A program made the position numbers and the translations under genes. Source: Jannaschia donghaensis (GTDB lineage: Bacteria; Pseudomonadota; Alphaproteobacteria; Rhodobacterales; Rhodobacteraceae). From it: a DNA stretch of 64,000 nt. Location: positions 505,583 to 569,582 of the forward strand of contig NZ_CXSU01000011.1 in NCBI RefSeq assembly GCF_001403795.1. The letters are read 5' to 3'. Numbering within the stretch: position 1 is the first letter of the stretch; each line of letters starts with the position of its first letter. The notes under the pieces are model-generated. The model made no database searches and was not told the DNA's origin. It saw nothing but the letters and a program-made list of their open reading frames with translations. Positions 1 to 64,000 of this stretch are shown piece after piece.

Positions 1-1746
1 CCCCTGGCCAAGGCGCTGGCCGCAGAAAATCCCGATTTGGCCGCCTTCAACATCGACGTCCGCCGTGGCGGCACGACCGAGGAAGCCTTGGAAAAGGCGG
101 AGAAACGCGGCTTCGACACCGGCATGACGGTCGATAACCCCCTGGGTGGCACGCTGCCCATCTGGGTCGCGAACTTCGTGCTGATGGATTACGGCACAGG
201 GGCCATTTTCGGCTGCCCCGCGCACGATCAGCGGGACCTTGATTTCGCGCGGAAGTACGATCTGCCCGTCACCGACACCTTCGTCGCGCTGGATAACGAC
301 AGCCGCGTGACCGACACCGCGTTCGTGCCGCCGAAAACCGAGAAAGTCGCCTGGATCGACCAGCCCGCTGGCGTAACCGAAGCCACCGGGCAGGAGGCGA
401 TCGACGCGACCATCGACTGGGCCGAGGCCGAGAGGCTGGGCACCGGCAAGACGCAGTACCGCCTGCGCGATTGGGGTCTGTCGCGGCAACGCTACTGGGG
501 TTGCCCCATTCCCGTCGTCCATTGCGACGACTGCGGCGTCGTGCCCGAGGCGAAGGCGAACCTGCCGGTCGAACTGCCCTACGACGTGACCTTCGACGTA
601 CCGGGCAACCCGCTCGACCGCCACCCGACATGGCGCGACACGGCCTGCCCGAAATGCGGCAAGCCCGCGCGGCGCGAGACCGACACGATGGATACATTCG
701 TGGACAGCTCGTGGTATTTCGCCCGCTTCACCGCGCCCCGCGCCGAGACGCCGACCGATCTCGACGATGCTGCCTATTGGATGAATGTGGACCAGTATAT
801 CGGCGGCGTCGAACACGCGATCCTGCATCTGCTCTACAGTCGCTTCTTCGCCCGCGCGATGGTCAAGACCGGGCATCTGCCGCACGGCACGGAAGAGCCG
901 TTCGACGCGCTGTTCACCCAAGGCATGGTCACGCACGCCATCTTCCAGACGAAGGACGATCGCGGTCGCCCCGTCTATCACCTGCCCGAAGACGTCGATC
1001 TGGACACGAAGACCGTGAAGGCCTCGGGCGAGACGATCCAGATCATCCCGTCCGCCAAGATGTCCAAATCCAAGCGCAACGTCGTCGATCCACAGGACAT
1101 CATCACACAGTACGGGGCCGATACCGCCCGCTGGTTCGTTTTGTCCGACAGCCCGCCGGAGCGGGACGTCGAATGGACCGCGTCGGGGGCGGAGGCCACG
1201 TACAAGCACCTGCGCCGCGTCCACCGGCTTGCCACCGACGTGGCCCGCGCCGACAGGGCGGCGAACGACGCGGATGCCGATCTGGCAAAGGTAACGGCTC
1301 GTGCCATTCAAGACGTGACCGACGGTATCGAAGGGTTTGCGTTCAACAAATCCGTCGCCAAGCTTTATGAATTCACCAATGCACTGCACAAGACCGATGC
1401 CGGAGCCGATGCGCGGCGCGCGGCCATGCGCACGCTGGCGCAGCTGATGTCGCCGATGACGCCGCATCTGTCCGAAGAGATATGGTCGATGCTGGACGGG
1501 GATGGTTTCGTGCTGAACGCGCCTTGGCCCGTCGCTGATCCGGCGCTTTTGGTAGACGATGCGGTCACATTGCCGATCCAGATCAACGGCAAGCGGCGGT
1601 CGGAGATATCGGTGCCCAAGGACATGCCGAAGGCCGATATCGAAGCGCTGGTTCTGCACGACGAGGCCGTGGTGCGCGCCCTGGATGGCGGGCAAGCGAA
1701 GAAACTGATCGTGGTGCCGGGGCGGATCGTGAATGTCGTGGTCTGA
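1..1746 (+). CDS. leuS: Leucine--tRNA ligase (5' end outside window)
   Basis: Class I aminoacyl-tRNA synthetase that charges tRNA-Leu in the cytoplasm. The reading frame is open from base 1, so the N-terminal part with the HIGH motif lies upstream. About 581 residues are visible. They include the end of the CP1 editing domain ([15 protein letters not shown], about residues 63-77), a zinc-type Cys cluster (CDDCG ... CPKCGK), the WYFARF region and the KMSKS loop encoded at 1057-1071, followed by the anticodon-binding and C-terminal domains. Its last 14 bases overlap the start of lptE, and lptE-holA follow, a standard alphaproteobacterial order. Identity is certain; only the start is missing. 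Confidence 0.97.
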
Positions 1747-2230
1747 CGGTTCCCGCCGCGCCGTCCTGACCGGCGTGCTGCTGGCCCTTGCCGGCTGCGG
1801 CTTCACCCCGGTCTACGGGCCGGGCGGGCGTGGCGACGCCCTGCGGGCGACCATTCGCCCCACCGAACCCGACACCGACCTGACCTTCGCCTTCGTGCGC
1901 CAGTTCGAGGAGCGGTTGGGCCGGGCCGCCGTGCCCACCTGGGATCTGGTCTATACCATCGCCACCACCGAGGAGGCGCTGGCCATCGACGGGTCCAACA
2001 ACATCACCCGCTACAACCTCGAAGGGACGATCGACTGGACCCTGGTCCCCGCCGGCGGCACGCAGATGGTGCTGTCGGGGCGCGAGACGACGTTCACCGC
2101 CTATTCGGCCACCGGCTCCACCATCTCGACGCTGGAGTCTGAACGCGACGCCGAACGCCGCCTGGCCGGTATCCTGGCCGACCGGGTGGTCACCCGCCTT
2201 CTGGGCGAGGCGTCGGGGCTGACCCGATGA
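1733..2230 (+). CDS. lptE: LPS-assembly lipoprotein LptE
   Basis: Outer-membrane lipoprotein that plugs the LptD barrel during lipopolysaccharide export. The 165-residue product has a short signal sequence ending in a lipobox, LAGC (Cys22), followed directly by [10 protein letters not shown], a hallmark of alphaproteobacterial LptE. The start codon lies inside the end of leuS (14-bp overlap) and the stop overlaps the holA start as ATGA, so the three genes are probably translated together. Low overall sequence conservation is normal for this family; the leuS-lptE-holA context makes the call firm. Confidence 0.9.
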
Positions 2231-3207
2231 ACCTGCGCGGGGCCGCTGCGACCAAGTTCTTCGCCAAGCCCGACCCCGGCACGACCGGCGCGCTGATCTA
2301 TGGCGGCGATGCCATGCGCGTGGCCCTCAAGCGGCAGGAACTGATCGCGAACCTGGCCGGACCGGACGCGGAGGCGGACATGCGCCTGACCCGCATGACC
2401 GGGGGCGAGGCCAAGTCGGACCCCACGGCGGTCGTCGACGGGCTCAAGGCGATCGGCATGTTTCCGGGCGCGCGCGTCGTCTTCGTCGACGGCGTGACCG
2501 AACTGCAGGCCGGGCCGATCCTGAACGCGTTGCAGGACTGGGTGAAGGGGGATGCCGCGCTGGTCGTGACCGGCGGCGCGCTCAAGAAAACATCGAAGCT
2601 GCGCAAAGCGTTCGAAGCGCATCCCAATGCCGCCGCCGTTGGGCTTTATGACGATCCGATGGGGCGGGAGGAAGTGGACGCGATGATCGCCGCCGAAGCC
2701 CTGACCTTCGATGGGGACGCGCGCCGCGATGTCGATGCGCTGGCCGCGACGTTGGACCCCGGCGATTTCCGGCAGACCCTGACCAAGATCGCGCTGTATT
2801 CCAACGGGGACCCCGTCACCGCAGAGGCGATCAATCTGATGGCGCCCGCCACCGTCGATGCCGACATGGACGAGGTGATCCTGGCTGCCGCCGACGGCCG
2901 GGTCGAACGCATCGGTCCGCTGATGCAGCGCCTGTCGGGGCAAGGGGTCGCCCCGGTCACGCTGGTGATCTTCGCCACGCGGCACTTTCAGCAACTTCTG
3001 GGTCTGGCGCTAGGGTCGGGCAATGCGTGGGGGCCGAACCGTGACGCGTTGCAACGCCAGGCCCGCGCCTGGGGAACGGCGCGCTGTGAAGCCGCGCTGG
3101 CTCTGTTGATGGACACCGACCTGACCCTGCGGTCCGCGTCACGCGCGCCGGCGATGGCGGTGATGGAGCGCGCATTGATCCGGCTGGCGATGATGGCGCG
3201 CGGCTGA
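2227..3207 (+). CDS. holA: DNA polymerase III subunit delta
   Basis: Clamp-loader delta subunit, which opens the beta sliding clamp for loading at replication forks. The protein is 326 residues, the usual length, with the delta-type N-terminal module (GALIYGGDAMRVALKRQ near residues 21-37) and the C-terminal collar region containing QRLSGQGVAP and the FQQLLGLA helix. The start codon overlaps the lptE stop (ATGA), suggesting translational coupling. It is the last gene of the leuS-lptE-holA block; the next gene follows after about 50-90 bp depending on its start. Confidence 0.92.
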   Translation: MNLRGAAATKFFAKPDPGTTGALIYGGDAMRVALKRQELIANLAGPDAEADMRLTRMTGGEAKSDPTAVVDGLKAIGMFPGARVVFVDGVTELQAGPILNALQDWVKGDAALVVTGGALKKTSKLRKAFEAHPNAAAVGLYDDPMGREEVDAMIAAEALTFDGDARRDVDALAATLDPGDFRQTLTKIALYSNGDPVTAEAINLMAPATVDADMDEVILAAADGRVERIGPLMQRLSGQGVAPVTLVIFATRHFQQLLGLALGSGNAWGPNRDALQRQARAWGTARCEAALALLMDTDLTLRSASRAPAMAVMERALIRLAMMARG

Positions 3208-3293
3208 CGGGTCGCGGGGCTGGCCTGACCGATCGAAATCGCGGAAGGTACGGGGAAATGGCTGGACACGGCCGACCGGGGACCGACTGCGAC

Positions 3294-3881
3294 ATGTACA
3301 AACTCTACGGCACGACCAAGTCACGCGCGATGCGGCCCCTCTGGCTTTTGGAGGAGCTGGGGCTGCCCTACGCCCTGATCCCGACCGATCCGCGCAGCGC
3401 GGAGGCCCTGGCCGTGTCGCCGCAGGGCAAGATCCCAGTGCTGGAGACGGACGAAGGCATCATCCTCGATTCCGTGGCGCAGATGACATATCTGGCCGAT
3501 CGCCACGGCGGATTCACCCATCCCGCCGGAACCTTCCTGCGGGCCAGGCAGGACGCGCTGACCAACACCATCCTGGAGACGTTCGACGCGGTTCTCTGGG
3601 CCTATGGCAAGCACAGTTTCGTCCTGCCCGAAGAGCATCGGATCGCGGCGGTGAAGCCGTCGCTGAAATGGCAGTTCGGCCGATATTCCGAAGTGATGGG
3701 CCAGATGATCGGGGACGGTCCCTATCTGATGGGCGACGATCCCGTGGTGCCCGACATCCTTCTGGCGCATTGTTGCGGCTGGGCGCTGGGGCGGGGCTTC
3801 GACGTCGACGCCACCGTGCGCGACCACATGAACACCATGCGGGCACGACCCGCTTTCCGGAGGGCGAACGCACATGGCTAA
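3294..3881 (+). CDS. Glutathione S-transferase family protein
   Basis: Cytosolic GST-fold protein, probably glutathione-dependent. The N-terminal thioredoxin-like domain begins MYKLYGTTKSRAMRPLW and continues with GKIPVLETDEGIILDSVAQ, containing the cis-Pro and the Asp/Ser glutathione-binding pair; the all-helical C-terminal domain follows. The start at 3294 places the first beta strand at residue 1. An in-frame ATG at 3258 has a better Shine-Dalgarno (ggaagg) and would add 12 residues. The 3' end overlaps the ltnD start by 8 bp, so this gene probably leads the threonate-type operon, though its part in that pathway is unknown. Confidence 0.85.
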   Translation: MYKLYGTTKSRAMRPLWLLEELGLPYALIPTDPRSAEALAVSPQGKIPVLETDEGIILDSVAQMTYLADRHGGFTHPAGTFLRARQDALTNTILETFDAVLWAYGKHSFVLPEEHRIAAVKPSLKWQFGRYSEVMGQMIGDGPYLMGDDPVVPDILLAHCCGWALGRGFDVDATVRDHMNTMRARPAFRRANAHG

Positions 3882-4734
3882 GGTTGGATTCTGGGGGCTG
3901 GGGTCGATGGGCCTGGGCATGGCGGATAGTCTTGTGCGCGACGGGCACGACGTCTGCGGACACGATCCGCGCGACGTGGTGCTGGAGGGCGGATGCGACC
4001 TGCCGAACGGTGATCTGGATGTGGCGGTCATCGCGGTGCTGAACGCCGCGCAGACCGAAAGCGTGTTGGAGGCGATCCTGCCCGATTTGCGGTCCGGTGC
4101 GGTGGTCGTCGCCTGCGCGACCGTGTCCCCCGATTTTGCCCGCGACATGGCCGACCGGTGCGAAAAGCGACAGATCCGCTATCTGGACGCGCCCATATCC
4201 GGTGGGGCCAAGCGCGCCGCCGACGGCGATCTGAGCATCATGGCAAGTGGGTCGACCGCCGCCTTCGATGCCGCCAAGCCCGCGCTGGACGCCATGTCGC
4301 GCACCGTTTTCCACATGGGCGAAGCCGTTGGCGCAGGCTCTGCCATGAAGGCGGTGCATCAAGTCCTGGCCGGCACCCATATCGCGACCATGGCCGAGGC
4401 GATGGTCTTCGGCGTCACGCAGGGCATCGACCCCGCGCGGTTCATGGAGGTGCTGCCCCAGTGCGGCGGCACGTCGTGGATGCTGGAAAATCGTGGTCCG
4501 CACGTGCGCGACGGTGACTACACCCCCCATTCGGCGGTGGAGATCTGGATCAAGGATCTGGGCATCATTCAGGATATCGCGGCCGATGCCGCGATCGAGT
4601 TGCCGATGGTGCAGGCCGCGCTGAACGGCTACCGCAAGGCGGTGGAGATGGGGCTGGGGCGCGAAGACGACGCGGCCATCGCCAAGGTCTATGCCGCGCA
4701 GGCCGGGGTCGACCTGCCCAAGGGCAAGGCATGA
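3874..4734 (+). CDS. ltnD: NAD(P)-dependent 2-hydroxyacid dehydrogenase, L-threonate dehydrogenase-like
   Basis: Member of the beta-hydroxyacid dehydrogenase family. The 286-residue product has the Rossmann motif GLGSMGLGMA (residues 8-17), substrate-binding DAPISGG (105-111) and catalytic Lys159 in AMKAVHQVLAG, a pattern typical of the LtnD branch. LtnD oxidises L-threonate to 2-oxo-tetronate. The start lies within the GST gene after a ggaggg site and the stop overlaps otnC by ATGA. The adjacent class II aldolase and Hyi-type isomerase are the usual LtnD partners, which strengthens the assignment over generic HIBADH enzymes. Exact stereospecificity cannot be read from sequence. Confidence 0.8.
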   Translation: MAKVGFWGLGSMGLGMADSLVRDGHDVCGHDPRDVVLEGGCDLPNGDLDVAVIAVLNAAQTESVLEAILPDLRSGAVVVACATVSPDFARDMADRCEKRQIRYLDAPISGGAKRAADGDLSIMASGSTAAFDAAKPALDAMSRTVFHMGEAVGAGSAMKAVHQVLAGTHIATMAEAMVFGVTQGIDPARFMEVLPQCGGTSWMLENRGPHVRDGDYTPHSAVEIWIKDLGIIQDIAADAAIELPMVQAALNGYRKAVEMGLGREDDAAIAKVYAAQAGVDLPKGKA

Positions 4735-5375
4735 GCGAAAGTCGTCTGCGGGATCAGATCTGCGAGATGGCCCGGTCGCTCTACGGGCGCGGCCTGACCC
4801 ATGGCAGCACGGGCAACATCTCGGCCCGCACGGACGATGGCGGTCTTCTGGTGTCGCCGACGGGGACCAGTTTCGGGCGTCTGGACCCGGCACGTCTGGC
4901 GCGGTTCGACGCGGCGGGCAAGCATGTGTCGGGCGACAAGCCAACCAAGGAGATGCCGCTGCATTCCGCCTTCTACGATACACGCGGCACCGCTGGCGCG
5001 GTCGTCCATCTGCATTCATGCCATTCCGTCGCCCTCTCGCTGCTGGAGGAGCCGGGCGAGGATTTCCTGCCGCCGCTGACACCCTATTCGGTGATGCAGT
5101 TGGGCCGCGTGACACTGCTGCCGTATTTCATGCCGGGGGACGCGGCCATGGGCGATGCGGTGCGTGGGCTGGCGGGGAAACGATCGGCGGTGATGTTGGC
5201 CAATCATGGTCCCGTCGTCGCCGGCAAGGACGTGGAAGCCGCCTGCAACGCCATCGAGGAGTTGGAAGCGACCGCGCAACTGGCCCTGATGACGCGCGGC
5301 ATGGGGCCGCGCGGCCTGACGGGCGGGCAGGTGACGCAATTGGTCAAGACCTTCGATCTGGAGTGGGACGCATGA
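4731..5375 (+). CDS. otnC: Class II aldolase/adducin family, 3-oxo-tetronate 4-phosphate decarboxylase-like
   Basis: Zinc-dependent aldolase-fold enzyme of 214 residues. It carries GNIS (28-31), the metal-binding pair His93 and His95 in HLHS, and a third His159 in ANHG. In acid-sugar pathways OtnC decarboxylates 3-oxo-tetronate 4-phosphate to dihydroxyacetone phosphate. The gene overlaps ltnD and otnI by ATGA at both ends, so the three are one translationally coupled unit. Fuculose-phosphate aldolase is the main alternative within the family, but the LtnD/OtnI context favours OtnC. Confidence 0.8.
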   Translation: MSESRLRDQICEMARSLYGRGLTHGSTGNISARTDDGGLLVSPTGTSFGRLDPARLARFDAAGKHVSGDKPTKEMPLHSAFYDTRGTAGAVVHLHSCHSVALSLLEEPGEDFLPPLTPYSVMQLGRVTLLPYFMPGDAAMGDAVRGLAGKRSAVMLANHGPVVAGKDVEAACNAIEELEATAQLALMTRGMGPRGLTGGQVTQLVKTFDLEWDA

Positions 5376-6115
5376 AATTTTCCGCCAACCTCGGCTTTTT
5401 GTGGACCGAGCTGTCGCTGCCCGACGCCATTCGCGCGGCACGGGACGCCGGCTTCGACGCGGTGGAGTTTCACTGGCCCTACGACACGCCCGCCGAAGAC
5501 GTGCTGGCCGCCTTGAAGGACACGGGGCTGCCGGCGCTGGGCGTGAACACCGTCAAGGGAGAAGGCAACGGTCTGTCGGCGTTGCCCGGTCGGGAGGCGG
5601 AGGCCCGCGTCGCCATCGATCAGGCCATCGACTATGCCCGCGCGATCGGGTCGGGGGCGGTGCACGTCATGGCCGGTTTTGCCGAAGGGCAGGCGGCCCA
5701 TGACGCGTTCGTCGCCAATCTGCGATATGCCTGCGACCGCGCGCCCGACCTGATCACTCTGATCGAGCCGCTGAACCACCATGATGCGCCGGGCTATTTC
5801 CTGACGACATCGGCGCAGGCCCGGCAGGTGATCGAAGACGTCCACCGCGGCACCTGCAAGTTGATGTTCGATTGCTATCACCTGCAGATCATGGGCGGAG
5901 ATCTGACGCGGCAGTTGTCGGCCTGCAAGGACGTGATCGGGCACATCCAGTTCGCCTCTGTCCCCGACCGGGGGCGCCCCGACGCGGGGGAGTTGTCGTA
6001 TGACCATGTCTTCGCGGTGATCGAGACGATGGGTTGGGACGTGCCCCTGGGGGCGGAATACAAACCCGGAGGCGATACCGGCGCGACCTTGGGCTGGATG
6101 GACCGCTACGCCTGA
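5372..6115 (+). CDS. otnI: Hydroxypyruvate isomerase family, 2-oxo-tetronate isomerase-like
   Basis: TIM-barrel sugar isomerase/epimerase of 247 residues, starting at an ATG that overlaps the otnC stop. Metal-site residues appear in LIEPLNHHDAPGYF, LMFDCYHLQ and GAEYKPGGDT. OtnI interconverts 2-oxo- and 3-oxo-tetronate between the LtnD and OtnK steps; close homologues act on hydroxypyruvate (Hyi). The gene ends the operon and converges with the flavoprotein gene on the other strand, the two sharing 10 bp. The kinase OtnK (DUF1537) expected for the pathway is not in this window. Confidence 0.8.
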   Translation: MKFSANLGFLWTELSLPDAIRAARDAGFDAVEFHWPYDTPAEDVLAALKDTGLPALGVNTVKGEGNGLSALPGREAEARVAIDQAIDYARAIGSGAVHVMAGFAEGQAAHDAFVANLRYACDRAPDLITLIEPLNHHDAPGYFLTTSAQARQVIEDVHRGTCKLMFDCYHLQIMGGDLTRQLSACKDVIGHIQFASVPDRGRPDAGELSYDHVFAVIETMGWDVPLGAEYKPGGDTGATLGWMDRYA

Positions 6116-7260
6116 GCGAAGGCGGCGGCGTGTCGCCCGGCCCAGGCCCCGGTGGCCAGGCAAGCGGTCAGGAGGTAGCCGCCCGTCGGTGCCTCCCAAT
6201 CCAGCATCTCTCCGGCGGTGAAGGTGCCGGGCCGGTCGCGCAGCATCAGGGCGTCGTCCACCGCGTCCCACCGCAAGCCGCCGACCGTGCTGATCGCTTC
6301 GTCCATCGGACGGGGCCCGCGCAGCGGTACGGGCAGGTGTTTGATCGTTGGGGTCAGATCGTCCGGAAGGGGGCGCGCGAATTCCTGCAACAACGCGATC
6401 TGCACGGGCGTCAGCCGCACGGCCTTGCGCAGGTGGTTCGTCAGACTGTCCTTGCCTTGCGCGCCCAATCGGTCGCGCACCTGCACCGCGGTCAGGTCGG
6501 GCTTGAGATCCAGCGCCAGGCCCGCGCCATCGCGCAGAAGCGGCGTCAGGGGGTAAAGCCCGCCCCCTTCGATCCCGTGACGCGAGACGGTGAATTCACC
6601 GCGGTACACCCTGCCCCCGACGATCAGCCCGGTGTTCTTGACCGCCGCCCCGAAGTGCCGTGCCATATGGTCCGACCAATCGACGACGAAGCCGACGTTG
6701 GACGGCGCGAAGGGCGCGACCAGATCAGGCAGCGTCGTCGCCCAGACCCCATCGGAGCCAAGCCGCTTCCACGATGCGCCGCCCATGGCAAGGATCGTGG
6801 CATCCGGCGTGACCGGATCGAAGCCATCGAAGGTCAGCGCGTCACCGTTCCACCCCGTCCAGCGGGCCCGCCGGTGCAAGGTCACCCCCAATCCGTCGAG
6901 CCGCGCAAGCCAGGCGCGCAGCAGCGGGGACGCCTTCATCGCATCTGGAAACACCCGGCCCGTCGAGCCGACGAAGGAGGTCTGGTCCAACCCGTCCATC
7001 CAGGCCCGTACGTCATCCGGCCCGAACGCGTCGATCATGGGTGTCAGGTGCGGGCAGCCATAGGCGGCGGCGAAACCCTCCTCCTCCCGCGTGATGTTGA
7101 GGCCGGATTTGCCCGCCATCAGGAACTTGCGCGCGGGGCTGGGCATCCGGTCGAACACCTGCACGGCGCATCCCGCGCGCGCCGCCACCTCGGCCGCCAT
7201 CAGGCCGGCGGGACCGGCACCGATGACGGCGAGACTTGTCTTGGGGGATGCGGGATCCAT
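6106..7260 (-). CDS. HI0933-like FAD-dependent oxidoreductase (TIGR03862-type flavoprotein)
   Basis: A 384-residue flavoprotein with an N-terminal dinucleotide-binding motif, VIGAGPAGLMAAE, followed by ARKFLMAGKSGLNITREE, the signature of the HI0933/BaiN-like family. Near the C-terminus are STVGGLRWDAVDD and the second FAD contact ATGAWAGRHAA. Substrates for most members are unknown. The start codon sits only 9 bp from the start of the divergent HNH gene, leaving almost no room for separate promoters, and the upstream Shine-Dalgarno is poorly placed. The 3' end overlaps otnI. Confidence 0.85.
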   Translation of the reverse strand: MDPASPKTSLAVIGAGPAGLMAAEVAARAGCAVQVFDRMPSPARKFLMAGKSGLNITREEEGFAAAYGCPHLTPMIDAFGPDDVRAWMDGLDQTSFVGSTGRVFPDAMKASPLLRAWLARLDGLGVTLHRRARWTGWNGDALTFDGFDPVTPDATILAMGGASWKRLGSDGVWATTLPDLVAPFAPSNVGFVVDWSDHMARHFGAAVKNTGLIVGGRVYRGEFTVSRHGIEGGGLYPLTPLLRDGAGLALDLKPDLTAVQVRDRLGAQGKDSLTNHLRKAVRLTPVQIALLQEFARPLPDDLTPTIKHLPVPLRGPRPMDEAISTVGGLRWDAVDDALMLRDRPGTFTAGEMLDWEAPTGGYLLTACLATGAWAGRHAAAFAQA

Positions 7261-7269
7261 CCTTGGGGC

Positions 7270-7590
7270 ATGTCAGACGAAACCGACGACGAAAACCCCA
7301 TCTGCGCGCTGTGCCGCCGACCGATCGTGCCGGGAACGCCGCAAAGCCTGCATCACCTGGTCCCCAAACTGCGGGGCGGAAAGGGCGGGCCGACTGTCCT
7401 TCTGCATCAGATCTGTCACAACGAAATACACGCCACCGCGTCCGAAGCGGAGTTGGCGCGGATATGGAATACGCCCGAGGCGCTGCGAGCGAACCCGCGT
7501 CTGGAGAAATTCGTCAAATGGATCGCCAAGCGTCCGGCCGATTTCCATTCCAAGACACCCGGCGGTCGGCGTGGGTGGAAACGGCGTTAG
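7270..7590 (+). CDS. Small HNH endonuclease-fold protein
   Basis: A 106-residue protein with an N-terminal CALCRRP knuckle and an HNH/treble-clef core (HHLVPKLRGGKGGPTV ... QICHNEIH), the layout of a metal-dependent HNH nuclease. A Trp/Arg-rich C-terminus may bind nucleic acid. Small stand-alone proteins of this type are widespread in alphaproteobacteria without a defined role. The ATG at 7270 fits the CALC-containing N-terminus, which corresponds to the true domain boundary. The stop overlaps the end of the convergent M48 gene. Confidence 0.8.
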   Translation: MSDETDDENPICALCRRPIVPGTPQSLHHLVPKLRGGKGGPTVLLHQICHNEIHATASEAELARIWNTPEALRANPRLEKFVKWIAKRPADFHSKTPGGRRGWKRR

Positions 7591-8603
7591 CGGGCCAGGT
7601 TGCGGATGCGGGCGGCACGTTCACCGCTGCCGGGGTGGGTCGAGGCCCAGCCGCCGCCGTCGCCCATCATCGTTTCCAGCCGGTCGAAAAACCGTGCCAG
7701 CCCTTCGGGATTGTACCCGGCCCCCTGAAGGATCGGGATGGCCCTGGCGTCGGCCTCACGCTCGGCGTCGCGGCTGCCGCGCAGCGACAGCAGGACGTTC
7801 CCCTCCAACAGGATTTCGTCGAGGATCGGGCCGGTATCGCCCGCCATGAGGGACACCACGACGTAGAGTGCGATGGAGCGGTATAGTGCCTTGAGACCAT
7901 GATCTTCGGTCACGTGGCTGATCTCGTGCGCCAGAACCCCGGCCAGTTCATCGGGGTCGTCTTGCAGCAGGCGCGCAAGCTCATCCGTCACGACGACCGT
8001 GCCGCCGGGCAGGGCGAAGGCGTTGGGACCGACCTGTTTGCCCGCATCGCGGAACAGCAGGGTGGTGGAGGGCACATCGCGCGGATCGACCTGTTCCAGA
8101 AGCGCCGCATGCATGTCAGCGATTTCAGCCTGTCGACCGGCAGGCAGGGAAGACGGATTCAGCAAGAGCCGGTCCAGCGTCAGCAGCGTTCCGGCATCCA
8201 TCTGGCGCAGCATCGGGTCTGGTGTCAGCCAGACGGCGAAGGCGACGAGGACGGGAAGGGCAAAGCGCCAGATCAGTCCGATGCCCACAATCGTGGCCGC
8301 GATCGCGGCGATCAGCCGGGGGCGAAAAGCTTCGGCCCCATGCAGCGTGTGGCCGCGCGTACGACCCAGTGCAGCGTCGAGTCCGACGTGATCAGGCGTC
8401 TGGAACAGCACGCCGTCGGGGAACGTCACCTTGCGGTCCAACCGCGCGAGCGGTTGATCGATCCGAAGGTCATCCACGGGGGCCGAGCGCCAGATTTCGT
8501 CGTTCACATCGCGCAGATGCACCATGCCGCCTTCGTCCACCGAGAGCGTGACCGGAACCGAGACGGATCGACCGGGCGGAGAGGCGCGGCCCGCGACGAC
8601 CAT
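7587..8603 (-). CDS. M48-family zinc metalloprotease, membrane-anchored
   Basis: Peptidase of 338 residues. The zinc-binding motif HEISH is at residues 226-230, with the third-ligand region SRDAEREADARA downstream and GPNAFALPGG before it, as in M48/Oma1-BepA-type enzymes. A hydrophobic segment at about 96-127 precedes the catalytic domain, so the protein is probably inner-membrane bound. The ATG at 8603 overlaps the stop of the upstream yjgN-type gene (TGATG), so the pair is co-translated. Together with the DUF898 partner it may act in envelope quality control; this is inference. Confidence 0.88.
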   Translation of the reverse strand: MVVAGRASPPGRSVSVPVTLSVDEGGMVHLRDVNDEIWRSAPVDDLRIDQPLARLDRKVTFPDGVLFQTPDHVGLDAALGRTRGHTLHGAEAFRPRLIAAIAATIVGIGLIWRFALPVLVAFAVWLTPDPMLRQMDAGTLLTLDRLLLNPSSLPAGRQAEIADMHAALLEQVDPRDVPSTTLLFRDAGKQVGPNAFALPGGTVVVTDELARLLQDDPDELAGVLAHEISHVTEDHGLKALYRSIALYVVVSLMAGDTGPILDEILLEGNVLLSLRGSRDAEREADARAIPILQGAGYNPEGLARFFDRLETMMGDGGGWASTHPGSGERAARIRNLAR

Positions 8604-9667
8604 CAGATGCCGACGCCGCCGATGTCGATCCCCTCGATATCGCTGAAGGCATCGCCCACGGCGCTGCGATCCTGTTCGATCTGGCCCACGAAAGCGTCGA
8701 GCGATCCGTTGGGGGCGACGAAGGTATTGTCGGCCAGATAGCGCGTCATGCGGATCTGCGTCCACGGCAGGGCAAGCCCCAGGGTCAGGATCACCGCCAG
8801 CGTGTTGGTCACCGCGATGCCGAGCAGCGGCAGGGCACGGGTGGTGGAGGCGAAGCGGTGCCCGCCGTCCAGCACGGTGTTGGCATAGACGACGTTGCGC
8901 ACCAGCGCGCGGTAGAGAATGACGGCAGGAAAGAACCCGACGAACAGGAAGCCGTAAAGCACGCCGATGGTACCGATCGCGATCGCGTCCTCGCTGGGTG
9001 CGCCCCGGGTTCCGTCGAAGGCGGAGAAGCCCCCCGCCAGTCCGATCGCGATCATGATTGCGAAGACGGCAATCACCCAGAGCGCGGCCAGACCAAACGC
9101 CTTGTAGAGAGGGCCCAAGTTGCAGTCGAAGGCAAACTTGCGGCCGCCGATCATGTGGTTGCCGACGTAGAACCGGTGGGCCTTGCGCGTCAACAGAGGG
9201 ATCGTCGTATAAAGCGTCACGGCCACGAGTATCGGAAAGAGCACGAACGTCGCGATAGCGTCGCCGTAGTCCCCGCTAAAATTGAACCGGACATTCGACC
9301 AGCTGGTGTTGCGGGCGTTGAACCGCGCGCTGCGGATCAAAAGCCAAGGGACGACGAAGATCGCGGCCAGATAGACCACGAAAATCAGGAGCGGATTCAA
9401 AGTCGTCAGCAAGGATATGAGGATGAACACGCCGATCACGATCAGCCGCCCGATCAGGATCTGCCCGCCCGTCGCGTGATAGTCGAAGGCCCGCCCGTCG
9501 ATCGTGGTGTTCCCGTAGAAATACCGCTTCTGCCGAACTTTGGCCCAGGCCGAGTAGATGCCGATGGTGATGATCGACAAAAGCAGGTTCACGATCCAAA
9601 TGCCGAACCATTCGCCGGTGCGGCCAGTGAATTGGACCTGTTTGAAATCAAGGTGTTCAGGTGTCAT
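8603..9667 (-). CDS. YjgN/DUF898 family multi-pass membrane protein
   Basis: A 354-residue integral membrane protein with the characteristic DUF898 N-terminus (FTGRTGEWFGIWIVN ... IGIYSAWAKVRQKRYFYGNT) and a repeat of the same pattern in the second half (LALPWTQIRMTRYLADNTF). Several hydrophobic helices are evident. Its function is not established. The ATG at 9667 is preceded at good spacing by a ggagcgg site; in-frame ATGs further upstream would add a non-family leader. It is coupled to the M48 protease gene downstream, a recurrent pairing. Confidence 0.85.
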   Translation of the reverse strand: MTPEHLDFKQVQFTGRTGEWFGIWIVNLLLSIITIGIYSAWAKVRQKRYFYGNTTIDGRAFDYHATGGQILIGRLIVIGVFILISLLTTLNPLLIFVVYLAAIFVVPWLLIRSARFNARNTSWSNVRFNFSGDYGDAIATFVLFPILVAVTLYTTIPLLTRKAHRFYVGNHMIGGRKFAFDCNLGPLYKAFGLAALWVIAVFAIMIAIGLAGGFSAFDGTRGAPSEDAIAIGTIGVLYGFLFVGFFPAVILYRALVRNVVYANTVLDGGHRFASTTRALPLLGIAVTNTLAVILTLGLALPWTQIRMTRYLADNTFVAPNGSLDAFVGQIEQDRSAVGDAFSDIEGIDIGGVGI

Positions 9668-9772
9668 GAACCGCTCCGCCGAAGTCATTGGCGGGCAGAG
9701 TGGCAAATGGCACGCGGCGGTGACAGCGGCGCGCGTGCGTCGGGCGCGCGCTGTGGCCTTCGTGTCACGCGG

Positions 9773-10387
9773 TCAGGAGCCGGCGAAAGGCGCGGCATCG
9801 CCCCAGACGGCGCGCACGCGGGCGTCCCGGCCACAGCCTTCACGGTAGCGTTTGTAGGCGTCCTTCTTCTTCACACCGACCCCTAGGGAGGATATCGCGA
9901 TGCGGTCCTCGGATTTGTAGTAATCCTGGTGATAGTCGTCGACGGGATAGAATTCTCCGGCGTCCAGTATGGGCGTGACGATGGCTTGGCCCAGATCGGC
10001 TTCGGCGCGGGCCTTGGCGGCTTCGGCGACGGCGCGTTGCTCGGGGCCATCAACCCAGATGGCCGTCGTGTATTCGCGGCCCCGGTCGCAGAACTGCCCG
10101 CCCGCATCCAGCGGGTCGATGGATCGGAAAAACAGATCGAGGATTTCGGCGTAGCTGATCGTATCTTCGTCGAAGGGAATGCGGACCGCTTCGACATGAT
10201 CGCCCGACGCGCGGTATTCCGGGTCGGGCGTGGTGCCGCCGGTAAAGCCCGATACGGCGTCGCCCACGCCCGCGACGCTTTCGAAATCGGATTCCACACA
10301 CCAGAAACAGCCGCCCGCGACCAGCGCGGTGTCGGCGCGGGCGGGCAGGGCGAACAGGGTCAGGGCGGCAAGGATGGCAAGGCGCAT
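9773..10387 (-). CDS. msrA: Peptide-methionine (S)-S-oxide reductase, exported form
   Basis: Repairs methionine S-sulfoxide in proteins. The 204-residue product has a cleavable signal peptide (about residues 1-18, MRLAILAALTLFALPARA) followed by the active-site motif GCFWC with catalytic Cys27. FTGGTTPDPEY, GDHVEAV and the DDYHQDYY region complete the MsrA fold. The signal peptide places it in the periplasm, unlike cytosolic E. coli MsrA. The ATG at 10387 has a gaagg site; reading further upstream in frame gives only non-family sequence. Confidence 0.92.
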   Translation of the reverse strand: MRLAILAALTLFALPARADTALVAGGCFWCVESDFESVAGVGDAVSGFTGGTTPDPEYRASGDHVEAVRIPFDEDTISYAEILDLFFRSIDPLDAGGQFCDRGREYTTAIWVDGPEQRAVAEAAKARAEADLGQAIVTPILDAGEFYPVDDYHQDYYKSEDRIAISSLGVGVKKKDAYKRYREGCGRDARVRAVWGDAAPFAGS

Positions 10388-10464
10388 GGGTTTTCCTTCG
10401 ACGGTGTCTGGATCGAAGATAGGGTCCGTCAGGTGCGATGCCACATCACATTGCCGCCAGCGCG

Positions 10465-11480
10465 TCATCGCAGGACGCGGAAAACGACGGGCGCGCAGGT
10501 GATGACGAAGACGATCCGCAGGACATGGTGTGCGACGACGTAGGCGACGTCGGCCCCCGCCACGATGGCCAGGACGGCCATTTCCGCCTGACCGCCGGGC
10601 GCGAACGCCAGGATCGCGTCGATGGGGCGGGCCAGGCCCATTGTGATCGCGATTTCCGCGAAAACGAAGGCCACACCCCCCAGGATCGCGGCGTGGCCCA
10701 GCCCCGCCGTCAGGACGCGCCGGATTTCGGCCAGGCTGATGCCGGTGTATTTCACGCCGACGACGATCCCGATGAAGAATTGCGCCGCCTGGATCGCCTC
10801 GGCTGGGGGACGCTGGGTGATGACGCCGGACAAGGCCAGCACGGCCGCCGCGATCAGCGGGCCGAGCAGCGACGCGCCGATCAGGCCCACGCGTTTCGCC
10901 AGTTGCCAGCCACCGATTGCCGCCGCGACCATCGCCGCCAGTTCCCACCACGGCACGCCGCGAAGGGGCGCGCCGGGGGGCAGCGTCAGGTCGATGCCCC
11001 AGACCGTCCAGAGCAGCACGGGCAGGATCGTGACGATCAGCAGGATGCGTGTGGCGTGCAGTAGGGACAGCGCGCGGGGGTCGCCGCCGGAGTCTTCGCC
11101 GAACAGCAGCATGTCCTGCAATCCACCGGGCATCGCCGCATAGAATGCCGTCGCCTTGTCGAAGCCCGCGACGCGGCGCAGGAACGGATAGCCCAGCGCG
11201 CCGCACACCAACAGGAACACGGGCACCATCGCCAGCGACGCGATCATGCCGCCCATCTGGCCCACGATGGCGGGCGTAAAGCTGGCCCCGACGGCGACGC
11301 CCAGGATGGTGCGCATCGTGTTGGTCAAGGGGGGCCAACTGTCCAGCCTGACGCCGCAAAGCGCGGCAATCAGACAGGCAAGCATCGGCCCCAGCAAAAA
11401 GGGCAGCGGAAGACCCGCTGCCCGAAATGCAATGACCCCGACAACGCCGATGGCGCCGGTCAGGGCGACGCGGGCTAGGG

Positions 11481-11484
<4 letters not shown>
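10465..11484 (-). CDS. AbrB-family (duplicated-domain) membrane protein, putative transporter
   Basis: Polytopic membrane protein of about 339 residues with two homologous halves, recognisable by [28 protein letters not shown] and [10 protein letters not shown]. The family is annotated as AbrB-type regulator/ammonia monooxygenase-like, but transport is more plausible from topology. No ATG, GTG or TTG occurs in frame near the expected N-terminus. The best fit is a CTG at 11484 that overlaps the argG stop as CTGA, which also aligns with the N-terminus of the paralogue at 47279-48307. The start is therefore uncertain. Probably co-transcribed behind argG. Confidence 0.8.
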
Positions 11485-12701
<1,217 letters not shown>

Positions 12702-12765
12702 GTCATGTCTCCGTTGTCGCCGTCCGCGCCTAGGCCCGTTCGGCGCTTATCGCAAGCCCACATGG

Positions 12766-12793
12766 AAAAACGGGAGGCCGGATGCCCCCCGTT
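12766..12793 (-). terminator. Rho-independent terminator behind the PRC-barrel gene
   Basis: Read on the minus strand, a 10-bp near-perfect stem (AACGGGGGGC / GCCTCCCGTT, loop ATCCG) is followed by a run of T. It lies about 50 bp downstream of the PRC-barrel stop and before argG, separating the two transcripts. Confidence 0.75.
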
Positions 12794-12840
12794 CATCGAC
12801 GTCAGAGTGTGGGTGTCGCGGCGTGGTGCGATTGCGTTCG

Positions 12841-13293
12841 TCAGCCGTCGGCGTCCGTCCGCTCGAGTTCGGGGGCGGCTTCCAACTGCTCCTGCGTCAC
12901 GTTCAGCCCGAGAAAATATTCCTCCAGGTTGTCTTCTTCGTAGACGGGGCGAAGGGCCGACCAGTCGATCGCGACCTGACGCTCGCCGATCCCCAGAAAA
13001 CCGCCGATGTCGAGGACGACCGCTTGAAGCGTGCCATCGACGCCGACGATCAGATCGCCGATCTCGCCGATGTCATCCCATTCGTCGACCGTTCCGGCGG
13101 CCAGCGCGACGCCGGGCATGATCTCGGTGTCGGCGACATGGACACTCTCCCCGATCAGGGTCGAGGCGAGATAGCGCTCGCCGTATTCGATCGTCGTGAT
13201 CGAAAAGGGACTGTCGGTATGGGCGTCCGCAAAGGCCGCGGTGGTGCCGGCAAGGGCGATTGCGGTCGCGGCCAGAAGGGCACGATGTGTCAT
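12841..13293 (-). CDS. Exported PRC-barrel domain protein
   Basis: A 150-residue protein with a cleavable signal peptide ending near FADAHT, then a PRC-barrel-like domain (IGEIGDLIVGVDGTLQAVVLDIGGFLGIG, read in two parts). PRC barrels of this type are common as small periplasmic proteins in Rhodobacterales; function is unknown. The ATG at 13293 is preceded by a clear AGGAG site. The gene stands alone on the minus strand, divergent from the membrane protein at 13442, and is followed by its own terminator. Confidence 0.85.
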   Translation of the reverse strand: MTHRALLAATAIALAGTTAAFADAHTDSPFSITTIEYGERYLASTLIGESVHVADTEIMPGVALAAGTVDEWDDIGEIGDLIVGVDGTLQAVVLDIGGFLGIGERQVAIDWSALRPVYEEDNLEEYFLGLNVTQEQLEAAPELERTDADG

Positions 13294-13441
13294 TGGAGAA
13301 CTCCTGATTATAACGGACGGTCGGGAAATCAACGTGATGAACGCCCGTTTGTTCCTGTGCGGCCCGATTGCGCACCGGATCCGCCGCGTTGACGGGACGG
13401 ACCGACCGGCTTACGGCAGGACGACCATAGGGGAGGCATCG

Positions 13442-14197
13442 ATGCTGGGCTGGAAACTCTTCGTCCGCGCGCTGACGCTGATCACGGAAAATCTGCTTCC
13501 GGCGATCCGCGTGTCGCTGGTGCCCTACGGTCTGGCGATGGCTGCCGGGCTGTGGGTCGCACTCACCTATCCGGAATGGGTCGGCCAGCAACTCGATCCG
13601 GAAAACCCACCGCCGGCGGGCTTCATCTTGGGCACGATGGCGTCGCTGATCATCGGTGTTTTCGCCAGCCTGTGGGTTTCGGTCGGCTGGCACCGTTACG
13701 CGCTGCTGGGCGAGGTGTCGGACGGCTGGGTTCCACCGCTTCGGATGGACCTGCTGCTGAGCTATTTCGGGCGAACCCTGCTGGCGTTCCTGATGGCGGC
13801 CCTGGCGGCGATCACGGTGGCGACGATGCTTGCTGTGCTGTTGGTGCCGCTGTTCCAGGAGTCGGTGGCGGCGGTTCCGGCAGCGGGGGGGTTCTTCGCG
13901 GCCTGCCTCGTCTTCTACCGCGTCGGCGTGATTCTTCCGGCAGGGGCCGCTGGCAAGCCGATGCGGATGAACGACGCGCTGATCGCGACCAAAGGGCAGG
14001 CGCAAACCATCATCGTTCTGGCCCTGCTAACGGTCGGCGTCACGTTCCTGCTGCGCCTGCCGATCCTGCTGGAGGATGCGAACGTGGTCATCTCCACCCT
14101 GTATCAATTCGTCACCGGCTGGATCGGCCTGATGCTGGGGGTGGGGACGTTGACCGCGCTGTATGGCCATCTGGTCGAAGGTCGCCCCGTTGAGTGA
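13442..14197 (+). CDS. Hypothetical multi-pass membrane protein
   Basis: A 251-residue protein with about six hydrophobic segments (around residues 21-42, 62-84, 113-138, 146-166, 190-208 and 222-245). The soluble loop GWHRYALLGEVSDGWVPPLR resembles uncharacterised alphaproteobacterial membrane proteins (YIP1/DUF-type), but I do not recognise a named family with confidence. The ATG at 13442 follows a gggagg site. The 3' end overlaps the start of ilvA, so the two may be co-transcribed. Confidence 0.75.
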   Translation: MLGWKLFVRALTLITENLLPAIRVSLVPYGLAMAAGLWVALTYPEWVGQQLDPENPPPAGFILGTMASLIIGVFASLWVSVGWHRYALLGEVSDGWVPPLRMDLLLSYFGRTLLAFLMAALAAITVATMLAVLLVPLFQESVAAVPAAGGFFAACLVFYRVGVILPAGAAGKPMRMNDALIATKGQAQTIIVLALLTVGVTFLLRLPILLEDANVVISTLYQFVTGWIGLMLGVGTLTALYGHLVEGRPVE

Positions 14198-15422
14198 TTT
14201 CGCCGCGCGCGCCGAAGCCGCCGCCGCGGCGATGCGCGATGTCTTTCCGCCCACGCCGCTGGCGCGCAACGATTATCTTTCGAACCGGTTCGACGCGGAG
14301 ATTTGGCTGAAACGCGAAGATCTGACGCCCGTCCGGTCCTACAAGATCCGCGGCGCGTTCAACGCGATGCGCAAACTGTCCGGCGGGCGCGTCGCCTGTG
14401 CCAGTGCGGGCAATCATGCGCAGGGCGTCGCTTGGATGTGCCGCCATCTGGGTGTGGACGGCGTGATCTTCATGCCGGTCACCACGCCGGGCCAGAAGAT
14501 CGAGAAGACCCGTCTGTTCGGCGGTGACCGGGTTGAGGTGCGCTTGGTCGGCGACTTCTTCGACGCGACCCTGTCGGCGGCGCAGGCCTATTGCACCGAA
14601 ACGGGCGCGCATTTCCTGTCACCCTTCGACGACGCCGACGTGATCGAAGGTCAGGGATCGGTCGCGGTGGAAATCCTGGAACAGATGGACGGCGTGCCGG
14701 ACCTGATCGTGATGCCGGTGGGCGGCGGGGGGCTGTCGTCCGGGATGTTGGCGTATTTCCGTGCCAAGGGCATCGTGCCCGACATCCGCTTCGTCGAACC
14801 GACCGGGGGGGCCAGCCTGACGGCGGCGCTTGCGGCGGGCCATCCCGTCACGCTTGATACGCTGGACAGTTTCGTCGACGGCGCGGCCGTGGCCCGGATC
14901 GGCGCGCGCAACTTCGATATCCTGCGTCAGGTGCCGCCGCAGCACGTGCTGCGCGTGCCCGAAAATCGCATCTGCATCACCATTCAGGAAATGCTGAATA
15001 TCGAGGGCATCGTGCTGGAGCCTGCGGGCGCGATGTCCATCGACGCCTTGCGCGATCTGGGCCCCGAGATCGAGGGGCGGCGCGTCGTGTGCATCGCCAC
15101 CGGTGGTAACTTCGACTTCGAGCGTCTTCCGGACGTCAAGGAGCGGGCGATGCGCCACGCGGGTCTGAAGAAATACTACGTGATCCGGATGCCCCAGCGG
15201 CCCGGCGCTTTGCGTGATTTTCTGGATATTCTGGGGCCGGACGACGATATCGCGCGGTTCGAATACCTCAAGAAATCGGTGCGCAACTTCGGGACGGTCC
15301 TGATCGGCATCGAGAGCACGACGCCGGATTCATTTGCCCGGTTGGAAACGCGGATGGCGGCCGACGGACTGGCGGCCCGTGATCTGACGAACGATCCGCT
15401 TCTGGGAGAATTGGTGATCTGA
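14190..15422 (+). CDS. ilvA: Threonine ammonia-lyase (short form)
   Basis: PLP enzyme converting threonine to 2-oxobutanoate, the first step of isoleucine synthesis. The PLP lysine lies in VRSYKIRGAF and the phosphate-binding glycine loop is GGGGLSSG. The C-terminal ACT-like region (KKYYVIRMPQRPGALRDFL) is present, giving the roughly 410-residue form. The TTG at 14190, with gaagg 9 bases upstream, gives the family-like N-terminus (M)SDFAARAEAA. An ATG at 14163 would add nine residues lying wholly inside the preceding gene. Function is certain, start less so. Confidence 0.92.
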   Translation: MSDFAARAEAAAAAMRDVFPPTPLARNDYLSNRFDAEIWLKREDLTPVRSYKIRGAFNAMRKLSGGRVACASAGNHAQGVAWMCRHLGVDGVIFMPVTTPGQKIEKTRLFGGDRVEVRLVGDFFDATLSAAQAYCTETGAHFLSPFDDADVIEGQGSVAVEILEQMDGVPDLIVMPVGGGGLSSGMLAYFRAKGIVPDIRFVEPTGGASLTAALAAGHPVTLDTLDSFVDGAAVARIGARNFDILRQVPPQHVLRVPENRICITIQEMLNIEGIVLEPAGAMSIDALRDLGPEIEGRRVVCIATGGNFDFERLPDVKERAMRHAGLKKYYVIRMPQRPGALRDFLDILGPDDDIARFEYLKKSVRNFGTVLIGIESTTPDSFARLETRMAADGLAARDLTNDPLLGELVI

Positions 15423-15437
15423 GACTGCGGCGAACCG

Positions 15438-15761
15438 TCAAGCCAGAGCCGTCTCCAACTCCGCCATGGTCTGATCAAGCGCATCGCCAAGCTGACGCGC
15501 GCCGAGCGTTTGCTGAATTACGGTGCCGTCGACGATGTCGCGTTCCATTTGACCGGCCAGAACGGCGATGCCGCACAATCCGAGATTGAGCGCCCCGCTG
15601 CGTAGGAAGTGAACCGCGCGGACATAATCCGGCTGCGGCAACCCGCCGGCCACCTGGTGCAAGGTCGATCGAGCCTCCTCCAGATAGACGGAAACGATGA
15701 ACGACAGATCATCATCGCCAATTTCTGCGCGAAGCTCTTCTATGCGGGACGCGTCGATCAT
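15438..15761 (-). CDS. Histidine phosphotransfer (Hpt) domain protein
   Basis: A 107-residue single-domain protein. Helix-forming sequence surrounds His51 in AVHFLRSGALNLGL, the position of the phospho-accepting His in the roseobacter family normally written HFLKGSALNLGF. Here the motif has drifted (RSG for KGS) but the His is kept. It probably relays phosphoryl groups to the response regulator encoded divergently at 15891. The ATG at 15761 matches the family N-terminus (MIDASRIEELR). An in-frame ATG at 15836 has a better ribosome site and would add 25 residues. Confidence 0.75.
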   Translation of the reverse strand: MIDASRIEELRAEIGDDDLSFIVSVYLEEARSTLHQVAGGLPQPDYVRAVHFLRSGALNLGLCGIAVLAGQMERDIVDGTVIQQTLGARQLGDALDQTMAELETALA

Positions 15762-15890
15762 GGGGGGATATGACGTGCTTGCGTCTAACAGTCCGTTAAG
15801 CCGGTCCCGCGAAAAACATCGAATTTTCAGCTTCATGGGTCCTTAAGCCCCTTTCGTGCAAGACTGGCGCATACAGATGCCGAAGGACCG

Positions 15891-17177
15891 ATGATCGCCT
15901 CTTTCCCGCCCGTTTCGCCACCGCCGCCCAAGGACCGCCTGCGCGTTCTTGTGATCGACGACAGTGCGTCGCAGCGCCAGTTGCTGATCGCATTGCTGTC
16001 GCGCATGGGGCTGGAGGTAGAGACAGCCCCGAATGCGGCGCATGCCCTGCATATGTGCATGTCGGACCATGAAGATCCGATCGGCATGATCCTGAGCGAT
16101 TGGCAGATGCCGGGCATGGACGGCCCGGATTTCTGCCGCGCCTTTCGGCAACTGGCGCGCGACGATTATGCCTATGTGATCCTGATGACCTCCGAGACGG
16201 ATCGCGCCAAGAAGGCGCAGGGTCTGGAGGCGGGGGCAGACGATTTCGTCACCCGACCGCTGGATCTGGCGGAACTGCGCGCGCGCATCAACACGGGGCG
16301 CCGGATCCTCGACATGCAGGAGGCGTTGCAGCACCGAAATCACGAGGTGCATTCCACCCTGACCGAATTGCGTGCCATGCAGGACGCCATGGACGCCGAC
16401 CTGGCAGAGGCGCGCAAGTTGCAGCGGGCCTTCATTCCACCCCGGTCGCGTTCCTTTGCGGGATCCGACCTGTCGCTGCGGCTGATGACGTCCGGCCAGA
16501 TCGGTGGGGATCTCGTCGGATATTTCCAGATCTCGCCGACCCGAATCGGCCTTTACTCGATCGACGTATCTGGACATGGCGTGGCGTCTGCGCTGCTGAC
16601 GGGGCGGTTGTCGTCGCTTTTCTCCTGGCGGTCGCGGCGCGCGAACATCGCCTTCCGGTCCAACCAGCGGGACGTGTATCGTCCCGATCAGGTCATGGCG
16701 CGCCTCAATGACCTGATGCTCAGCGACATGGACACCGATATCTATTTCACGGCCGTGCTGGCCTACGTCGATACCTACGACGGCGAGGTGCTGTTCTGTC
16801 AGGCGGGCCACCCGCACCCGCTCGTGCGCCGGGTGGACGGCACGGTGGAACGTCTGGGCGACGGCGGCCCCCCGGTTGGAATGTTGCCGGACGTTCAGTT
16901 CGAATGCAGAACGGTGCGCCTGAACCCCGGCGACGCCTTGCTGACCTATTCAGACGGTCTGACGGAATGCGCCGACACCTGGGGCGACATGCTGGAGGAA
17001 GAAGGTCTGATGGCGCTTCTCGCTCGGTGCCCCGACGACCCGGAGGAGGCCGTGGATGCCATCGAAGAGGCACTGCGCGACCATTCCGGCATCGCGGATT
17101 TCGAGGACGACATTTCCATGCTGTTCTTCCGCTACGACAATCGGGAGCCGGTCCGTCGCGGCATGGCTGCGGTCTAG
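15891..17177 (+). CDS. Response regulator with PP2C/SpoIIE-type phosphatase output
   Basis: A 428-residue fusion. The receiver domain (about 18-135) has the acidic pair D23/D24 and the phospho-acceptor D70 in ILSDWQMPGMDG. The usual conserved Lys is Arg122 in FVTRPLD. A coiled linker (about 140-175) leads to a SpoIIE-type PPM phosphatase domain with the metal-site motifs SIDVSGHGVASALL and LTYSDGLTE. Such RsbU-like proteins dephosphorylate anti-sigma-factor antagonists. It is divergent from the Hpt gene, forming a likely pathway; no STAS or anti-sigma gene is adjacent. Its stop overlaps the convergent Nudix gene. Confidence 0.88.
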   Translation: MIASFPPVSPPPPKDRLRVLVIDDSASQRQLLIALLSRMGLEVETAPNAAHALHMCMSDHEDPIGMILSDWQMPGMDGPDFCRAFRQLARDDYAYVILMTSETDRAKKAQGLEAGADDFVTRPLDLAELRARINTGRRILDMQEALQHRNHEVHSTLTELRAMQDAMDADLAEARKLQRAFIPPRSRSFAGSDLSLRLMTSGQIGGDLVGYFQISPTRIGLYSIDVSGHGVASALLTGRLSSLFSWRSRRANIAFRSNQRDVYRPDQVMARLNDLMLSDMDTDIYFTAVLAYVDTYDGEVLFCQAGHPHPLVRRVDGTVERLGDGGPPVGMLPDVQFECRTVRLNPGDALLTYSDGLTECADTWGDMLEEEGLMALLARCPDDPEEAVDAIEEALRDHSGIADFEDDISMLFFRYDNREPVRRGMAAV

Positions 17178-17632
17178 CGGCCCGCCAGTCGCCGCAGGAT
17201 CATTCGACTGCCGGGACTGGCGACGCGCCGTGCCGCTTCGCCCACTGGCATCCAGACCGCCGCGTGGCCCGCTTCGCCGGGCGGTCCGCGCCTCAGACCG
17301 GGTTGGCCCAGATAGATATGGCAGATCTTCTGGGCGTGGATGCCGTAGTCGCTCATCCATGCGAAATGCCGAAAGCCGCCAAGCCGATGCAGGACGCGGG
17401 CGGAATATCCCGTCTCTTCGTAAATTTCGCGGATCAACGCGGGCAAGGGGGCCTCATCGGGGTCGATCCCGCCGCCGGGCAGTTGCAGTTCGTCGATGTC
17501 GCCGGTGATCTGACGGGTCAGCAGAACCGATCGGCCCCGCAACAGCACGGCATAGGCACCGGGCCGCATCCGATAGGCAACGCCCGGTTGCGGCGGCCGT
17601 CCCGCCCGCGGCAGACCGGTGGTGAAGTTCAT
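17174..17632 (-). CDS. Nudix hydrolase
   Basis: A 152-residue Nudix protein. The Nudix box runs GGGIDPDEAPLPALIREIY then EETGY, with all catalytic Glu and Arg positions present. It hydrolyses a nucleoside diphosphate linked to another moiety; the substrate cannot be inferred. The ATG at 17632 fits the family; an upstream in-frame ATG at 17668 would lengthen it by 12 residues. Divergent from hslO and convergent with the PP2C regulator. Confidence 0.85.
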   Translation of the reverse strand: MNFTTGLPRAGRPPQPGVAYRMRPGAYAVLLRGRSVLLTRQITGDIDELQLPGGGIDPDEAPLPALIREIYEETGYSARVLHRLGGFRHFAWMSDYGIHAQKICHIYLGQPGLRRGPPGEAGHAAVWMPVGEAARRVASPGSRMILRRLAGR

Positions 17633-17743
17633 GGGGTTGGTCCTGCCGTTGGCGTCGCTATATGACACGCTTCAATGCCAGCACCGGGCCGGTGGGGAAA
17701 CCCGTATGCCGCAGCCCGGGACAGATTTCGAGGAGGTCCCGTG

Positions 17744-18751
17744 ATGACCGACGCCACCAGACACTTGTGGGATGACACGGTCCTTCCGTTCCAGCTCGAC
17801 GCTTCCGACATCCGGGGTCGCGTCGCCCGTCTGGACGGCGTGCTGGAGGATGTTCTGCGCCAGCACGACTATCCCCCCGCGATCGAAGCGCTGGTCGCGG
17901 AGATGTCGTTGCTGACCGCCCTGATCGGCCAGACGATCAAACTGCGCTGGAAACTGTCGCTGCAAGTGCGCGGCGACGGTCCCGCGCGGCTGCTGGCGAC
18001 CGATTACTACGGGCCCACCGACGACGGCCAGCCCGCGCGCATCCGCGCCTGGGCCAGCTTCGACCGCGACCGCCTGGCCGAGATGACGACCGCGAACCTC
18101 AATCCGTTCGATCTGGTCGGATCGGGGTATTTCGCCATCATGATCGACCAGGGGCCGGACATGGCACCGTATCAGGGCATCACCCCGCTGGCGGGCGGCA
18201 GCCTGTCGTCGTGTGCGCAGACCTACTTCGCCCAGTCCGAGCAGATCCCGACGCGCTTCGCGCTGGCCTATGGCCGAAGCCAGATTCCGGGCGAGGAGGA
18301 GCAGTGGCGTGCCGGGGGCGTCATGCTGCAGCACATGCCCAAGGCCAGTCCCTTCGCGACCGACGGCGGGTCGGGCGAAGGCGGGTTGCTGACGGCGTCC
18401 GACATCCTGGACGATGACGCGGAGGAGCATTGGAACCGCGCCAACATCCTGCTCGACACCACGGACGAGATGGAGCTGATCGGCCCCAGCCTGTCGCCAG
18501 CGGACCTTCTGGTGCGCCTGTTCCACGAGGAAGGACCGCGTGTGTTCGAGAGCCAGCCGATCCGCTTCGGCTGTTCGTGTTCGGCCGACAAGGTGCGCCA
18601 GTCGCTGTCGATCTATTCGGCCAAGGACATCGGTCACATGACGACCGATGAAGGCACCGTGACCGCCGACTGCCAGTTCTGCGGCGCGCATTATGTCTTC
18701 GATCCCGAAACGCTCGGGTTCGAGGCGACGAAGGAAGCGGATGACGCCTGA
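17744..18751 (+). CDS. hslO: Redox-regulated chaperone Hsp33
   Basis: Cytosolic holdase activated by oxidative unfolding. The 335-residue protein carries the C-terminal zinc centre as CSCS ... CQFC, with the expected spacing, and the N-terminal Hsp33 fold with GDGPARLLATDYYGP and AQTYFAQSEQIPTRF. A gaggagg site precedes overlapping GTG (17741) and ATG (17744) codons; ATG was chosen. The 3' end overlaps the Nudix CoA pyrophosphatase gene by 11 bp, so hslO heads an operon running to the LysE exporter. Confidence 0.93.
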   Translation: MTDATRHLWDDTVLPFQLDASDIRGRVARLDGVLEDVLRQHDYPPAIEALVAEMSLLTALIGQTIKLRWKLSLQVRGDGPARLLATDYYGPTDDGQPARIRAWASFDRDRLAEMTTANLNPFDLVGSGYFAIMIDQGPDMAPYQGITPLAGGSLSSCAQTYFAQSEQIPTRFALAYGRSQIPGEEEQWRAGGVMLQHMPKASPFATDGGSGEGGLLTASDILDDDAEEHWNRANILLDTTDEMELIGPSLSPADLLVRLFHEEGPRVFESQPIRFGCSCSADKVRQSLSIYSAKDIGHMTTDEGTVTADCQFCGAHYVFDPETLGFEATKEADDA

Positions 18752-19334
18752 TCGTCTCAGAGCCGCGCTGGCACGACCCGGCGCGGCTTCTTCCGATTTC
18801 GATCTGAACCCCGGTGTGGTCTTGCCGGGGCGGCGCGTGCTGCGCGATGCGGCCGTGCTGGTTCCGTTCGTCGAGACGGACCGGGGCCTGCGCCTGATGT
18901 TGACCAAGCGGTCCAGCAGGCTGCGCCACCATCCCGGTCAGATCGCCTTCCCCGGCGGCAAGCACGAACCCGGTGAGACGGCGGTGGACGCCGCTCTGCG
19001 CGAAGCACACGAGGAGGTCGGGCTGCCGCGCGCCGCCGCGCGGGTCATCGGCCCGCTGCCCGCGCACGAGACGGTCACCGGCTTCACCGTGACCCCCGTC
19101 ATGGCCCATGTTGCTGCATTCGCCCCCGTCCCCGAACCCGGAGAGGTGGCGGAGGTCTTCACCGTGCCGCTGGCCCATGTGTTGACCCCTGCGAATTACG
19201 TCGTGGAACAGCGGCGGTGGCGGGGGGAGTGGCGCAGGTATTACGCCGTGCCCTATGGTCCCTATTACATCTGGGGCGCAACGGCCCGGATCTTGCGCGG
19301 ATTGGCGGACAGGTTCGATGAGAGTGACGGATGA
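18741..19334 (+). CDS. Nudix CoA pyrophosphatase family protein
   Basis: A 197-residue Nudix enzyme with the CoA-pyrophosphatase signature LTKRSSRLRHHPGQIAFPGG just before a full Nudix box (REAHEEVGL). The family cleaves coenzyme A or acyl-CoA to phosphopantetheine and 3',5'-ADP. The ATG at 18741 has an aagga site inside the end of hslO, and the stop overlaps the CCA-transferase start. The nudix-cca pairing is conserved in alphaproteobacteria. Confidence 0.9.
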   Translation: MTPDRLRAALARPGAASSDFDLNPGVVLPGRRVLRDAAVLVPFVETDRGLRLMLTKRSSRLRHHPGQIAFPGGKHEPGETAVDAALREAHEEVGLPRAAARVIGPLPAHETVTGFTVTPVMAHVAAFAPVPEPGEVAEVFTVPLAHVLTPANYVVEQRRWRGEWRRYYAVPYGPYYIWGATARILRGLADRFDESDG

Positions 19335-20457
19335 CTGGCTGACCGCGCCTGCGACGCAGGCGGTCTTCGCGATGCTTGGCGATGCCGGCCACCGGGCGCT
19401 GGCGGTCGGGGGATGCGTCCGCAATGCGCTGATCGGGGCCCCCGTCAGCGACATCGACATCGCCAGCGATGCGCCACCTGCCCGCGTCATGGACCTGGCC
19501 CAGGCCGCAGGGTTGAAGGCCATTCCGACGGGCATCGATCACGGCACCGTCACAGTCGTCTCGGGCGGGATCGCGCATGAGATCACGACCTTCCGCCGCG
19601 ACGAAGCCACGGACGGCCGCCACGCCATCGTCGCGTTCTCGACCGACGTGGCCGAGGATGCCGCCCGGCGCGATTTCACGATGAACGCGCTCTATGCCCA
19701 GGCCGACGGGACTGTCGTCGATCCGTTGGGCGGCCTGCCGGACCTGCGGGCCCGCCACGTCCGGTTCATCGGCGACGCGGGCGCGCGGATCACCGAGGAT
19801 TACCTGCGCATCCTGCGCTTCTTCCGCTTCACGGCATGGTACGGCGATCCCGCGCTGGGCCTGGACGCCGACGGGCTGGCCGCCTGCGCGGAACACGCAG
19901 ACGGTCTGGCGCGGATCAGCGCCGAACGCATCGGGGCGGAGACGTGCAAGCTGCTGGCCGCGCCCGACCCGGCCCCCGTGGTGGCGGCGATGGCGCAATC
20001 GGGCATCCTGCAGCGCATTCTGCCCGGCGCGGATGCGACCGCGCTGCCGGTTCTGGTGCACGTGGTTCCCACTGCCGATTGGATCGCGCGGCTTGCCCTG
20101 TTGGGCGGGGATGTGACGGGTCTGCGCCTGTCGAAGGCGCAGGCCAAGACGCTGGGCGCGGTGTCCGCCGCCGCGCGCGACGATATCGCACCCTTCGCAT
20201 TGGGTGACATGCTGGGCCCGCGCGCCATCGACGCCATCGCCATTCGCGCGGCCCTTCTGGGCACCCCGCCCGCGCCGGATGCACTGGCGGAGGCGCGGCG
20301 GGGCGCGGGCGATGTCTTCCCGCTTCAGGCGTCCGACCTCATGCCGGATCTTCGGGGGCCCGCCTTGGGTCGGGGGCTTACCCTTGCGCGCGATCTGTGG
20401 CGCGCGCGCAAGGGCGACGTGTCGAAAGACGATTTGATTGCGGCCGCGAAGGCGTGA
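19318..20457 (+). CDS. cca: CCA tRNA nucleotidyltransferase/poly(A) polymerase family protein
   Basis: Adds or repairs the 3' CCA end of tRNAs. The 379-residue protein has the nucleotidyltransferase core GGCVRNALIGAPVSDIDIA with the two catalytic Asp residues, followed by RRDFTMNALY and RILRFFRF, diagnostic of class II CCA enzymes and poly(A) polymerases. The ATG at 19318 overlaps the end of the Nudix gene, and the stop overlaps the next start as GTGA. A poly(A) polymerase role cannot be fully excluded by sequence. Confidence 0.9.
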   Translation: MRVTDDWLTAPATQAVFAMLGDAGHRALAVGGCVRNALIGAPVSDIDIASDAPPARVMDLAQAAGLKAIPTGIDHGTVTVVSGGIAHEITTFRRDEATDGRHAIVAFSTDVAEDAARRDFTMNALYAQADGTVVDPLGGLPDLRARHVRFIGDAGARITEDYLRILRFFRFTAWYGDPALGLDADGLAACAEHADGLARISAERIGAETCKLLAAPDPAPVVAAMAQSGILQRILPGADATALPVLVHVVPTADWIARLALLGGDVTGLRLSKAQAKTLGAVSAAARDDIAPFALGDMLGPRAIDAIAIRAALLGTPPAPDALAEARRGAGDVFPLQASDLMPDLRGPALGRGLTLARDLWRARKGDVSKDDLIAAAKA

Positions 20458-21038
20458 TCGACCCGCTGTATCTTTTCGTGCTGTTCGGACTGTTCACGCC
20501 CGGCCCCAACGTCATCCTGCTGACCGCGTCGGGCGCGCGGTTCGGGTTCCGACCGACACTGCCCCATGTGATCGGCGTCGCGGTGGGTGTGGGCATAACC
20601 GCTGGTCTGACGGCCCTTGGCATCGGCGCGCTTCTGCTGGCGATCCCGGTGCTGAAACTGGTTTTGCAGATCGTGGCCGTCGCCTGGATCCTGTGGATGG
20701 CGTGGAAGCTGCTGCGTTCGGCCTCGGGTCCACAGGCGGACGGCCGCGACCGGCCGTTTACTTTCGTCGAAGCGGTCCTGTTCCAATGGGTGAACCCAAA
20801 AATCTGGATCATCGCCCTGGCGGCCTCCTCGGGGTTCGCCAGCGACTTGCCCGCGCATCTGGAGGCGCTGCGCATCGGCAGTGCGTTCAGCGGGATAAAC
20901 CTGTTCGTCTGCCTGTTCTGGACCTTTGCCGGAACGCTCCTGGCCTATCTTTTGACCACGCCGCTGGCCTGGCGGATCTTCACCACCGTGATGGCGGTGG
21001 CACTTGCCGCCTCGGGGCTCATGGTCTTCGCGGCCTAG
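20454..21038 (+). CDS. LysE/RhtB-family amino-acid exporter
   Basis: A 194-residue inner-membrane protein with about five to six hydrophobic helices. The N-terminal family motif is FGLFTPGPNVILL, and FQWVNPKIWIIAL lies mid-protein. LysE/RhtB proteins export amino acids or related metabolites. The start is a GTG in a GTGA overlap with cca, which matches the family N-terminus. It closes the hslO-nudix-cca-lysE run; an ABC gene follows 36 bp on. Confidence 0.88.
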   Translation: MIDPLYLFVLFGLFTPGPNVILLTASGARFGFRPTLPHVIGVAVGVGITAGLTALGIGALLLAIPVLKLVLQIVAVAWILWMAWKLLRSASGPQADGRDRPFTFVEAVLFQWVNPKIWIIALAASSGFASDLPAHLEALRIGSAFSGINLFVCLFWTFAGTLLAYLLTTPLAWRIFTTVMAVALAASGLMVFAA

Positions 21039-21074
21039 AGGGCTATACTCCTGCGAGCAGACGAAAGCCCCGAC

Positions 21075-22913
21075 ATGTTCCGCTACTTCGAAAACCTGGT
21101 CGATCCCTATGTGCCGCATGGGGGCAACGACACGCCCCCGGCGCGGCTTTGGCCGTTCCTGAAGGAATACTCGCGCCCGTTTGCGCGCGTCTTCACGGTG
21201 ACCGGCGTCGTCGCCGTGGTCGTGGCAATCGTGGAGATCTGGCTGATCTATTACATGGGCCGCCTGGTCGACATCTTGTCGGATAGCGACCCGCGGACGT
21301 TCTTGGCCGAATACGGGCTGGAACTGGGGCTTGTGGCGGCGTTCATCCTGCTGGCGCGGCCCGCGTTTCAGGCGCTCAACACGCTTTTGCTGAACCAGGC
21401 GATCCTGCCAAACTACGGCACGCTCATGCGGTGGCGGGCGCACAACCACGTGTTGCGCCAGTCGGTCGGCTGGTTCGAGAACGATTTCGCAGGGCGCATC
21501 GCCAACCGCATCATGCAGGCCCCGCCCGCCGCCGGCGAAGCGGTGTTCCAGGTGTTCGACGCAATCGCCTTTTCTCTCGCCTATCTGGTGGGGGCCGCCT
21601 TCCTTCTCTACACGGGCGATCCGCGGCTGGTCCTGCCGTTGCTGGTGTGGTTTGTGCTTTACGGCATCCTCGTTCGCTGGACCGTCCAGCGTGTCGGCCC
21701 CGCATCCAAGGCCAGCAGCGACGCGCGGTCGATGACCACGGGCCGTGTCGTCGATGCCTATTCCAACATCCATTCGGTCAAGCTCTTCGCCCATGAAGGC
21801 AAGGAGTTGGACTATGCTCATATCGCGATCGAGGAGACGCGCCGCACGTTTCAGCGGGAAATGCGGATCTTCTCGATCATGGATATGTCGCTGGTCGTTC
21901 TCAACGGATTGCTGATCGTCGGTGTCGTCGGCTGGGGCATCTGGCTTTGGGTGTCGGGCACGTCATCCGTCGGCGTGGTTGCCGCCGCCACGGCCCTGGT
22001 GCTGCGCCTGAATGCGATGACCGGCTGGATCATGTGGGCCCTGACCTCGTTCTTCCGCTCGCTCGGCGTGGTCGAGGAGGGGATGGAGACTATCGCCCAG
22101 CCCATCCATCTGACCGACGCGCCGAACGCGAAACCGCTGGCCCTGACCGACGGGGCAATCGCCTTCGACGACGTCACCCATCATTACGGCGGGGGCAAGG
22201 GCGGCGTGACGAACCTGACGGTGCACATCGCACCGGGCGAGAAGGTCGGCCTGATCGGGCGGTCGGGGGCGGGCAAATCCACGCTCGTGAAGTTGCTGCT
22301 GCGGTTCTACGATCCCGAACAGGGGCGGATCGCCATCGACGACCAAGACATCACCCGGATTTCGCAGGATAGTCTTCGGCACGCCATCGGCATGGTGCAG
22401 CAGGACAGCTCTCTCCTCCACCGGTCGGTGGCCGACAACATTCGCTACGGCCGGGCCGATGCCACGGACGCGCAGGTGCAGGCCGCGGCCCGCAAGGCGC
22501 AGGCGCATGACTTCATTCTGGACCTGGCCGACCCCGAGGGGCGCACCGGCTACGACGCACAGGTCGGTGAACGGGGGGTCAAACTATCGGGCGGGCAACG
22601 CCAACGCATCGCGCTGGCCCGCGTCATCCTCAAGGACGCGCCGATCCTGGTCCTGGACGAAGCGACGTCGGCCCTGGATTCCGAAGTCGAAGCCGCGATC
22701 CAGGACACGCTTTACGGTATGATGGAGGGCAAGACCGTCATCGCCATCGCGCACCGCCTGTCCACGATCGCCGCCATGGACCGCATCCTGGTGATCGACG
22801 ACGGCACCATCATCGAAGAGGCGACGCATGATGAATTGCTGACCCGGGACGGTCTCTATGCGCAGTTCTGGGCACGGCAATCCGGTGGCTTCATCGACAC
22901 GGCGGCGGAATGA
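21075..22913 (+). CDS. ABC exporter half-transporter (TMD-NBD), subunit A
   Basis: A 612-residue protein with six N-terminal membrane helices (about 35-320) fused to a nucleotide-binding domain. Walker A is GRSGAGKST, the signature LSGGQRQRIALAR, Walker B LVLDEATSA with catalytic Glu, and the H-loop IAHRLST. The stop overlaps the next gene, a second half-transporter of the same type, so the two probably form a heterodimer. The substrate is unknown; lipids, peptides or drugs are all possible. Confidence 0.9.
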   Translation: MFRYFENLVDPYVPHGGNDTPPARLWPFLKEYSRPFARVFTVTGVVAVVVAIVEIWLIYYMGRLVDILSDSDPRTFLAEYGLELGLVAAFILLARPAFQALNTLLLNQAILPNYGTLMRWRAHNHVLRQSVGWFENDFAGRIANRIMQAPPAAGEAVFQVFDAIAFSLAYLVGAAFLLYTGDPRLVLPLLVWFVLYGILVRWTVQRVGPASKASSDARSMTTGRVVDAYSNIHSVKLFAHEGKELDYAHIAIEETRRTFQREMRIFSIMDMSLVVLNGLLIVGVVGWGIWLWVSGTSSVGVVAAATALVLRLNAMTGWIMWALTSFFRSLGVVEEGMETIAQPIHLTDAPNAKPLALTDGAIAFDDVTHHYGGGKGGVTNLTVHIAPGEKVGLIGRSGAGKSTLVKLLLRFYDPEQGRIAIDDQDITRISQDSLRHAIGMVQQDSSLLHRSVADNIRYGRADATDAQVQAAARKAQAHDFILDLADPEGRTGYDAQVGERGVKLSGGQRQRIALARVILKDAPILVLDEATSALDSEVEAAIQDTLYGMMEGKTVIAIAHRLSTIAAMDRILVIDDGTIIEEATHDELLTRDGLYAQFWARQSGGFIDTAAE

Positions 22914-24760
22914 TGGACCGATTCTTGACCTGGGTCGGCGACCGGATCGACCCGTTCGCCCGCGCCGACGGCCCGCCGCCCACCGACCTGCTGGCGTTCT
23001 TCCGGTGGTGCCTTGCGGGGGCCTGGCCCGTCATCCTGGTCGCCTTCGCAATTTCGGCCATGGCCGGCATCACCGAGATTATCACGGCGTTTCTTCTGGG
23101 GGCCGTGATCGACAGCGCCATCGCCGGGGCGGACGGTTATTTCGTGCGCAATGCGGTTCTGCTGTCGTTGTTCGTGGTGTTCTACCTTGTGCTGCGCCCG
23201 CTGATCTTCGGGGCGTCGGCGGCGATGAACGGCCTGACCGTCACGCCCTCCATCTGGCCACTGGTGCAGTCGCGGCTGCACCGTTGGACGCTGGGACAGG
23301 CGGTCACCTTCTTCGATAACGATTTCGCCGGGCGCATCGCGACCAAGCAGATGCAGACGGCCCGCGCGATCACCGAAGTCACGTCCGAGTTGATCAACGT
23401 CGTCGCTTTCACCGCGTCGTCGGTGATCGGCTCCGCCATTCTGCTGATCGCGATCGACTGGCGCATCGCCTTGGCGCTGACCGTCTGGATCGGCGGCTAT
23501 GTCGTCATGTTCCGCTGGTTCATGCCGCGCATCCGCGCCCGGTCCAAGGGGAGGGCGGCCGCGCGCGCGATGGTCACGGGGCAGGTCGTGGATACGATCA
23601 CCAACATCAAGACCGTCAAGCTGTTCGGTCACGGCGATCACGAGGATCGCTCCGCGTTGGATGCCATGGGGACGCTGCGCGACCGCGCGATCGAATTCGG
23701 GCGCATGTCCACCGGCTTCCGGTTCACCCTGATGGCGCTGGCCGGGGTTTTGCCTGTGCTTCTGATCGGTGGCGCGCTGCTGCTTTGGCGCGACGGTCAG
23801 GTCACGCCGGGCGAAATCGCCACCGCCGGGGCCATTGCCATCCGTCTGAGCCAGATGTCGGGGTGGGTCAGTTTCACCCTGATGGGCATGTACGCCAACA
23901 TCGGAGAGGTGGAGGATGGCATGAACACCCTGACCCCCCGTCCGACCCTGACCGACGCGCCGGCTGCGTTGGAAATGGGGCGGGCCGACGGCGCACTGGC
24001 GGTGGAGAACGTCACCTTCGCCTATGGCCGAAACGAGGGTGGGATCGCCGATCTGAACCTGACCCTGCATCCCGGCGAAAAGCTGGGCGTCGTGGGGGCG
24101 TCGGGGGCCGGCAAGTCAACGCTCGTCGCGCTGATCCTCCGGCTCTACGATCCGACGTCCGGGCGGATCACGCTGGACGGCCACGACATCCGCGATCTGA
24201 CGCAGGATTCGCTGCGCCGTCAGATCGGAATGGTCACGCAGGAAACCGCGATGTTCAATCGCACCGCGCGCGACAACATCCTCTACGGGCGGCCCGGGGC
24301 CAGCCAAGCCGATGTGGAGGACGCCGCCCGACAGGCCGAGGCGCATGATTTCATCACCACCCTGCGCGATCACAAGGGCAACACCGGCTACGATGCATTT
24401 CTGGGCGAACGCGGCGTCAAGCTGTCCGGCGGGCAGCGGCAGCGCATCGCGCTGGCCCGCGCGATCCTCAAGGATGCGCCGGTGCTTGTGCTGGACGAGG
24501 CGACGAGCGCGCTCGACTCGGAGGTCGAGGCCGCGATCCAGACCGCTTTGGACCGCGTGATGGAGGATAAGACCGTCATCGCCATCGCCCACCGCCTGTC
24601 GACCATCGCCCGCATGGACCGGATCATCGTGTTGGAAGACGGACGCATCGTGGAGCAGGGAACGCACGCCGAACTGCTGACCGCCAAGGGCACATATGCG
24701 CGGTATTGGGACCGTCAGTCGGGCGGGTTCATCGGCGTGGACGAGGTGGCGGCGGAGTAG
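22910..24760 (+). CDS. ABC exporter half-transporter (TMD-NBD), subunit B
   Basis: A 616-residue partner of the preceding gene, starting in an ATGA overlap. Membrane domain about 35-330, with ENDFAGRIA in subunit A matched by DNDFAGRIA here, then an NBD with Walker A GASGAGKST, the LSGGQRQRIALAR signature, LVLDEATSA and IAHRLST. Both NBDs keep the catalytic Glu and His, so neither site is obviously degenerate, unlike many heterodimeric exporters. About 250 bp of non-coding sequence follows. Confidence 0.9.
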   Translation: MMDRFLTWVGDRIDPFARADGPPPTDLLAFFRWCLAGAWPVILVAFAISAMAGITEIITAFLLGAVIDSAIAGADGYFVRNAVLLSLFVVFYLVLRPLIFGASAAMNGLTVTPSIWPLVQSRLHRWTLGQAVTFFDNDFAGRIATKQMQTARAITEVTSELINVVAFTASSVIGSAILLIAIDWRIALALTVWIGGYVVMFRWFMPRIRARSKGRAAARAMVTGQVVDTITNIKTVKLFGHGDHEDRSALDAMGTLRDRAIEFGRMSTGFRFTLMALAGVLPVLLIGGALLLWRDGQVTPGEIATAGAIAIRLSQMSGWVSFTLMGMYANIGEVEDGMNTLTPRPTLTDAPAALEMGRADGALAVENVTFAYGRNEGGIADLNLTLHPGEKLGVVGASGAGKSTLVALILRLYDPTSGRITLDGHDIRDLTQDSLRRQIGMVTQETAMFNRTARDNILYGRPGASQADVEDAARQAEAHDFITTLRDHKGNTGYDAFLGERGVKLSGGQRQRIALARAILKDAPVLVLDEATSALDSEVEAAIQTALDRVMEDKTVIAIAHRLSTIARMDRIIVLEDGRIVEQGTHAELLTAKGTYARYWDRQSGGFIGVDEVAAE

Positions 24761-25009
24761 GCTGGCCATCGTGGGTGAGGACTTCACGGTGATTTGCAGC
24801 GGCCAATCAACAGGACGTGGCGGTCGCAAAAACCTTCGTCTGTCGCCCCACATTTGTACGCCCGAGCACCGGAAAGATGTCTTTCAAGGATGGACCCGAT
24901 CGTGCGGTCTTGGTCGGCACGACGACAGGCAATCCTCCTCTCCCCACAATTTTGCATCGACCTCCGGACCATATGGCGAAAGCCTGCCCCCGGTGCTACG
25001 GCCCCTTCC
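24761..25009 (+). other. Intergenic region between ABC pair and RNA methyltransferase
   Basis: About 250 bp without a supported gene. It can be read as an N-terminal extension of the next gene, but that translation has no family resemblance. I see no clear terminator or promoter elements; it presumably holds the promoter for the methyltransferase. Confidence 0.4.
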
Positions 25010-26236
25010 ATGACCGACACCCACATCATCACCCGCCTTGGCCACCACGGCGACGGCATCGCACAGGGCCCCGACGGTCCGCTGTTTGCCGCGCGTACCT
25101 TGCCGGGGGAGGAAGTGTCGGGCGAGGTGTCGGGGGACCGGATCCCGGCCCCGAAGATCGTTACGCCATCGACCGAACGCGTCGCGGCCCCGTGCCGTCA
25201 CTATAAGCGTTGCGGGGGGTGCAGCCTGCAACATGCCTCGGACGCGTTCGTCGCCGACTGGAAGATGGGCATCGTGCGCGACACGCTGGCCCGTGCCGGG
25301 ATCGAAGCGCAGATCGCGGGCATCGAAACGTCGCCGCCCAATTCGCGTCGCCGAGCGGCGTTGTCGGGATTGAAGACGAAGAAAGGCGCGCTGGTCGGCT
25401 TCCACGTCGCGGGCGGCTCGGACGTCGTGGACATCCCCGGATGCACCCTTCTGACACCTGCCTTGATCGCCGCTTTGCCCCGGCTCGAACAGATCACCCG
25501 CCTGGCCGCCACGCGCGGGGCGCAGGTGACGCTGCACGTCACCGAAACGCTCAACGGGATCGACTTGGCCATCGCGGAGGCCAAGCCGTTCGGGCGCGAG
25601 GAGATGTTGGCTTTGGCCCCGCTGGCCCCGTATTTCGCGCGCATCACATGGAACGGAGAGCCTGCGCTACAGCAGTCGCCGCCCCGCGTCGCCATCGGCC
25701 GCGCCCGCGTCACCCCGCCGCCCGGCGCATTCCTGCAGGCGACCGAAGCGGGGCAGGCCGCATTGACCGCCCGCGTTGTCGACATCGTGGCCGGGGCCGA
25801 CAGGGTCGTGGATCTGTTTGCGGGCTGCGGCACCTTCACCTTCCCGGTCGCCGAAACGACCCCCGTTCACGCCGTCGAGGGGGAGCGGGCGCTGACCGAG
25901 GCCCTGGTCGCCGGACGCGACCATGCCACGGGTCTCAAGGCGATCACGGCGGAGGTTCGCGACCTGTTCCGCAACCCGATCCTGCCCGAGGACCTGACCC
26001 GGTTCGACGCCGCCGTCATCGACCCGCCGCGGGCCGGGGCGCAGGCGCAGGTCGCGCAGCTGGTGCGATCCGCGAACCTGAGCCGCATCGCTTTCGTCAG
26101 CTGCAATCCCGGCACCTTCGCCTGCGATGCCGCCACATTGGTGCAGGCGGGATGGCGCATGGGGCCGGTGACGGTCGTTGACCAGTTTCGGTGGTCCCCC
26201 CATGTGGAACTCGTCGCAGCCTTTCACCGGACCTGA
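25010..26236 (+). CDS. Class I SAM-dependent RNA methyltransferase (TrmA/RlmD family)
   Basis: A 408-residue RNA uridine-5-methyltransferase. The N-terminal Cys cluster (CRHYKRCGGCSLQH plus a later Cys) fits the 4Fe-4S site of RlmD/RumA-type enzymes. The SAM motif is DLFAGCGTFTFP, and DPPRAGAQAQ and FVSCNPGTFACDA contain the catalytic Cys. An N-terminal TRAM-like region is reduced. The ATG at 25010 gives MTDTHIITRLGHHGDGIA, the standard alphaproteobacterial start. Whether rRNA or tRNA is the target cannot be told. The sodium-channel gene begins 5 bp after its stop. Confidence 0.9.
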   Translation: MTDTHIITRLGHHGDGIAQGPDGPLFAARTLPGEEVSGEVSGDRIPAPKIVTPSTERVAAPCRHYKRCGGCSLQHASDAFVADWKMGIVRDTLARAGIEAQIAGIETSPPNSRRRAALSGLKTKKGALVGFHVAGGSDVVDIPGCTLLTPALIAALPRLEQITRLAATRGAQVTLHVTETLNGIDLAIAEAKPFGREEMLALAPLAPYFARITWNGEPALQQSPPRVAIGRARVTPPPGAFLQATEAGQAALTARVVDIVAGADRVVDLFAGCGTFTFPVAETTPVHAVEGERALTEALVAGRDHATGLKAITAEVRDLFRNPILPEDLTRFDAAVIDPPRAGAQAQVAQLVRSANLSRIAFVSCNPGTFACDAATLVQAGWRMGPVTVVDQFRWSPHVELVAAFHRT

Positions 26237-26241
26237 CCACG

Positions 26242-27018
26242 ATGAACGCCTTCCGCACCCGGCTCGGGGATTTTCTCGACCGTCCCATTGTCGCACGGAC
26301 GATTACGGCCGTGATCCTGTTCAACGCGCTTTTGCTGGGGTTGGAGACCATTCCCGCGGCAATGGCGGCGGCCGGTCCGATGATCCTGGCGCTCGACGCG
26401 GCCTGCCTGGCGATCTTCGTGGCCGAACTGACCGCCAAGATGGTCGCACAGGGCCGCCGGTTCTGGCGCGACGGGTGGAACTTGTTCGACACGGCGATCG
26501 TGGGCGTCGCGCTTATCCCGGGGTCGGGGTCGTTCAGCGTGTTGCGCGCCCTTCGCATCCTGAGGGTCCTGCGCATCGTGTCGGTGTTTCCGCGCCTGCG
26601 CCGGGTGGTCGAGGGGTTGATCACGGCGCTGCCCGGCATGGCCTCGGTCTTCGTGCTGATGGGCATCCTTTTCTACATCGGCGCGGTGATGGCGACGACG
26701 CTTTTCGGGCCGTCCTTTCCCGACTGGTTCGGCAGTTTGCCGCAGTCCGGTTATACCTTGTTCCAGATCATGACGCTGGAATCGTGGTCGATGGGCATCG
26801 TGCGCCCGGTGATGGAGGTTTATCCCTACGCCTGGGCCTTCTTCCTGCCATTCATCCTGGTGACGACCTTCGCGGTGGTGAACCTGCTGGTGGGTCTGAT
26901 CGTCAACTCCATGCAGGACGCCCATTCGGAGGAATCGAATGCGGCGACGGACGCTTACCGCGACGAGGTGCTGTCCAAGCTGGCGGACATCGAAAAACGC
27001 CTCGACCGGCTGAAGTGA
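26242..27018 (+). CDS. Bacterial voltage-gated sodium channel (NavAb/NaChBac type)
   Basis: A 258-residue single-domain channel subunit that assembles as a homotetramer. S1-S4 span about 18-125; S4 carries regularly spaced Arg (LRALRILRVLRIVSVFPRLRR, read as two halves). The pore contains the selectivity filter TLESWSM (178-184), identical to that of NavAb and diagnostic of Na+ selectivity. A C-terminal acidic linker leads to a short coiled coil (about 242-258), the family's tetramerisation segment. The ATG at 26242 follows the methyltransferase by 5 bp. Likely roles are motility or ion homeostasis in a marine setting. Confidence 0.92.
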   Translation: MNAFRTRLGDFLDRPIVARTITAVILFNALLLGLETIPAAMAAAGPMILALDAACLAIFVAELTAKMVAQGRRFWRDGWNLFDTAIVGVALIPGSGSFSVLRALRILRVLRIVSVFPRLRRVVEGLITALPGMASVFVLMGILFYIGAVMATTLFGPSFPDWFGSLPQSGYTLFQIMTLESWSMGIVRPVMEVYPYAWAFFLPFILVTTFAVVNLLVGLIVNSMQDAHSEESNAATDAYRDEVLSKLADIEKRLDRLK

Positions 27019-27025
27019 TCAGTGG

Positions 27026-27667
27026 TCAGACCCATTGCCCCTTGCGCCTTGGGCGGATCCGTTTGGGGAAGAACTTGGCCGTGGTCCAACTGATCAGTTT
27101 CACGTCCAACCAGAACGTTCTGTTGCGCTGATACAGAAGGTCCAGCATCGCCTTGCGCGGGATGCAGACGGTTGCATAGACCTCCTCGGTCTCCTGCGGG
27201 GTGAGGGTGGCGGCCAACACGCGATCTTCGTGTGGGGAATAGATCAGACTGGCGAGGCCGGTGACGCCCGGCCGCGATTTCAGCACTTCGCCATAGAGCT
27301 CGGGGAACATCTCGACGTAGTGGCGCAACGGCGGGCGCGGGCCGACAAAGCTGACATCGCCCCTCAGGATGTTCCAGAGCTGCGGCAGCTCGTCCAGCCG
27401 GCGACGCCGCAACGCGCGACCCAGCGGGGTGATCCGCGCCGCCTTGCCCCCGCCGGTGACGCCGGAATCGTTCGGATCGGCGGTCATGGTGCGAAATTTC
27501 CACAAGGTGAACCCCTGCGTCGGCGTCTTCATCCGCTCGGACCCATAGAGGATCGGACCATCCTTCTGTCGCCAAAGCTTCCAGGTGACCACCACGATCA
27601 CCGGGGCGAGGAACATCATGAGATAGATCGAGAACAGAATATCGAAAAGCCGCTTACCCGGTGTCAT
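27026..27667 (-). CDS. Bacterial sugar transferase (undecaprenyl-phosphate glycosyl-1-phosphate transferase type)
   Basis: A 213-residue membrane-associated transferase that loads the first sugar phosphate on the lipid carrier. It has an N-terminal membrane segment (about 8-30) and the family motifs WKFRTM, LRRRRLDELPQLWNIL and DVSFVGPRPP. It overlaps the epimerase gene (ATGA) and is divergent in locus terms from yjbH, together making a small exopolysaccharide island. The short form lacks the extra N-terminal helices of WbaP/ExoY-type long proteins. Confidence 0.9.
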   Translation of the reverse strand: MTPGKRLFDILFSIYLMMFLAPVIVVVTWKLWRQKDGPILYGSERMKTPTQGFTLWKFRTMTADPNDSGVTGGGKAARITPLGRALRRRRLDELPQLWNILRGDVSFVGPRPPLRHYVEMFPELYGEVLKSRPGVTGLASLIYSPHEDRVLAATLTPQETEEVYATVCIPRKAMLDLLYQRNRTFWLDVKLISWTTAKFFPKRIRPRRKGQWV

Positions 27668-28494
27668 GGCGTCACCGCGCGCCATTCGGCGACGATCCGG
27701 GATGGATCGGCGGTGTCGCGGTCCAGCGGCGCGATGGATTGCAGACGCGACGTCTCGAGGTCGACCGTCGCGATCGCGCCCGGTCGGGGGAGCACAGACG
27801 TCCAGTCGCGCCCGGCGGCGCGCAGCAGATCGGCCATGTCCACGGCACCCGGTGCGGCGACATTCATGATTGCGGGCAGGGGCATCGGCGCGCGTGCCAG
27901 CGTCGCCAGCGTCGCGGCCAGCGTGATCGGCCCGATATAGCTGCGCCGGGGACCGTGTCCGCCGGGAAACATATCGAGGTCGGGCGGCGCGTCGGTCAGC
28001 CGGGACAGCAGCGCATCGGCCCCCGCCACATTGCCCAGCCGCAGGATGACGGCTTCGGGGCCATCCGGGTGGCGCGCCGACCAATCCAGAACAGCCGCCT
28101 CCATCGCTGCCTTGGCCGTGCCGTATGGCGCGTCGGGCGTCGGGGCGGTGTCTTCGGTCAGGGCACCGGGATTGCGGCCATAGATTGCGGCAGAGGAGAA
28201 CAGCAGCACGCGACCAACACCCGTCGCGCGCGCCGCGACCAAGGCATCCAGTGCGGTCGTGGTGTTCGCCGCCAGATCGGCATCGGTCCCGCCGGTGACA
28301 CCCGCCAGGCCCAGCGCGCAGGTCCGATCCGCAAAGGCGACGGACACATCGTCGTCGCGGTGCAGCCAGCGGACATGGTCGTCCGCCCAGATGCGGCGCA
28401 GCATTCGACCGATCCGCCCGCCGGATCCGGTGACAACCAGTCCGGGGGGCGGGCGCAGTCGATCGTTCGAGGGGAGTCCGACACGTAGATTCAT
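27664..28494 (-). CDS. NAD-dependent epimerase/dehydratase family protein
   Basis: About 276 residues from the ATG at 28494. Extended-SDR fold with NAD motif VTGSGGRIGRML, the SSAAIYG segment and the catalytic pair in YGTAKAA (YxxxK). It probably modifies a nucleotide sugar for the polysaccharide initiated by the neighbouring transferase. Another in-frame ATG at 28539 would add 15 residues; neither has a strong ribosome site. Divergent from yjbH across about 130 bp, which should hold both promoters. Confidence 0.82.
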   Translation of the reverse strand: MNLRVGLPSNDRLRPPPGLVVTGSGGRIGRMLRRIWADDHVRWLHRDDDVSVAFADRTCALGLAGVTGGTDADLAANTTTALDALVAARATGVGRVLLFSSAAIYGRNPGALTEDTAPTPDAPYGTAKAAMEAAVLDWSARHPDGPEAVILRLGNVAGADALLSRLTDAPPDLDMFPGGHGPRRSYIGPITLAATLATLARAPMPLPAIMNVAAPGAVDMADLLRAAGRDWTSVLPRPGAIATVDLETSRLQSIAPLDRDTADPSRIVAEWRAVTP

Positions 28495-28628
28495 CGCCAA
28501 GGGGGTGACGCGATGCCGTTGCAGAATCAAGACACTCATTCCGGTATGGCACCTGATTCCCCGCATTGTCTTTCCGTTCAGGGACTTTGTCGGCATGAAG
28601 CACGTGATACCCCGCCCAAGGAGACGAG

Positions 28629-30767
28629 ATGACGTTCCGGATCGCAGCGACCGCGTGTGTCACGACCATGCTCCTGGCGACAGGTGCGTCGACCCAGCAG
28701 GTCCGCTCGGTCAATTCGTATGGCGTGCCGGGTCTGATCGACATGCCGTCCGCGCAGATGCAGCCCGACGCCGAGCTGACGACGTCATTGACGCTGCTGT
28801 CGAACGGAGCCGGTCGCGGTCAGATCGCGTTTCAACTGTTGCCGCGGGTGCAGGCACTGTTCCGCTATGCGTCGCTGCCCGACTTCCTGGCCGACGGCAC
28901 TGGTGACTTCGAACGCACATACGACCGCAGTTTCGACCTGCGCTTTCAGGTCCTCAGGGAAAGCCGCAATCTGCCGGCTGTCACCATCGGCCTTCAGGAT
29001 TTCGGCGGAACCAGCATCTATGCCGCCGAATACGTCGTCGCCACCAAGAGCTTCGGCGATTTTACCGTTACCGGCGGCATCGGCTGGGGCCGTCTGGGCA
29101 CGCGTGAGGGCTTCGGCAATCCGCTCGGTGTGCTGGACGACCGTTTTGATACGCGGCCCGGCTTGGACATCGGACGGGGCGGCACGGTGCAGTCGGATCA
29201 GTTGTTCCGCGGTGATGCCGCGCTGTTCGGCGGGGTGCAGTATGAGGTCAACGACCGGCTGACGCTGAAGGCGGAATATTCTTCCGACGCCTATGTCGCC
29301 GAAGTCGAACGCGACATCATCGACATCGAAACACCGCTCAACTTCGGCTTCGACTATGCGGTTCGGCCCAATGTGCGCGTCGGCGGCTATGTCCTGCACG
29401 GCAGCGAAGTCGGGCTGACGTTTCAGGTCGCGCTCAACCCCAAACGGGGCACTTTCGGATCGGGCCTGGACCCGGCGCCGCGCCCCGTCACGGTGCGCCC
29501 GGCGCGTGCCGCCAATCCGCAGGTCTGGAACACCGCCTGGACGCAGGACGTCGTGACCGTCCCGGCCGTGCGCACAGGTCTGGACACCAGTCTGGAAGAG
29601 GACGGGCTGGACCTTTTCGCGACGAAGATCGACGGGACCCGCGCCGAGATCCATTTCCGCAACACGCGCTATACGACCACGGCGCAGGCCATCGGTCGGG
29701 CGGCGCGTCACGCCACGGCGACCCTGCCCGCGTCGGTGGAAACCTTCGTGCTGGTCCCGCTGAACGGTCAGGGCATCGCGGGAACCGCCGTCGTCTTGCG
29801 GCGTAGCGATATCGAGGCCTTCGAGAATTCCCCCAACGGTGCCGCCGAGATCCTGGCCGTCGCCGGCCGGGTCGATGCCGCGACGCTGGACCGCGCGGGT
29901 CTGATGATCGAGCCGGATGCCCTCCCGCGTTTCCGCTGGAGCCTGGGCCCGTATGTGACGGTCAGTGCGTTCGATCCCGACAACCCTGCGCGTGTCGACC
30001 TTGGCGCGGAACTCGCGGCCTCCTATGCGCCGGTGCAGGGCGTCATTTTTGAAGGCAGCATCCGCCGGCGTCTGATCGGAAACCGCGACGAATCCACACG
30101 CGAATCGAATTCGGTGCTTCCGCGCGTGCGCACGGAGAGCAATCTCTTCGCTCGGACGGACGGACCTTTCATCGGGTATGCGACCGCGAACTACATCTGG
30201 CGACCGGGCCGCAATCTCTATGCCCGCGTGTCGGCCGGCCTGCTCGAGCAACAATACGGGGGCGTGTCGACCGAATTGCTCTGGAAGCGGGACGGAAGCC
30301 CGCTTGCCATCGGGGTCGAAGCCAACAGTGTGCGCCAGCGTGAATTCGACATGCGGCTTGGGTTCCAGGATCTGGACGCGACGACGGCCTTCGTTACCGG
30401 CTATCTGGAGCATGGGGGCGGGTTTCACAGCCGTCTCGCCGTGGGGCAGTATCTGGCCGGAGATAAAGGCGCGACCTATGAGTTGACGCGCGAATTCTCC
30501 AACGGTTGGGCGGTCAGCGCCTATGCGACCAAGACCGACGTCAGCGCCGAGGATTTCGGCGAGGGCAGTTTCGACAAGGGCATCAAGGTGACGATCCCGT
30601 TCAGCTGGATCATCGGCACGCAGACGCAGACTGCTTCGTCGAACGTCATCCAGCCGATCCTGCGTGATGGCGGGGCGCGCCTGAACCTGCGCAATCGCCT
30701 GTATCCTTCGGTTCGGGCGCAGTCGGCACCCGATCTGATGACCGACTGGGACCGGTTCTGGAGATGA
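28629..30767 (+). CDS. YjbH-family outer-membrane exopolysaccharide protein
   Basis: A 712-residue exported protein. A signal peptide (about 1-19) is followed by the YjbH N-terminus, NSYGVPGLIDMPSAQMQPD, then long stretches of alternating beta-strand pattern, as expected for an outer-membrane barrel. YjbH/GfcD proteins assist polysaccharide export in yjbEFGH/gfcABCD operons. A strong aaggag site precedes the ATG at 28629. The stop overlaps the lipoprotein gene, so the pair is coupled. Confidence 0.88.
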   Translation: MTFRIAATACVTTMLLATGASTQQVRSVNSYGVPGLIDMPSAQMQPDAELTTSLTLLSNGAGRGQIAFQLLPRVQALFRYASLPDFLADGTGDFERTYDRSFDLRFQVLRESRNLPAVTIGLQDFGGTSIYAAEYVVATKSFGDFTVTGGIGWGRLGTREGFGNPLGVLDDRFDTRPGLDIGRGGTVQSDQLFRGDAALFGGVQYEVNDRLTLKAEYSSDAYVAEVERDIIDIETPLNFGFDYAVRPNVRVGGYVLHGSEVGLTFQVALNPKRGTFGSGLDPAPRPVTVRPARAANPQVWNTAWTQDVVTVPAVRTGLDTSLEEDGLDLFATKIDGTRAEIHFRNTRYTTTAQAIGRAARHATATLPASVETFVLVPLNGQGIAGTAVVLRRSDIEAFENSPNGAAEILAVAGRVDAATLDRAGLMIEPDALPRFRWSLGPYVTVSAFDPDNPARVDLGAELAASYAPVQGVIFEGSIRRRLIGNRDESTRESNSVLPRVRTESNLFARTDGPFIGYATANYIWRPGRNLYARVSAGLLEQQYGGVSTELLWKRDGSPLAIGVEANSVRQREFDMRLGFQDLDATTAFVTGYLEHGGGFHSRLAVGQYLAGDKGATYELTREFSNGWAVSAYATKTDVSAEDFGEGSFDKGIKVTIPFSWIIGTQTQTASSNVIQPILRDGGARLNLRNRLYPSVRAQSAPDLMTDWDRFWR

Positions 30768-31438
30768 TGCGCATGACCCCAATTCGCCTGACATCCATTT
30801 TGGCCGCCGCAATCGTCGTGGTCGGATGCGGCAACACCGAAAGCCAGTCGGGCCTTGATATCGCGGCCGCCAGCGTTGCCGGCGTCGTCGGCGGGGCCGA
30901 GCCTGTGGCAGACGCCCGCAGCGTTCTGACGTCCGACCTCATCGCGGCAAGTCCGGGGTCGCTGCTGCTCGTCGTGCAGGAAGACGGCGACAATGGTTTC
31001 GTCGTGGCCCCCGTGTCGTCGAATCGCGGCACCTTGCAATGGCAGACGCTGGATGGGACCGCCTTGTTGCAGCGCAATGGCGTCTTGGTGGGCACGCGGG
31101 GATTTGGGTTCGATCTGATGACGGCCGATATAGAGCCGTTGGCCGCGGCCCTCGTGCAGGGCGGCGGGCGCGATCTGCGGCGGGTCAATCGTGTTCTTGT
31201 CGCCGGCCGGATGGTCGCCTTGGAATATTTTTGTACCGTCACGCCGCGTGGCGTGGAGACGCTCGCCTCTTTCGGACGCACGTTCCGCACGACCCGGTAT
31301 GACGAATCCTGCGCGGGGGCCGATGGCGACAGCTTCACCAACAGCTACTGGTTGTCGGCAAACGGTGCCGTCAGACGCAGTCGGGAGCGGGTCAGCCCAC
31401 AGATCGGCATGTTCGACATCTTTCGCCTAACCGAATGA
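30764..31438 (+). CDS. YjbF/GfcB-family lipoprotein
   Basis: A 224-residue lipoprotein with signal sequence and lipobox VVGC (Cys22), and a domain matching the YjbF/GfcB family by size, position behind yjbH and motifs such as YWLSANG near the C-terminus. It probably sits at the outer membrane and assists polysaccharide secretion. Translationally coupled to yjbH (ATGA). The small YjbE-like gene follows after about 145 bp that looks promoter-bearing and AT-richer. Confidence 0.8.
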   Translation: MMRMTPIRLTSILAAAIVVVGCGNTESQSGLDIAAASVAGVVGGAEPVADARSVLTSDLIAASPGSLLLVVQEDGDNGFVVAPVSSNRGTLQWQTLDGTALLQRNGVLVGTRGFGFDLMTADIEPLAAALVQGGGRDLRRVNRVLVAGRMVALEYFCTVTPRGVETLASFGRTFRTTRYDESCAGADGDSFTNSYWLSANGAVRRSRERVSPQIGMFDIFRLTE

Positions 31439-31584
31439 TTTCGGGCGACCTGTTCGGCGGACGGCGGCTTTTCGCAATGTTTCAAATTTGTCGCTTAATG
31501 AAGAACATGCGTAGTTCGCCAACTTGATTTCTACATGGGAGTAAACTAGTTCGACTGAGAGTGAATCGCCCTTTGGAGCTTGAA

Positions 31585-31836
31585 ATGAATAAGACCATCG
31601 CCCTGACCGCCGCCTTGGCCGCGGCCATTCTTCCCGCCGCCGCCATGGCCGGCAACACCGGTGCCGCCACCGTGGAGCCCGTCGTGATCGTCGACACGCC
31701 CCCCGCCGTCGGCAGCCCGCTGCTGCTGGGTGCCGCCGGTGTGGTCGCCCTGGCCGTCGTCGCCGCGGCCCTGTCGGATAGCTCTTCGTCCTCGACGACG
31801 GGCGAAGAGGACAACGGCGGCGACAGCGACGACTGA
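31585..31836 (+). CDS. Small exported YjbE/GfcA-like peptide
   Basis: An 83-residue protein with a clear signal peptide (about 1-22, ending AAAMA), an Ala/Val-rich hydrophobic segment (about 42-62) and a tail of Ser, Asp and Gly (DSSSSSTTGEEDNGGDSDD). This layout matches YjbE/GfcA peptides that accompany yjbF/yjbH, although sequence conservation is low. The ATG at 31585 has a ggag site; an upstream in-frame GTG at 31561 would spoil the signal peptide. A strong terminator follows at once. Confidence 0.72.
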   Translation: MNKTIALTAALAAAILPAAAMAGNTGAATVEPVVIVDTPPAVGSPLLLGAAGVVALAVVAAALSDSSSSSTTGEEDNGGDSDD

Positions 31837-31863
31837 TCACGCGACGCCGACTTTTAACGAATG

Positions 31864-31893
31864 AAGGAGCGGGCCACTGGCCCGCTCCTTTTC
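31864..31893 (+). terminator. Strong Rho-independent terminator of the yjb operon
   Basis: A perfect 13-bp inverted repeat (AAGGAGCGGGCCA / TGGCCCGCTCCTT) with a minimal loop is followed by TTCGTTT. It lies 28 bp past the small YjbE-like gene and also separates it from the convergent dxs gene. Confidence 0.9.
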
Positions 31894-31939
31894 GTTTCAC
31901 AGGTCTGGAATCTCGCTCGGGTTGTCCGCGTCAGGCGCG

Positions 31940-33853
31940 TCAGGCGCGTCGTTCCAAGACCTCGATCCCCAGAATATCCAGAACCTTCGCTTCGATGTCC
32001 GACGCATTCAACTGGGCATCCGCGTACATTTGTGCCGGACCCGCCTGATCGATGAACGCATCGGGTAGGACCATCGACCGGAACTTCAGCCCCGCATCGA
32101 ATACGCCCTCGTCCGACAAAAGCTGCGCCACGTGGCTGCCGAAACCGCCCACGGCACCTTCCTCGATGGTGATTAGCACGTCGTGATCGCGGGCAAGGCC
32201 AAGGATCAGGTCGCGGTCGAGCGGTTTGGCGAAACGGGCGTCCGCGACCGTCGGCGTGATCCCACGGGCGGCCAGCCGCTCGCGCGCCGCCTCCACCTCG
32301 GCCAGACGCGCGCCGAACGACAGGATCGCGACGCCGGATCCTTCGTGAACCACGCGTCCCTTGCCGATCTCCAGCGGCGTGCCGCGTTCGGGCATCTCGC
32401 ATCCCACACCCTCGCCACGCGGAAACCGGAAGGCGATGGGCCCGTCGTCGTAAGCGGCCGCCGTGGCCACCATGTGCCGCAACTCCGCCTCGTCGGCGGC
32501 GGCCATGACGACCATACCCGGAAGGTTGCTGAGATACGCGATATCGAAAGACCCTGCGTGGGTCGGCCCGTCGGCCCCGACCAGCCCGGCGCGGTCGATG
32601 GCAAAGCGGACGGGCAGGTTCTGCAAGGCGACGTCGTGCACGATCTGATCGTACCCGCGCTGCAGGAAGGTGGAATAGATGGTGCAGAACGGCTTCATGC
32701 CCGATGCGGCCAATCCCGCGCAGAACGTTACGCCATGCTGTTCGGCGATGCCGACGTCGAAGCATCGCGCTGGGAAGCGCTCCGCGAACAGGTTCAAACC
32801 GGTGCCGTCGGGCATCGCCGCCGTGACCGCGCAGATGCGGTCGTCGTCCGCCGCTTCCTGCAGCAAGCTTTCGGCATAGACCTTGGTGTAGCTTGGCGCG
32901 TTGGACTTGGCCTTGGTCTGCACACCGGTGCCCACATCGAACCTGGCCGTCGCATGGCCGCCGTCGCGCGCGCTTTCAGCGGGGCGGAAACCCTTGCCCT
33001 TCTTGGTGATCGCATGGATCAGGATCGGCCCATCGGCGCGGGATTTCACCGCGCGCAGCACGCCAAGCAGGGTTTCCATGTCATGCCCGTCGATCGGGCC
33101 GACGTAGGAGAACCCCAGCTCCTCGAACATGGTGCCGCCGACGGTCATGCCCTTGAGCATTTCCTTCGCGCGACGCGCCCCTTCCTGCAGCGGCGGCGGC
33201 AGGAAGCCCACGGCCCCCTTGGCCGCGGCCTTGAGGTCGTGGAACGGGTTCCCGGCGTACAGCCGCGACAGATAGGACGAAAGCGCGCCAACGGGCGGGG
33301 CGATCGACATCTCGTTGTCGTTCAGGATCACGATCAGCCGCTTCTTCAGGTGGCCCGCATGGTTCAACGCCTCGAACGCCATGCCGCCGGTCAGCGCGCC
33401 ATCCCCGATGACGGCAATCGCGTCGCCGTTACCCGGTGCGCCCAGTTCCCGGCCCATGGCGAACCCCAGGGCGGCAGAGATCGATGTCGACGCATGGGCC
33501 GCGCCAAAGGGGTCGTAATCCGACTCCGTCCGTTTGGTGAAGCCCGACAGCCCGTCCTTCTGGCGCAGGCTGTCCATGCGGGTCCGACGTCCCGTCAGGA
33601 TCTTGTGCGGATAGCATTGATGCGACACGTCCCAGATCAATCTGTCGCGTGGCGTGTCGAACACGGCATGCAGGGCCACGGTCAGTTCGACCACGCCCAG
33701 CCCTGCGCCCAGGTGCCCGCCCGTCCGACTGACGGCGTGGATCGTTTCGGCACGCAGCTCGTCTGCCACATGGCCCAGATCGGCGTCGGACATCGCGCGC
33801 AGATCGGCGGGACCGGCGATGCGGTCGAGAAGGGGGGTCTTCGGGGCAGTCAT
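31940..33853 (-). CDS. dxs: 1-deoxy-D-xylulose-5-phosphate synthase
   Basis: Thiamine-diphosphate enzyme that starts the MEP isoprenoid pathway from pyruvate and glyceraldehyde 3-phosphate. The 637-residue protein is full length. Motifs include [33 protein letters not shown], the ThDP motif [18 protein letters not shown] through NDNEMSI, and the transketolase centre [12 protein letters not shown]. It follows ispA on the same strand (21 bp gap), supplying precursors for the prenyl diphosphates that ispA elongates and that crtY's carotenoid pathway uses. Confidence 0.97.
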
Positions 33854-33874
33854 CGCAGGCCTCTGCTTGTCGCT

Positions 33875-34744
33875 TTATCTGTCGCGGGTCACCACATAGC
33901 GGGCGACCGCCGCGAGGGTAGCAGCGCGGTCACCGAAGGGCAAAAGGGCATCTTGTGCAGATTTCACCAAGGCCAGAGCGCGATCGCGGGCGGCATCCGC
34001 CCCCATCAGCGACACGAAGGTCGCCTTGCCGGCACTCGCGTCCTTGCCCACGGCCTTGCCCATTGTCGCGGCATCACCTTCAACGTCCAGCAGATCGTCG
34101 GCGATCTGAAACGCAAGGCCCAGATCGGCCGCGAACAGCATCAGGGGCGTCGGATCGCCAATGCCCAGCAGCGCCCCCGCGCGGCAAGGCCATTCCAGAA
34201 GACGACCCGTCTTGAGCCGCTGCAATTCGGTGATCCGTTCCAGCGTCAGCGGATCGGTCGCGGTTTCGGCGGCGATGTCCAGCGCCTGGCCGCGCACCAT
34301 GCCTGCGGCCCCCGCATCCCGCGCCAGCGTCACCACCAGATCCGCACGGATCGCGGCGTCGGCATGGGTCAGCGGGCTGGCCAGCCATTCGAACGCAACC
34401 GTTTGCAGCGCATCTCCGGCCAGAACGGCCGTGGCGTCATCCCACTTGCGGTGCACCGTCGGCTGCCCACGCCGCAGGTCGTCGTCGTCCATGCAGGGCA
34501 AATCGTCGTGGATCAGGGAATAGGCGTGAACGGCCTCGATCGCCGCGGCAACCCGCAGCGCCTGACCCCGCGGCACATCGAACAACGCCGCCGTTTCAAG
34601 CACCAGAAATCCGCGCAACCGCTTGCCGCCCGATGTGGCATAGCGCATCGCATCGGCCACCGGTCCGTCGAACGGGGCCAGCAGATCGGTCAGCGTCGTC
34701 TGGATTTCGCCCTGTGCGGCGCGCAGCGCGGCGTCGAAGCTCAC
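33875..34744 (-). CDS. ispA: Polyprenyl synthetase (farnesyl diphosphate synthase type)
   Basis: A 289-residue trans-prenyltransferase condensing IPP with allylic diphosphates. The first Asp-rich motif is DDLPCMDDDD (from residue 80) and the second is DDLLD; GGKRLRG precedes them. The start is a GTG (34744) overlapping the xseB stop as GTGA. Gene order xseB-ispA-dxs is classic. Chain length specificity (C15 or C20) cannot be settled by inspection, but C15 is most likely. Confidence 0.93.
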   Translation of the reverse strand: MSFDAALRAAQGEIQTTLTDLLAPFDGPVADAMRYATSGGKRLRGFLVLETAALFDVPRGQALRVAAAIEAVHAYSLIHDDLPCMDDDDLRRGQPTVHRKWDDATAVLAGDALQTVAFEWLASPLTHADAAIRADLVVTLARDAGAAGMVRGQALDIAAETATDPLTLERITELQRLKTGRLLEWPCRAGALLGIGDPTPLMLFAADLGLAFQIADDLLDVEGDAATMGKAVGKDASAGKATFVSLMGADAARDRALALVKSAQDALLPFGDRAATLAAVARYVVTRDR

Positions 34745-34980
34745 ATGCCCTCGGCGGGCTTGGCACCCGTCGGCTGCCCCTTTGCATCCAGCGTGATCTG
34801 CGCGACCTTCTCCTCGGCCGCCTTCAGCTTGGCGTCGCAATGGTCCTTCAGCTTGGCACCGCGCGCATACAGCTCGATGGATTTTTCCAGCGGCACATCG
34901 CCGGAATCAAGCTGCGTCACCACCTGCTCCAACTGGGCCAACGCATCCTCGAAGCTCAGGGTCTTGATATCGTCAGCCAT
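34741..34980 (-). CDS. xseB: Exodeoxyribonuclease VII small subunit
   Basis: A 79-residue protein with the family's helical core (SFEDALAQLEQVVTQLDSG and LEKSIELYARGAKL). It partners XseA in degrading single-stranded DNA. It overlaps both the upstream deacetylase gene (8 bp) and the downstream ispA (GTGA), as usual for this conserved operon. Confidence 0.93.
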   Translation of the reverse strand: MADDIKTLSFEDALAQLEQVVTQLDSGDVPLEKSIELYARGAKLKDHCDAKLKAAEEKVAQITLDAKGQPTGAKPAEGM

Positions 34981-35896
34981 TTTCTCGCCTCCGCAGAACG
35001 TCCACATGGGCCGCGACGGATGTCGCAAGCGCGGTGAGGTCATAGCCGCCTTCCAGACAGGACACCAGACGACCCCCCGCATGGGCATGGGCCAGATCGC
35101 ACAGCCGGTCCGTGATCCATGCGAAGTCGTCTTCCTGCCAGTCCAGTTGAGCCAGGGGGTCCTCGCGGTGGGCATCGAACCCGGCGGACACCAGGACCAG
35201 CTGCGGCGCGAAGGCGTCAAGCCGCGCCAGGGCCGGTTCGATGCGGGCCCGGAACGTGGCACCGTCCGAATTGGGCGGCAGCGGCACGTTGATCACGTTA
35301 TCATGCGCCCCGGTTTCGGACGCGTCCCCCGTGCCGGGCCAAAGCGGAGATTGATGCGACGTGACGAACAGCGTTCGGGCCTCGTCCCACAAAAGGTCCT
35401 GCGTGCCGTTGCCATGATGGACATCGAAATCGACGACCGCGATCCGGTCTAGACCATGCGCCTCCAACGCATGTTTCGCCGCGATCGCGACGGTGCCGAA
35501 CAGACAGAACCCCATGGGCTTCGCCGTCTCCGCGTGGTGGCCGGGTGGGCGCATGGCGACGAAAGCGTTGTCCGCCTCCCCCCCGATCACCGCGTCCACC
35601 GCGCGGCAGGCGGCCCCGGCGGCCAATCGCGCCGCGCGCAAACTTCCTGGGGCCATGTGCGTATCGGCATCCAGTTGCGCCCAGCCATCGGTCGGCGATG
35701 CCGCAATCAGCATGTCGAGATAGCTTTGCGGATGGCACCGCAGGATCTGCGCATCTGTCGCCTCTGGCGCATCTTCCCGCAGCAGATCGACCCCGCTCAA
35801 AGCGCGGCGCACGGCCTTTAGTCGCGCGACCTGTTCGGGATGGCCCGGCGGCGTCTCGTGCAGGTCGGCGTCGGGATGTGTCAGCAGAAGCGTCAT
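34973..35896 (-). CDS. Histone deacetylase/AcuC family deacylase
   Basis: A 307-residue zinc hydrolase of the arginase-deacetylase fold. The catalytic HH pair occurs in RPPGHHAETAKPMGFC, zinc ligands in DFDVHHGNGTQD and a further Asp in AGFDAHREDPL. Bacterial members act on acetylpolyamines, acetyl-lysine or organic amides; the natural substrate here is unknown. It is the first gene of the deacetylase-xseB-ispA-dxs run and is separated from petR by 57 bp. Confidence 0.9.
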   Translation of the reverse strand: MTLLLTHPDADLHETPPGHPEQVARLKAVRRALSGVDLLREDAPEATDAQILRCHPQSYLDMLIAASPTDGWAQLDADTHMAPGSLRAARLAAGAACRAVDAVIGGEADNAFVAMRPPGHHAETAKPMGFCLFGTVAIAAKHALEAHGLDRIAVVDFDVHHGNGTQDLLWDEARTLFVTSHQSPLWPGTGDASETGAHDNVINVPLPPNSDGATFRARIEPALARLDAFAPQLVLVSAGFDAHREDPLAQLDWQEDDFAWITDRLCDLAHAHAGGRLVSCLEGGYDLTALATSVAAHVDVLRRRENG

Positions 35897-35953
35897 AAGG
35901 CCCCTTTCTTCTGGCGTTAAAAACCTCGGGGTCCAGGGCAGCGCCCCGGCGGC

Positions 35954-36667
35954 TCAATCTGGGGCAAGCATGTATCCGGCACCGCGCACCGTCTGAAGAT
36001 AGCGGGGCTGCTTGGGGTCGCTTTCCAGCTTGCGCCGCAACCGCGTGATCTGAACGTCGACGGCGCGTTCGCCGGAGGTATCACCATCGCGGCCAAGCTT
36101 TTCGACCAGGTCGGCGCGGCTGACAGGCTCGTGCGGGGTGGCGGCCAACACGCGCATCAGCGTCGTTTCGGTCGCGGTCAGGCGAACGGGGTCCGGCCCG
36201 CGATAAAGTTCCCCCCGGTCGAGGTCGTAGCGGGCCGTGCCCAGGTGAAGGGTCTTTGGCATCGCACCGCCGCCCCCCGCAGGTGCGCGGCGCAAGATGG
36301 CCTTCAGCCGCAGCAAAAGTTCCTTGGGCTCGAAAGGCTTGGACAGGTAATCGTCCGCCCCCGATTCAAGGCCGGTAATCCGGTCCGAGGTCTCGCCCTT
36401 GGCGGTCAGCATCAGGATCGGCATATCCCGGCTTTCGCGGATTTCGGCGCACAGGACATAGCCGTTGTCGCCGGGCATCATCACGTCGAGGATCGCCATG
36501 TCGAAATCCAGACCCGCCAGCAGGCGGCGCGCGTGGTCGGCGTCGCGGGCGGCGGTGATCAGATACCCGTTCCGCATCAGGAATTTCTGTAAAAGGCCGC
36601 GAATGCGTTCGTCGTCATCGACCAGAAGGACATGCGCCTGATGGCCGGGGGTGGCGTCGTCGCTCAT
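35954..36667 (-). CDS. petR: OmpR-type response regulator, PetR-like
   Basis: A 237-residue DNA-binding response regulator: receiver domain with DDDE (17-20) and phospho-acceptor Asp61 in ILDVMMPG, KPFEPKELLLR, then a winged-helix output domain ending VQITRLRRKLE and RGAGYML. It overlaps the MarR-type gene (ATGA). This pairing matches Rhodobacter petP-petR, found upstream of the cytochrome bc1 genes; those genes are not adjacent here. The symbol rests on the pair and on family resemblance. Confidence 0.85.
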   Translation of the reverse strand: MSDDATPGHQAHVLLVDDDERIRGLLQKFLMRNGYLITAARDADHARRLLAGLDFDMAILDVMMPGDNGYVLCAEIRESRDMPILMLTAKGETSDRITGLESGADDYLSKPFEPKELLLRLKAILRRAPAGGGGAMPKTLHLGTARYDLDRGELYRGPDPVRLTATETTLMRVLAATPHEPVSRADLVEKLGRDGDTSGERAVDVQITRLRRKLESDPKQPRYLQTVRGAGYMLAPD

Positions 36668-37158
36668 CTCTCGCCTTCCTTCACGGCCGCGAAGTAACGG
36701 CGCAGTTCGGGGTCCATCATATGTTCAAGGACCTCGCGAAAGCCAGAGACGGCTGCGGGGCCCGCCTCCCGAAAGGCGGCGCGCATCCGGGCGCGCTGCG
36801 CGTCCGACAGTTCCCGCTCCAGCGCCTCGCCCGCGTCAGTCAGATGCAGGTGGCGTTCGCGGCGATCGCGGGTGCCGACGCGACTGTCGACCAGGCCGTC
36901 TTCGACCAGGGTGCGCAGGACGCGGTTCAGGCTTTGCTTCGTGACGCCCAGAACCGACAGCAGGTTGTTCACCGTGGTCCCCGGCGTGCGGTGGATGAAG
37001 TGGATCGCACGGTGATGGGCGCGGCCATAGTTCATCCCCGAAAGGATGCGGTCAGGGTCGGCGGTGAACCCGCGATAGGCGAAGAACATCGCCTCGATCG
37101 CGCGGCGCAGCTGCTCGTCCGTGAGGAACAGAAGGTTGTCGCTGTGTCCCTGGGCCAT
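36664..37158 (-). CDS. petP: MarR-family transcriptional regulator, PetP-like
   Basis: A 164-residue winged-helix regulator. The recognition region is LGVTKQSLNRVLRTLVEDGLV with the wing DRRERHLHLTDAG, typical MarR features, and the long helical ends suit dimerisation. The ATG at 37158 is six bases past aaggag, a better fit than the ATG at 37164. It is divergent from ilvE across about 130 bp containing TTGACA (37194-37199) and an imperfect dyad ATGTCC-N5-GGGCAT, possible promoter or operator elements. Confidence 0.85.
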   Translation of the reverse strand: MAQGHSDNLLFLTDEQLRRAIEAMFFAYRGFTADPDRILSGMNYGRAHHRAIHFIHRTPGTTVNNLLSVLGVTKQSLNRVLRTLVEDGLVDSRVGTRDRRERHLHLTDAGEALERELSDAQRARMRAAFREAGPAAVSGFREVLEHMMDPELRRYFAAVKEGER

Positions 37159-37291
37159 CGGCATCTCCTTGGTTGCAAATTACGTCAGCCTTGTTGACAT
37201 TCCAAGGTCGCATTGATAGCCCGAGGCAGTTTATGCGCAATTTTATGTCCGTATCGGGCATATTTGCGACACAATAGGGATGGAGAAGACA

Positions 37292-38161
37292 ATGGCTGGG
37301 TCCTACGCTGAACTCGACGGCAAGATCTGGATGGACGGAACGCTCGTCGATTGGAAGGACGCGAATGTCCACCTGCTGACGCATGCGATGCATTACGCAA
37401 GCGCCGTCTTCGAGGGCGAGCGTGCCTACGGCGGCAAGATCTTCGCGAGCCGCAAGCACTCCGAACGGCTGCTTGCGTCGGGTCGTGCCCTCGATATGGA
37501 AATCCCTTGGACGGTCGAGGAGATCGAGGCCGCCAAATACGAGACCATGAAGGCCAACGGCCTGGACGACGCCTATGTCCGCGTCCTGGCTTGGCGCGGG
37601 GCGGGCGAAGATATGGGCGTCAGTTCGTCGCGCAACCCGGTTCGGATGGCCGTGGCCGTCTGGGCCTGGGGCAATTATTATGGCGACGCCAAGATGAAGG
37701 GCGCCAAGCTGGACATTGCCAAGTGGAAGCGGCCCAGCCCCGAAACCGCGCCGCACACTGCCAAGGCCGCGGGCCTCTACATGATCTGCACGATGTCCAA
37801 GCACGCGGCGGAGGCCAAGGGCTGTTCGGACGCGATGATGTTCGATTATCGCGGCTATGTGGCCGAGGCGACGGGGGCCAATATCTTCTTCGTCAAGGAC
37901 GGAGAGGTGCACACGCCCGACCCCGATTGCTTCCTGAACGGGATTACGCGGCAGACGGTGATGAAAATGCTGGGTGACCGGCAGGTGAAGGTGCACCAGC
38001 GCCACATCATGCCCGAGGAGCTGGAAGGCTTCGAGCAGTGCTGGCTGACCGGGACCGCGGCCGAGGTCACGCCGGTGGGCCAGATCGGCGACTACAATTT
38101 CGAGGTGGGATCGCTGACGCGGGATATCGCCGAAGGCTACGAAACGCTGGTCCGCGCCTGA
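37292..38161 (+). CDS. ilvE: Branched-chain amino acid aminotransferase
   Basis: Class IV PLP transaminase of 289 residues for leucine, isoleucine and valine. The motifs HAMHYASAVFEGERAYGG near the N-terminus, the PLP-Lys in AKAAGLYMICTMSK, and FLNGITRQTVM are characteristic. The ATG at 37292 follows ggagaa at ideal spacing; an ATG at 37280 is less likely. A terminator-like hairpin lies just downstream. Confidence 0.95.
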   Translation: MAGSYAELDGKIWMDGTLVDWKDANVHLLTHAMHYASAVFEGERAYGGKIFASRKHSERLLASGRALDMEIPWTVEEIEAAKYETMKANGLDDAYVRVLAWRGAGEDMGVSSSRNPVRMAVAVWAWGNYYGDAKMKGAKLDIAKWKRPSPETAPHTAKAAGLYMICTMSKHAAEAKGCSDAMMFDYRGYVAEATGANIFFVKDGEVHTPDPDCFLNGITRQTVMKMLGDRQVKVHQRHIMPEELEGFEQCWLTGTAAEVTPVGQIGDYNFEVGSLTRDIAEGYETLVRA

Positions 38162-38180
38162 ACGGCGGGATGAAACGAAA

Positions 38181-38212
38181 GGGGCCCCGTCCTGTGAACG
38201 GGGCCTTCTTAT
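38181..38212 (+). terminator. Probable terminator of ilvE
   Basis: An 8-bp GC-rich stem GGCCCCGT / ACGGGGCC with a 7-nt loop is followed by TTCTTAT, about 20 bp past the ilvE stop. Confidence 0.75.
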
Positions 38213-38243
38213 CCGAACCGGACGGATCTGGTGTCCGTTCGAT

Positions 38244-38318
38244 TTGTAGGCCCCCGGAGCGGCGACTGGGTGGGGGCAAGAAATCGCCGCCCCGGGGGTG
38301 AGCTTATCGCTCCTACAA
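38244..38318. other. Long nested inverted repeat, possible structured RNA
   Basis: Within the 303-bp gap between ilvE and the DUF2794 gene. An inner 15-bp stem (CCCCCGGAGCGGCGA / TCGCCGCCCCGGGGG, one mismatch, 18-nt loop) is enclosed by an outer 7-bp stem (TTGTAGG / CCTACAA), with a 13-nt one-sided bulge. It is separate from the ilvE terminator and has no poly-T tail. It could be a small RNA, a leader structure for the next gene or an RNA-processing site. I do not recognise it as a known family. Confidence 0.45.
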
Positions 38319-38464
38319 GACAATGTATCGTTTGTGGACTTGGCGAATTCGGGGAAGGCGCGCGGTCTTGGGCGGGTGATTTCATGGCTGGATCAAGGCA
38401 ACGTTAACGAAGCGTTCACTGCTGACCCCTTGCCAACCGCAGGGACGGGGGGCACGTTCCAGAC

Positions 38465-38797
38465 ATGAATGCGCCGACACCGATCCACGCCCCGCAGGAT
38501 ACCATCCATTTTCACCGCACCGAGCTTTCGGTGATCCTGTCGCTCTATGGTCGGTTCGTCGCCGCAGGCGAATGGCGGGATTACGGAATCTCCGCTTTGC
38601 GTGACGTGGCCATCTTCTCGATCTTCCGCCGCACCGCCGAACAGCCGATGTACCGCATCGAGAAACGCCCCAAGATGGCGGCAAAGCAGGGGATGTACTG
38701 CGTGATCGGCATGGATGGCCGGATATTGAAGCGTGGGTCGGATCTGAAGACGGTGCTGCGCGTGTTGGAGAGGAAGTTGATCCGGGCGGTGGAGTAG
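38465..38797 (+). CDS. DUF2794 family protein
   Basis: A 110-residue alphaproteobacterial protein matching the DUF2794 pattern: FHRTELSVILSLYGR, AAGEWRDYGIS, FSIFRR, YRIEK and ILKRGSDLKTVLRVLERKL. Function is not known. No membrane segment or signal peptide. The long inverted repeat at 38244-38318 lies about 150 bp upstream. Confidence 0.85.
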   Translation: MNAPTPIHAPQDTIHFHRTELSVILSLYGRFVAAGEWRDYGISALRDVAIFSIFRRTAEQPMYRIEKRPKMAAKQGMYCVIGMDGRILKRGSDLKTVLRVLERKLIRAVE

Positions 38798-38889
38798 GGG
38801 CGGAGGGTGGCTGTGAGCCTATCTTGCACATCAGTCGTGATGCAGCGAATGTTTGGTTCGCCAAAGCCGTCATAATCGAACGTGAACCA

Positions 38890-39567
38890 ATGCCAATCCT
38901 CGAAAATAATCCTAAGTTATGCGACGGTTTTTGGAGATTTGTCCGTGGGGATATGGAGGATCAAGTTTTCGAAAACTGGCTGTATTCCTCTAATGAGATT
39001 GAAGATGCCTTGGGTGAAGAAGGATATCTTGCCGCCATCTCGGTGAATTTTTATGATGCGAAGCGACTTGCGGAGTTCAAGGCTTACCTAAGCCAGCATC
39101 TTTTCAAGCCTGCCTGTTGCGACTGTCATTCACAGCCTGACGATGGGTCGGTCTCACTTGGAGAATGGCCAAGCGACAGATTTGAGATAATCGAGCGCGA
39201 AATCGATGGGATATGGTGGCTCCATCGGCTCGAATGCAAAGAATGTAAGACGATGTGGCACTTGGCGGCAGAGGAGAGAATTTTTGATGTATGGCTGTTA
39301 AAACGGTATCCAATAGCCAGCCGATCGCAAGTGCAGACATATCGCGATCTTCTGATGTCAGCCAAGGCTTCCGGATCAAAAGTCTGGTACTTTGACCCAA
39401 CTGTTTCGTGGGAGATACCGGCAGCGATCCGAGATCTTGCCGAGGAGACACCCGGTATTGCGTGCTCGGAGATCGAGCGCATCCTACCAATCGATGTCGG
39501 AATTGTTCGGCAACATGCGCGTGTCGTAGCTTCAAAGTACAAGCTGGACATAAATCTTGGAGCTTAG
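38890..39567 (+). CDS. Hypothetical protein with a Cys cluster, low-GC orphan
   Basis: A 225-residue protein from the ATG at 38890; an in-frame TTG at 38824 would add 22 residues. No family recognised with confidence. Paired cysteines (Cys76, Cys77, Cys79, then Cys116 and Cys119) could bind zinc. The N-terminal segment CDGFWRFVRGDMEDQVFENW resembles small proteins sometimes found as immunity or stand-alone proteins beside toxins, but that is a weak impression. Base composition is visibly more AT-rich than the neighbours, which suggests recent transfer. No toxin gene is beside it. Confidence 0.7.
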   Translation: MPILENNPKLCDGFWRFVRGDMEDQVFENWLYSSNEIEDALGEEGYLAAISVNFYDAKRLAEFKAYLSQHLFKPACCDCHSQPDDGSVSLGEWPSDRFEIIEREIDGIWWLHRLECKECKTMWHLAAEERIFDVWLLKRYPIASRSQVQTYRDLLMSAKASGSKVWYFDPTVSWEIPAAIRDLAEETPGIACSEIERILPIDVGIVRQHARVVASKYKLDINLGA

Positions 39568-39820
39568 TGGCCAATTAACCGCCAAGTGCAAAGCCGATAT
39601 CAAATGTAAGGCAGTTCTGTCCGCACGGCTGCCTTCCGCCCCACGTCATGCCGGCGGCGAAGTGAACGTTCGCTTCGGGTAAATCGCGTCGATCGATCCC
39701 AACTGCCGGAGCTCTTGATTTTTCAGGCGGCAATTCAAAGTAAGTGGTTTTCTCCACGTGGGACCGCGGGCTTTGTCCTATTGATCTATCAGATGGATAT
39801 TTACATACGGCCCGTTGGTT
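39568..39820. other. AT-rich intergenic region
   Basis: About 250 bp between the orphan gene and the sensor kinase. A 60-codon frame on the minus strand (39575-39757) exists but lacks convincing coding support. The region shares the lower GC of the orphan gene and may be part of the same acquired segment. Confidence 0.35.
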
Positions 39821-41221
39821 TCAGAGCGCCAGTATAGGTCTTGGATGAGTCGAATGGTCACTGATGGGAAGGCTCATCGAAACGCTGAACGCGGCCGCCG
39901 ATGTGCTCGATGTAGTTGTCCCGCCAAAGGCTTCCGATACGGCGTTCACGATTGAGAGGCCCAAGCCAGATCCTTGTGATGGCTCGACTTGGCCGAAGCG
40001 TGCCATTGCTGTGTCGATGTCAGACTGTGAGATACCCTTTCCGTCGTCGGAAACCGTAACCTTGAGCCTGTTGTACCCATGGGAGGCTGTGAGCGCGATT
40101 TCTGTCAGGCCTCCGCCTCCGTGGGCGAGTGCGTTGTTAAGAAGGTTCAGGACAGCCTGCTCGAACATGAGCGCGTCTCCGGTCAAATTGGGTAGTGTCG
40201 GCGGTATTTCTACATCGAAGACGATCCCTTTCGCGTCAGATTGCTTTTGGAACCCGGCTGCTATCCCTAGCAATACGGCCCTCGGATCGAACGTTCCAAA
40301 GCTTGCACCGCGGTGGCCGGCGCGGGCACGTTCCAGCGCGAGCAGACTGTCGGCCAAGGCCGCCGACCGACGCGCCGCTTCGACGAGATCGGCGCTCCGC
40401 GCGCGCATGTCGGCCGGAGTTTTGGCTGTCTCCACCGCTTCAGCAAGGCTCAGGACACCAGCGATTGGATTGCGCAACTGATGCGTCGCGTCAGAAATAA
40501 ACCGATCCTTGGCATCCAAGGTCAGACGGAGTTGTTCGAGCAGCGCATTCAACCGCGCGACGATCCCGGCAACTTCCTGCGGGATCTTGCGCTTGATTGG
40601 CGAGAGATCATCTGGCGATCTTTGTTCGATGGCATTCTCCAGATCATCGAGCGGCAGAAGGCCCAGGCGAACGCCGAACCAGACAATCACTGCCAACGCG
40701 CTGAGCAGGAGCGCGATGATTGCAAACGTAGGACGTGTCCGGCCATCAACGAAGCCATCCAGCAGGGAGGTGTTTTGCCACACGGTGAAGGTGAAGGGAC
40801 CAGTCAATTGGTCGATGGACATAAGTTGCCGGAAGCGGAGGGCCCGGACAGGTTCACCACGGTAGATTGCTTCGTAATACGTCTGTTCCGGTACGTCCCC
40901 GCCCGCAGTGCCCGGAACAACGGGGGGCGTCGCGTAACCGGTCACGAAGACGCCGTCGGGCGCGTAGACATGGTAGAAGACTGCACCACCCGAGGTATCG
41001 CGCAGCAGGTCGCGGGTCGCTTCGCTTAGCGCGTCGCCCCCGGTCACGGCAGTATCGCGCGAAATGGACAGCGCCGTCGACAGGAGCGAGCGATCAAACC
41101 GGTCGATCGCGCGTGCCTGAGCATCAGCATAGGCCCAAATCCCGACGAGCGCTGCGATGACCAGAAGGGGTGCGAGGATGACGGCCGTGAGCCGCGCGCG
41201 CAGGGACAGGACCCTGTTCAT
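39821..41221 (-). CDS. TctE-type sensor histidine kinase
   Basis: A 466-residue membrane kinase. Two membrane helices (about 10-30 and 165-187) flank a periplasmic sensor region of about 130 residues, followed by a HAMP-like linker, the H-box DATHQLRNPIAGV, N-box LNLLNNALAHGG and G-boxes DDGKGI and GSGLGLSIV. TctE kinases sense tricarboxylates and control tctCBA. It overlaps the response regulator gene (ATGA) and is next to a TctC/TctA transporter, making a sensing-uptake module. Confidence 0.88.
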   Translation of the reverse strand: MNRVLSLRARLTAVILAPLLVIAALVGIWAYADAQARAIDRFDRSLLSTALSISRDTAVTGGDALSEATRDLLRDTSGGAVFYHVYAPDGVFVTGYATPPVVPGTAGGDVPEQTYYEAIYRGEPVRALRFRQLMSIDQLTGPFTFTVWQNTSLLDGFVDGRTRPTFAIIALLLSALAVIVWFGVRLGLLPLDDLENAIEQRSPDDLSPIKRKIPQEVAGIVARLNALLEQLRLTLDAKDRFISDATHQLRNPIAGVLSLAEAVETAKTPADMRARSADLVEAARRSAALADSLLALERARAGHRGASFGTFDPRAVLLGIAAGFQKQSDAKGIVFDVEIPPTLPNLTGDALMFEQAVLNLLNNALAHGGGGLTEIALTASHGYNRLKVTVSDDGKGISQSDIDTAMARFGQVEPSQGSGLGLSIVNAVSEAFGGTTTSSTSAAAFSVSMSLPISDHSTHPRPILAL

Positions 41222-41886
41222 TCGGTCGCCTGCATCATGTACCCAAGTCCGCGGCTCACGATGATGGAGACGCCGAAAGGAGCCAGACGTTTGCGCAACC
41301 GCGAGACGTAGACTTCGACGACCGGTTCATCGACATCCGCGCCCGTGCCGTAAAGGCTGTCGAGAAGGACCTGCTTTGATACCAGGCGACCGCTGGCTTG
41401 AAGCAACCGCTCGAACACCGCGATCTCGCGGCGCGGAATTGCAAGGGGGCCACCGGGCGCAGTTATCATCCTAGCGCCGATATCGAAGACCAGCGATCCG
41501 ATCCGCGTCTGGACTTTGGGTGTATCGGTCACGCGCCGCGACAGGGCTCTGATCCGGGCGGCGAATTCCTGCATCTCGAAAGGTTTGCTCAGGTAGTCGT
41601 CCGCTCCGGCATCCAAACCGCGGACCTTATCGTTGGTTTCCGCTCGGGCGGTCAAAAGCAGCACAGGCCGCATGTCGCCCCGCGCCCGCATCCCGCGAAG
41701 AATCTCCAGCCCGTCCTTGCCGGGAAGGTTGATGTCTAGAACAATCAGATCGGAGTCGTCGCTGCGCAGATAGGCGTCCGCCTCATCGCCATCCTGGATC
41801 AGGTCGATCGCGTGGCCCGCGTCCTGAAGGTTGTAGGCGATTCCCTTGGCCACCGACAGGTTGTCTTCGATCACGACCACACGCAT
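41218..41886 (-). CDS. TctD-type response regulator
   Basis: A 222-residue OmpR-class regulator: phospho-acceptor Asp51 in VLDINLPGKDG, KPFEMQEF switch region, winged-helix C-terminus with VEVYVSRLRKRL and RGLGYMM. The ATG at 41886 begins MRVVVIEDN, the usual start; longer in-frame starts add unrelated sequence. Divergent from the binding-protein gene across 153 bp, the likely target promoter. Confidence 0.9.
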   Translation of the reverse strand: MRVVVIEDNLSVAKGIAYNLQDAGHAIDLIQDGDEADAYLRSDDSDLIVLDINLPGKDGLEILRGMRARGDMRPVLLLTARAETNDKVRGLDAGADDYLSKPFEMQEFAARIRALSRRVTDTPKVQTRIGSLVFDIGARMITAPGGPLAIPRREIAVFERLLQASGRLVSKQVLLDSLYGTGADVDEPVVEVYVSRLRKRLAPFGVSIIVSRGLGYMMQATE

Positions 41887-42004
41887 GGAAAACCCTTTCC
41901 GCAAGAAACCAAGCAATAATCCGCCCGATGAAAGGTTCATGCAAGTATCGCGCCGCATGATCGGACCACCAAGGCAGCTGGGGAGGCTGTCTGATTATCT
42001 ACGG

Positions 42005-42020
42005 CCGACGCGACCGTCGG
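42005..42020. promoter_or_regulatory. Short perfect dyad before the binding-protein gene
   Basis: CCGACG-CGAC-CGTCGG, a perfect 6+4+6 inverted repeat, ends 19 bp before the ATG at 42040 and just ahead of its gggagg ribosome site. It may be an operator or a leader hairpin affecting translation. No repeat of it was seen elsewhere nearby. Confidence 0.35.
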
Positions 42021-42039
42021 ACTTTGGGAGGAAGACCTT

Positions 42040-43143
42040 ATGATTTCGAAAACCAAGCGCCTTATGGCGTCTGTTGCCGTGCTGTCGGCTGCGATGACCG
42101 GGGCACCTGCATTGGCCGATGGCCATGCCATCGACCTCGAAGGCAAGACCGTGGAGTGGATCATTCCATTCTCGGAGACGGGTGGGTCTGCCAAATGGGC
42201 CAATTTCTACGCCCCCCTGCTGTCCGAAGCGCTGCCGGGGAATCCGACGGTCGTCGTGACTTTCATGCCCGGTGCAGGTTCGACCAAAGGTGCGAACTTC
42301 TTTCAGGATGTGGAATACGACGATGGCACGACGATCTTTGGCTCGTCCGGGTCCACGCAGTTTCCATACCTGCTGAGCGATCCACGCGTGCGTTACGAAT
42401 ATGGCGACTGGAATGTGGTTCTGGCGTCGGGCACCGGTGGCGTAGCCTATCTGCCGGCTGATCTGGCGGGTCAATTGGGCGAGGGCGGTGACGCGACCGC
42501 GCTGGCCGGAGAAGACTTCATCTATGGCAGCCAGGGGGCCACCCGCCTCGACCTCGTGCCGCTTCTGGCATGGGAAATGCTGGGCCTTCAGGTCGAGCCG
42601 GTCTTTGGCATCGAAGGGCGCGGCGACGGTCGCCTGATGTTCGAGCGCGGCGAAGCCAACATCGACTACCAGACTTCGTCGTCCTATCTGTCGGGCGTGA
42701 CGCCCCTGGTCGAAGCGGGCACTGCGGTGCCGTGGTTCGCGTTCGGCGCGCTGGATGACGCGGGCAACATAGTGCGTGACCCGACGTTCCCCGATATGCC
42801 CAGTTTCAAGGAAGTCTGCGATGTCACCGATGGCTGCGAAACCTCGGGCAAGCAATGGGATGCCTGGAAGGCTTTCTTCGTCGCCGGTTTCCCCGCCCAG
42901 AAGATGGTATTCCTGCCCGCCGGAGCGCCGGACGCAGCCATCGCGACCTACACGCAAGCCTTCGAGGACGTGAAGGCCCGTGCCGATTTTGCCGAGATCA
43001 GCACCGCGCGCCTTGGCGTTTATCCGCAACTGACGGGTGCGGCGGCGCAGACCGCGCTGGACAGCGCAACAGTCGTGCCGGAAGCCTCCAAGGCCTACGT
43101 CACCGGCTGGCTCAAGGATCGCTACGGCGTCGTCCTGGAGTGA
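42040..43143 (+). CDS. TctC-like tripartite tricarboxylate transporter binding protein
   Basis: A 367-residue periplasmic solute receptor of the Bug/TctC type. A signal peptide (about 1-26, ending APALA) precedes GKTVEWIIPFSETGGSAKWANF and MPGAGSTKGANFF, corresponding to the two ligand-contacting loops of the family. The protein is somewhat longer than typical Bug proteins (about 325) and the motifs are diverged. It is followed by a hairpin and then the TctA-TctB fusion, so it supplies ligand to that permease. Confidence 0.85.
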   Translation: MISKTKRLMASVAVLSAAMTGAPALADGHAIDLEGKTVEWIIPFSETGGSAKWANFYAPLLSEALPGNPTVVVTFMPGAGSTKGANFFQDVEYDDGTTIFGSSGSTQFPYLLSDPRVRYEYGDWNVVLASGTGGVAYLPADLAGQLGEGGDATALAGEDFIYGSQGATRLDLVPLLAWEMLGLQVEPVFGIEGRGDGRLMFERGEANIDYQTSSSYLSGVTPLVEAGTAVPWFAFGALDDAGNIVRDPTFPDMPSFKEVCDVTDGCETSGKQWDAWKAFFVAGFPAQKMVFLPAGAPDAAIATYTQAFEDVKARADFAEISTARLGVYPQLTGAAAQTALDSATVVPEASKAYVTGWLKDRYGVVLE

Positions 43144-43152
43144 TCTAGCCTT

Positions 43153-43190
43153 GTCTTCCCCGTACGTCGGCGGCGGGGAAGACCCTTCTT
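43153..43190 (+). terminator. Intra-operon hairpin between binding protein and permease genes
   Basis: A perfect 10-bp stem GTCTTCCCCG / CGGGGAAGAC with an 11-nt loop is followed by CCTTCTT. It lies 10 bp after the binding-protein stop. Such partial terminators or mRNA-stabilising hairpins typically raise receptor levels relative to the permease. Confidence 0.7.
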
Positions 43191-43220
43191 GCCAACCAAT
43201 TTTATATTGAGGTTGCTGCG

Positions 43221-45248
43221 ATGGACGTCATTGCGATGGCGCTTCCGGCGTTGAACGACGCCTTCGCCATGATCCTCCAGCCGCATGTCGTCGGCTATCT
43301 GGTCCTCGGCGTGGTCATGGGCCTGTGCATCGGGGTCTTCCCCGGTTTGGGCGGCATTGCCGGACTTTCGCTGCTGCTTCCATTCATGTTCGGGATGGAG
43401 CCTGTCTCGGGCCTCGCCCTGATGATCGGCATGGTCGCTGTCGTGCCCACGTCCGACACCTTCGCCTCCGTTCTCATGGGCATCCCCGGATCATCGGCGT
43501 CGCAAGCTACCGTCCTCGATGGATTCCCCATGGCCAAGAAAGGTCAGGCGGCCCGTGCCCTGTCAGCCGCCTTTGCGTCCTCTCTGTTCGGAGGCCTGTT
43601 CGGTGCGGCCTTCCTGACAGTCTTCATCCTGGCCGCGCGCCCCATTGTTCTCTTGTTCCAGACGCCGGAACTTTTGATGATCACGATCTTCGGGCTGTCG
43701 ATGGTCGGCATCCTCGCCGGTCGGGTCGCGATCAAGGGCATTGTCGCCGCGTGCGTCGGCATCTTGGTGGGCACCATCGGGGAAGGGGCCAGCTCGGGCG
43801 CGCTGCGCATGTCGACCTACAACCTGCCGTATCTGGTGGACGGGCTGAAATTGGTGATCGTCGGTTTGGGCGTCTTCGCTATCCCCGAAATCATCGCGCT
43901 CTTGCGGCAGGACAAGGCCATTTCCGACCGCGCCAACTTGGGCGGCGGCTGGCTGGTGGGGGTCAAGGACTGGTGGGCGAACCGCTGGCTCTCGATGCGC
44001 TGCTCGCTGATCGGCGTCATCGTCGGTGTGATCCCCGGCCTCGGCGGGTCGGTCGTCGACTGGATCGCCTATGGCCATACCGTGCAGACCGCCAAAGACA
44101 AGACGCAGTTCGGGTCGGGTGACGTGCGCGGTGTTATCGGGCCGGAGTCGTCGAACAACGCCAAGGAAGGCGGAGGCCTGGTGCCAACACTTCTCTTCGG
44201 CATTCCTGGCTCGGGCTCGATGGCGATCTTCATCTCTGCGGTGGCTCTTCTCGGGACCGGCTCGATCGAAGTCGGCCCGTCCATGCTCAAGAATAATCTC
44301 GACTTCACCTACGCCATCGTCTGGCTCCTGGCGTCGGCGAATGTCGTGGGAACGTTGATCTGCATCGCCGCGTCTGGCGGCATCGCGCGGCTGACGAACA
44401 TTCGCTTCGCGCTGCTCGCGCCGTTCTTGTTCATGATCATCGCCTTCGCGGCTTTCCAGTCACGCCAAGAGATCTGGGATCTGGTTGCGCTCTTCGGGAT
44501 CGGCCTTCTGGGCATTTTCATGCGGCGGTTCGATTGGTCCCGCCCCGCGTTCCTGATCGGGTTCGTGCTGTCCGCTCCGGCCGAACGTTACACCAATCAG
44601 GCGTATCAGATCGGCGCGTCCCGCTTCCGTCGTGGGTTCGAGGAGGGGTTGGAGTATGTCTTCAGCCCCATCGTCATCATCCTGATCGTCATCACCCTGA
44701 TTTCTGTCGTAGTCGGCCTGCGCCAAGCCAAAACGATCCAGGCCGAAGGCGACGTCGCGTCGGGCTCCAAACGCGCGCCGCTCGTGTTTCTGCTGATCTT
44801 GTCCGCCTACGTCGGCCTCACCTACTGGAACGCGGCGATCATCCCGGACTTTGCGCGCATGGACCGGGTGTTTCCCGTGTTCGTCGCCACCATCGCCCTT
44901 ATTGGATGTGCGCTTCTGCTGGTGCAGATGATGCGCAGCCCCGAAACCAGTGCCATCTTCGCCGACCGTGAAGCGCAGGAAGCATCGTCGAACACCCACG
45001 CCCTCTGGCCGACGCTCGCCTGGTTCGCGGCCCTGCTGATCGCGTCGGCATTGGTCGGTTTCATCTTCGCGCTCGCGGTATTTCTATTGCTGTTCATCCG
45101 CATTCGCGCAGGGAAAAGCTGGGCTTACGCGGCGACATATGCGGCAGGGGGCATCACTTTCATCTGTGCGATGGCCTGGACATTGAACCGGGATTTCCCG
45201 CCGGGCCTGCTTCAGAACTATGTTGATCTTCCGTGGCCGCTCACATGA
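43221..45248 (+). CDS. TctA-TctB fusion permease of a tripartite tricarboxylate transporter
   Basis: A 675-residue polytopic protein. Residues about 1-500 are TctA, with the duplicated glycine motifs FPGLGGIAGLSLLLP and IPGLGGSVVDWIAYG plus ESSNNAKEGGGLVPTLLFG. Residues about 515-675 form a four-helix TctB domain (VFPVFVATIALIG ... LVGFIFALAVFLLLFI). TctA and TctB are normally separate genes, so this is a fusion. The stop overlaps the prpF-like gene (ATGA). Confidence 0.9.
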   Translation: MDVIAMALPALNDAFAMILQPHVVGYLVLGVVMGLCIGVFPGLGGIAGLSLLLPFMFGMEPVSGLALMIGMVAVVPTSDTFASVLMGIPGSSASQATVLDGFPMAKKGQAARALSAAFASSLFGGLFGAAFLTVFILAARPIVLLFQTPELLMITIFGLSMVGILAGRVAIKGIVAACVGILVGTIGEGASSGALRMSTYNLPYLVDGLKLVIVGLGVFAIPEIIALLRQDKAISDRANLGGGWLVGVKDWWANRWLSMRCSLIGVIVGVIPGLGGSVVDWIAYGHTVQTAKDKTQFGSGDVRGVIGPESSNNAKEGGGLVPTLLFGIPGSGSMAIFISAVALLGTGSIEVGPSMLKNNLDFTYAIVWLLASANVVGTLICIAASGGIARLTNIRFALLAPFLFMIIAFAAFQSRQEIWDLVALFGIGLLGIFMRRFDWSRPAFLIGFVLSAPAERYTNQAYQIGASRFRRGFEEGLEYVFSPIVIILIVITLISVVVGLRQAKTIQAEGDVASGSKRAPLVFLLILSAYVGLTYWNAAIIPDFARMDRVFPVFVATIALIGCALLLVQMMRSPETSAIFADREAQEASSNTHALWPTLAWFAALLIASALVGFIFALAVFLLLFIRIRAGKSWAYAATYAAGGITFICAMAWTLNRDFPPGLLQNYVDLPWPLT

Positions 45249-46336
45249 CCCAGACAGCCATTCCTTTCCTGTTCCTGCGCGGCGGCTCCTCGCGCGGGCC
45301 CTACATGAACCGCGCTGATCTGCCCGCAGATCGTGAAACGCTTGCACGTGTCCTGATTGCAATGGTCGGGTCGGGTCATCCGCTCAACATTGATGGCATC
45401 GGTGGCGGTAATGCGGTCACGACCAAGGTTGCGATGCTGTCGCGGTCAGACGACGATTGGGCCGATATCGACTACTTCTTTGCGCAGGTGAGCGTGGAGG
45501 ATCGTACGGTGGATTTCAAACCGACCTGCGGCAATATTCTGTCGGGTGTCGGACCTGCGGCCCTGGAGATGGACCTGATCGACGCGACCGAAGGGGAAAC
45601 CACGGTGAGGATCCGCGCCGTCAATACCGGCGCGCGCGTCGTCGCAACAGTGCAGACCTCGTCCGATGGCGTGATCTACGACGGTGAGGCAATGATCGAT
45701 GGCGTTCCGGGGACGGCGGCACCCGTTGCGTTGCAATTCATGGATACGGTTGGCGGCGCGACCGGGGCATTCCTGCCGACGGGCAATCTGGTCGACACAT
45801 TTAACGACATCGATGTGACCTGCATGGACGTCGCCATGCCGATGGTCATCGCGCGCGCCGACGCATTCGGTCTGACGGGATATGAAAGCGTCGCGGAGCT
45901 GAATGAGAACCGTGCCTTCTTTGCCAACATGGAGGCCGTTCGAATAATGGCGGGCGAAGCGATGGGGGGTGCGGACGTCGCGGGGTCGGTCACGCCCAAA
46001 TTCGGTTTGATCGCTCCGGCGCGCAATGGTGGAACGGTCGCAGCGCGATACTTCATGCCATGGACAGCCCATCCGACGATGGCGGTGACCGGTGCGCAAT
46101 GCCTCGCGTCCTGCGTGTTGACGCCGGGGACGGTGGCCGACGGGTTGGCGATACGGTCGAACGACCGGCCCGCTAAGATTGCTCTGGAACATCCTGTCGG
46201 CACGATTGACGTGCTGGTGGATTACGATCTGACCGCGGATGGCATCGACCTGCGCTCGGCCGGGCTGGTCCGGACGGCCCGCCTGCTGGCGCGTGGCGAG
46301 GTGATGATTCCACGCGATATCTGGAGCGGCACATGA
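45245..46336 (+). CDS. PrpF/GalD-family isomerase (4-oxalomesaconate tautomerase-like)
   Basis: A 363-residue PrpF-fold protein. N-terminal FLFLRGGSSRGPYM, the CGNI loop with catalytic-type Cys (PTCGNILSGVGPAA) and GAFLPTGN are family hallmarks. Members are 2-methylaconitate isomerase, 4-oxalomesaconate tautomerase or aconitate isomerase. The tricarboxylate transporter and TcuA-like gene nearby suggest an aconitate-like substrate here, but the sequence cannot decide. It overlaps both flanking genes (ATGA), so it is in a tight operon. Confidence 0.85.
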   Translation: MTQTAIPFLFLRGGSSRGPYMNRADLPADRETLARVLIAMVGSGHPLNIDGIGGGNAVTTKVAMLSRSDDDWADIDYFFAQVSVEDRTVDFKPTCGNILSGVGPAALEMDLIDATEGETTVRIRAVNTGARVVATVQTSSDGVIYDGEAMIDGVPGTAAPVALQFMDTVGGATGAFLPTGNLVDTFNDIDVTCMDVAMPMVIARADAFGLTGYESVAELNENRAFFANMEAVRIMAGEAMGGADVAGSVTPKFGLIAPARNGGTVAARYFMPWTAHPTMAVTGAQCLASCVLTPGTVADGLAIRSNDRPAKIALEHPVGTIDVLVDYDLTADGIDLRSAGLVRTARLLARGEVMIPRDIWSGT

Positions 46337-47301
46337 AGGTCCACATCCTTGACGATTGGTTCGACACGCTGCGCGGCCTGCCGTGCTTCGCCAAGCTGGC
46401 GGATCACGATGTCACCGTCTGGACGGATCACGAACCGGATCCGGAGCGCCTCGCGGCGCGGATCGCGCAGGCAGATGCGCTGGTGCTCTTCCGCGAGCGC
46501 ACGAAAATCGGCGCGAACCTGCTGTCGCGCGTGCCGAAGTTGCGGCTCATCAGCCAGCGCAGCGTCTATCCCCATGTCGACGTCGACGCCTGCACTGCGA
46601 ATGGCGTGTTGCTGTCGTCTAACATGCACAGCGACACGCCGTCCTATGCGGCCGCCGAGATGACGCTGGCGCTTATCCTTGCCAGCTATCGCCAGATCCC
46701 ACAGCAGGTCGCCTCGATCCGCGCGGGCGATTGGCAGATGGGCGTCGGGCGCACGCTGCGTGGTCGGACGCTGGGGCTTTACGGGTACGGGCGGATTGCA
46801 CAGGCCGTCGCGGGCTACGCCGAGGCGATTGGAATGCACGTGCAGTGGTGGGCCTCCGACGAAGGGCGGGCGCGGGCCCTCGCCGACGGTCGGAACATCG
46901 CGGCCAGTCGAGAGGCGTTCTTCGCGACCAGCGACGTGGTAAGCCTGCACGTCCGTCTGAAACCCGACACGCGCGGCATCATCACAGCCGCTGACCTGGC
47001 TGCAATGGCCCCGCGCAGCTTGCTGGTGAACACATCGCGGTCGGGTCTGATTGCAGCCGGTATGCTGGAGGCGGAGATCGCGCGTGGCCGTCTCCACGCC
47101 GCCGTTGACGTCTTCGACAATGAACCACTGCGCGATGCCGACAATCTGCTGCTGACACACCCGAATGTGACTCCAACGCCGCATATTGGCTATGTCACCG
47201 AGGACGAGTTCGATCTGCAATTTTCTGACATCTTCGATCAGGTCAACGCCTTCGCAGACGGCAGGGCAATCAACATGATCAACCCTGAGGTCTTGGGCTG
47301 A
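46333..47301 (+). CDS. D-2-hydroxyacid dehydrogenase (D-isomer-specific)
   Basis: A 322-residue NAD-dependent oxidoreductase. The NAD motif is GLYGYGRIAQAVAGYA, followed by the catalytic-type segments SLHVRLKPDTRGII, LLVNTSRSGLI, DVFDNEPL and the general-acid His in PHIGYVTEDEF. It interconverts a 2-hydroxy and a 2-oxo acid. Placement between the PrpF-like gene and the AbrB-type gene makes it part of the acid-catabolic unit. Its 3' end overlaps the convergent AbrB-type gene by 23 bp. Confidence 0.9.
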   Translation: MKVHILDDWFDTLRGLPCFAKLADHDVTVWTDHEPDPERLAARIAQADALVLFRERTKIGANLLSRVPKLRLISQRSVYPHVDVDACTANGVLLSSNMHSDTPSYAAAEMTLALILASYRQIPQQVASIRAGDWQMGVGRTLRGRTLGLYGYGRIAQAVAGYAEAIGMHVQWWASDEGRARALADGRNIAASREAFFATSDVVSLHVRLKPDTRGIITAADLAAMAPRSLLVNTSRSGLIAAGMLEAEIARGRLHAAVDVFDNEPLRDADNLLLTHPNVTPTPHIGYVTEDEFDLQFSDIFDQVNAFADGRAINMINPEVLG

Positions 47302-48307
47302 AAAGCCGCGCGGCAAGCGGTGCGCCCAAAATCACCACGACGATCCGCAAAACGTGATGGGCAATGACGAAGGCCATGTCCGCCCCCGCAATCAACGCCA
47401 GAACCGTCATTTCCGCCTGACCGCCGGGCGCGAAGGCCAACAGCGTTTCCATCGGCGGTGCGAGGTTGAGGAGGTGAATGGCCTCAACGAAGAGGCCGGA
47501 CAGGATCAGCAGGATCACGCAGAACCCCAAGGCGGCGGTCACGACACGGCGCACCTCTGGCCCGGTAACGCCCGCGTATTTCGTCCCGACGGTCATGCCG
47601 ATGAAGAACTGCGCCATCCAGATTGCTTCCGCAGGGGGGCGGAATTGCAAGGTACCGGTGAGCGCGAGAACCGCAGACAGGATCATCGGCCCGAGGATGG
47701 AGGCACCAAACAGGCCGATTGCCTTGGCCACCCGCCAGCCGACGACGCCGCAAACCAGCATCAGCATCAGTTGACCAAGGGGCAGGTCTGCGACGGGCAG
47801 ACCAGGTGGGTTGCTCAGGTCGACGCCCCAGTAGCCATTGAGGATGAAGGGAAGGGCGACAACGACGACCATCACGCGCGTCGCGTGGATCAATGACAGC
47901 GCGCGCACGTCGCCGCCCGCTTCTTCGCCAAAAAGGAGCATGTCCTGCAAACCGCCCGGCATCGCCCCGTAGTAGCTGGTGGCAAAGTCAAAACCGCAAA
48001 GCCGCTGGAAATAGGGCACGCCGACCAAGCCGATGGCGGCGACCATGAGCGGGACAAGGATTAACGTCGTCCACATCTGCGCCATCGCCGCGACGAGTGC
48101 CCAGGTAAACGTTGCGCCGACAGCCACCCCGAGGATGGTGCGCATCAGGTTGTTGACGACGGGCATTCCCCGCATCGGCATGCCTAGAAGGGCCGCGATC
48201 AGGCAAGCAATGATTGGACCGAGAAGCCAGGGTAGGGGCAGTGACAGAAGGTAGAAGGCGCCAACGCCAAGGGCCGCGACCAGATGGGCCGACAGGACCG
48301 ACTTCAC
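47279..48307 (-). CDS. AbrB-family (duplicated-domain) membrane protein, second copy
   Basis: A 342-residue polytopic protein, paralogue of 10465-11484: both share LLGP-x-x-ACLIAAL, [31 protein letters not shown] and IAHHVLRI-type endings. The family is often seen beside TctABC-like and acid-catabolic genes, suggesting carboxylate transport, though this is not demonstrated. It overlaps gntR (ATGA) and so is under the same promoter as the regulator. Confidence 0.83.
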   Translation of the reverse strand: MKSVLSAHLVAALGVGAFYLLSLPLPWLLGPIIACLIAALLGMPMRGMPVVNNLMRTILGVAVGATFTWALVAAMAQMWTTLILVPLMVAAIGLVGVPYFQRLCGFDFATSYYGAMPGGLQDMLLFGEEAGGDVRALSLIHATRVMVVVVALPFILNGYWGVDLSNPPGLPVADLPLGQLMLMLVCGVVGWRVAKAIGLFGASILGPMILSAVLALTGTLQFRPPAEAIWMAQFFIGMTVGTKYAGVTGPEVRRVVTAALGFCVILLILSGLFVEAIHLLNLAPPMETLLAFAPGGQAEMTVLALIAGADMAFVIAHHVLRIVVVILGAPLAARLFSPRPQG

Positions 48308-48948
48308 GATCGCATCAAGGACAGGCGATGCCGCAGGGAGGTTTGAAGATGGGCTTCGGCAGTGGCACCGGCGGCATCAATATCAGCCTGAGAGATCGCC
48401 TCGATGATTAGGCCATGCTGCCCGACGACCGTTGTGATCCGTGCCTCGTCGGCCAAAGTGGTAGGGCCGAGCAGCAGAAGCGCGTTGTTGAGCGCGCGGG
48501 CAGATTCCAGCAAGAACCGATTGCGCGCCGCGAGGTAGATGGACCGGTGGAACCGCTGGTTGATGGCGGCGGCACGGGAAGGGGCATTCGTGGCCGCCGC
48601 AATCTCGTCGTTGATCGCAAAGAGTGCGTCAACTTCGGCGGCGCTGGCGTGCTTGGCCGCCATCTCCGCCGCCGTCCGTTCGAGGACCAAGCGCATTTCG
48701 TAAAGTTCGACCACTTCAGTCTGGCCCAGCGTGCGAATGACGGCCCCAATGCGGGGGCGATGCTCCACGATCCGTTCGGCCTCCAATCGACGCAAGGCTT
48801 CGCGCACCGGCGTCCGCGACAGCGATAGACGTTCCGCAATGTCGGTTTCGCGCAAGCGGTCGCCAGGCCGAAACTCGCCCGCCTCGATCGCGGACATCAG
48901 CTTGGCAAAGGCGATGCCACCTTGAGAAAGTTCCTGATCGTCCGACAA
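48304..48948 (-). CDS. GntR-family (FCD subgroup) transcriptional regulator
   Basis: A 214-residue regulator from a TTG at 48948. N-terminal winged helix RLRETDIAERLSLSRTPVREA and a C-terminal all-helical FCD ligand domain with His residues in RFHRSIYLA, GQHGLI and AEAHLQTS that usually bind metal and a carboxylate effector. The TTG has aaaagg nine bases upstream. The in-frame ATG at 48999 would place the palindromic operator inside the coding sequence, which argues against it. Probably senses an acid intermediate and controls itself, the AbrB-type gene and the flavoprotein. Confidence 0.85.
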   Translation of the reverse strand: MSDDQELSQGGIAFAKLMSAIEAGEFRPGDRLRETDIAERLSLSRTPVREALRRLEAERIVEHRPRIGAVIRTLGQTEVVELYEMRLVLERTAAEMAAKHASAAEVDALFAINDEIAAATNAPSRAAAINQRFHRSIYLAARNRFLLESARALNNALLLLGPTTLADEARITTVVGQHGLIIEAISQADIDAAGATAEAHLQTSLRHRLSLMRS

Positions 48949-48967
48949 GTATAGACACCTTTTCAAA

Positions 48968-48987
48968 TTGTATCCACTCGGATACAA
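48968..48987. promoter_or_regulatory. GntR operator palindrome
   Basis: Perfect inverted repeat TTGTATCC-ACTC-GGATACAA in the 63-bp gap between gntR and the tcuA-like gene. A further half site TTGTATC lies at 48991-48997, right before the ribosome site of the tcuA-like gene. FCD-type GntR proteins bind palindromes of this size, so both divergent promoters are probably repressed from here. Confidence 0.8.
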
Positions 48988-49011
48988 AATTTGTATCAAG
49001 GAGAATTGCCA

Positions 49012-50475
49012 ATGTCAAAGCACGTCATCATCGTCGGATCGGGAAACGCGGCCATGTGCGCGGGCATCGCCGCACTGGAAGCCGGGGCCAGCGTTTTGAT
49101 GCTTGAGAAGGCAGGTGAGGGTCTTGCAGGCGGCAACACCAAATACACGGCGGGCGCGATGCGCTTTGCCTATGACGGGGCGGAGGACCTGCTCCCGCTT
49201 CTCAAAGATCCGGAAGATCCCAGATTGGTGGCAACCGATTTTGGGGGCTATCCACAGGCGAAATTCTGCGATGATCTGCTGGGCTTCAACGGCGGGCGAC
49301 CGCTGTCGGTGGAGCAAAAGCGACTGATCAGCGAAAGCCTGTTCGCGATGCACTGGTTGGGCGGACACGGGATCAAGTTCGAGCCAATCTATAGCCGGCA
49401 GAGCTTCGAGAAGGACGGCCGGCACGTTTTCTGGGGCGGCCTGACGCTGGCCGCGGAAAACGAGGGCGTGGGGCTGTTCGATATGGAACTGGCTGCATTT
49501 GCCCGCCTGGGCGGCGAAATCCGGTATGACAGCGCGGTTACAGATCTTTTGACTGATGGGGAGGCGGTCGTCGGCGTCCGTGTCGGGTCCGAAGAGGTGC
49601 GTGCCGATGCGGTGATCCTGGCCTGCGGCGGGTTCGAGGCGAGCGCGCGCCTGCGCGCCGAGTTGATGGGCGGCGACTGGGAGAAGGCGAAGGTACGCGG
49701 CACGCCGCACAATACCGGCGACGGCCTGACATTGGCACATGGGCTGGGTGCACAGAAGTACGGTCTCTACCCCGGATGCCACGCGACGCCGATGGACCTG
49801 CACATGGCGGATTACGGCGGGCTGGACTTGCCACCGGGGGAACGTAAAAACTACCGCAAGATCTGTTACTTCCTGGGTGTGATGCTGAACGCTGACGGCA
49901 ACCGCTTCGTCGACGAGGGCGAGAATTTCCGTAACTACACCTACGCGCAGTTCGGGAAGGCCGTTCTGGAACAGCCAGGGCATTTCGCGTGGCAGGTCTT
50001 CGATGCAAAGGTCGATGACCTGCTTTATGCAGAATACCGTTTTCATGACGCGCATTTCGTCGAGGCTGACACGTTGGAAGACCTCTGCGCCAGGATGGAA
50101 GGCGTCGACCCGAAAGGAGCGGCGGCGACGCTGGCGGCCTACAATGACGCGGTCATGGCCGATGTGCCGTTCGACCCGACCATTTTGGACGGGAAGGGGA
50201 CCAGGGGGTTGGCCTTGGCGAAATCAAACTGGGCGCAGAAGATCGATACGGGGCCATTCAAGGCCTTCCCTGTGACTGGTGGCATCACATTCACCTATGG
50301 TGGGTTGAAGGTGTCGGACACGGGCGCGGTCCTGCACGAGGATGGCCATGTGATCCCAGGTCTCTTCACTTGCGGCGAGATGGTGGGCGGGGTCTTCTTC
50401 GAAGGCTATCCCGGCGGATCGGGCCTCACCTCGGGGGCAGTGTTCGGGCGCTTGGCCGGGCGGGGGGCCGCCTGA
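49012..50475 (+). CDS. FAD-dependent dehydrogenase, TcuA (tricarballylate dehydrogenase)-like
   Basis: A 487-residue flavoprotein of the fumarate reductase/succinate dehydrogenase group. N-terminal FAD motif VIIVGSGNAAMCAGIAALE, then GGNTKYTAGAMRF, ACGGFEAS, RGTPHNTGDGL, and C-terminal GGITFTYGGLKV and YPGGSGLTSGAVFGRLA. The GNAA and GGNTK variants match TcuA, which oxidises tricarballylate to cis-aconitate. A TcuB-like electron-transfer partner is not in the window. The ATG at 49012 has aaggag; the GntR operator lies upstream. Confidence 0.85.
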   Translation: MSKHVIIVGSGNAAMCAGIAALEAGASVLMLEKAGEGLAGGNTKYTAGAMRFAYDGAEDLLPLLKDPEDPRLVATDFGGYPQAKFCDDLLGFNGGRPLSVEQKRLISESLFAMHWLGGHGIKFEPIYSRQSFEKDGRHVFWGGLTLAAENEGVGLFDMELAAFARLGGEIRYDSAVTDLLTDGEAVVGVRVGSEEVRADAVILACGGFEASARLRAELMGGDWEKAKVRGTPHNTGDGLTLAHGLGAQKYGLYPGCHATPMDLHMADYGGLDLPPGERKNYRKICYFLGVMLNADGNRFVDEGENFRNYTYAQFGKAVLEQPGHFAWQVFDAKVDDLLYAEYRFHDAHFVEADTLEDLCARMEGVDPKGAAATLAAYNDAVMADVPFDPTILDGKGTRGLALAKSNWAQKIDTGPFKAFPVTGGITFTYGGLKVSDTGAVLHEDGHVIPGLFTCGEMVGGVFFEGYPGGSGLTSGAVFGRLAGRGAA

Positions 50476-50481
50476 CTTCCC

Positions 50482-51534
50482 TCAAAGGGCTTTGCCGTCT
50501 GCTCCGAAGAAATGCAGGTTCGCGTTCTCGAAGGTCAGGCCGATTGTCTGGCCCTCGATGTCGTCCATTGCGCCGGAACTGCGGACCGTCAGCAGGCCAA
50601 GCGGGCCGCAATCGACGTAGTGGAAGAAATCAGCGCCAAGGTATTCGCTGACCTGCACCACGCCGTCGCAATGTCCCGTACCGGGCGCGCCAATGTCGAT
50701 GTGCTCGGGGCGAATGCCCAATTGCACCGCGCCTGACCGCCCGTCCGAGCCAAGCGCGCCGCCGTTGCCACCGTCCAATACGAACTGGCCGTCCGATGTG
50801 GTGCAAGGCATCAAGTTCATTTTTGGGCTGCCAATGAATTGGGCGACGAAGACCGTATCGGGCCGTTCATATAACTCGCGTGGTGTCCCGACCTGTTGGA
50901 TCAAACCGTCCTTCAGGACGACAATCCGGTCGGCCAGCGTCATCGCCTCGACCTGATCGTGCGTGACGTAGACCATTGTGGTGGCGAGTGTTTTGTGCAG
51001 GCGTGCGATCTCGAAGCGCATATCGACGCGCAGACTGGCGTCCAGGTTCGACAGCGGTTCGTCGAAAAGGAAGCCCTTCGGCTTGCGCACGATGGCCCGG
51101 CCAATGGCGACGCGCTGCCGCTGACCGCCCGACAGATCCTTGGGGCGACGGTCCATGTAGGCGTCGAGCTTGAGGATGTCTGCGGCATGGCCGACTTTCT
51201 CGGCGATCTCGGCCTTGGATGCACCTGCGGTCTTGAGGGCGAATCCCATGTTATCTTCGACGGACAAGTGCGGGTAGAGCGCGTAGGATTGGAACACCAT
51301 CGACAGTTCCCGCTCGGACGGAACTTTGTGGGTGACGTCGGCACCATCCAGCAGGATCTGGCCGCGCGACGTCTCCTCCAACCCCGCGATCATCCGCAGC
51401 AGCGTCGATTTTCCGCAGCCGGACGGACCGACGAAGATGATGAGTTCGCCGTCGCGGATGTCGAGGTCGATGCCCTTGATGACCTGAACGGCCCCGAACC
51501 ATTTCTCGACGGAATTGAGCGTGATGGATCCCAT
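50482..51534 (-). CDS. Sugar ABC transporter ATP-binding protein (MalK/UgpC type)
   Basis: A 350-residue ATPase. Walker A GPSGCGKST, signature LSGGQRQRVAIGRAI, Walker B FLFDEPLSNLD, and a C-terminal regulatory TOBE/MalK domain (LGIRPEHIDIG). It energises the two permeases encoded upstream. The ATG at 51534 matches the family start MGSITLNSVEKWFG. It is the last gene of the LacI-headed operon and converges with the tcuA-like gene, 6 bp apart. Confidence 0.93.
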   Translation of the reverse strand: MGSITLNSVEKWFGAVQVIKGIDLDIRDGELIIFVGPSGCGKSTLLRMIAGLEETSRGQILLDGADVTHKVPSERELSMVFQSYALYPHLSVEDNMGFALKTAGASKAEIAEKVGHAADILKLDAYMDRRPKDLSGGQRQRVAIGRAIVRKPKGFLFDEPLSNLDASLRVDMRFEIARLHKTLATTMVYVTHDQVEAMTLADRIVVLKDGLIQQVGTPRELYERPDTVFVAQFIGSPKMNLMPCTTSDGQFVLDGGNGGALGSDGRSGAVQLGIRPEHIDIGAPGTGHCDGVVQVSEYLGADFFHYVDCGPLGLLTVRSSGAMDDIEGQTIGLTFENANLHFFGADGKAL

Positions 51535-51545
51535 GATGTATTCCT

Positions 51546-52811
51546 TCAGACGGCTTGGCGCGCGCGAGGGTCGGCGTTCCACGACAGCCATACGGCCGCG
51601 GTCCAGGAGAAGTTCGCACCGATGCAGCCGGCACCCGTGAGTGGATTGAAGCATTCCCAGAAGCCCGAGGCTTCGATGGCGCGGATCAACCCGTCGCGCA
51701 GTTGGGCCGCCAGATCAGGTTCGCCCTGTTCGTCGAGACCAAGCGCGGTCATGTAGTTCATCTGCGGCCAGACGGGCCCGCACCAATACCGCTGCGGCTC
51801 GAACGCCGGGTCGTCTGGGTCCCAACTGGGCAGCATATGCGCGACCTTGCCGGCAATCCGGCGCAGGTTCGCTACAGTGCGGGCGCGTTGGTCGGGGGTG
51901 CCGGCGTCGGCATAGAAGCAAAGCGCGCTGGAATTGTTGAACCCCGCCGTCAACGCACCCGAACGGATGTCGCGGGCGCAGAAGGCACCGAGGTCATCGT
52001 TCCAGAACGTGTCGGTCGCGGCCAGGCCGGTGTCGATCCAGCCTTGGACTTCCATGCATGTCTCGGCATCTTTGCCCAAGCTTTGCGCCATTGCCAGCAA
52101 GTCGCGATTGGCACGCAGCAGGACGAAGTGAATGGTCGGGTCGGCCATCAGGAACGGCCCCTCGTCGGTCAGCCGCCGCTGGTCCCAACCGATCCGTTCG
52201 CCGAACTGCACGATGGTGAGATACTTGTCATACTGATCCTGCGTCGGTCGATAGGTCGCGTCGACGTGCTTGTTGTCCATGCGCGTGTAGGGCGCGAGGT
52301 CGGGTGCCGACTCCATCGCCGCAAGGCCGATGTTCCAGTCGGGCGAGTTGTCGCGCCCGGTTTCCCAAGGATGAACCGTGCAGACCACACCATCGACGCT
52401 GCGCGCATCGTGCCACCATCGGTGCCAGCGCAGCAACGCGTCGAAGACGGCGGCGCGACGGTCGGGCGCGTCAGGGGTGAGGTGGCGCACCACGGTTGCC
52501 AAGACGGGCGGCTGCGACACGCCAGTCGACGGGATCGGGCCAGGTGTCACGCCCCAGCGAGAGGGTCCGGGGAAGTAATCCGGGTCGTCGCTGCGGAAGA
52601 TAATGCTGGGCACCATGCCGTCGGGCCATTGCCCCTCTAGCAGCGACGTCACTTCGGCCCAAGCGCGGTCCGTATCATAGGTCGCGATGCCGAGCGCCAC
52701 GAAGGCGCTGTCCCAGTTCCATTGGTGCGGATAAAGGCCTGACGTGGGAATGGTGAAGCCGCCCCGATCGTTGGCGAGGAGGGTGTCGATCGCTTTCTGG
52801 CGAAGTGACAT
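51546..52811 (-). CDS. GH63/MGH1-like glycoside hydrolase
   Basis: A 421-residue (alpha/alpha)6-barrel glycosidase. Motifs TSGLYPHQWNWDSAFVALG, EGQWPDGMVPSI, HPWETGRDNSPDWN, NNSSALCFYAD and YWCGPVWPQMNYM match the bacterial MGH-type clade that includes mannosylglycerate and glucosylglycerate hydrolases. No signal peptide, so it acts in the cytoplasm on an imported substrate. It sits between the permease and ATPase genes in a tight operon. Substrate assignment to glycosyl-glycerates is inference from family. Confidence 0.85.
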   Translation of the reverse strand: MSLRQKAIDTLLANDRGGFTIPTSGLYPHQWNWDSAFVALGIATYDTDRAWAEVTSLLEGQWPDGMVPSIIFRSDDPDYFPGPSRWGVTPGPIPSTGVSQPPVLATVVRHLTPDAPDRRAAVFDALLRWHRWWHDARSVDGVVCTVHPWETGRDNSPDWNIGLAAMESAPDLAPYTRMDNKHVDATYRPTQDQYDKYLTIVQFGERIGWDQRRLTDEGPFLMADPTIHFVLLRANRDLLAMAQSLGKDAETCMEVQGWIDTGLAATDTFWNDDLGAFCARDIRSGALTAGFNNSSALCFYADAGTPDQRARTVANLRRIAGKVAHMLPSWDPDDPAFEPQRYWCGPVWPQMNYMTALGLDEQGEPDLAAQLRDGLIRAIEASGFWECFNPLTGAGCIGANFSWTAAVWLSWNADPRARQAV

Positions 52812-52815
52812 TTGA

Positions 52816-54048
52816 TTAACCTTTCACGCTTCCGGCCGTGAGCCCCGCGACGAGGAAGCGTTCGAACCAGAGGAACAGGGCCAGGACGGGCACGGTCGCG
52901 ATCACGGCCCCTGCCATGAGGTGCTGACGCGGGACTTCGGAGGAGTTCAGCTCTGCGATGCCGCGCGACAGGGTGTAGAGGTCGACGTTGTCGAGGAACA
53001 TGAAGGCGAACAGAAACTCGTTCCACGCGATCATGAAGACATAGAGCGCGACGGAGGCCAAGGCGGGCAGGGCGAGGGGGAGCGTGATCTTGATTATTAC
53101 CTTGAGGCGAGACAGACCATCCATCAGCCCCGCTTCCTCCAGCTCCGACGGGATGCCGCGGAAGTAGCCTTGCAGCATGTAGAGCGCGACCGGGATCGTC
53201 GTCGCCGGATAGACCAGCATCAGCCCCCAGAGGGTATTGCGCATCCCAAGCTGAGAGAAGATCGCGTAGAGCGGGATCACCAGAACGATCATCGGCACCA
53301 TGTAGATCAACAGGATCGAGCGGCTGAGGAAGTTCTGGCCCGGAAACCTGAGGCGCGCGACCGCATAGGCTCCAGGGACGGCGAAGAACAGGGTGATGGC
53401 GACGGTCGCGACAGACACGAGCGCCGAATTCAGCAGGTAGGTGCCGAAGTGGTACTGGGTAAAGAGCTCGATATAGCTGCGGAAAAGAGCACTCGCGCCT
53501 TGACCGAAGTCGATGGAGAAATCGAGCGGATTGGAGAGCAGCAACTGTTGGTTCTTGAGGCTCATCATCACCATGACGAAGAACGGCAGGGCGACGGCGA
53601 TGGTGAAGGCCAGCAAGCCGAAGCCCTTGACGAACCGAAGGCAGATCACTTCGACGTTATAGCGCCGCTCGCGCATGGGGCCAAAACCGCGGGCAGTCAG
53701 TTGGATCGCCTGCACAGCCGCCAAGGCGGCAAGCACCGTGAATGTGACCTGTCCAATAGGGTAGACAGACAGCGGCAAGCCCAGCGGCGTCGTGCCTGAT
53801 GCGAGGGTGAGGACGAGCAGGAAGACAAAGGTGGCAAGCGCGCGCACGCCAAGCGTCCGCCGCGCAGGTGACACGCCCGTAAGGACGCCCGCCGCAATCA
53901 GGCCCGCCAGCGCGCCGGCCGTGACCTGCGGCTGAAACGGTTCGCCGGAAACGAAGAGGGCGAGCAGCGTGAGCAGGGTCGTAAGGACCGCGCCCCACAG
54001 CGTGCCGAAGAGCAAACATAGCCAGAAGATGTTTCCGAAGCGGCTCAT
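52816..54048 (-). CDS. Sugar ABC transporter permease (MalG type) with N-terminal extension
   Basis: A 410-residue inner-membrane permease; MalG-type proteins are usually about 280. Residues about 1-125 add roughly four extra hydrophobic segments. The core follows, with the EAA loop region ELEEAGLMDGLSRLKVIIKITLPLALP (read in two parts) that docks the ATPase. It overlaps the MalF-type gene (ATGA). The extension is not part of the standard fold and its role is unknown. Confidence 0.88.
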   Translation of the reverse strand: MSRFGNIFWLCLLFGTLWGAVLTTLLTLLALFVSGEPFQPQVTAGALAGLIAAGVLTGVSPARRTLGVRALATFVFLLVLTLASGTTPLGLPLSVYPIGQVTFTVLAALAAVQAIQLTARGFGPMRERRYNVEVICLRFVKGFGLLAFTIAVALPFFVMVMMSLKNQQLLLSNPLDFSIDFGQGASALFRSYIELFTQYHFGTYLLNSALVSVATVAITLFFAVPGAYAVARLRFPGQNFLSRSILLIYMVPMIVLVIPLYAIFSQLGMRNTLWGLMLVYPATTIPVALYMLQGYFRGIPSELEEAGLMDGLSRLKVIIKITLPLALPALASVALYVFMIAWNEFLFAFMFLDNVDLYTLSRGIAELNSSEVPRQHLMAGAVIATVPVLALFLWFERFLVAGLTAGSVKG

Positions 54049-55337
54049 GCGTCATCCTCCGGCGAGAATTTGAAGAAGATGACCGAGAAGCACAGCAACA
54101 TCAGGAAGACGACCACGGCGACGGCGGCACCAGCCCCCAGGTTCGAGATCGCGAACGCCTGCTCATAGACGTTCACGGTAAGCGTTCGCGTTCCGGCGGC
54201 CCCGCCCGTCAGCAGGAAGATGTCGTCGAACTTGTTAAACGTCCAAATGAAGCGAAGCAGGAACAGGACCGCCATGATGCCCGCCAGTTGCGGCAGCGAG
54301 ATGAAGCGGAATTGTTGCAGCGGCGTGGCCCCGTCGATTTCCGCCGCCTCGTAAATGTCGGTCGAGACCGATTGCATCCGGGCGAGGATGAACAGCATGG
54401 CCAGCGGGAAGTATCGCCAGATCTCGAAGATGATCACCACGGTCAAGGCGACCGGGAAGTCGAAGGTCAGGCCCAGGATGCTGAGCTCGGCGGCACGTTG
54501 ACCCAGAAAGCTGATCGGCCCGTCGATGACGCCGAGTTGCAGCAACAGTGCGTTGAGCGTGCCGCCGGGGCCGGGATCGAGCAGAAGCACCCAGGCCAGC
54601 GCCACCGCGATGACGGGGGCGACGTAGGGAGACAGGAACAGTCCGCGCAGAACACTGCGGCCCAAGAAAGTCATGTTCATCAGCTGCGCGGCGAAAAGGC
54701 CCATGACCAATGCGCCGACGGTGCCCGCGATCGTGTAGTAGAGCGAGGCCCAGAGAACCTCCCAGAAGTCGGAGGCGTTGAAGACCTTGCGGAAGTTATC
54801 GAGCGTGAAATCGTCGTTCGTCAGGATGTTCTCGGGCACGAAGTCAAACGCCGGGTCGGTGTCCTTGACGTCGGCGGGCGCATCCAGAAACGCTTGGGTG
54901 GCGGCGACGCGGACGATGACGTCTTCGCGGAATCCCGGCTCGTAATCGCCCAAGTCGCAGCGCAGTGCGGCATCCTCCAGCGTGCAGCGTTCATCCACCG
55001 TCAGCACATCCAGCGACGCGGGCAGGGTATCGGTGAAGGTCACCGAGGCGATGGCACTCTGACGCGACGAATTGCGCAGGCGGTAGCGAATGTCGGCGGT
55101 GTCGCCCACGGCCTCAAGATCGCCCATCAGGCGTTCATTCGACAGGATGGACGGCGCGCGCAGGTCGCCCAACGTGACCGGCTTGAAACTGATCCAGACG
55201 TTGGCAACCAGCGGGAACAGAACGACCGACAGCACGATCAGGAAGGTTGGCAACAGCAGCATGTAGGCAAAGCGCATCTCGCGCTTGGCCAGTGGCCCCA
55301 GGCCTTTTGGCGGTTTGGGTTGGCTGTCGGGTGTCAT
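54045..55337 (-). CDS. Sugar ABC transporter permease (MalF type) with periplasmic DUF11/Ig-like insertion
   Basis: A 430-residue permease. After the first membrane helix (about 24-46) comes a periplasmic segment of about 85-150 residues. It contains a DUF11/Ig-like pattern (RYRLRNSSRQSAIASVTFTD, TLPASLDVL, Cys118, RCDLGDYEPGFREDVIVRV with Cys127). The remaining helices and the EAA loop (YEAAEIDGATPLQQFRFISL) are standard. E. coli MalF has a large periplasmic P2 loop at the equivalent place, but a DUF11-like sequence is unusual. The ATG at 55337 gives a normal N-terminus. Confidence 0.88.
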   Translation of the reverse strand: MTPDSQPKPPKGLGPLAKREMRFAYMLLLPTFLIVLSVVLFPLVANVWISFKPVTLGDLRAPSILSNERLMGDLEAVGDTADIRYRLRNSSRQSAIASVTFTDTLPASLDVLTVDERCTLEDAALRCDLGDYEPGFREDVIVRVAATQAFLDAPADVKDTDPAFDFVPENILTNDDFTLDNFRKVFNASDFWEVLWASLYYTIAGTVGALVMGLFAAQLMNMTFLGRSVLRGLFLSPYVAPVIAVALAWVLLLDPGPGGTLNALLLQLGVIDGPISFLGQRAAELSILGLTFDFPVALTVVIIFEIWRYFPLAMLFILARMQSVSTDIYEAAEIDGATPLQQFRFISLPQLAGIMAVLFLLRFIWTFNKFDDIFLLTGGAAGTRTLTVNVYEQAFAISNLGAGAAVAVVVFLMLLCFSVIFFKFSPEDDA

Positions 55338-55393
55338 GATCGCTTCCGCGTCGGAGGAGGACGGCGCGTCTGTGCGCGCCGCCCATGACACGA

Positions 55394-56740
55394 TCAGAGG
55401 TCGAGCGCTTTGTGCTCGGCCACGATCTTGTCGGCTGCTTGCTGAACAGTCAGGTCGCCGTCGGTCATCTCCCGGATGACACGGCTCATGACCTGGCTGT
55501 TCACGATTTTGGAGGCCGTGGCCAGCTGGCCATCGGCCACGCCCCAGCGATCGCCCACCGACAGGCCCGCGACGATATCGTCGATCACAGCCTGCGGGTA
55601 GATGTCGCCGAGCGGAGCCTTACGGTCCACGCCGACGTCCAGACCCGACCACATCGCCTCGAACGAGGTGTCGCCGGCCTCGGTCCCGCGGCGCACGGGG
55701 AACTTGCCCTCGGGGGCCTGGGAAAGCCATGCGCCATAGCCGTCGGACATGACGAACTCCACGAACTCCTGCGCGGGGCCGGTGTTGGCATCGGCCGTGA
55801 TCCCGAGGTAGCGCACGTCGGCCCAGGAGGAGCCGTCCGGGTTGCCCGGACCGGAAATCACGGTGGCAAAACCAGTTTTCTCGGCCAACTCCTTAGAGGT
55901 CGGATCGTCACCAATGGTGACCGGCGCGCTGTCGCGCAGGCCGCCCAGCTCGTCCAGGATCGACGGTGACCAGATTACCATGGCGGCCTTGCCGTCGAGG
56001 TAAAGCTCGCGCGACTGCGACCAGTAGAGATCGCCCTCCGGCGAGTTGGCGACGAGGTTCTTGTAGAGCTCCAGAAGTTCGACCAGATGCGTCGTGTCCT
56101 CGTTGATGGAGCCGTCGGCATTGACCGGCGAGTAGCCCGTCGCGAGCGACAGATGCTCGATCAGCTGCATCATGTAGCCTTCATCGATCTTCGTCGCGGC
56201 AACGAAGCCGTACATGTCGGACCCATCGTTGAGCGCTGTCATCGCGGCGTTGATCGCGTCGAACGACGTCGGGGCTTCCAGTCCGGCTGCCTCGAACAGG
56301 TCGGCGCGATAGACGACCAGCTGCGTCCAGCCATCCGATGGCACAGCGACGATCTCGCCATCCGACATCGCCATCGCGACGGGACCTTCGGCAAAGCTGT
56401 CGACGCCGAGGTTGTCCATGACTTCGCTGGCCGCGGCGGTGTCGAGCAGACCGGCCTCGGAATAGGGCAGGATGTGGTTGACCGTCAGGTTGATGACATC
56501 GGGCAGATCACCGGCGGCGAAGGCTGCGGTGGCGCGGGTCTGTATGTCGGATTCCTCGACCGGGATGATCTCGACGGTGTGGCCGCTGGCAGCCTCGAAG
56601 GCGGCGACCATTTCTTCTTGAACGGCGATGCGCTCAGGCTGCACCTCCATCGTCCAGAAGCGGATGGTGTCGGCCTGAGCGGCTCCGACGAGAACCGTGG
56701 ACGCGGCAAGCGCGGCCCAGAGTGTGGTCGTACGTTTCAT
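55394..56740 (-). CDS. Extracellular sugar-binding protein (family 1 solute receptor)
   Basis: A 448-residue periplasmic receptor with a signal peptide (about 1-23, ending GAAQA) and a MalE-type fold: TIRFWTMEVQPERIAVQEEM near the start, AAFAAGDLPDVINL, and VPSDGWTQLVVYRADLFEAAG. It binds the glycoside imported by the downstream permeases. The start overlaps the lacI stop (ATGA), so regulator and receptor are translated from one mRNA. Confidence 0.9.
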   Translation of the reverse strand: MKRTTTLWAALAASTVLVGAAQADTIRFWTMEVQPERIAVQEEMVAAFEAASGHTVEIIPVEESDIQTRATAAFAAGDLPDVINLTVNHILPYSEAGLLDTAAASEVMDNLGVDSFAEGPVAMAMSDGEIVAVPSDGWTQLVVYRADLFEAAGLEAPTSFDAINAAMTALNDGSDMYGFVAATKIDEGYMMQLIEHLSLATGYSPVNADGSINEDTTHLVELLELYKNLVANSPEGDLYWSQSRELYLDGKAAMVIWSPSILDELGGLRDSAPVTIGDDPTSKELAEKTGFATVISGPGNPDGSSWADVRYLGITADANTGPAQEFVEFVMSDGYGAWLSQAPEGKFPVRRGTEAGDTSFEAMWSGLDVGVDRKAPLGDIYPQAVIDDIVAGLSVGDRWGVADGQLATASKIVNSQVMSRVIREMTDGDLTVQQAADKIVAEHKALDL

Positions 56741-57807
56741 TGAAGTTCCTCCCTTGATGATACGTCGTCCTGGACCTTTGCGAGGTGCAATGGCCCGTCC
56801 GTCTTGCGGCGCAGCAGATGCGCGCGCTGCAATTCCTGATGATCGGAGGGGTCATCCCCGTCGATGATCGCCAGAAGCATGTCTCCCAATCGCCGGCCCG
56901 CGTGCGCCTGTGGCTGCGCCATGGTGGTCAGCGGTGGGTTGGCATGTTCGCCGAACTTCAAGCCGTCGTAGCCGATGACCGACACGTCCTCGCCAGGGGT
57001 CAGTCCGTGGGCCCGGATGGCCGCGAGTGCACCGAAGGCCATTGTGTCGGAGACGCAGACGATGGCGGTGGGCGGCATGGCCATGTCGAGCAGGATGTTC
57101 GTCGCGATTTCTCCGCCGTCATCGGTGAATTCCGCGATTTGGATCAAATCGGCATCGATCGTGAGGCCGTTTGTGGCGACGGCCTTGCGGTAGCCGTTCA
57201 ACCGATCTTGGGCGAATTGGTATTGGAGTGGTGCCCCCACGAAGGCGATCCGCGAATGGCCGAGCGAAACAAGATGATCGACCGCGACCACGAAGGCCGC
57301 CTCTCCGTCCACATCGTACCAAGCATAATTGTCGCTGGAGGCGGTGCGGCCATGCACGACGAACGGGAACTTCAGATCCTGCATCAACCGAATTCGCGGA
57401 TCGTTCTTGAGAGGGCGCGAGATGACGAGGCCGCCAACCCTGCCCGAGCGTACGATCTTGTCGATCTGGGCGAGTTCGTCCTTCGGCGATGCCGCATGCG
57501 CCACCAGCAGGTCCCACTGCCGTTTGCCGAGCGCCTCGCCCAAACCTTGAAGCAGTTGCGCAATGAAAGGTTGCGCGATGGAAGCGCTGTGCAGAGGCAT
57601 GATGTAGCCGATTGTCTCAGGCGTTCCCATTGAGAGCCGACGCGCCGTCTGGTTCGGGCGATAGCCCAGCTCATCGGCGGCCTGACGGACACGGGCACGC
57701 GTCGCGGGACTGATATCAGCGTAATTGTTGAGGGCACGGCTAACGGTGCCGACGGCAAGATTCAGGTGTGCCGCAAGCACTTTCAGGCTGACTGACCGTC
57801 TCGACAT
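56737..57807 (-). CDS. LacI-family transcriptional regulator
   Basis: A 356-residue repressor. The N-terminal LacI helix-turn-helix (SLKVLAAHLNLAVGTVSRAL, NNYADISPATRARV) is followed by hinge helix RRLSMG and a periplasmic-binding-protein-like effector domain (TAIVCVSDTMAFGALAA, SVIGYDGLKFGEH). It is the first gene of the operon that it presumably controls. The ATG at 57807 is chosen; longer frames run into the operator and the IS remnant. A 16-bp palindrome 26 bp upstream suggests autoregulation. Confidence 0.92.
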   Translation of the reverse strand: MSRRSVSLKVLAAHLNLAVGTVSRALNNYADISPATRARVRQAADELGYRPNQTARRLSMGTPETIGYIMPLHSASIAQPFIAQLLQGLGEALGKRQWDLLVAHAASPKDELAQIDKIVRSGRVGGLVISRPLKNDPRIRLMQDLKFPFVVHGRTASSDNYAWYDVDGEAAFVVAVDHLVSLGHSRIAFVGAPLQYQFAQDRLNGYRKAVATNGLTIDADLIQIAEFTDDGGEIATNILLDMAMPPTAIVCVSDTMAFGALAAIRAHGLTPGEDVSVIGYDGLKFGEHANPPLTTMAQPQAHAGRRLGDMLLAIIDGDDPSDHQELQRAHLLRRKTDGPLHLAKVQDDVSSREELQ

Positions 57808-57832
57808 CGAATCCCCCTGATGAAAAGACTTA

Positions 57833-57848
57833 CCGAAACCGGTTTCGG
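57833..57848. promoter_or_regulatory. LacI-type operator palindrome
   Basis: Perfect 16-bp palindrome CCGAAACCGGTTTCGG immediately upstream of the lacI start. The CG centre and GAAACCGGTTTC core are typical for LacI-family sites. No second perfect copy was noticed within the operon. Confidence 0.85.
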
Positions 57849-57921
57849 ACAGCAAGAAATTTTCGTACTGTCTAAGCTCAGGACCCATTGATTTGGTTGC
57901 GGCTTCCGCGGTTGCCTGATT

Positions 57922-58803
57922 CAGGCTCCTGAACTTCAGAGGCACGACAGGAGCGACTTGTACTGGCTGAGCGAAGCTTACTGACGCGGCTTAGGTCTCA
58001 TTTTCCCAAGAGTTGCTGGGTGCCGCGCGTGGATGGGCGGCGCGTCCTGAATGAGATCATCTCATCAACCGGAATGTGTTGCGCTGGCGCGATGCACCAT
58101 GGGAGTGCGGGCCATACAACGCCCCCTACAAGAGATGAAAGTGATGGAGCGATCTGGGTGTTTTCGCGCGGATCATGACGGGGCCTGCCGCAGAGGCCCC
58201 TGATAACCGGACGATCTCCATTCCCTCTCGAGACATCCCCGCAGGAGACTCCGCCCGGAAATGGATGCTAGCCACCTAAAAACCTGACCATCGTACGGCA
58301 GCACGTGCAAAGCATTTGCAAGCGGGGCCAAGGCCTTCAGCCTGGCGTAAAAGATGGGGAGCGCGGTCGCCAAATCGGGCGGACGAAAGGTGGAATGACC
58401 AAGATGCTGCATGCGATCACGGATGCGATTGGTCGTCCGATCCGGTTATTCATGACCGCTGGGGGAAGTCAGTGATTACACTGTAGGACGCGCTTTGGTG
58501 AGCAGCTTGCCATTCGCAGACCGGCTCCTTGGCGATCGGGGATATGACGCTGATTGGTATCCGCGATACCCTTGCAAGCAAGGGCATAATGCCTTGCATC
58601 CCTGGGCGGAAGTCCCGTGAAAAGCCGGTCAAATACCCCTCTTGTGACAGTGCTGCGCACTGCACTGCCGGGCAACGATTGAGATCATGTTCGGCAGCCT
58701 GGAGACGCGTGGCGACGCGCTACGACAGCTTTTTAGCCGTTTTTCCTGTTAGCCATCGCCCTCGCCGCAACCGTACTTTTCTAGTTACGAGTCCGGAGCC
58801 TAG
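57922..58803 (+). mobile_element. Degenerate IS5-family (IS427-type) insertion sequence
   Basis: About 880 bp. Transposase sequence is recognisable on the plus strand but jumps among all three frames: LYWLSE (57958), RVDGRRVLNEII (about 58035), NRNVLRWRDAP (about 58069), GVFARIMTG (58157), GRTKGGMTKMLHAITDA (about 58375), MTAGG (58451), GDRGYDADWY (about 58533), CIPGRKSREKPVKY (about 58590) and WRRVATRYD (about 58699). Many stops and frameshifts make it dead. Possible imperfect ends AGGCTCC...ACT (57923) and its inverse (58790-58802). It lies just upstream of the lacI operator. Confidence 0.8.
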
Positions 58804-58925
58804 AGATCGCAATCAAATTGAAATCGATGCGGCTCAGCCGGAGCGTCGTATGATTGCGGCACCGCAGAACTGTGGAGAAAGCTAATGTTCGCTAAGGGTC
58901 GTCGGTCAAGGGCAGCGGCGACACC

Positions 58926-59560
58926 TTAAATCTCGATCGCCTCCGTGATCGCCAGCGCGTCTTCAAGCTCCACCCCCGAGATACCGCACTGTGCTGTCTA
59001 TCTTAGTATGTCCCAGAAGGAGCTGCACGGCCCGCAGGTTGCCGGTCTTCTTGTAGATCTGCGTGACCTTCGTCCGCCGCATCGAATGGGTGCCATAGGC
59101 CGTCGGTTCGAGGCCGATAGACGTGACCCAGTCGCGAACGATCCGCGCGTCCTGACGCGTCGAGATGTGCAGGCGCTCGTGGAAGCGCCCGGGCCAGAGG
59201 TGCTCAGAGCCAATCATGATCGGCTCCCCCATCCATTGGGACACGGCCGCGCGCGTTCCTTCCGTAATTTCAAAGCGGATGGGCTTTTGCGTTTTGCTCT
59301 GCAGGATGGACGCACGTTCCTTGATCTGACCAGACGCCATCACGTCGACCACCCGCATGCGCACGAGATCAAAACCGCGTAGCTTGCTGTCGATCGCCAT
59401 GTTGAAGAGCGCGAGGTCACGGTGACTTTCGGCGAGCTCCAGCCGGACGCGAATGGCCCAGACGTGCCTGGGCTTCAGCGGGCGCTTCTGACCGGACGAT
59501 ACGGCCTTTGTTCCAGGCGGGGTGGCAGGCACGGATGGCAGGGAGGTTAGCGATGATCAT
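58926..59560 (-). pseudogene. Tyrosine-type site-specific integrase, two frameshifts
   Basis: Small tyrosine recombinase, about 210 residues if repaired. The catalytic Arg/His/Tyr set remains: LRGFDLV, HSMRRTKV, LLGHTKID and Tyr in VRYLG. Two one-base insertions break it. One near 59494 separates MIIANLPAIRA ... WNKGRIV from GQKRPLKPRHVWAIR. The other, in the five-C run at 58973-58977, moves the frame just after VRYLG, losing VELEDALAITEAIEI. Its ATG (59560) overlaps the toxin stop as ATGA. The intact central frame spans 58963-59532. Confidence 0.8.
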
Positions 59561-59973
59561 GGTAGGGTCCTTCGAGATCCATCGCCCCCTCCCGACTCGG
59601 CACCGTGCCGCTGGAGGAAGGCTGACAGACTGGAGGGCCAGGCGCCGAATGCGCGCCGCCCGACGGCGGCCTTCATCCAATCTCGGCCACCAAAGGCTAC
59701 CATTGCAAGGTAGATGACGTCGTCCCCAAGGTCGGGCTGGAAGACGCCCTTCAAGCGCTGCCCTGAGCCGCCATGGCGGACCAGCCAGTTGTCGAGCTTG
59801 CCGCGGAGGTGAGCTCTGAACGTCCGGTTTTCAAGGACCGAACGCAGGAGCGTGTCGACTTCGTTCAGTCGACGAAAGGCGGCATCATAGTCGCCCTCGG
59901 TCATTTTGGTGATATGGTCGACGGTGCCGACCAAGTCCCGCTCGACGAACGGGTGTCGGACGATCCGCGTCAG
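59557..59973 (-). CDS. ParE/RelE-family toxin
   Basis: About 138 residues. The sequence TRIVRHPFVERDLVGTVDHI followed by LNEVDTLLRSVLENRTF and AFGGRDWM has the ParE/RelE toxin layout. The expected start is occupied by CTG (59973), overlapping the antitoxin stop as CTGA; no ATG, GTG or TTG lies close by. The C-terminal tail beyond GRRAF extends past the usual end and stops in an ATGA overlap with the integrase frame. Toxin activity is unknown; the non-standard start may mean decay or rare initiation. Confidence 0.72.
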   Translation of the reverse strand: MTRIVRHPFVERDLVGTVDHITKMTEGDYDAAFRRLNEVDTLLRSVLENRTFRAHLRGKLDNWLVRHGGSGQRLKGVFQPDLGDDVIYLAMVAFGGRDWMKAAVGRRAFGAWPSSLSAFLQRHGAESGGGDGSRRTLP

Positions 59974-60239
59974 TGCTGCTTCGTCATCGCTTCCAGATGG
60001 GCTCGGGAACCAGCGGTTACTTCGGCAACGTCCCCCAGGGGCTCCCATTGGTCGAGCGGTAGCGACAATCGGCGTTCCAATTCGGCCTCGAGAACCGACC
60101 GCTCACGGTCCCGATCCGCCTTCGCCAGCTCCCCAGACACGGCCGCGCTGACATTTGAATATTCGCCAGCTTCAACGAACTCCTTCGCGTAGCGATATGC
60201 TGTGTCGGTAAAGCTGACTGATTGCTTTTGAACGCCCAT
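59970..60239 (-). CDS. ParD-family antitoxin
   Basis: An 89-residue antitoxin with a ribbon-helix-helix N-terminus (KQSVSFTDTAYRYAKEFVEAG, EYSNVSAAVSGELAKAD) and a helical, charged C-terminal region for toxin binding. The ATG at 60239 has GGAGG eight bases upstream. The order antitoxin-toxin with a 4-bp overlap is standard for parDE. The integrase follows in the same unit. Confidence 0.82.
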   Translation of the reverse strand: MGVQKQSVSFTDTAYRYAKEFVEAGEYSNVSAAVSGELAKADRDRERSVLEAELERRLSLPLDQWEPLGDVAEVTAGSRAHLEAMTKQH

Positions 60240-60258
60240 AGTCCGACCTCCGATAGTC

Positions 60259-60274
60259 AGTTAGACTGCTAACT
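60259..60274. promoter_or_regulatory. Candidate operator of the parDE unit
   Basis: Perfect dyad AGTTAG-ACTG-CTAACT 20 bp upstream of the antitoxin ATG. Ribbon-helix-helix antitoxins normally autorepress from such dyads. Confidence 0.6.
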
Positions 60275-60340
60275 CTGATGGAGTACGGCAAGGTCCGCTC
60301 TGACTGTGCTGCCCTGCAGCGACGCCACATCGGGCGAATG

Positions 60341-60369
60341 TTCGCTATGGGCCGAGGCTGCGTGAAAAC
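60341..60369 (+). repeat. Left terminal inverted repeat of the IS1182 copy
   Basis: Begins TTCGCTATGGGCCGAGG; 25 of 29 positions match the inverse of 61932-61960. Confidence 0.8.
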
Positions 60370-60410
60370 TTCGGAGTATTGTATGCTCTTGCCAAAAGGC
60401 AGGAGTGAGC

Positions 60411-61851
60411 ATGGCGGGATCTATTGAGGGTGTCGGTCGAGACCAGGTATCGCTGTTTCCGCAGCGACTGGAGGACCGGGTCGACGAAGAACAGCCGGTT
60501 CGAGTCATCGATCTCTTCGTCGAGGATATTGACCTTGTCGGGCTTGGGTTCGAACGGACCTCCGCCGGGCGGACGGGACGGCCGGACTATCATCCTGGCG
60601 TCTTGCTCAAGCTGTTCCATCTACGGCGACCTGAACCGCATTCCGTCGAGCCGACGCTCGGAGCGCGAGGCCGGTCGGAATGTCGAACTGATGCGGCTGA
60701 CCGGTCGGCTGGCTCCCGACCACAAGACGATCGCGGACTTCCGGCGCGACAACGGTTCGGCGATCCGGCGTAGTTGCGCGGCATTCGTCGATCTGTGCCG
60801 CCGGATAGACGTCCTCAAGGGCGACTGCGTCGCGATCGACAGCAGCAAGTTCAAGGCGGTAAACAGCCGCGATCGGAACTTCACGAAGGGCAAGATCGCC
60901 AGTCGGCTCGCGCATCTCGAAGCGAGCGTCGAGCGCTACATCGACGAGATAGTTTGTATCGATCGCCAAGGGGAAGGTGAAGAACGGGCCGAAAAGGGCG
61001 ACAATCTCGGTCGGCGCTACGCGCGTGTCCAGAAGGAGGTCCAACGCCTGCAAGCGATGGAACGCGCGCTGGAGGACGCTCCCGACGGGCAGATATCTCT
61101 GACCGAACCGGGTGCCCGTGCCATGGCGACCAGCGCAAAGAACAGCGGCATGGTCGGTTACAACGTCCAGGCCGCCGTGGATACCGAGACCCATCTGATC
61201 GTCATCCACGACGTCACAAATCACCGGCACGACCGCGACCAGCTCGCGGCCATGGCCAAAGCCTCGGAAGCAGCGCTCTGCCGCGACGAGATGAGCGCGA
61301 TCGCCCACAAGGGCTACTTCAGCAGCGTAGAGATCCTCGCCTGCTAGGAGGCGGGTTATCGTCACGACGGTTCCCCGCCCTGAGACCTCCGGCAACCGGA
61401 AGAAGGGCATGTATGTGAAGGCCGACCTCGCATACGACGCGGAGGCTAACCCTTATCACCGTCCGGGCGGCGAAGAATTGACCTATCGCTCCACGACGGA
61501 GGAGGACGGTCTGCAGTAGCGTCGCTACCGGACGAAGGCGTGCCGGGACTGCCCGCCAAGTATCGCTGCTCCACCGGCAAGGAACGCCGGATCACCCGTT
61601 GGGAACACGAGCACCTGGTGGAGGAGATGCAAAGGCGGATCAACAGTGGCGGGGGACGGATGCGGCTCCGACGTGCCACCGTCGCGCACCCATTCGGCAC
61701 GATCAAGGCGTGGATGGGCGCGACACAGTTCCAGATCCGACGCTTGAAGGGCGTCAGAACCGAGATGGCGCTGCAGATTCTGGCTTACGACATCAAGCGA
61801 ATGCTCTTGCTGATGGGAACGAGAGGCCTGATGGCGGCGCTATCAGGCTGA
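60411..61851 (+). pseudogene. IS1182-family transposase, several lesions
   Basis: DDE transposase remnant. The N-terminal part (GVGRDQVSLFPQRLED, VIDLFVEDIDL) starts at ATG 60411. An extra base near 60620 shifts into the frame with IYGDLNRI, MRLTGRLAPDHKTIADFRRD, CVAIDSSKFKAVN and GMVGYNVQAAVD. A TAG at 61345-61347 interrupts EILAC, a frameshift follows, another TAG lies at 61517-61519, and a further shift near 61558 precedes CSTGKERRITRWEHEH and the end GTIKAWMGATQF ... MAALSG. At least five lesions, so inactive. Confidence 0.85.
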
Positions 61852-61931
61852 CAGGATGGCAGAACTCGCGCCTCGGAGCCCAGACCCATCTGCAGCAAAG
61901 AACTGACATCCACCACGCCAATCAGCTCGGT

Positions 61932-61960
61932 GTTTCCACACAGCTTCGGCCCATAGCGGA
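61932..61960 (-). repeat. Right terminal inverted repeat of the IS1182 copy
   Basis: Ends TCGGCCCATAGCGGA; inverse of the left repeat with four mismatches in 29. Confidence 0.8.
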
Positions 61961-62115
61961 GATTTGAGCTACGACGATCCGAATGAAAAAGCGGACACAA
62001 CCAAACGGAGGGATCGCTGGCAAAGCGGGCTTCTGCCGCGCTGCACGCGAAGGTCTGTTCAACACCGATTAGATCGGCAAACGGTCCGGGATAAACGCTT
62101 GTGCCGGGGTCGACG
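61961..62115. other. Intergenic region between IS1182 copy and LytTR gene
   Basis: About 155 bp past the right repeat with no supported gene. It contains nothing that I can name; open frames on the minus strand run into the IS and look spurious. Confidence 0.35.
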
Positions 62116-63027
62116 CTACATCGGCTCGGGCGCGCACAGATCCCGCATCTTGCGTCGGTGCGGACGGCTGAGGGGAACGAGCAGGCCGGTATCGGTGCGG
62201 CAGGCATAGCGGTCGCCGTCGCGGTTCACGCCGGCGAGGTGGGCCTCTGCGATCCAGTGCGAGCGGTGGACCTGATGCCCGCGCGCGCCGAGTTCCTCGA
62301 CGGCGCGGCCGAAGGAATAGAGGATCAGCGTGTCGCCGAGCGTCGTGTAAACGCGCAGATAGTGTAGCTCGGCGGTGAGCGCGACGAGGTCGCGGCCAAG
62401 ATGCTTCGGCAACCTCTGCCAAAACTCGGACGCTGGGTCAGGCGGCTCGGACGGTGCGGCGGACTTCGGGGCTCGCGCGATCACGCCGTCGAGCCTAAGC
62501 AGCCGCGAGGCGTTGAGCCCTCCCCAGACGAGGATCGAGGCCGGAAGGAAGGACGCGAACTCGGTCACCAGCTGGCGGGTGACGGGCTCGCCGGTTTCCT
62601 TTACCGTATCGGCGACGGCGAAGATCTGGTCGAACACGAGTGCGATGGGCGTGAACAGCGCGGCGCCGATCACGCCGGAGAGGCCGATCTGCACCCAGGC
62701 GTGAAGGCGGCTGACGATTCTGATGCGCGACAGCGCCATCTGCGCCGTCTGCAAAAGGGCGAGTGGGATCATGACATGCGCCGTCCAGAACAAAAGCCGG
62801 GCGGGCAGCCCCAGGCCGCGCGATGGTCCAGGGTCAAGCGCCGTGAAGACTGCAGTCAGCAGGAGGCCCGCCACAACGAGAAAGGCCAGCCACGATTCCC
62901 GCGGGTTCCAGCCGCCCGCGAGGTCGCGCGTGGCTGGCTTTGCATGACCCGCCCGGTGCGGCGGGGCAGCACGCGCGTTTCGCAGATCGCCTGCGGACTG
63001 AAGGTCGACATCGGCATCGTTACGCAT
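62116..63027 (-). CDS. Membrane-bound LytTR-domain transcriptional regulator
   Basis: A 303-residue protein. About four hydrophobic helices (roughly residues 47-67, 78-98, 111-133, 156-170) are followed by a linker and a C-terminal LytTR DNA-binding domain (LVALTAELHYLRVYTT, ILYSFGRAVEEL, HQVHRSHWIAEAHLAG). Such membrane-LytTR proteins have no receiver domain and presumably sense through the membrane part. The ATG at 63027 has AGGAGG. Divergent from crtY across 309 bp, so it may regulate the carotenoid genes; this is inference. Confidence 0.85.
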   Translation of the reverse strand: MRNDADVDLQSAGDLRNARAAPPHRAGHAKPATRDLAGGWNPRESWLAFLVVAGLLLTAVFTALDPGPSRGLGLPARLLFWTAHVMIPLALLQTAQMALSRIRIVSRLHAWVQIGLSGVIGAALFTPIALVFDQIFAVADTVKETGEPVTRQLVTEFASFLPASILVWGGLNASRLLRLDGVIARAPKSAAPSEPPDPASEFWQRLPKHLGRDLVALTAELHYLRVYTTLGDTLILYSFGRAVEELGARGHQVHRSHWIAEAHLAGVNRDGDRYACRTDTGLLVPLSRPHRRKMRDLCAPEPM

Positions 63028-63336
63028 CCTGTCCTCCTAGCACGGCAACCGGTCCCGAGCGATATCGTGAGATGAGACGACCCCGCAGGTGCCGGGTGGG
63101 ACACGTCGCAATTCGTCCTGAGGGCGCACCAAACTCCCTGGCACCGATCTGCCGAACATTGCGCCTGCATCCGCGCGTTCCACCCTGTTTGCACGAACGA
63201 CCGCTCCCTTGCACCAGTGGCGTCCCAAGGCGGCGCGGGCGCTCGTGCAGTGGGGCGGGCGTCCCGTGCAGGATCGATTGAGCGAACACGGCCTCGCAGA
63301 GCAGGCCAGATGGATCACTGTGTCCCCGGAGGCCAT
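63028..63336. other. Divergent promoter region of LytTR regulator and crtY
   Basis: A 309-bp non-coding gap. It has related blocks CACCAGTGGCGTCCC (63210-63225 area) and CAGTGGGGCGGGCGTCCC (63248-63266 area), and GCACGA / TCGTGC elements around them, which could be protein-binding repeats. LytTR proteins bind direct repeats, so these deserve testing. GGAGG at 63328-63332 is the crtY ribosome site. Confidence 0.45.
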
Positions 63337-64000
63337 ATGGAAACGCAGAACGATCCGCACCGCCCGACCGTCCCACAGAACGATGCAGATATCGTTGTCG
63401 TCGGCGCGGGGCTTGCCGCCGCGATCCTCGCGCTGCGGCTGGCGGCTCTGTCAGTGCCGCCTCGGATCTTGCTGCTCGAGGCGTCGGACACCCCTTTCGG
63501 CGACAAGACCTGGTCGTTCCAGCGCACGGATGTCGCGCCAGGTGTCGAGGCCTGGCTCGACCATGCCATCGCCGCCGAATGGCCCACCCAGACGGTGCGC
63601 TTTGCCGACCTCAGACGCGAGATCGCGACCGGCTACGCCTCGATCACATCGGCCTCGATCGCCCGCGCCGTCGCGGCGACGGGGCACATCACGGTGCGAT
63701 CCGGCGCGCGCGCCACGCGCCTGACCCCGACCGAAGTCGTTCTGGACGGCGGCGCGCGGATCGCGGCGCGCTGCGTGATCGACGCGCGCGGCCATGCCCC
63801 GGGTGCCGCGATGCGGACGGCCTATCAGAAGTTCGTGGGCCTCAGGGTCCGCTTGGCTGCGCCGCACGGCATCGCCGCGCCGGTGATCATGGACGCCTCG
63901 GTGCCGCAGATCGACGGGTTCCGTTTCGTTTATCTGCTGCCGTTCTCGACCCGGGACATCATGATCGAGGACACGCGCTACGCCGATGGCGCGGCGCTGG
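63337..64000 (+). CDS. crtY: Lycopene beta-cyclase (3' end outside window)
   Basis: Flavoprotein-fold cyclase that forms beta rings on lycopene, giving beta-carotene. The first 221 residues are visible and open to the edge. The dinucleotide motif is IVVVGAGLAAAILALRL; KTWSFQRTDV, GYASITSASIARAV, YQKFVGLRVRL and FVYLLPFSTRDIMIEDTRY match bacterial CrtY closely. The ATG at 63337 lies four bases after GGAGG. Downstream crtI and crtB genes are likely beyond the window. The MEP enzyme genes dxs and ispA at 31-35 kb supply its precursors. Confidence 0.93.
   Translation, partial: METQNDPHRPTVPQNDADIVVVGAGLAAAILALRLAALSVPPRILLLEASDTPFGDKTWSFQRTDVAPGVEAWLDHAIAAEWPTQTVRFADLRREIATGYASITSASIARAVAATGHITVRSGARATRLTPTEVVLDGGARIAARCVIDARGHAPGAAMRTAYQKFVGLRVRLAAPHGIAAPVIMDASVPQIDGFRFVYLLPFSTRDIMIEDTRYADGAAL

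Follow-up and report, generated by a model that had tools for sequence, protein, structure and literature searches.

Gene content of the island

An island of genes that would serve the uptake and breakdown of three-acid molecules occupies positions 39821..50475 of the window, by which we mean the whole stretch of 64,000 nt from Jannaschia donghaensis that was analysed (GCF_001403795.1, NZ_CXSU01000011.1, 505,583-569,582, forward strand). Every open reading frame of the original prediction (TctE/D, TctC, TctA-TctB, PrpF-like, D-2-hydroxyacid dehydrogenase, AbrB-type, GntR and TcuA-like) was found where it had been placed (Table 1), and Pfam or NCBIfam models back TctE, the OmpR-type regulator, TctA, the PrpF family, the D-2-hydroxyacid dehydrogenase (HADH), GntR/FCD and TcuA. 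The gene set is kept across many genera and is therefore far beyond chance. In the open-access literature, surveyed mostly at title level and with subscription papers outside the scope, we found no account of this gene set in Rhodobacteraceae.

Table 1. Genes and features of the island, with positions in the window
Feature	Position	Strand	Basis
TctE-type sensor histidine kinase	39821..41221	-	2CSK_N, HisKA, HATPase_c
TctD-type OmpR response regulator	41218..41958	-	Response_reg + Trans_reg_C
TctC-type periplasmic binding protein, divergent	42040..43143	+	hhalign 98.7% to annotated TctC
TctA-TctB fusion permease	43221..45248	+	TctA 367 bits (Pfam); TctB end 21.2 bits, below Pfam cut-off 29.1
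PrpF-family allylic isomerase, proposed aconitate Delta-isomerase, Lys65 + Cys99	45233..46336	+	PF04303 312 bits (Pfam)
D-2-hydroxyacid dehydrogenase (HADH)	46333..47301	+	PF02826/PF00389
AbrB-family (PF05145) membrane protein	47279..48307	-	PF05145 277 bits; hydrophobic by eye
GntR/FCD regulator	48304..48999	-	PF00392 + PF07729
Operator TTGTATCCACTCGGATACAA, probable GntR site	48968..48987	.	pattern kept across loci
TcuA-like FAD dehydrogenase	49012..50475	+	NF006130 535 bits, cut-off 369

An ORF of the TctE cluster is present in 65 of 80 loci. The best NCBIfam model for the neighbouring regulator is TctD, at 199 bits under a cut-off of 337, and the TctB half of the permease lies at the expected place. 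TctC gave no Pfam or NCBIfam match at 1e-3, and a sequence search for solved relatives returned none at E 1. The miss in Pfam and NCBIfam raised the possibility of a false call, which was dropped because a profile-profile comparison matches the protein to four annotated TctC proteins. Upstream of the TcuA-like gene stands the perfect operator TTGTATCC-N4-GGATACAA, overlapped by a second inverted repeat, GATACAAAATTTGTATC (48981-48997). Since the upstream start of the GntR frame falls inside this operator, its true start is probably the TTG at 48948. The TcuA-like ORF as listed opens with a TTG at 48991, and an ATG with an AAGGAG site follows at 49012. Sites of the TGTAT-N4..14-ATACA pattern were found in 34/34 TcuA-like loci with an adjacent GntR gene, while the window-type operator occurs in 39/51 TcuA-like loci but in only 1/17 loci with classical TcuAB.

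The PrpF-family isomerase

The isomerase passes NCBIfam model NF033377, named 4-oxalomesaconate tautomerase, marginally, by 1.7 bits (441.7 vs a cut-off of 440), and misses by a wide margin TIGR02334, the model for PrpF in the 2-methylcitrate cycle (162.9 vs 440.55). Among solved proteins the nearest are LigU and E. coli YbhH (6otv), the latter being the closest sequence at 328 bits. Both the model hit and these relatives would suit an island that is part of gallate/protocatechuate 4,5-cleavage, in which the isomerase acts as a 4-oxalomesaconate tautomerase of the GalD/LigU kind. We consider this very improbable, and the pathway was rejected on the tree, the genome content and the gene context. 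GalD-type proteins and LigU form a clade of their own with 100% support (six labelled rows, four of them labelled via gene context, L108 via similarity only and LigU via its record), and 30 nearly fixed differences set the clade of the island isomerase apart from it. The genome holds no CHA aldolase over the cut-off (best 21.6 vs 304.5 bits). Roseivivax marinus, moreover, carries the island alongside a distinct set of genes for an OMA-hydratase-like protein, a CHA aldolase and a tautomerase. The gallate reading is thus disfavoured by the position of the isomerase outside the GalD/LigU clade and by a genome without the aldolase. Lys65 and Cys99 are conserved in 92/92 members of the island clade, and the protein thereby combines membership of the PrpF family with the catalytic Lys and Cys of the aconitate isomerase type (TarA/TbrA/SoPrpF). 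That aconitate isomerases exist in the PrpF superfamily is described in the available parts of PMC11495376 and PMC5690661.

Distribution and the probable exchange of TcuAB

Among 295 family genomes, sampled at one per genus, isomerase orthologs are present in 75, so the island is no isolated case. Jannaschia helgolandensis DSM 14858 is one of the marine isolates that bear it. Classical TcuB occurs in 58 of these 75 and in 15 of the 220 genomes without isomerase, a close TcuA-like protein (71% identity or more) in 12, both in none and neither in 5, in one of which a contig end truncates a classical TcuA; the Fisher tests behind such co-occurrence counts ignore the relatedness of the genomes. 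The 12 genomes with close TcuA-like proteins all carry the isomerase, and in 11 of them the two genes share a contig and lie no more than 15 kb apart. In 20 of the 58 genomes with isomerase and TcuB the two are more than 15 kb apart or on different contigs. A looser threshold adds 9 genomes with divergent TcuA-like copies. TcuB is present in 4 of these, accompanied in 3 of the 4 by the isomerase (G260, G125 and G091), so exclusion is not absolute at that level. A search for TcuA-like proteins only, in 149 further genomes of the order, gave 15 positives at E 1e-150, two of them at 52%.

The TcuA-like protein falls short of the stricter TcuA model TIGR02485 (232 bits, cut-off 372.55). It shares the motifs RGTP, CHA, NWA and TFTY with classical TcuA in the alignment, yet its identity to the classical rows aligned there is just 35-37%. 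With the TcuB of locus L058 as query, no match was found in the Jannaschia donghaensis genome at 1e-60; the TcuA and TcuB of that locus pass TIGR02485 (605 bits) and TIGR02484 (339 bits), respectively. The earlier remark that TcuB is missing hence holds for the genome as a whole, but it does not describe an anomaly. The 92 loci, which include some duplicates, divide into 51 with TcuA-like, 17 with TcuAB, none with both, 18 with neither oxidase nearby and 6 unclassified, and a quick tree requires at least 7 switches between the two types. One locus, L089, has AbrB, GntR (53% identity) and the window-type operator, all ahead of a classical TcuAB. Because the two types alternate and L089 keeps the regulator and the operator type before TcuAB, the absence of TcuB is best read as a replacement of TcuAB by the TcuA-like protein, a regular state of this island.

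More distant TcuA-like relatives, at 42-51% identity, stand in other gene settings: with LeuCD and PrpF in Hydrogenophaga, with aldolases in Shinella, and with ABC transporters and adjoining ETF genes in Bradyrhizobium. The substrate could therefore differ, which limits any substrate claim. The relative in Ruegeria pomeroyi DSS-3 has surroundings without the island, and the match itself falls where no gene is listed.

The hydroxyacid dehydrogenase

HADH carries the Pfam domains of D-2-hydroxyacid dehydrogenases together with Arg, Glu and His residues that we take to be the triad motif of these enzymes; Arg is present in 77/78 homologs, Glu in 78/78 and His in 78/78. The original prediction had placed it outside known tricarballylate routes. 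That remark finds a partial answer: the enzyme belongs to the core of the island, with 55 hits among the 75 isomerase genomes against 5 among the 220 others, a tie about as strong as that of TcuB. A so far undescribed step is still conceivable, and the family-wide tie points to a reaction beyond the known tricarballylate route. The contexts of HADH relatives allowed no conclusion on the substrate. Those at about 40% identity (Pantoea, Vibrio) have unrelated settings, one at 54% (Alloyangia) lies beside purine genes, and two further stretches hold no listed gene.

The constancy of HADH is an argument for an island that degrades another, unassigned tri- or hydroxy-tricarboxylate. HADH would then form a 2-oxo acid, the isomerase would shift a double bond in an aconitate-like homolog, and TcuA or the TcuA-like protein would oxidise a side-chain analog of tricarballylate. 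HADH lies within 11 kb in 48/51 TcuA-like and 16/17 TcuAB loci, which makes it almost as regular a member as the oxidase, and it would be superfluous for TcuAB plus aconitase. It stays with AbrB-GntR-TcuAB in locus L139 although the isomerase is absent, and in Thioclava it stands alongside TctBAC, AbrB and MmgE/PrpD; dehydrogenases of the isocitrate/isopropylmalate family recur in four loci (L085, L109, L120, L121). However, TcuB is tied to the isomerase as well, TcuA as characterised from Salmonella is reported to act on tricarballylate, and one genome has an AcnA aconitase adjoining the island (1 of 103 loci examined, not all of them island-bearing). Another substrate of this kind is, in our view, conceivable but unlikely.

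Discussion

We favour, with modest confidence, a catabolic island for three-acid molecules that couples Tct uptake with dehydrogenation by the TcuA-like protein and isomerisation by the PrpF-family enzyme, leading to cis-aconitate. What the sequences establish is the gene content and its conservation, the alternation between TcuA-like and TcuAB, the operator kept across loci and the catalytic residues. From these we infer the substrates, the directions, all enzyme activities and the regulator targets, and tricarballylate and trans-aconitate, as originally proposed, give the best-supported route; the strong association of TcuB with the isomerase fits it. TctE/TctD would sense the external acid and activate its importer, made up of TctC and the TctA-TctB permease. 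The TcuA-like protein alone may convert tricarballylate to aconitate, elsewhere the task of TcuA with TcuB. The PrpF-family enzyme could shift the double bond between trans- and cis-aconitate by an allylic proton shift at Lys65/Cys99, so that imported trans-aconitate, too, would reach the housekeeping aconitase in its cis form. The genome contains a frame of 930 aa, AcnA-sized, that matches the aconitase family, and the AcnA next to the island in one other genome also fits this route. GntR would control the TcuA-like gene through its operator, and probably also itself and the AbrB-family membrane protein. In the weakest step, HADH may form a 2-oxo acid by oxidising a hydroxylated tricarboxylate, such as an isocitrate-like stereoisomer. 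Tricarballylate alone leaves the regular need for isomerase and HADH unexplained, as TcuAB by itself should give cis-aconitate.

The island might instead serve mainly trans-aconitate assimilation through TctABC and the isomerase, comparable to TarB/TarA, with the TcuA-like gene as a separate GntR-run unit that has its own substrate. A minimal TctED-TctC-TctAB-isomerase set without TcuA nearby exists in Rhizobium rosettiformans, which also fits our preferred route. A divergent regulator and a separate operator serve the TcuA-like gene; the 64-kb window holds no second copy of that operator at up to 2 mismatches, and the 18 loci with neither oxidase nearby argue in the same direction and against our preferred route. 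The presence of the isomerase in every genome with a close TcuA-like protein, mostly nearby, and the similar tie of TcuB make this division improbable.

A more far-reaching idea we put forward tentatively. The TcuA-like protein could dehydrogenate tricarboxylates independently of TcuB and pass the electrons to a different acceptor, for example ETF, whose genes adjoin a relative in Bradyrhizobium. It could have been swapped with TcuAB several times within one operon and, with HADH, provide an undescribed route for hydroxylated and saturated tricarboxylates in marine Roseobacter-type bacteria. Islands in which a single protein takes the place of its two-protein counterpart offer a clean test of how electrons leave TcuA. 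With the isomerase in a quarter of the sampled family genera, the island would be a common, little-studied route of tricarboxylic-acid turnover in marine bacteria. A cluster common to many marine Roseobacter-type bacteria probably takes up three-acid molecules, among them tricarballylate and trans-aconitate, for use in the citric acid cycle. In Jannaschia donghaensis the first step, elsewhere the work of two proteins, seems to be taken over by a single flavin enzyme. The original interpretation is borne out in part: its route is the best supported, the loss of TcuB turned out to be regular and the question of HADH is answered partly, while the pathway is new as a variant and not as a kind of system.

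Several known systems share parts of this arrangement. As in Salmonella tcuABC, a FAD dehydrogenase that probably belongs to the TcuA family is present and the proposed product is cis-aconitate, and TcuAB holds the same place in sister islands (roles of TcuA and TcuB in the available part of PMC10468695). In contrast to tcu, the island has a divergent TcuA-like protein below TIGR02485, no TcuB found in this genome, and the isomerase and HADH in addition; TctABC, TctDE and GntR are present. Like tripartite tricarboxylate transporters of the TctABC/TctDE type, it has a binding protein, TctA, a putative TctB region and a TctE/TctD pair, but TctA and this region are fused and TctC is too divergent for Pfam. 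GalD/LigU belong to the same protein family with conserved catalytic Lys and Cys, whereas the island isomerase has its own clade and other operon partners, in a genome without the downstream aldolase over the cut-off. E. coli ybhH, encoding the nearest solved sequence, adjoins ybhI, a putative tricarboxylate transporter gene; unlike for the island, no TcuA, HADH or Tct partners are named and no function of YbhH is established in the available part of PMC9068703. The tarRAB genes for trans-aconitate assimilation in Bacillus velezensis likewise place a PrpF-superfamily isomerase beside an importer and a regulator, but, according to the available part of PMC11495376, TarB is an MFS protein and TarR is LysR-type, whereas the island uses TctABC under two-component control and adds dehydrogenases.

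Results

The island predicted at 39821..50475 was confirmed as a gene set, all of its ORFs being present in the ORF list of the window at the predicted positions. The TctA-TctB fusion, the PrpF-family isomerase and the D-2-hydroxyacid dehydrogenase (HADH) have overlapping ends. TctC has no match in Pfam or NCBIfam; a profile made from its relatives (17-row alignment) aligns with those of four annotated TctC proteins across 253 columns, at a probability of 98.7%. For the TctB half of the fusion the Pfam score is 21.2 bits, under the cut-off. The TcuA-like ORF is listed from a TTG at 48991, however, judged from the sequence the ATG at 49012, preceded by an AAGGAG site, fits better as start. TctDE is presumably the controller of the transporter operon.

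Features of the island and its flanks (window positions)
Feature	Position	Strand	Remark
247 aa ORF	38824-39567	plus	adjoins island
TctE-type kinase, TctD-type regulator		minus	first in island
TctC, TctA-TctB fusion		plus	single run after TctE/TctD
PrpF-family isomerase	45233-46336	plus	same run
HADH	46333-47301	plus	same run
PF05145 'AbrB' membrane protein, GntR/FCD regulator		minus	after HADH
TcuA-like flavoprotein	49012-50475	plus	last in island, divergent from GntR
UgpC-like ATPase	50482-51654	minus	
MGH1-like glycoside hydrolase	51546-52811	minus	PF22422
Permease	52816-54048	minus	
Further large ORFs	within 50482-57945	minus	

In some related loci (L numbers) classical TcuA and TcuB occupy the position of the TcuA-like gene; in L058 they pass TIGR02485 (605 bits) and TIGR02484 (339 bits) of NCBIfam, respectively. 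Aligned rows of the TcuA-like protein and classical TcuA share 35-37% identity and the motifs RGTP, CHA, NWA, TFTY and GY, and a Bradyrhizobium relative of the former adjoins ETF genes. We sampled 295 family genomes (G numbers), one per genus and independently of the island. An isomerase ortholog (at least 56% identity) occurs in 75, a close TcuA-like protein (at least 71%) in 12 and TcuB in 73. All 12 TcuA-like genomes carry the isomerase; in 11 the two genes share a contig and lie within 15 kb of each other, and in the twelfth they are on separate, small contigs. TcuB accompanies the isomerase in 58 of its 75 genomes, versus 15 of the 220 that lack this isomerase, and lies within 15 kb of it in 38 of these 58. 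Thus sorted, the 75 genomes carry the TcuA-like protein only (12), TcuB only (58), both (0) or neither (5); in one of the last, G241, a classical TcuA stands at a contig end (L146), and in two (L144, L145) an oxidase was looked for at the locus and none was found. Fisher tests, which disregard relatedness, gave p = 7e-32 for the tie of isomerase and TcuB and p = 2e-10 for the exclusion between TcuA-like protein and TcuB. Divergent TcuA-like proteins (42-51%) occur in nine further genomes, four of which also have TcuB; because three of these four also have the isomerase (G260, G125, G091), the exclusion is limited to the close form.

The same alternation is seen in 92 loci (the best 80 of 280 from the isomerase scan plus 12 chosen additions, with at least three identical-isomerase pairs: L106/L063, L110/L057, L111/L097): 51 have the TcuA-like gene, 17 TcuAB, none both, 18 no oxidase, and six are of unknown state. 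On the isomerase tree at least seven label changes are needed, but the tree was built quickly and 37 of its 101 inner branches are weak, so that the true minimum may be lower. A telling case is L089, which groups with the TcuA-like loci L077 and L081 at 99% support, yet carries classical TcuAB, while retaining AbrB (51%) and GntR (53%), arranged as in the window, and the same kind of operator. From this alternation we infer that the TcuA-like protein and TcuAB are functional equivalents, one replacing the other. TcuB was indeed not found, as originally predicted, and such replacement would explain its absence.

The operator in the window is a perfect inverted repeat, TTGTATCC-ACTC-GGATACAA (48968-48987), upstream of both the ATG of the TcuA-like gene and the gene for GntR; a second inverted repeat overlaps it. 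It is the sole match within the window at up to two mismatches (0.22 expected). A TGTAT-N4..14-ATACA site precedes the oxidase in 39/51 TcuA-like loci, 1/17 TcuAB loci and 0.6% of random windows, and is present in 34/34 TcuA-like loci with adjacent GntR versus 5/17 without (counts that include both L110 and L057).

The HADH triad is conserved (Arg in 77, Glu in 78 and His in 78 of 78 homologs), and its Rossmann motif, as searched, occurs in 73. Of the 75 genomes with the isomerase 55 have HADH, as do five others. In G283 it is grouped with AbrB and GntR at a distance of about 200 kb from the isomerase, and in L139 it stands beside AbrB-GntR-TcuAB without isomerase. Hence, it is part of the island system, perhaps tied most closely to the AbrB-GntR part.

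Since a close isomerase occurs in one of 19 same-genus genomes (G001, 74%), while other genera reach 83% identity, the island is an accessory unit and perhaps mobile. More distant isomerases are found in G012 (56%) and G011 (41%) of these 19; locus L110 comes from G001. The Jannaschia donghaensis assembly comprises 3.48 Mb in 13 contigs. Plasmid-borne relatives amount to 313 matching records, 47 at 60-80% identity and 32 from Pseudosulfitobacter. G+C is about 60-63% in 36000-60000 and about 64-67% in the 36 kb before it, which agrees with acquisition of this DNA. Among the best 80 of 280 scanned loci, most bear Rhodobacteraceae-type names and many retain the gene order; in variants, AbrB-GntR is missing or one small gene is added. 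L083, titled Nocardioides marinus (an actinobacterial name), has a Rhodobacteraceae-type island at 73% identity, probably through a wrong name or contamination.

ORF clustering of these best 80 of 280 revealed a conserved ORF of about 83-108 aa between isomerase and HADH, with a motif like YPTPISGCDAQFNHLL, in ten loci (L022, L032, L050, L066, L067, L070, L084, L088, L095, L096); the L066 copy has no match in Pfam, NCBIfam or PADLOC. An SBP_bac_3-like protein of about 226 aa, without obvious signal peptide by eye, occurs in 12 of the 80 (including L045, L052, L054, L056 and Jannaschia helgolandensis L057), downstream of the TcuA-like gene in L023 and otherwise between isomerase/HADH and AbrB or TcuA-like. 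In L145 (G191, 525-4390) genes for an AcnA aconitase and a PrpF of canonical type directly precede an SBP gene and the TctC-TctAB-isomerase-AbrB-HADH set. The 247 aa ORF adjoining the island has no match in Pfam or PADLOC. The genes after the TcuA-like gene appear to form an ABC transporter operon of sugar type, separate from the island, that probably serves uptake and hydrolysis of a solute of glycosyl-glycerate type; in L042, L077, L081, L084 and L086, too, the island is bordered by UgpC/hydrolase relatives.

Discussion

The most interesting piece of the island is HADH. It was originally considered foreign to known tricarballylate routes, and conversion of tricarballylate to cis-aconitate does not require it; nevertheless, its distribution places it in the island. 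Our guess that it might act on an isocitrate-like hydroxyacid is backed only by isocitrate/isopropylmalate-family dehydrogenases in four loci and the aconitase neighbour in L145.

NCBIfam names the isomerase 4-oxalomesaconate tautomerase, exceeding the cut-off by 1.7 bits. The tree speaks against this assignment: at support 100 LigU shares a clade with four proteins labelled by neighbouring 4-oxalomesaconate-hydratase-like (PIG-L) and/or CHA-aldolase genes and with three more relatives, and the window's isomerase belongs to another clade, with 30 positions nearly fixed to different residues between the two. Also against it, the island on a Roseivivax marinus plasmid (L121) adjoins a PIG-L, CHA-aldolase and tautomerase gene set, so that both isomerase kinds lie in one region, a natural pair for comparison of the clades; and no CHA aldolase in the Jannaschia donghaensis genome passes the cut-off (best 21.6 versus 304.5 bits). 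Gene context supports the originally predicted substrate, tricarballylate or trans-aconitate. The nearest solved sequence is E. coli YbhH, whose tree placement is unsure because the program warned of long branches. Aconitate isomerases from the PrpF superfamily are described for Bacillus (PMC11495376). Lys65 and Cys99, kept in 92/92 members of the isomerase's clade, correspond to K73 and C107, the two catalytic residues that were mutated in PrpF of Shewanella (PMC5690661).
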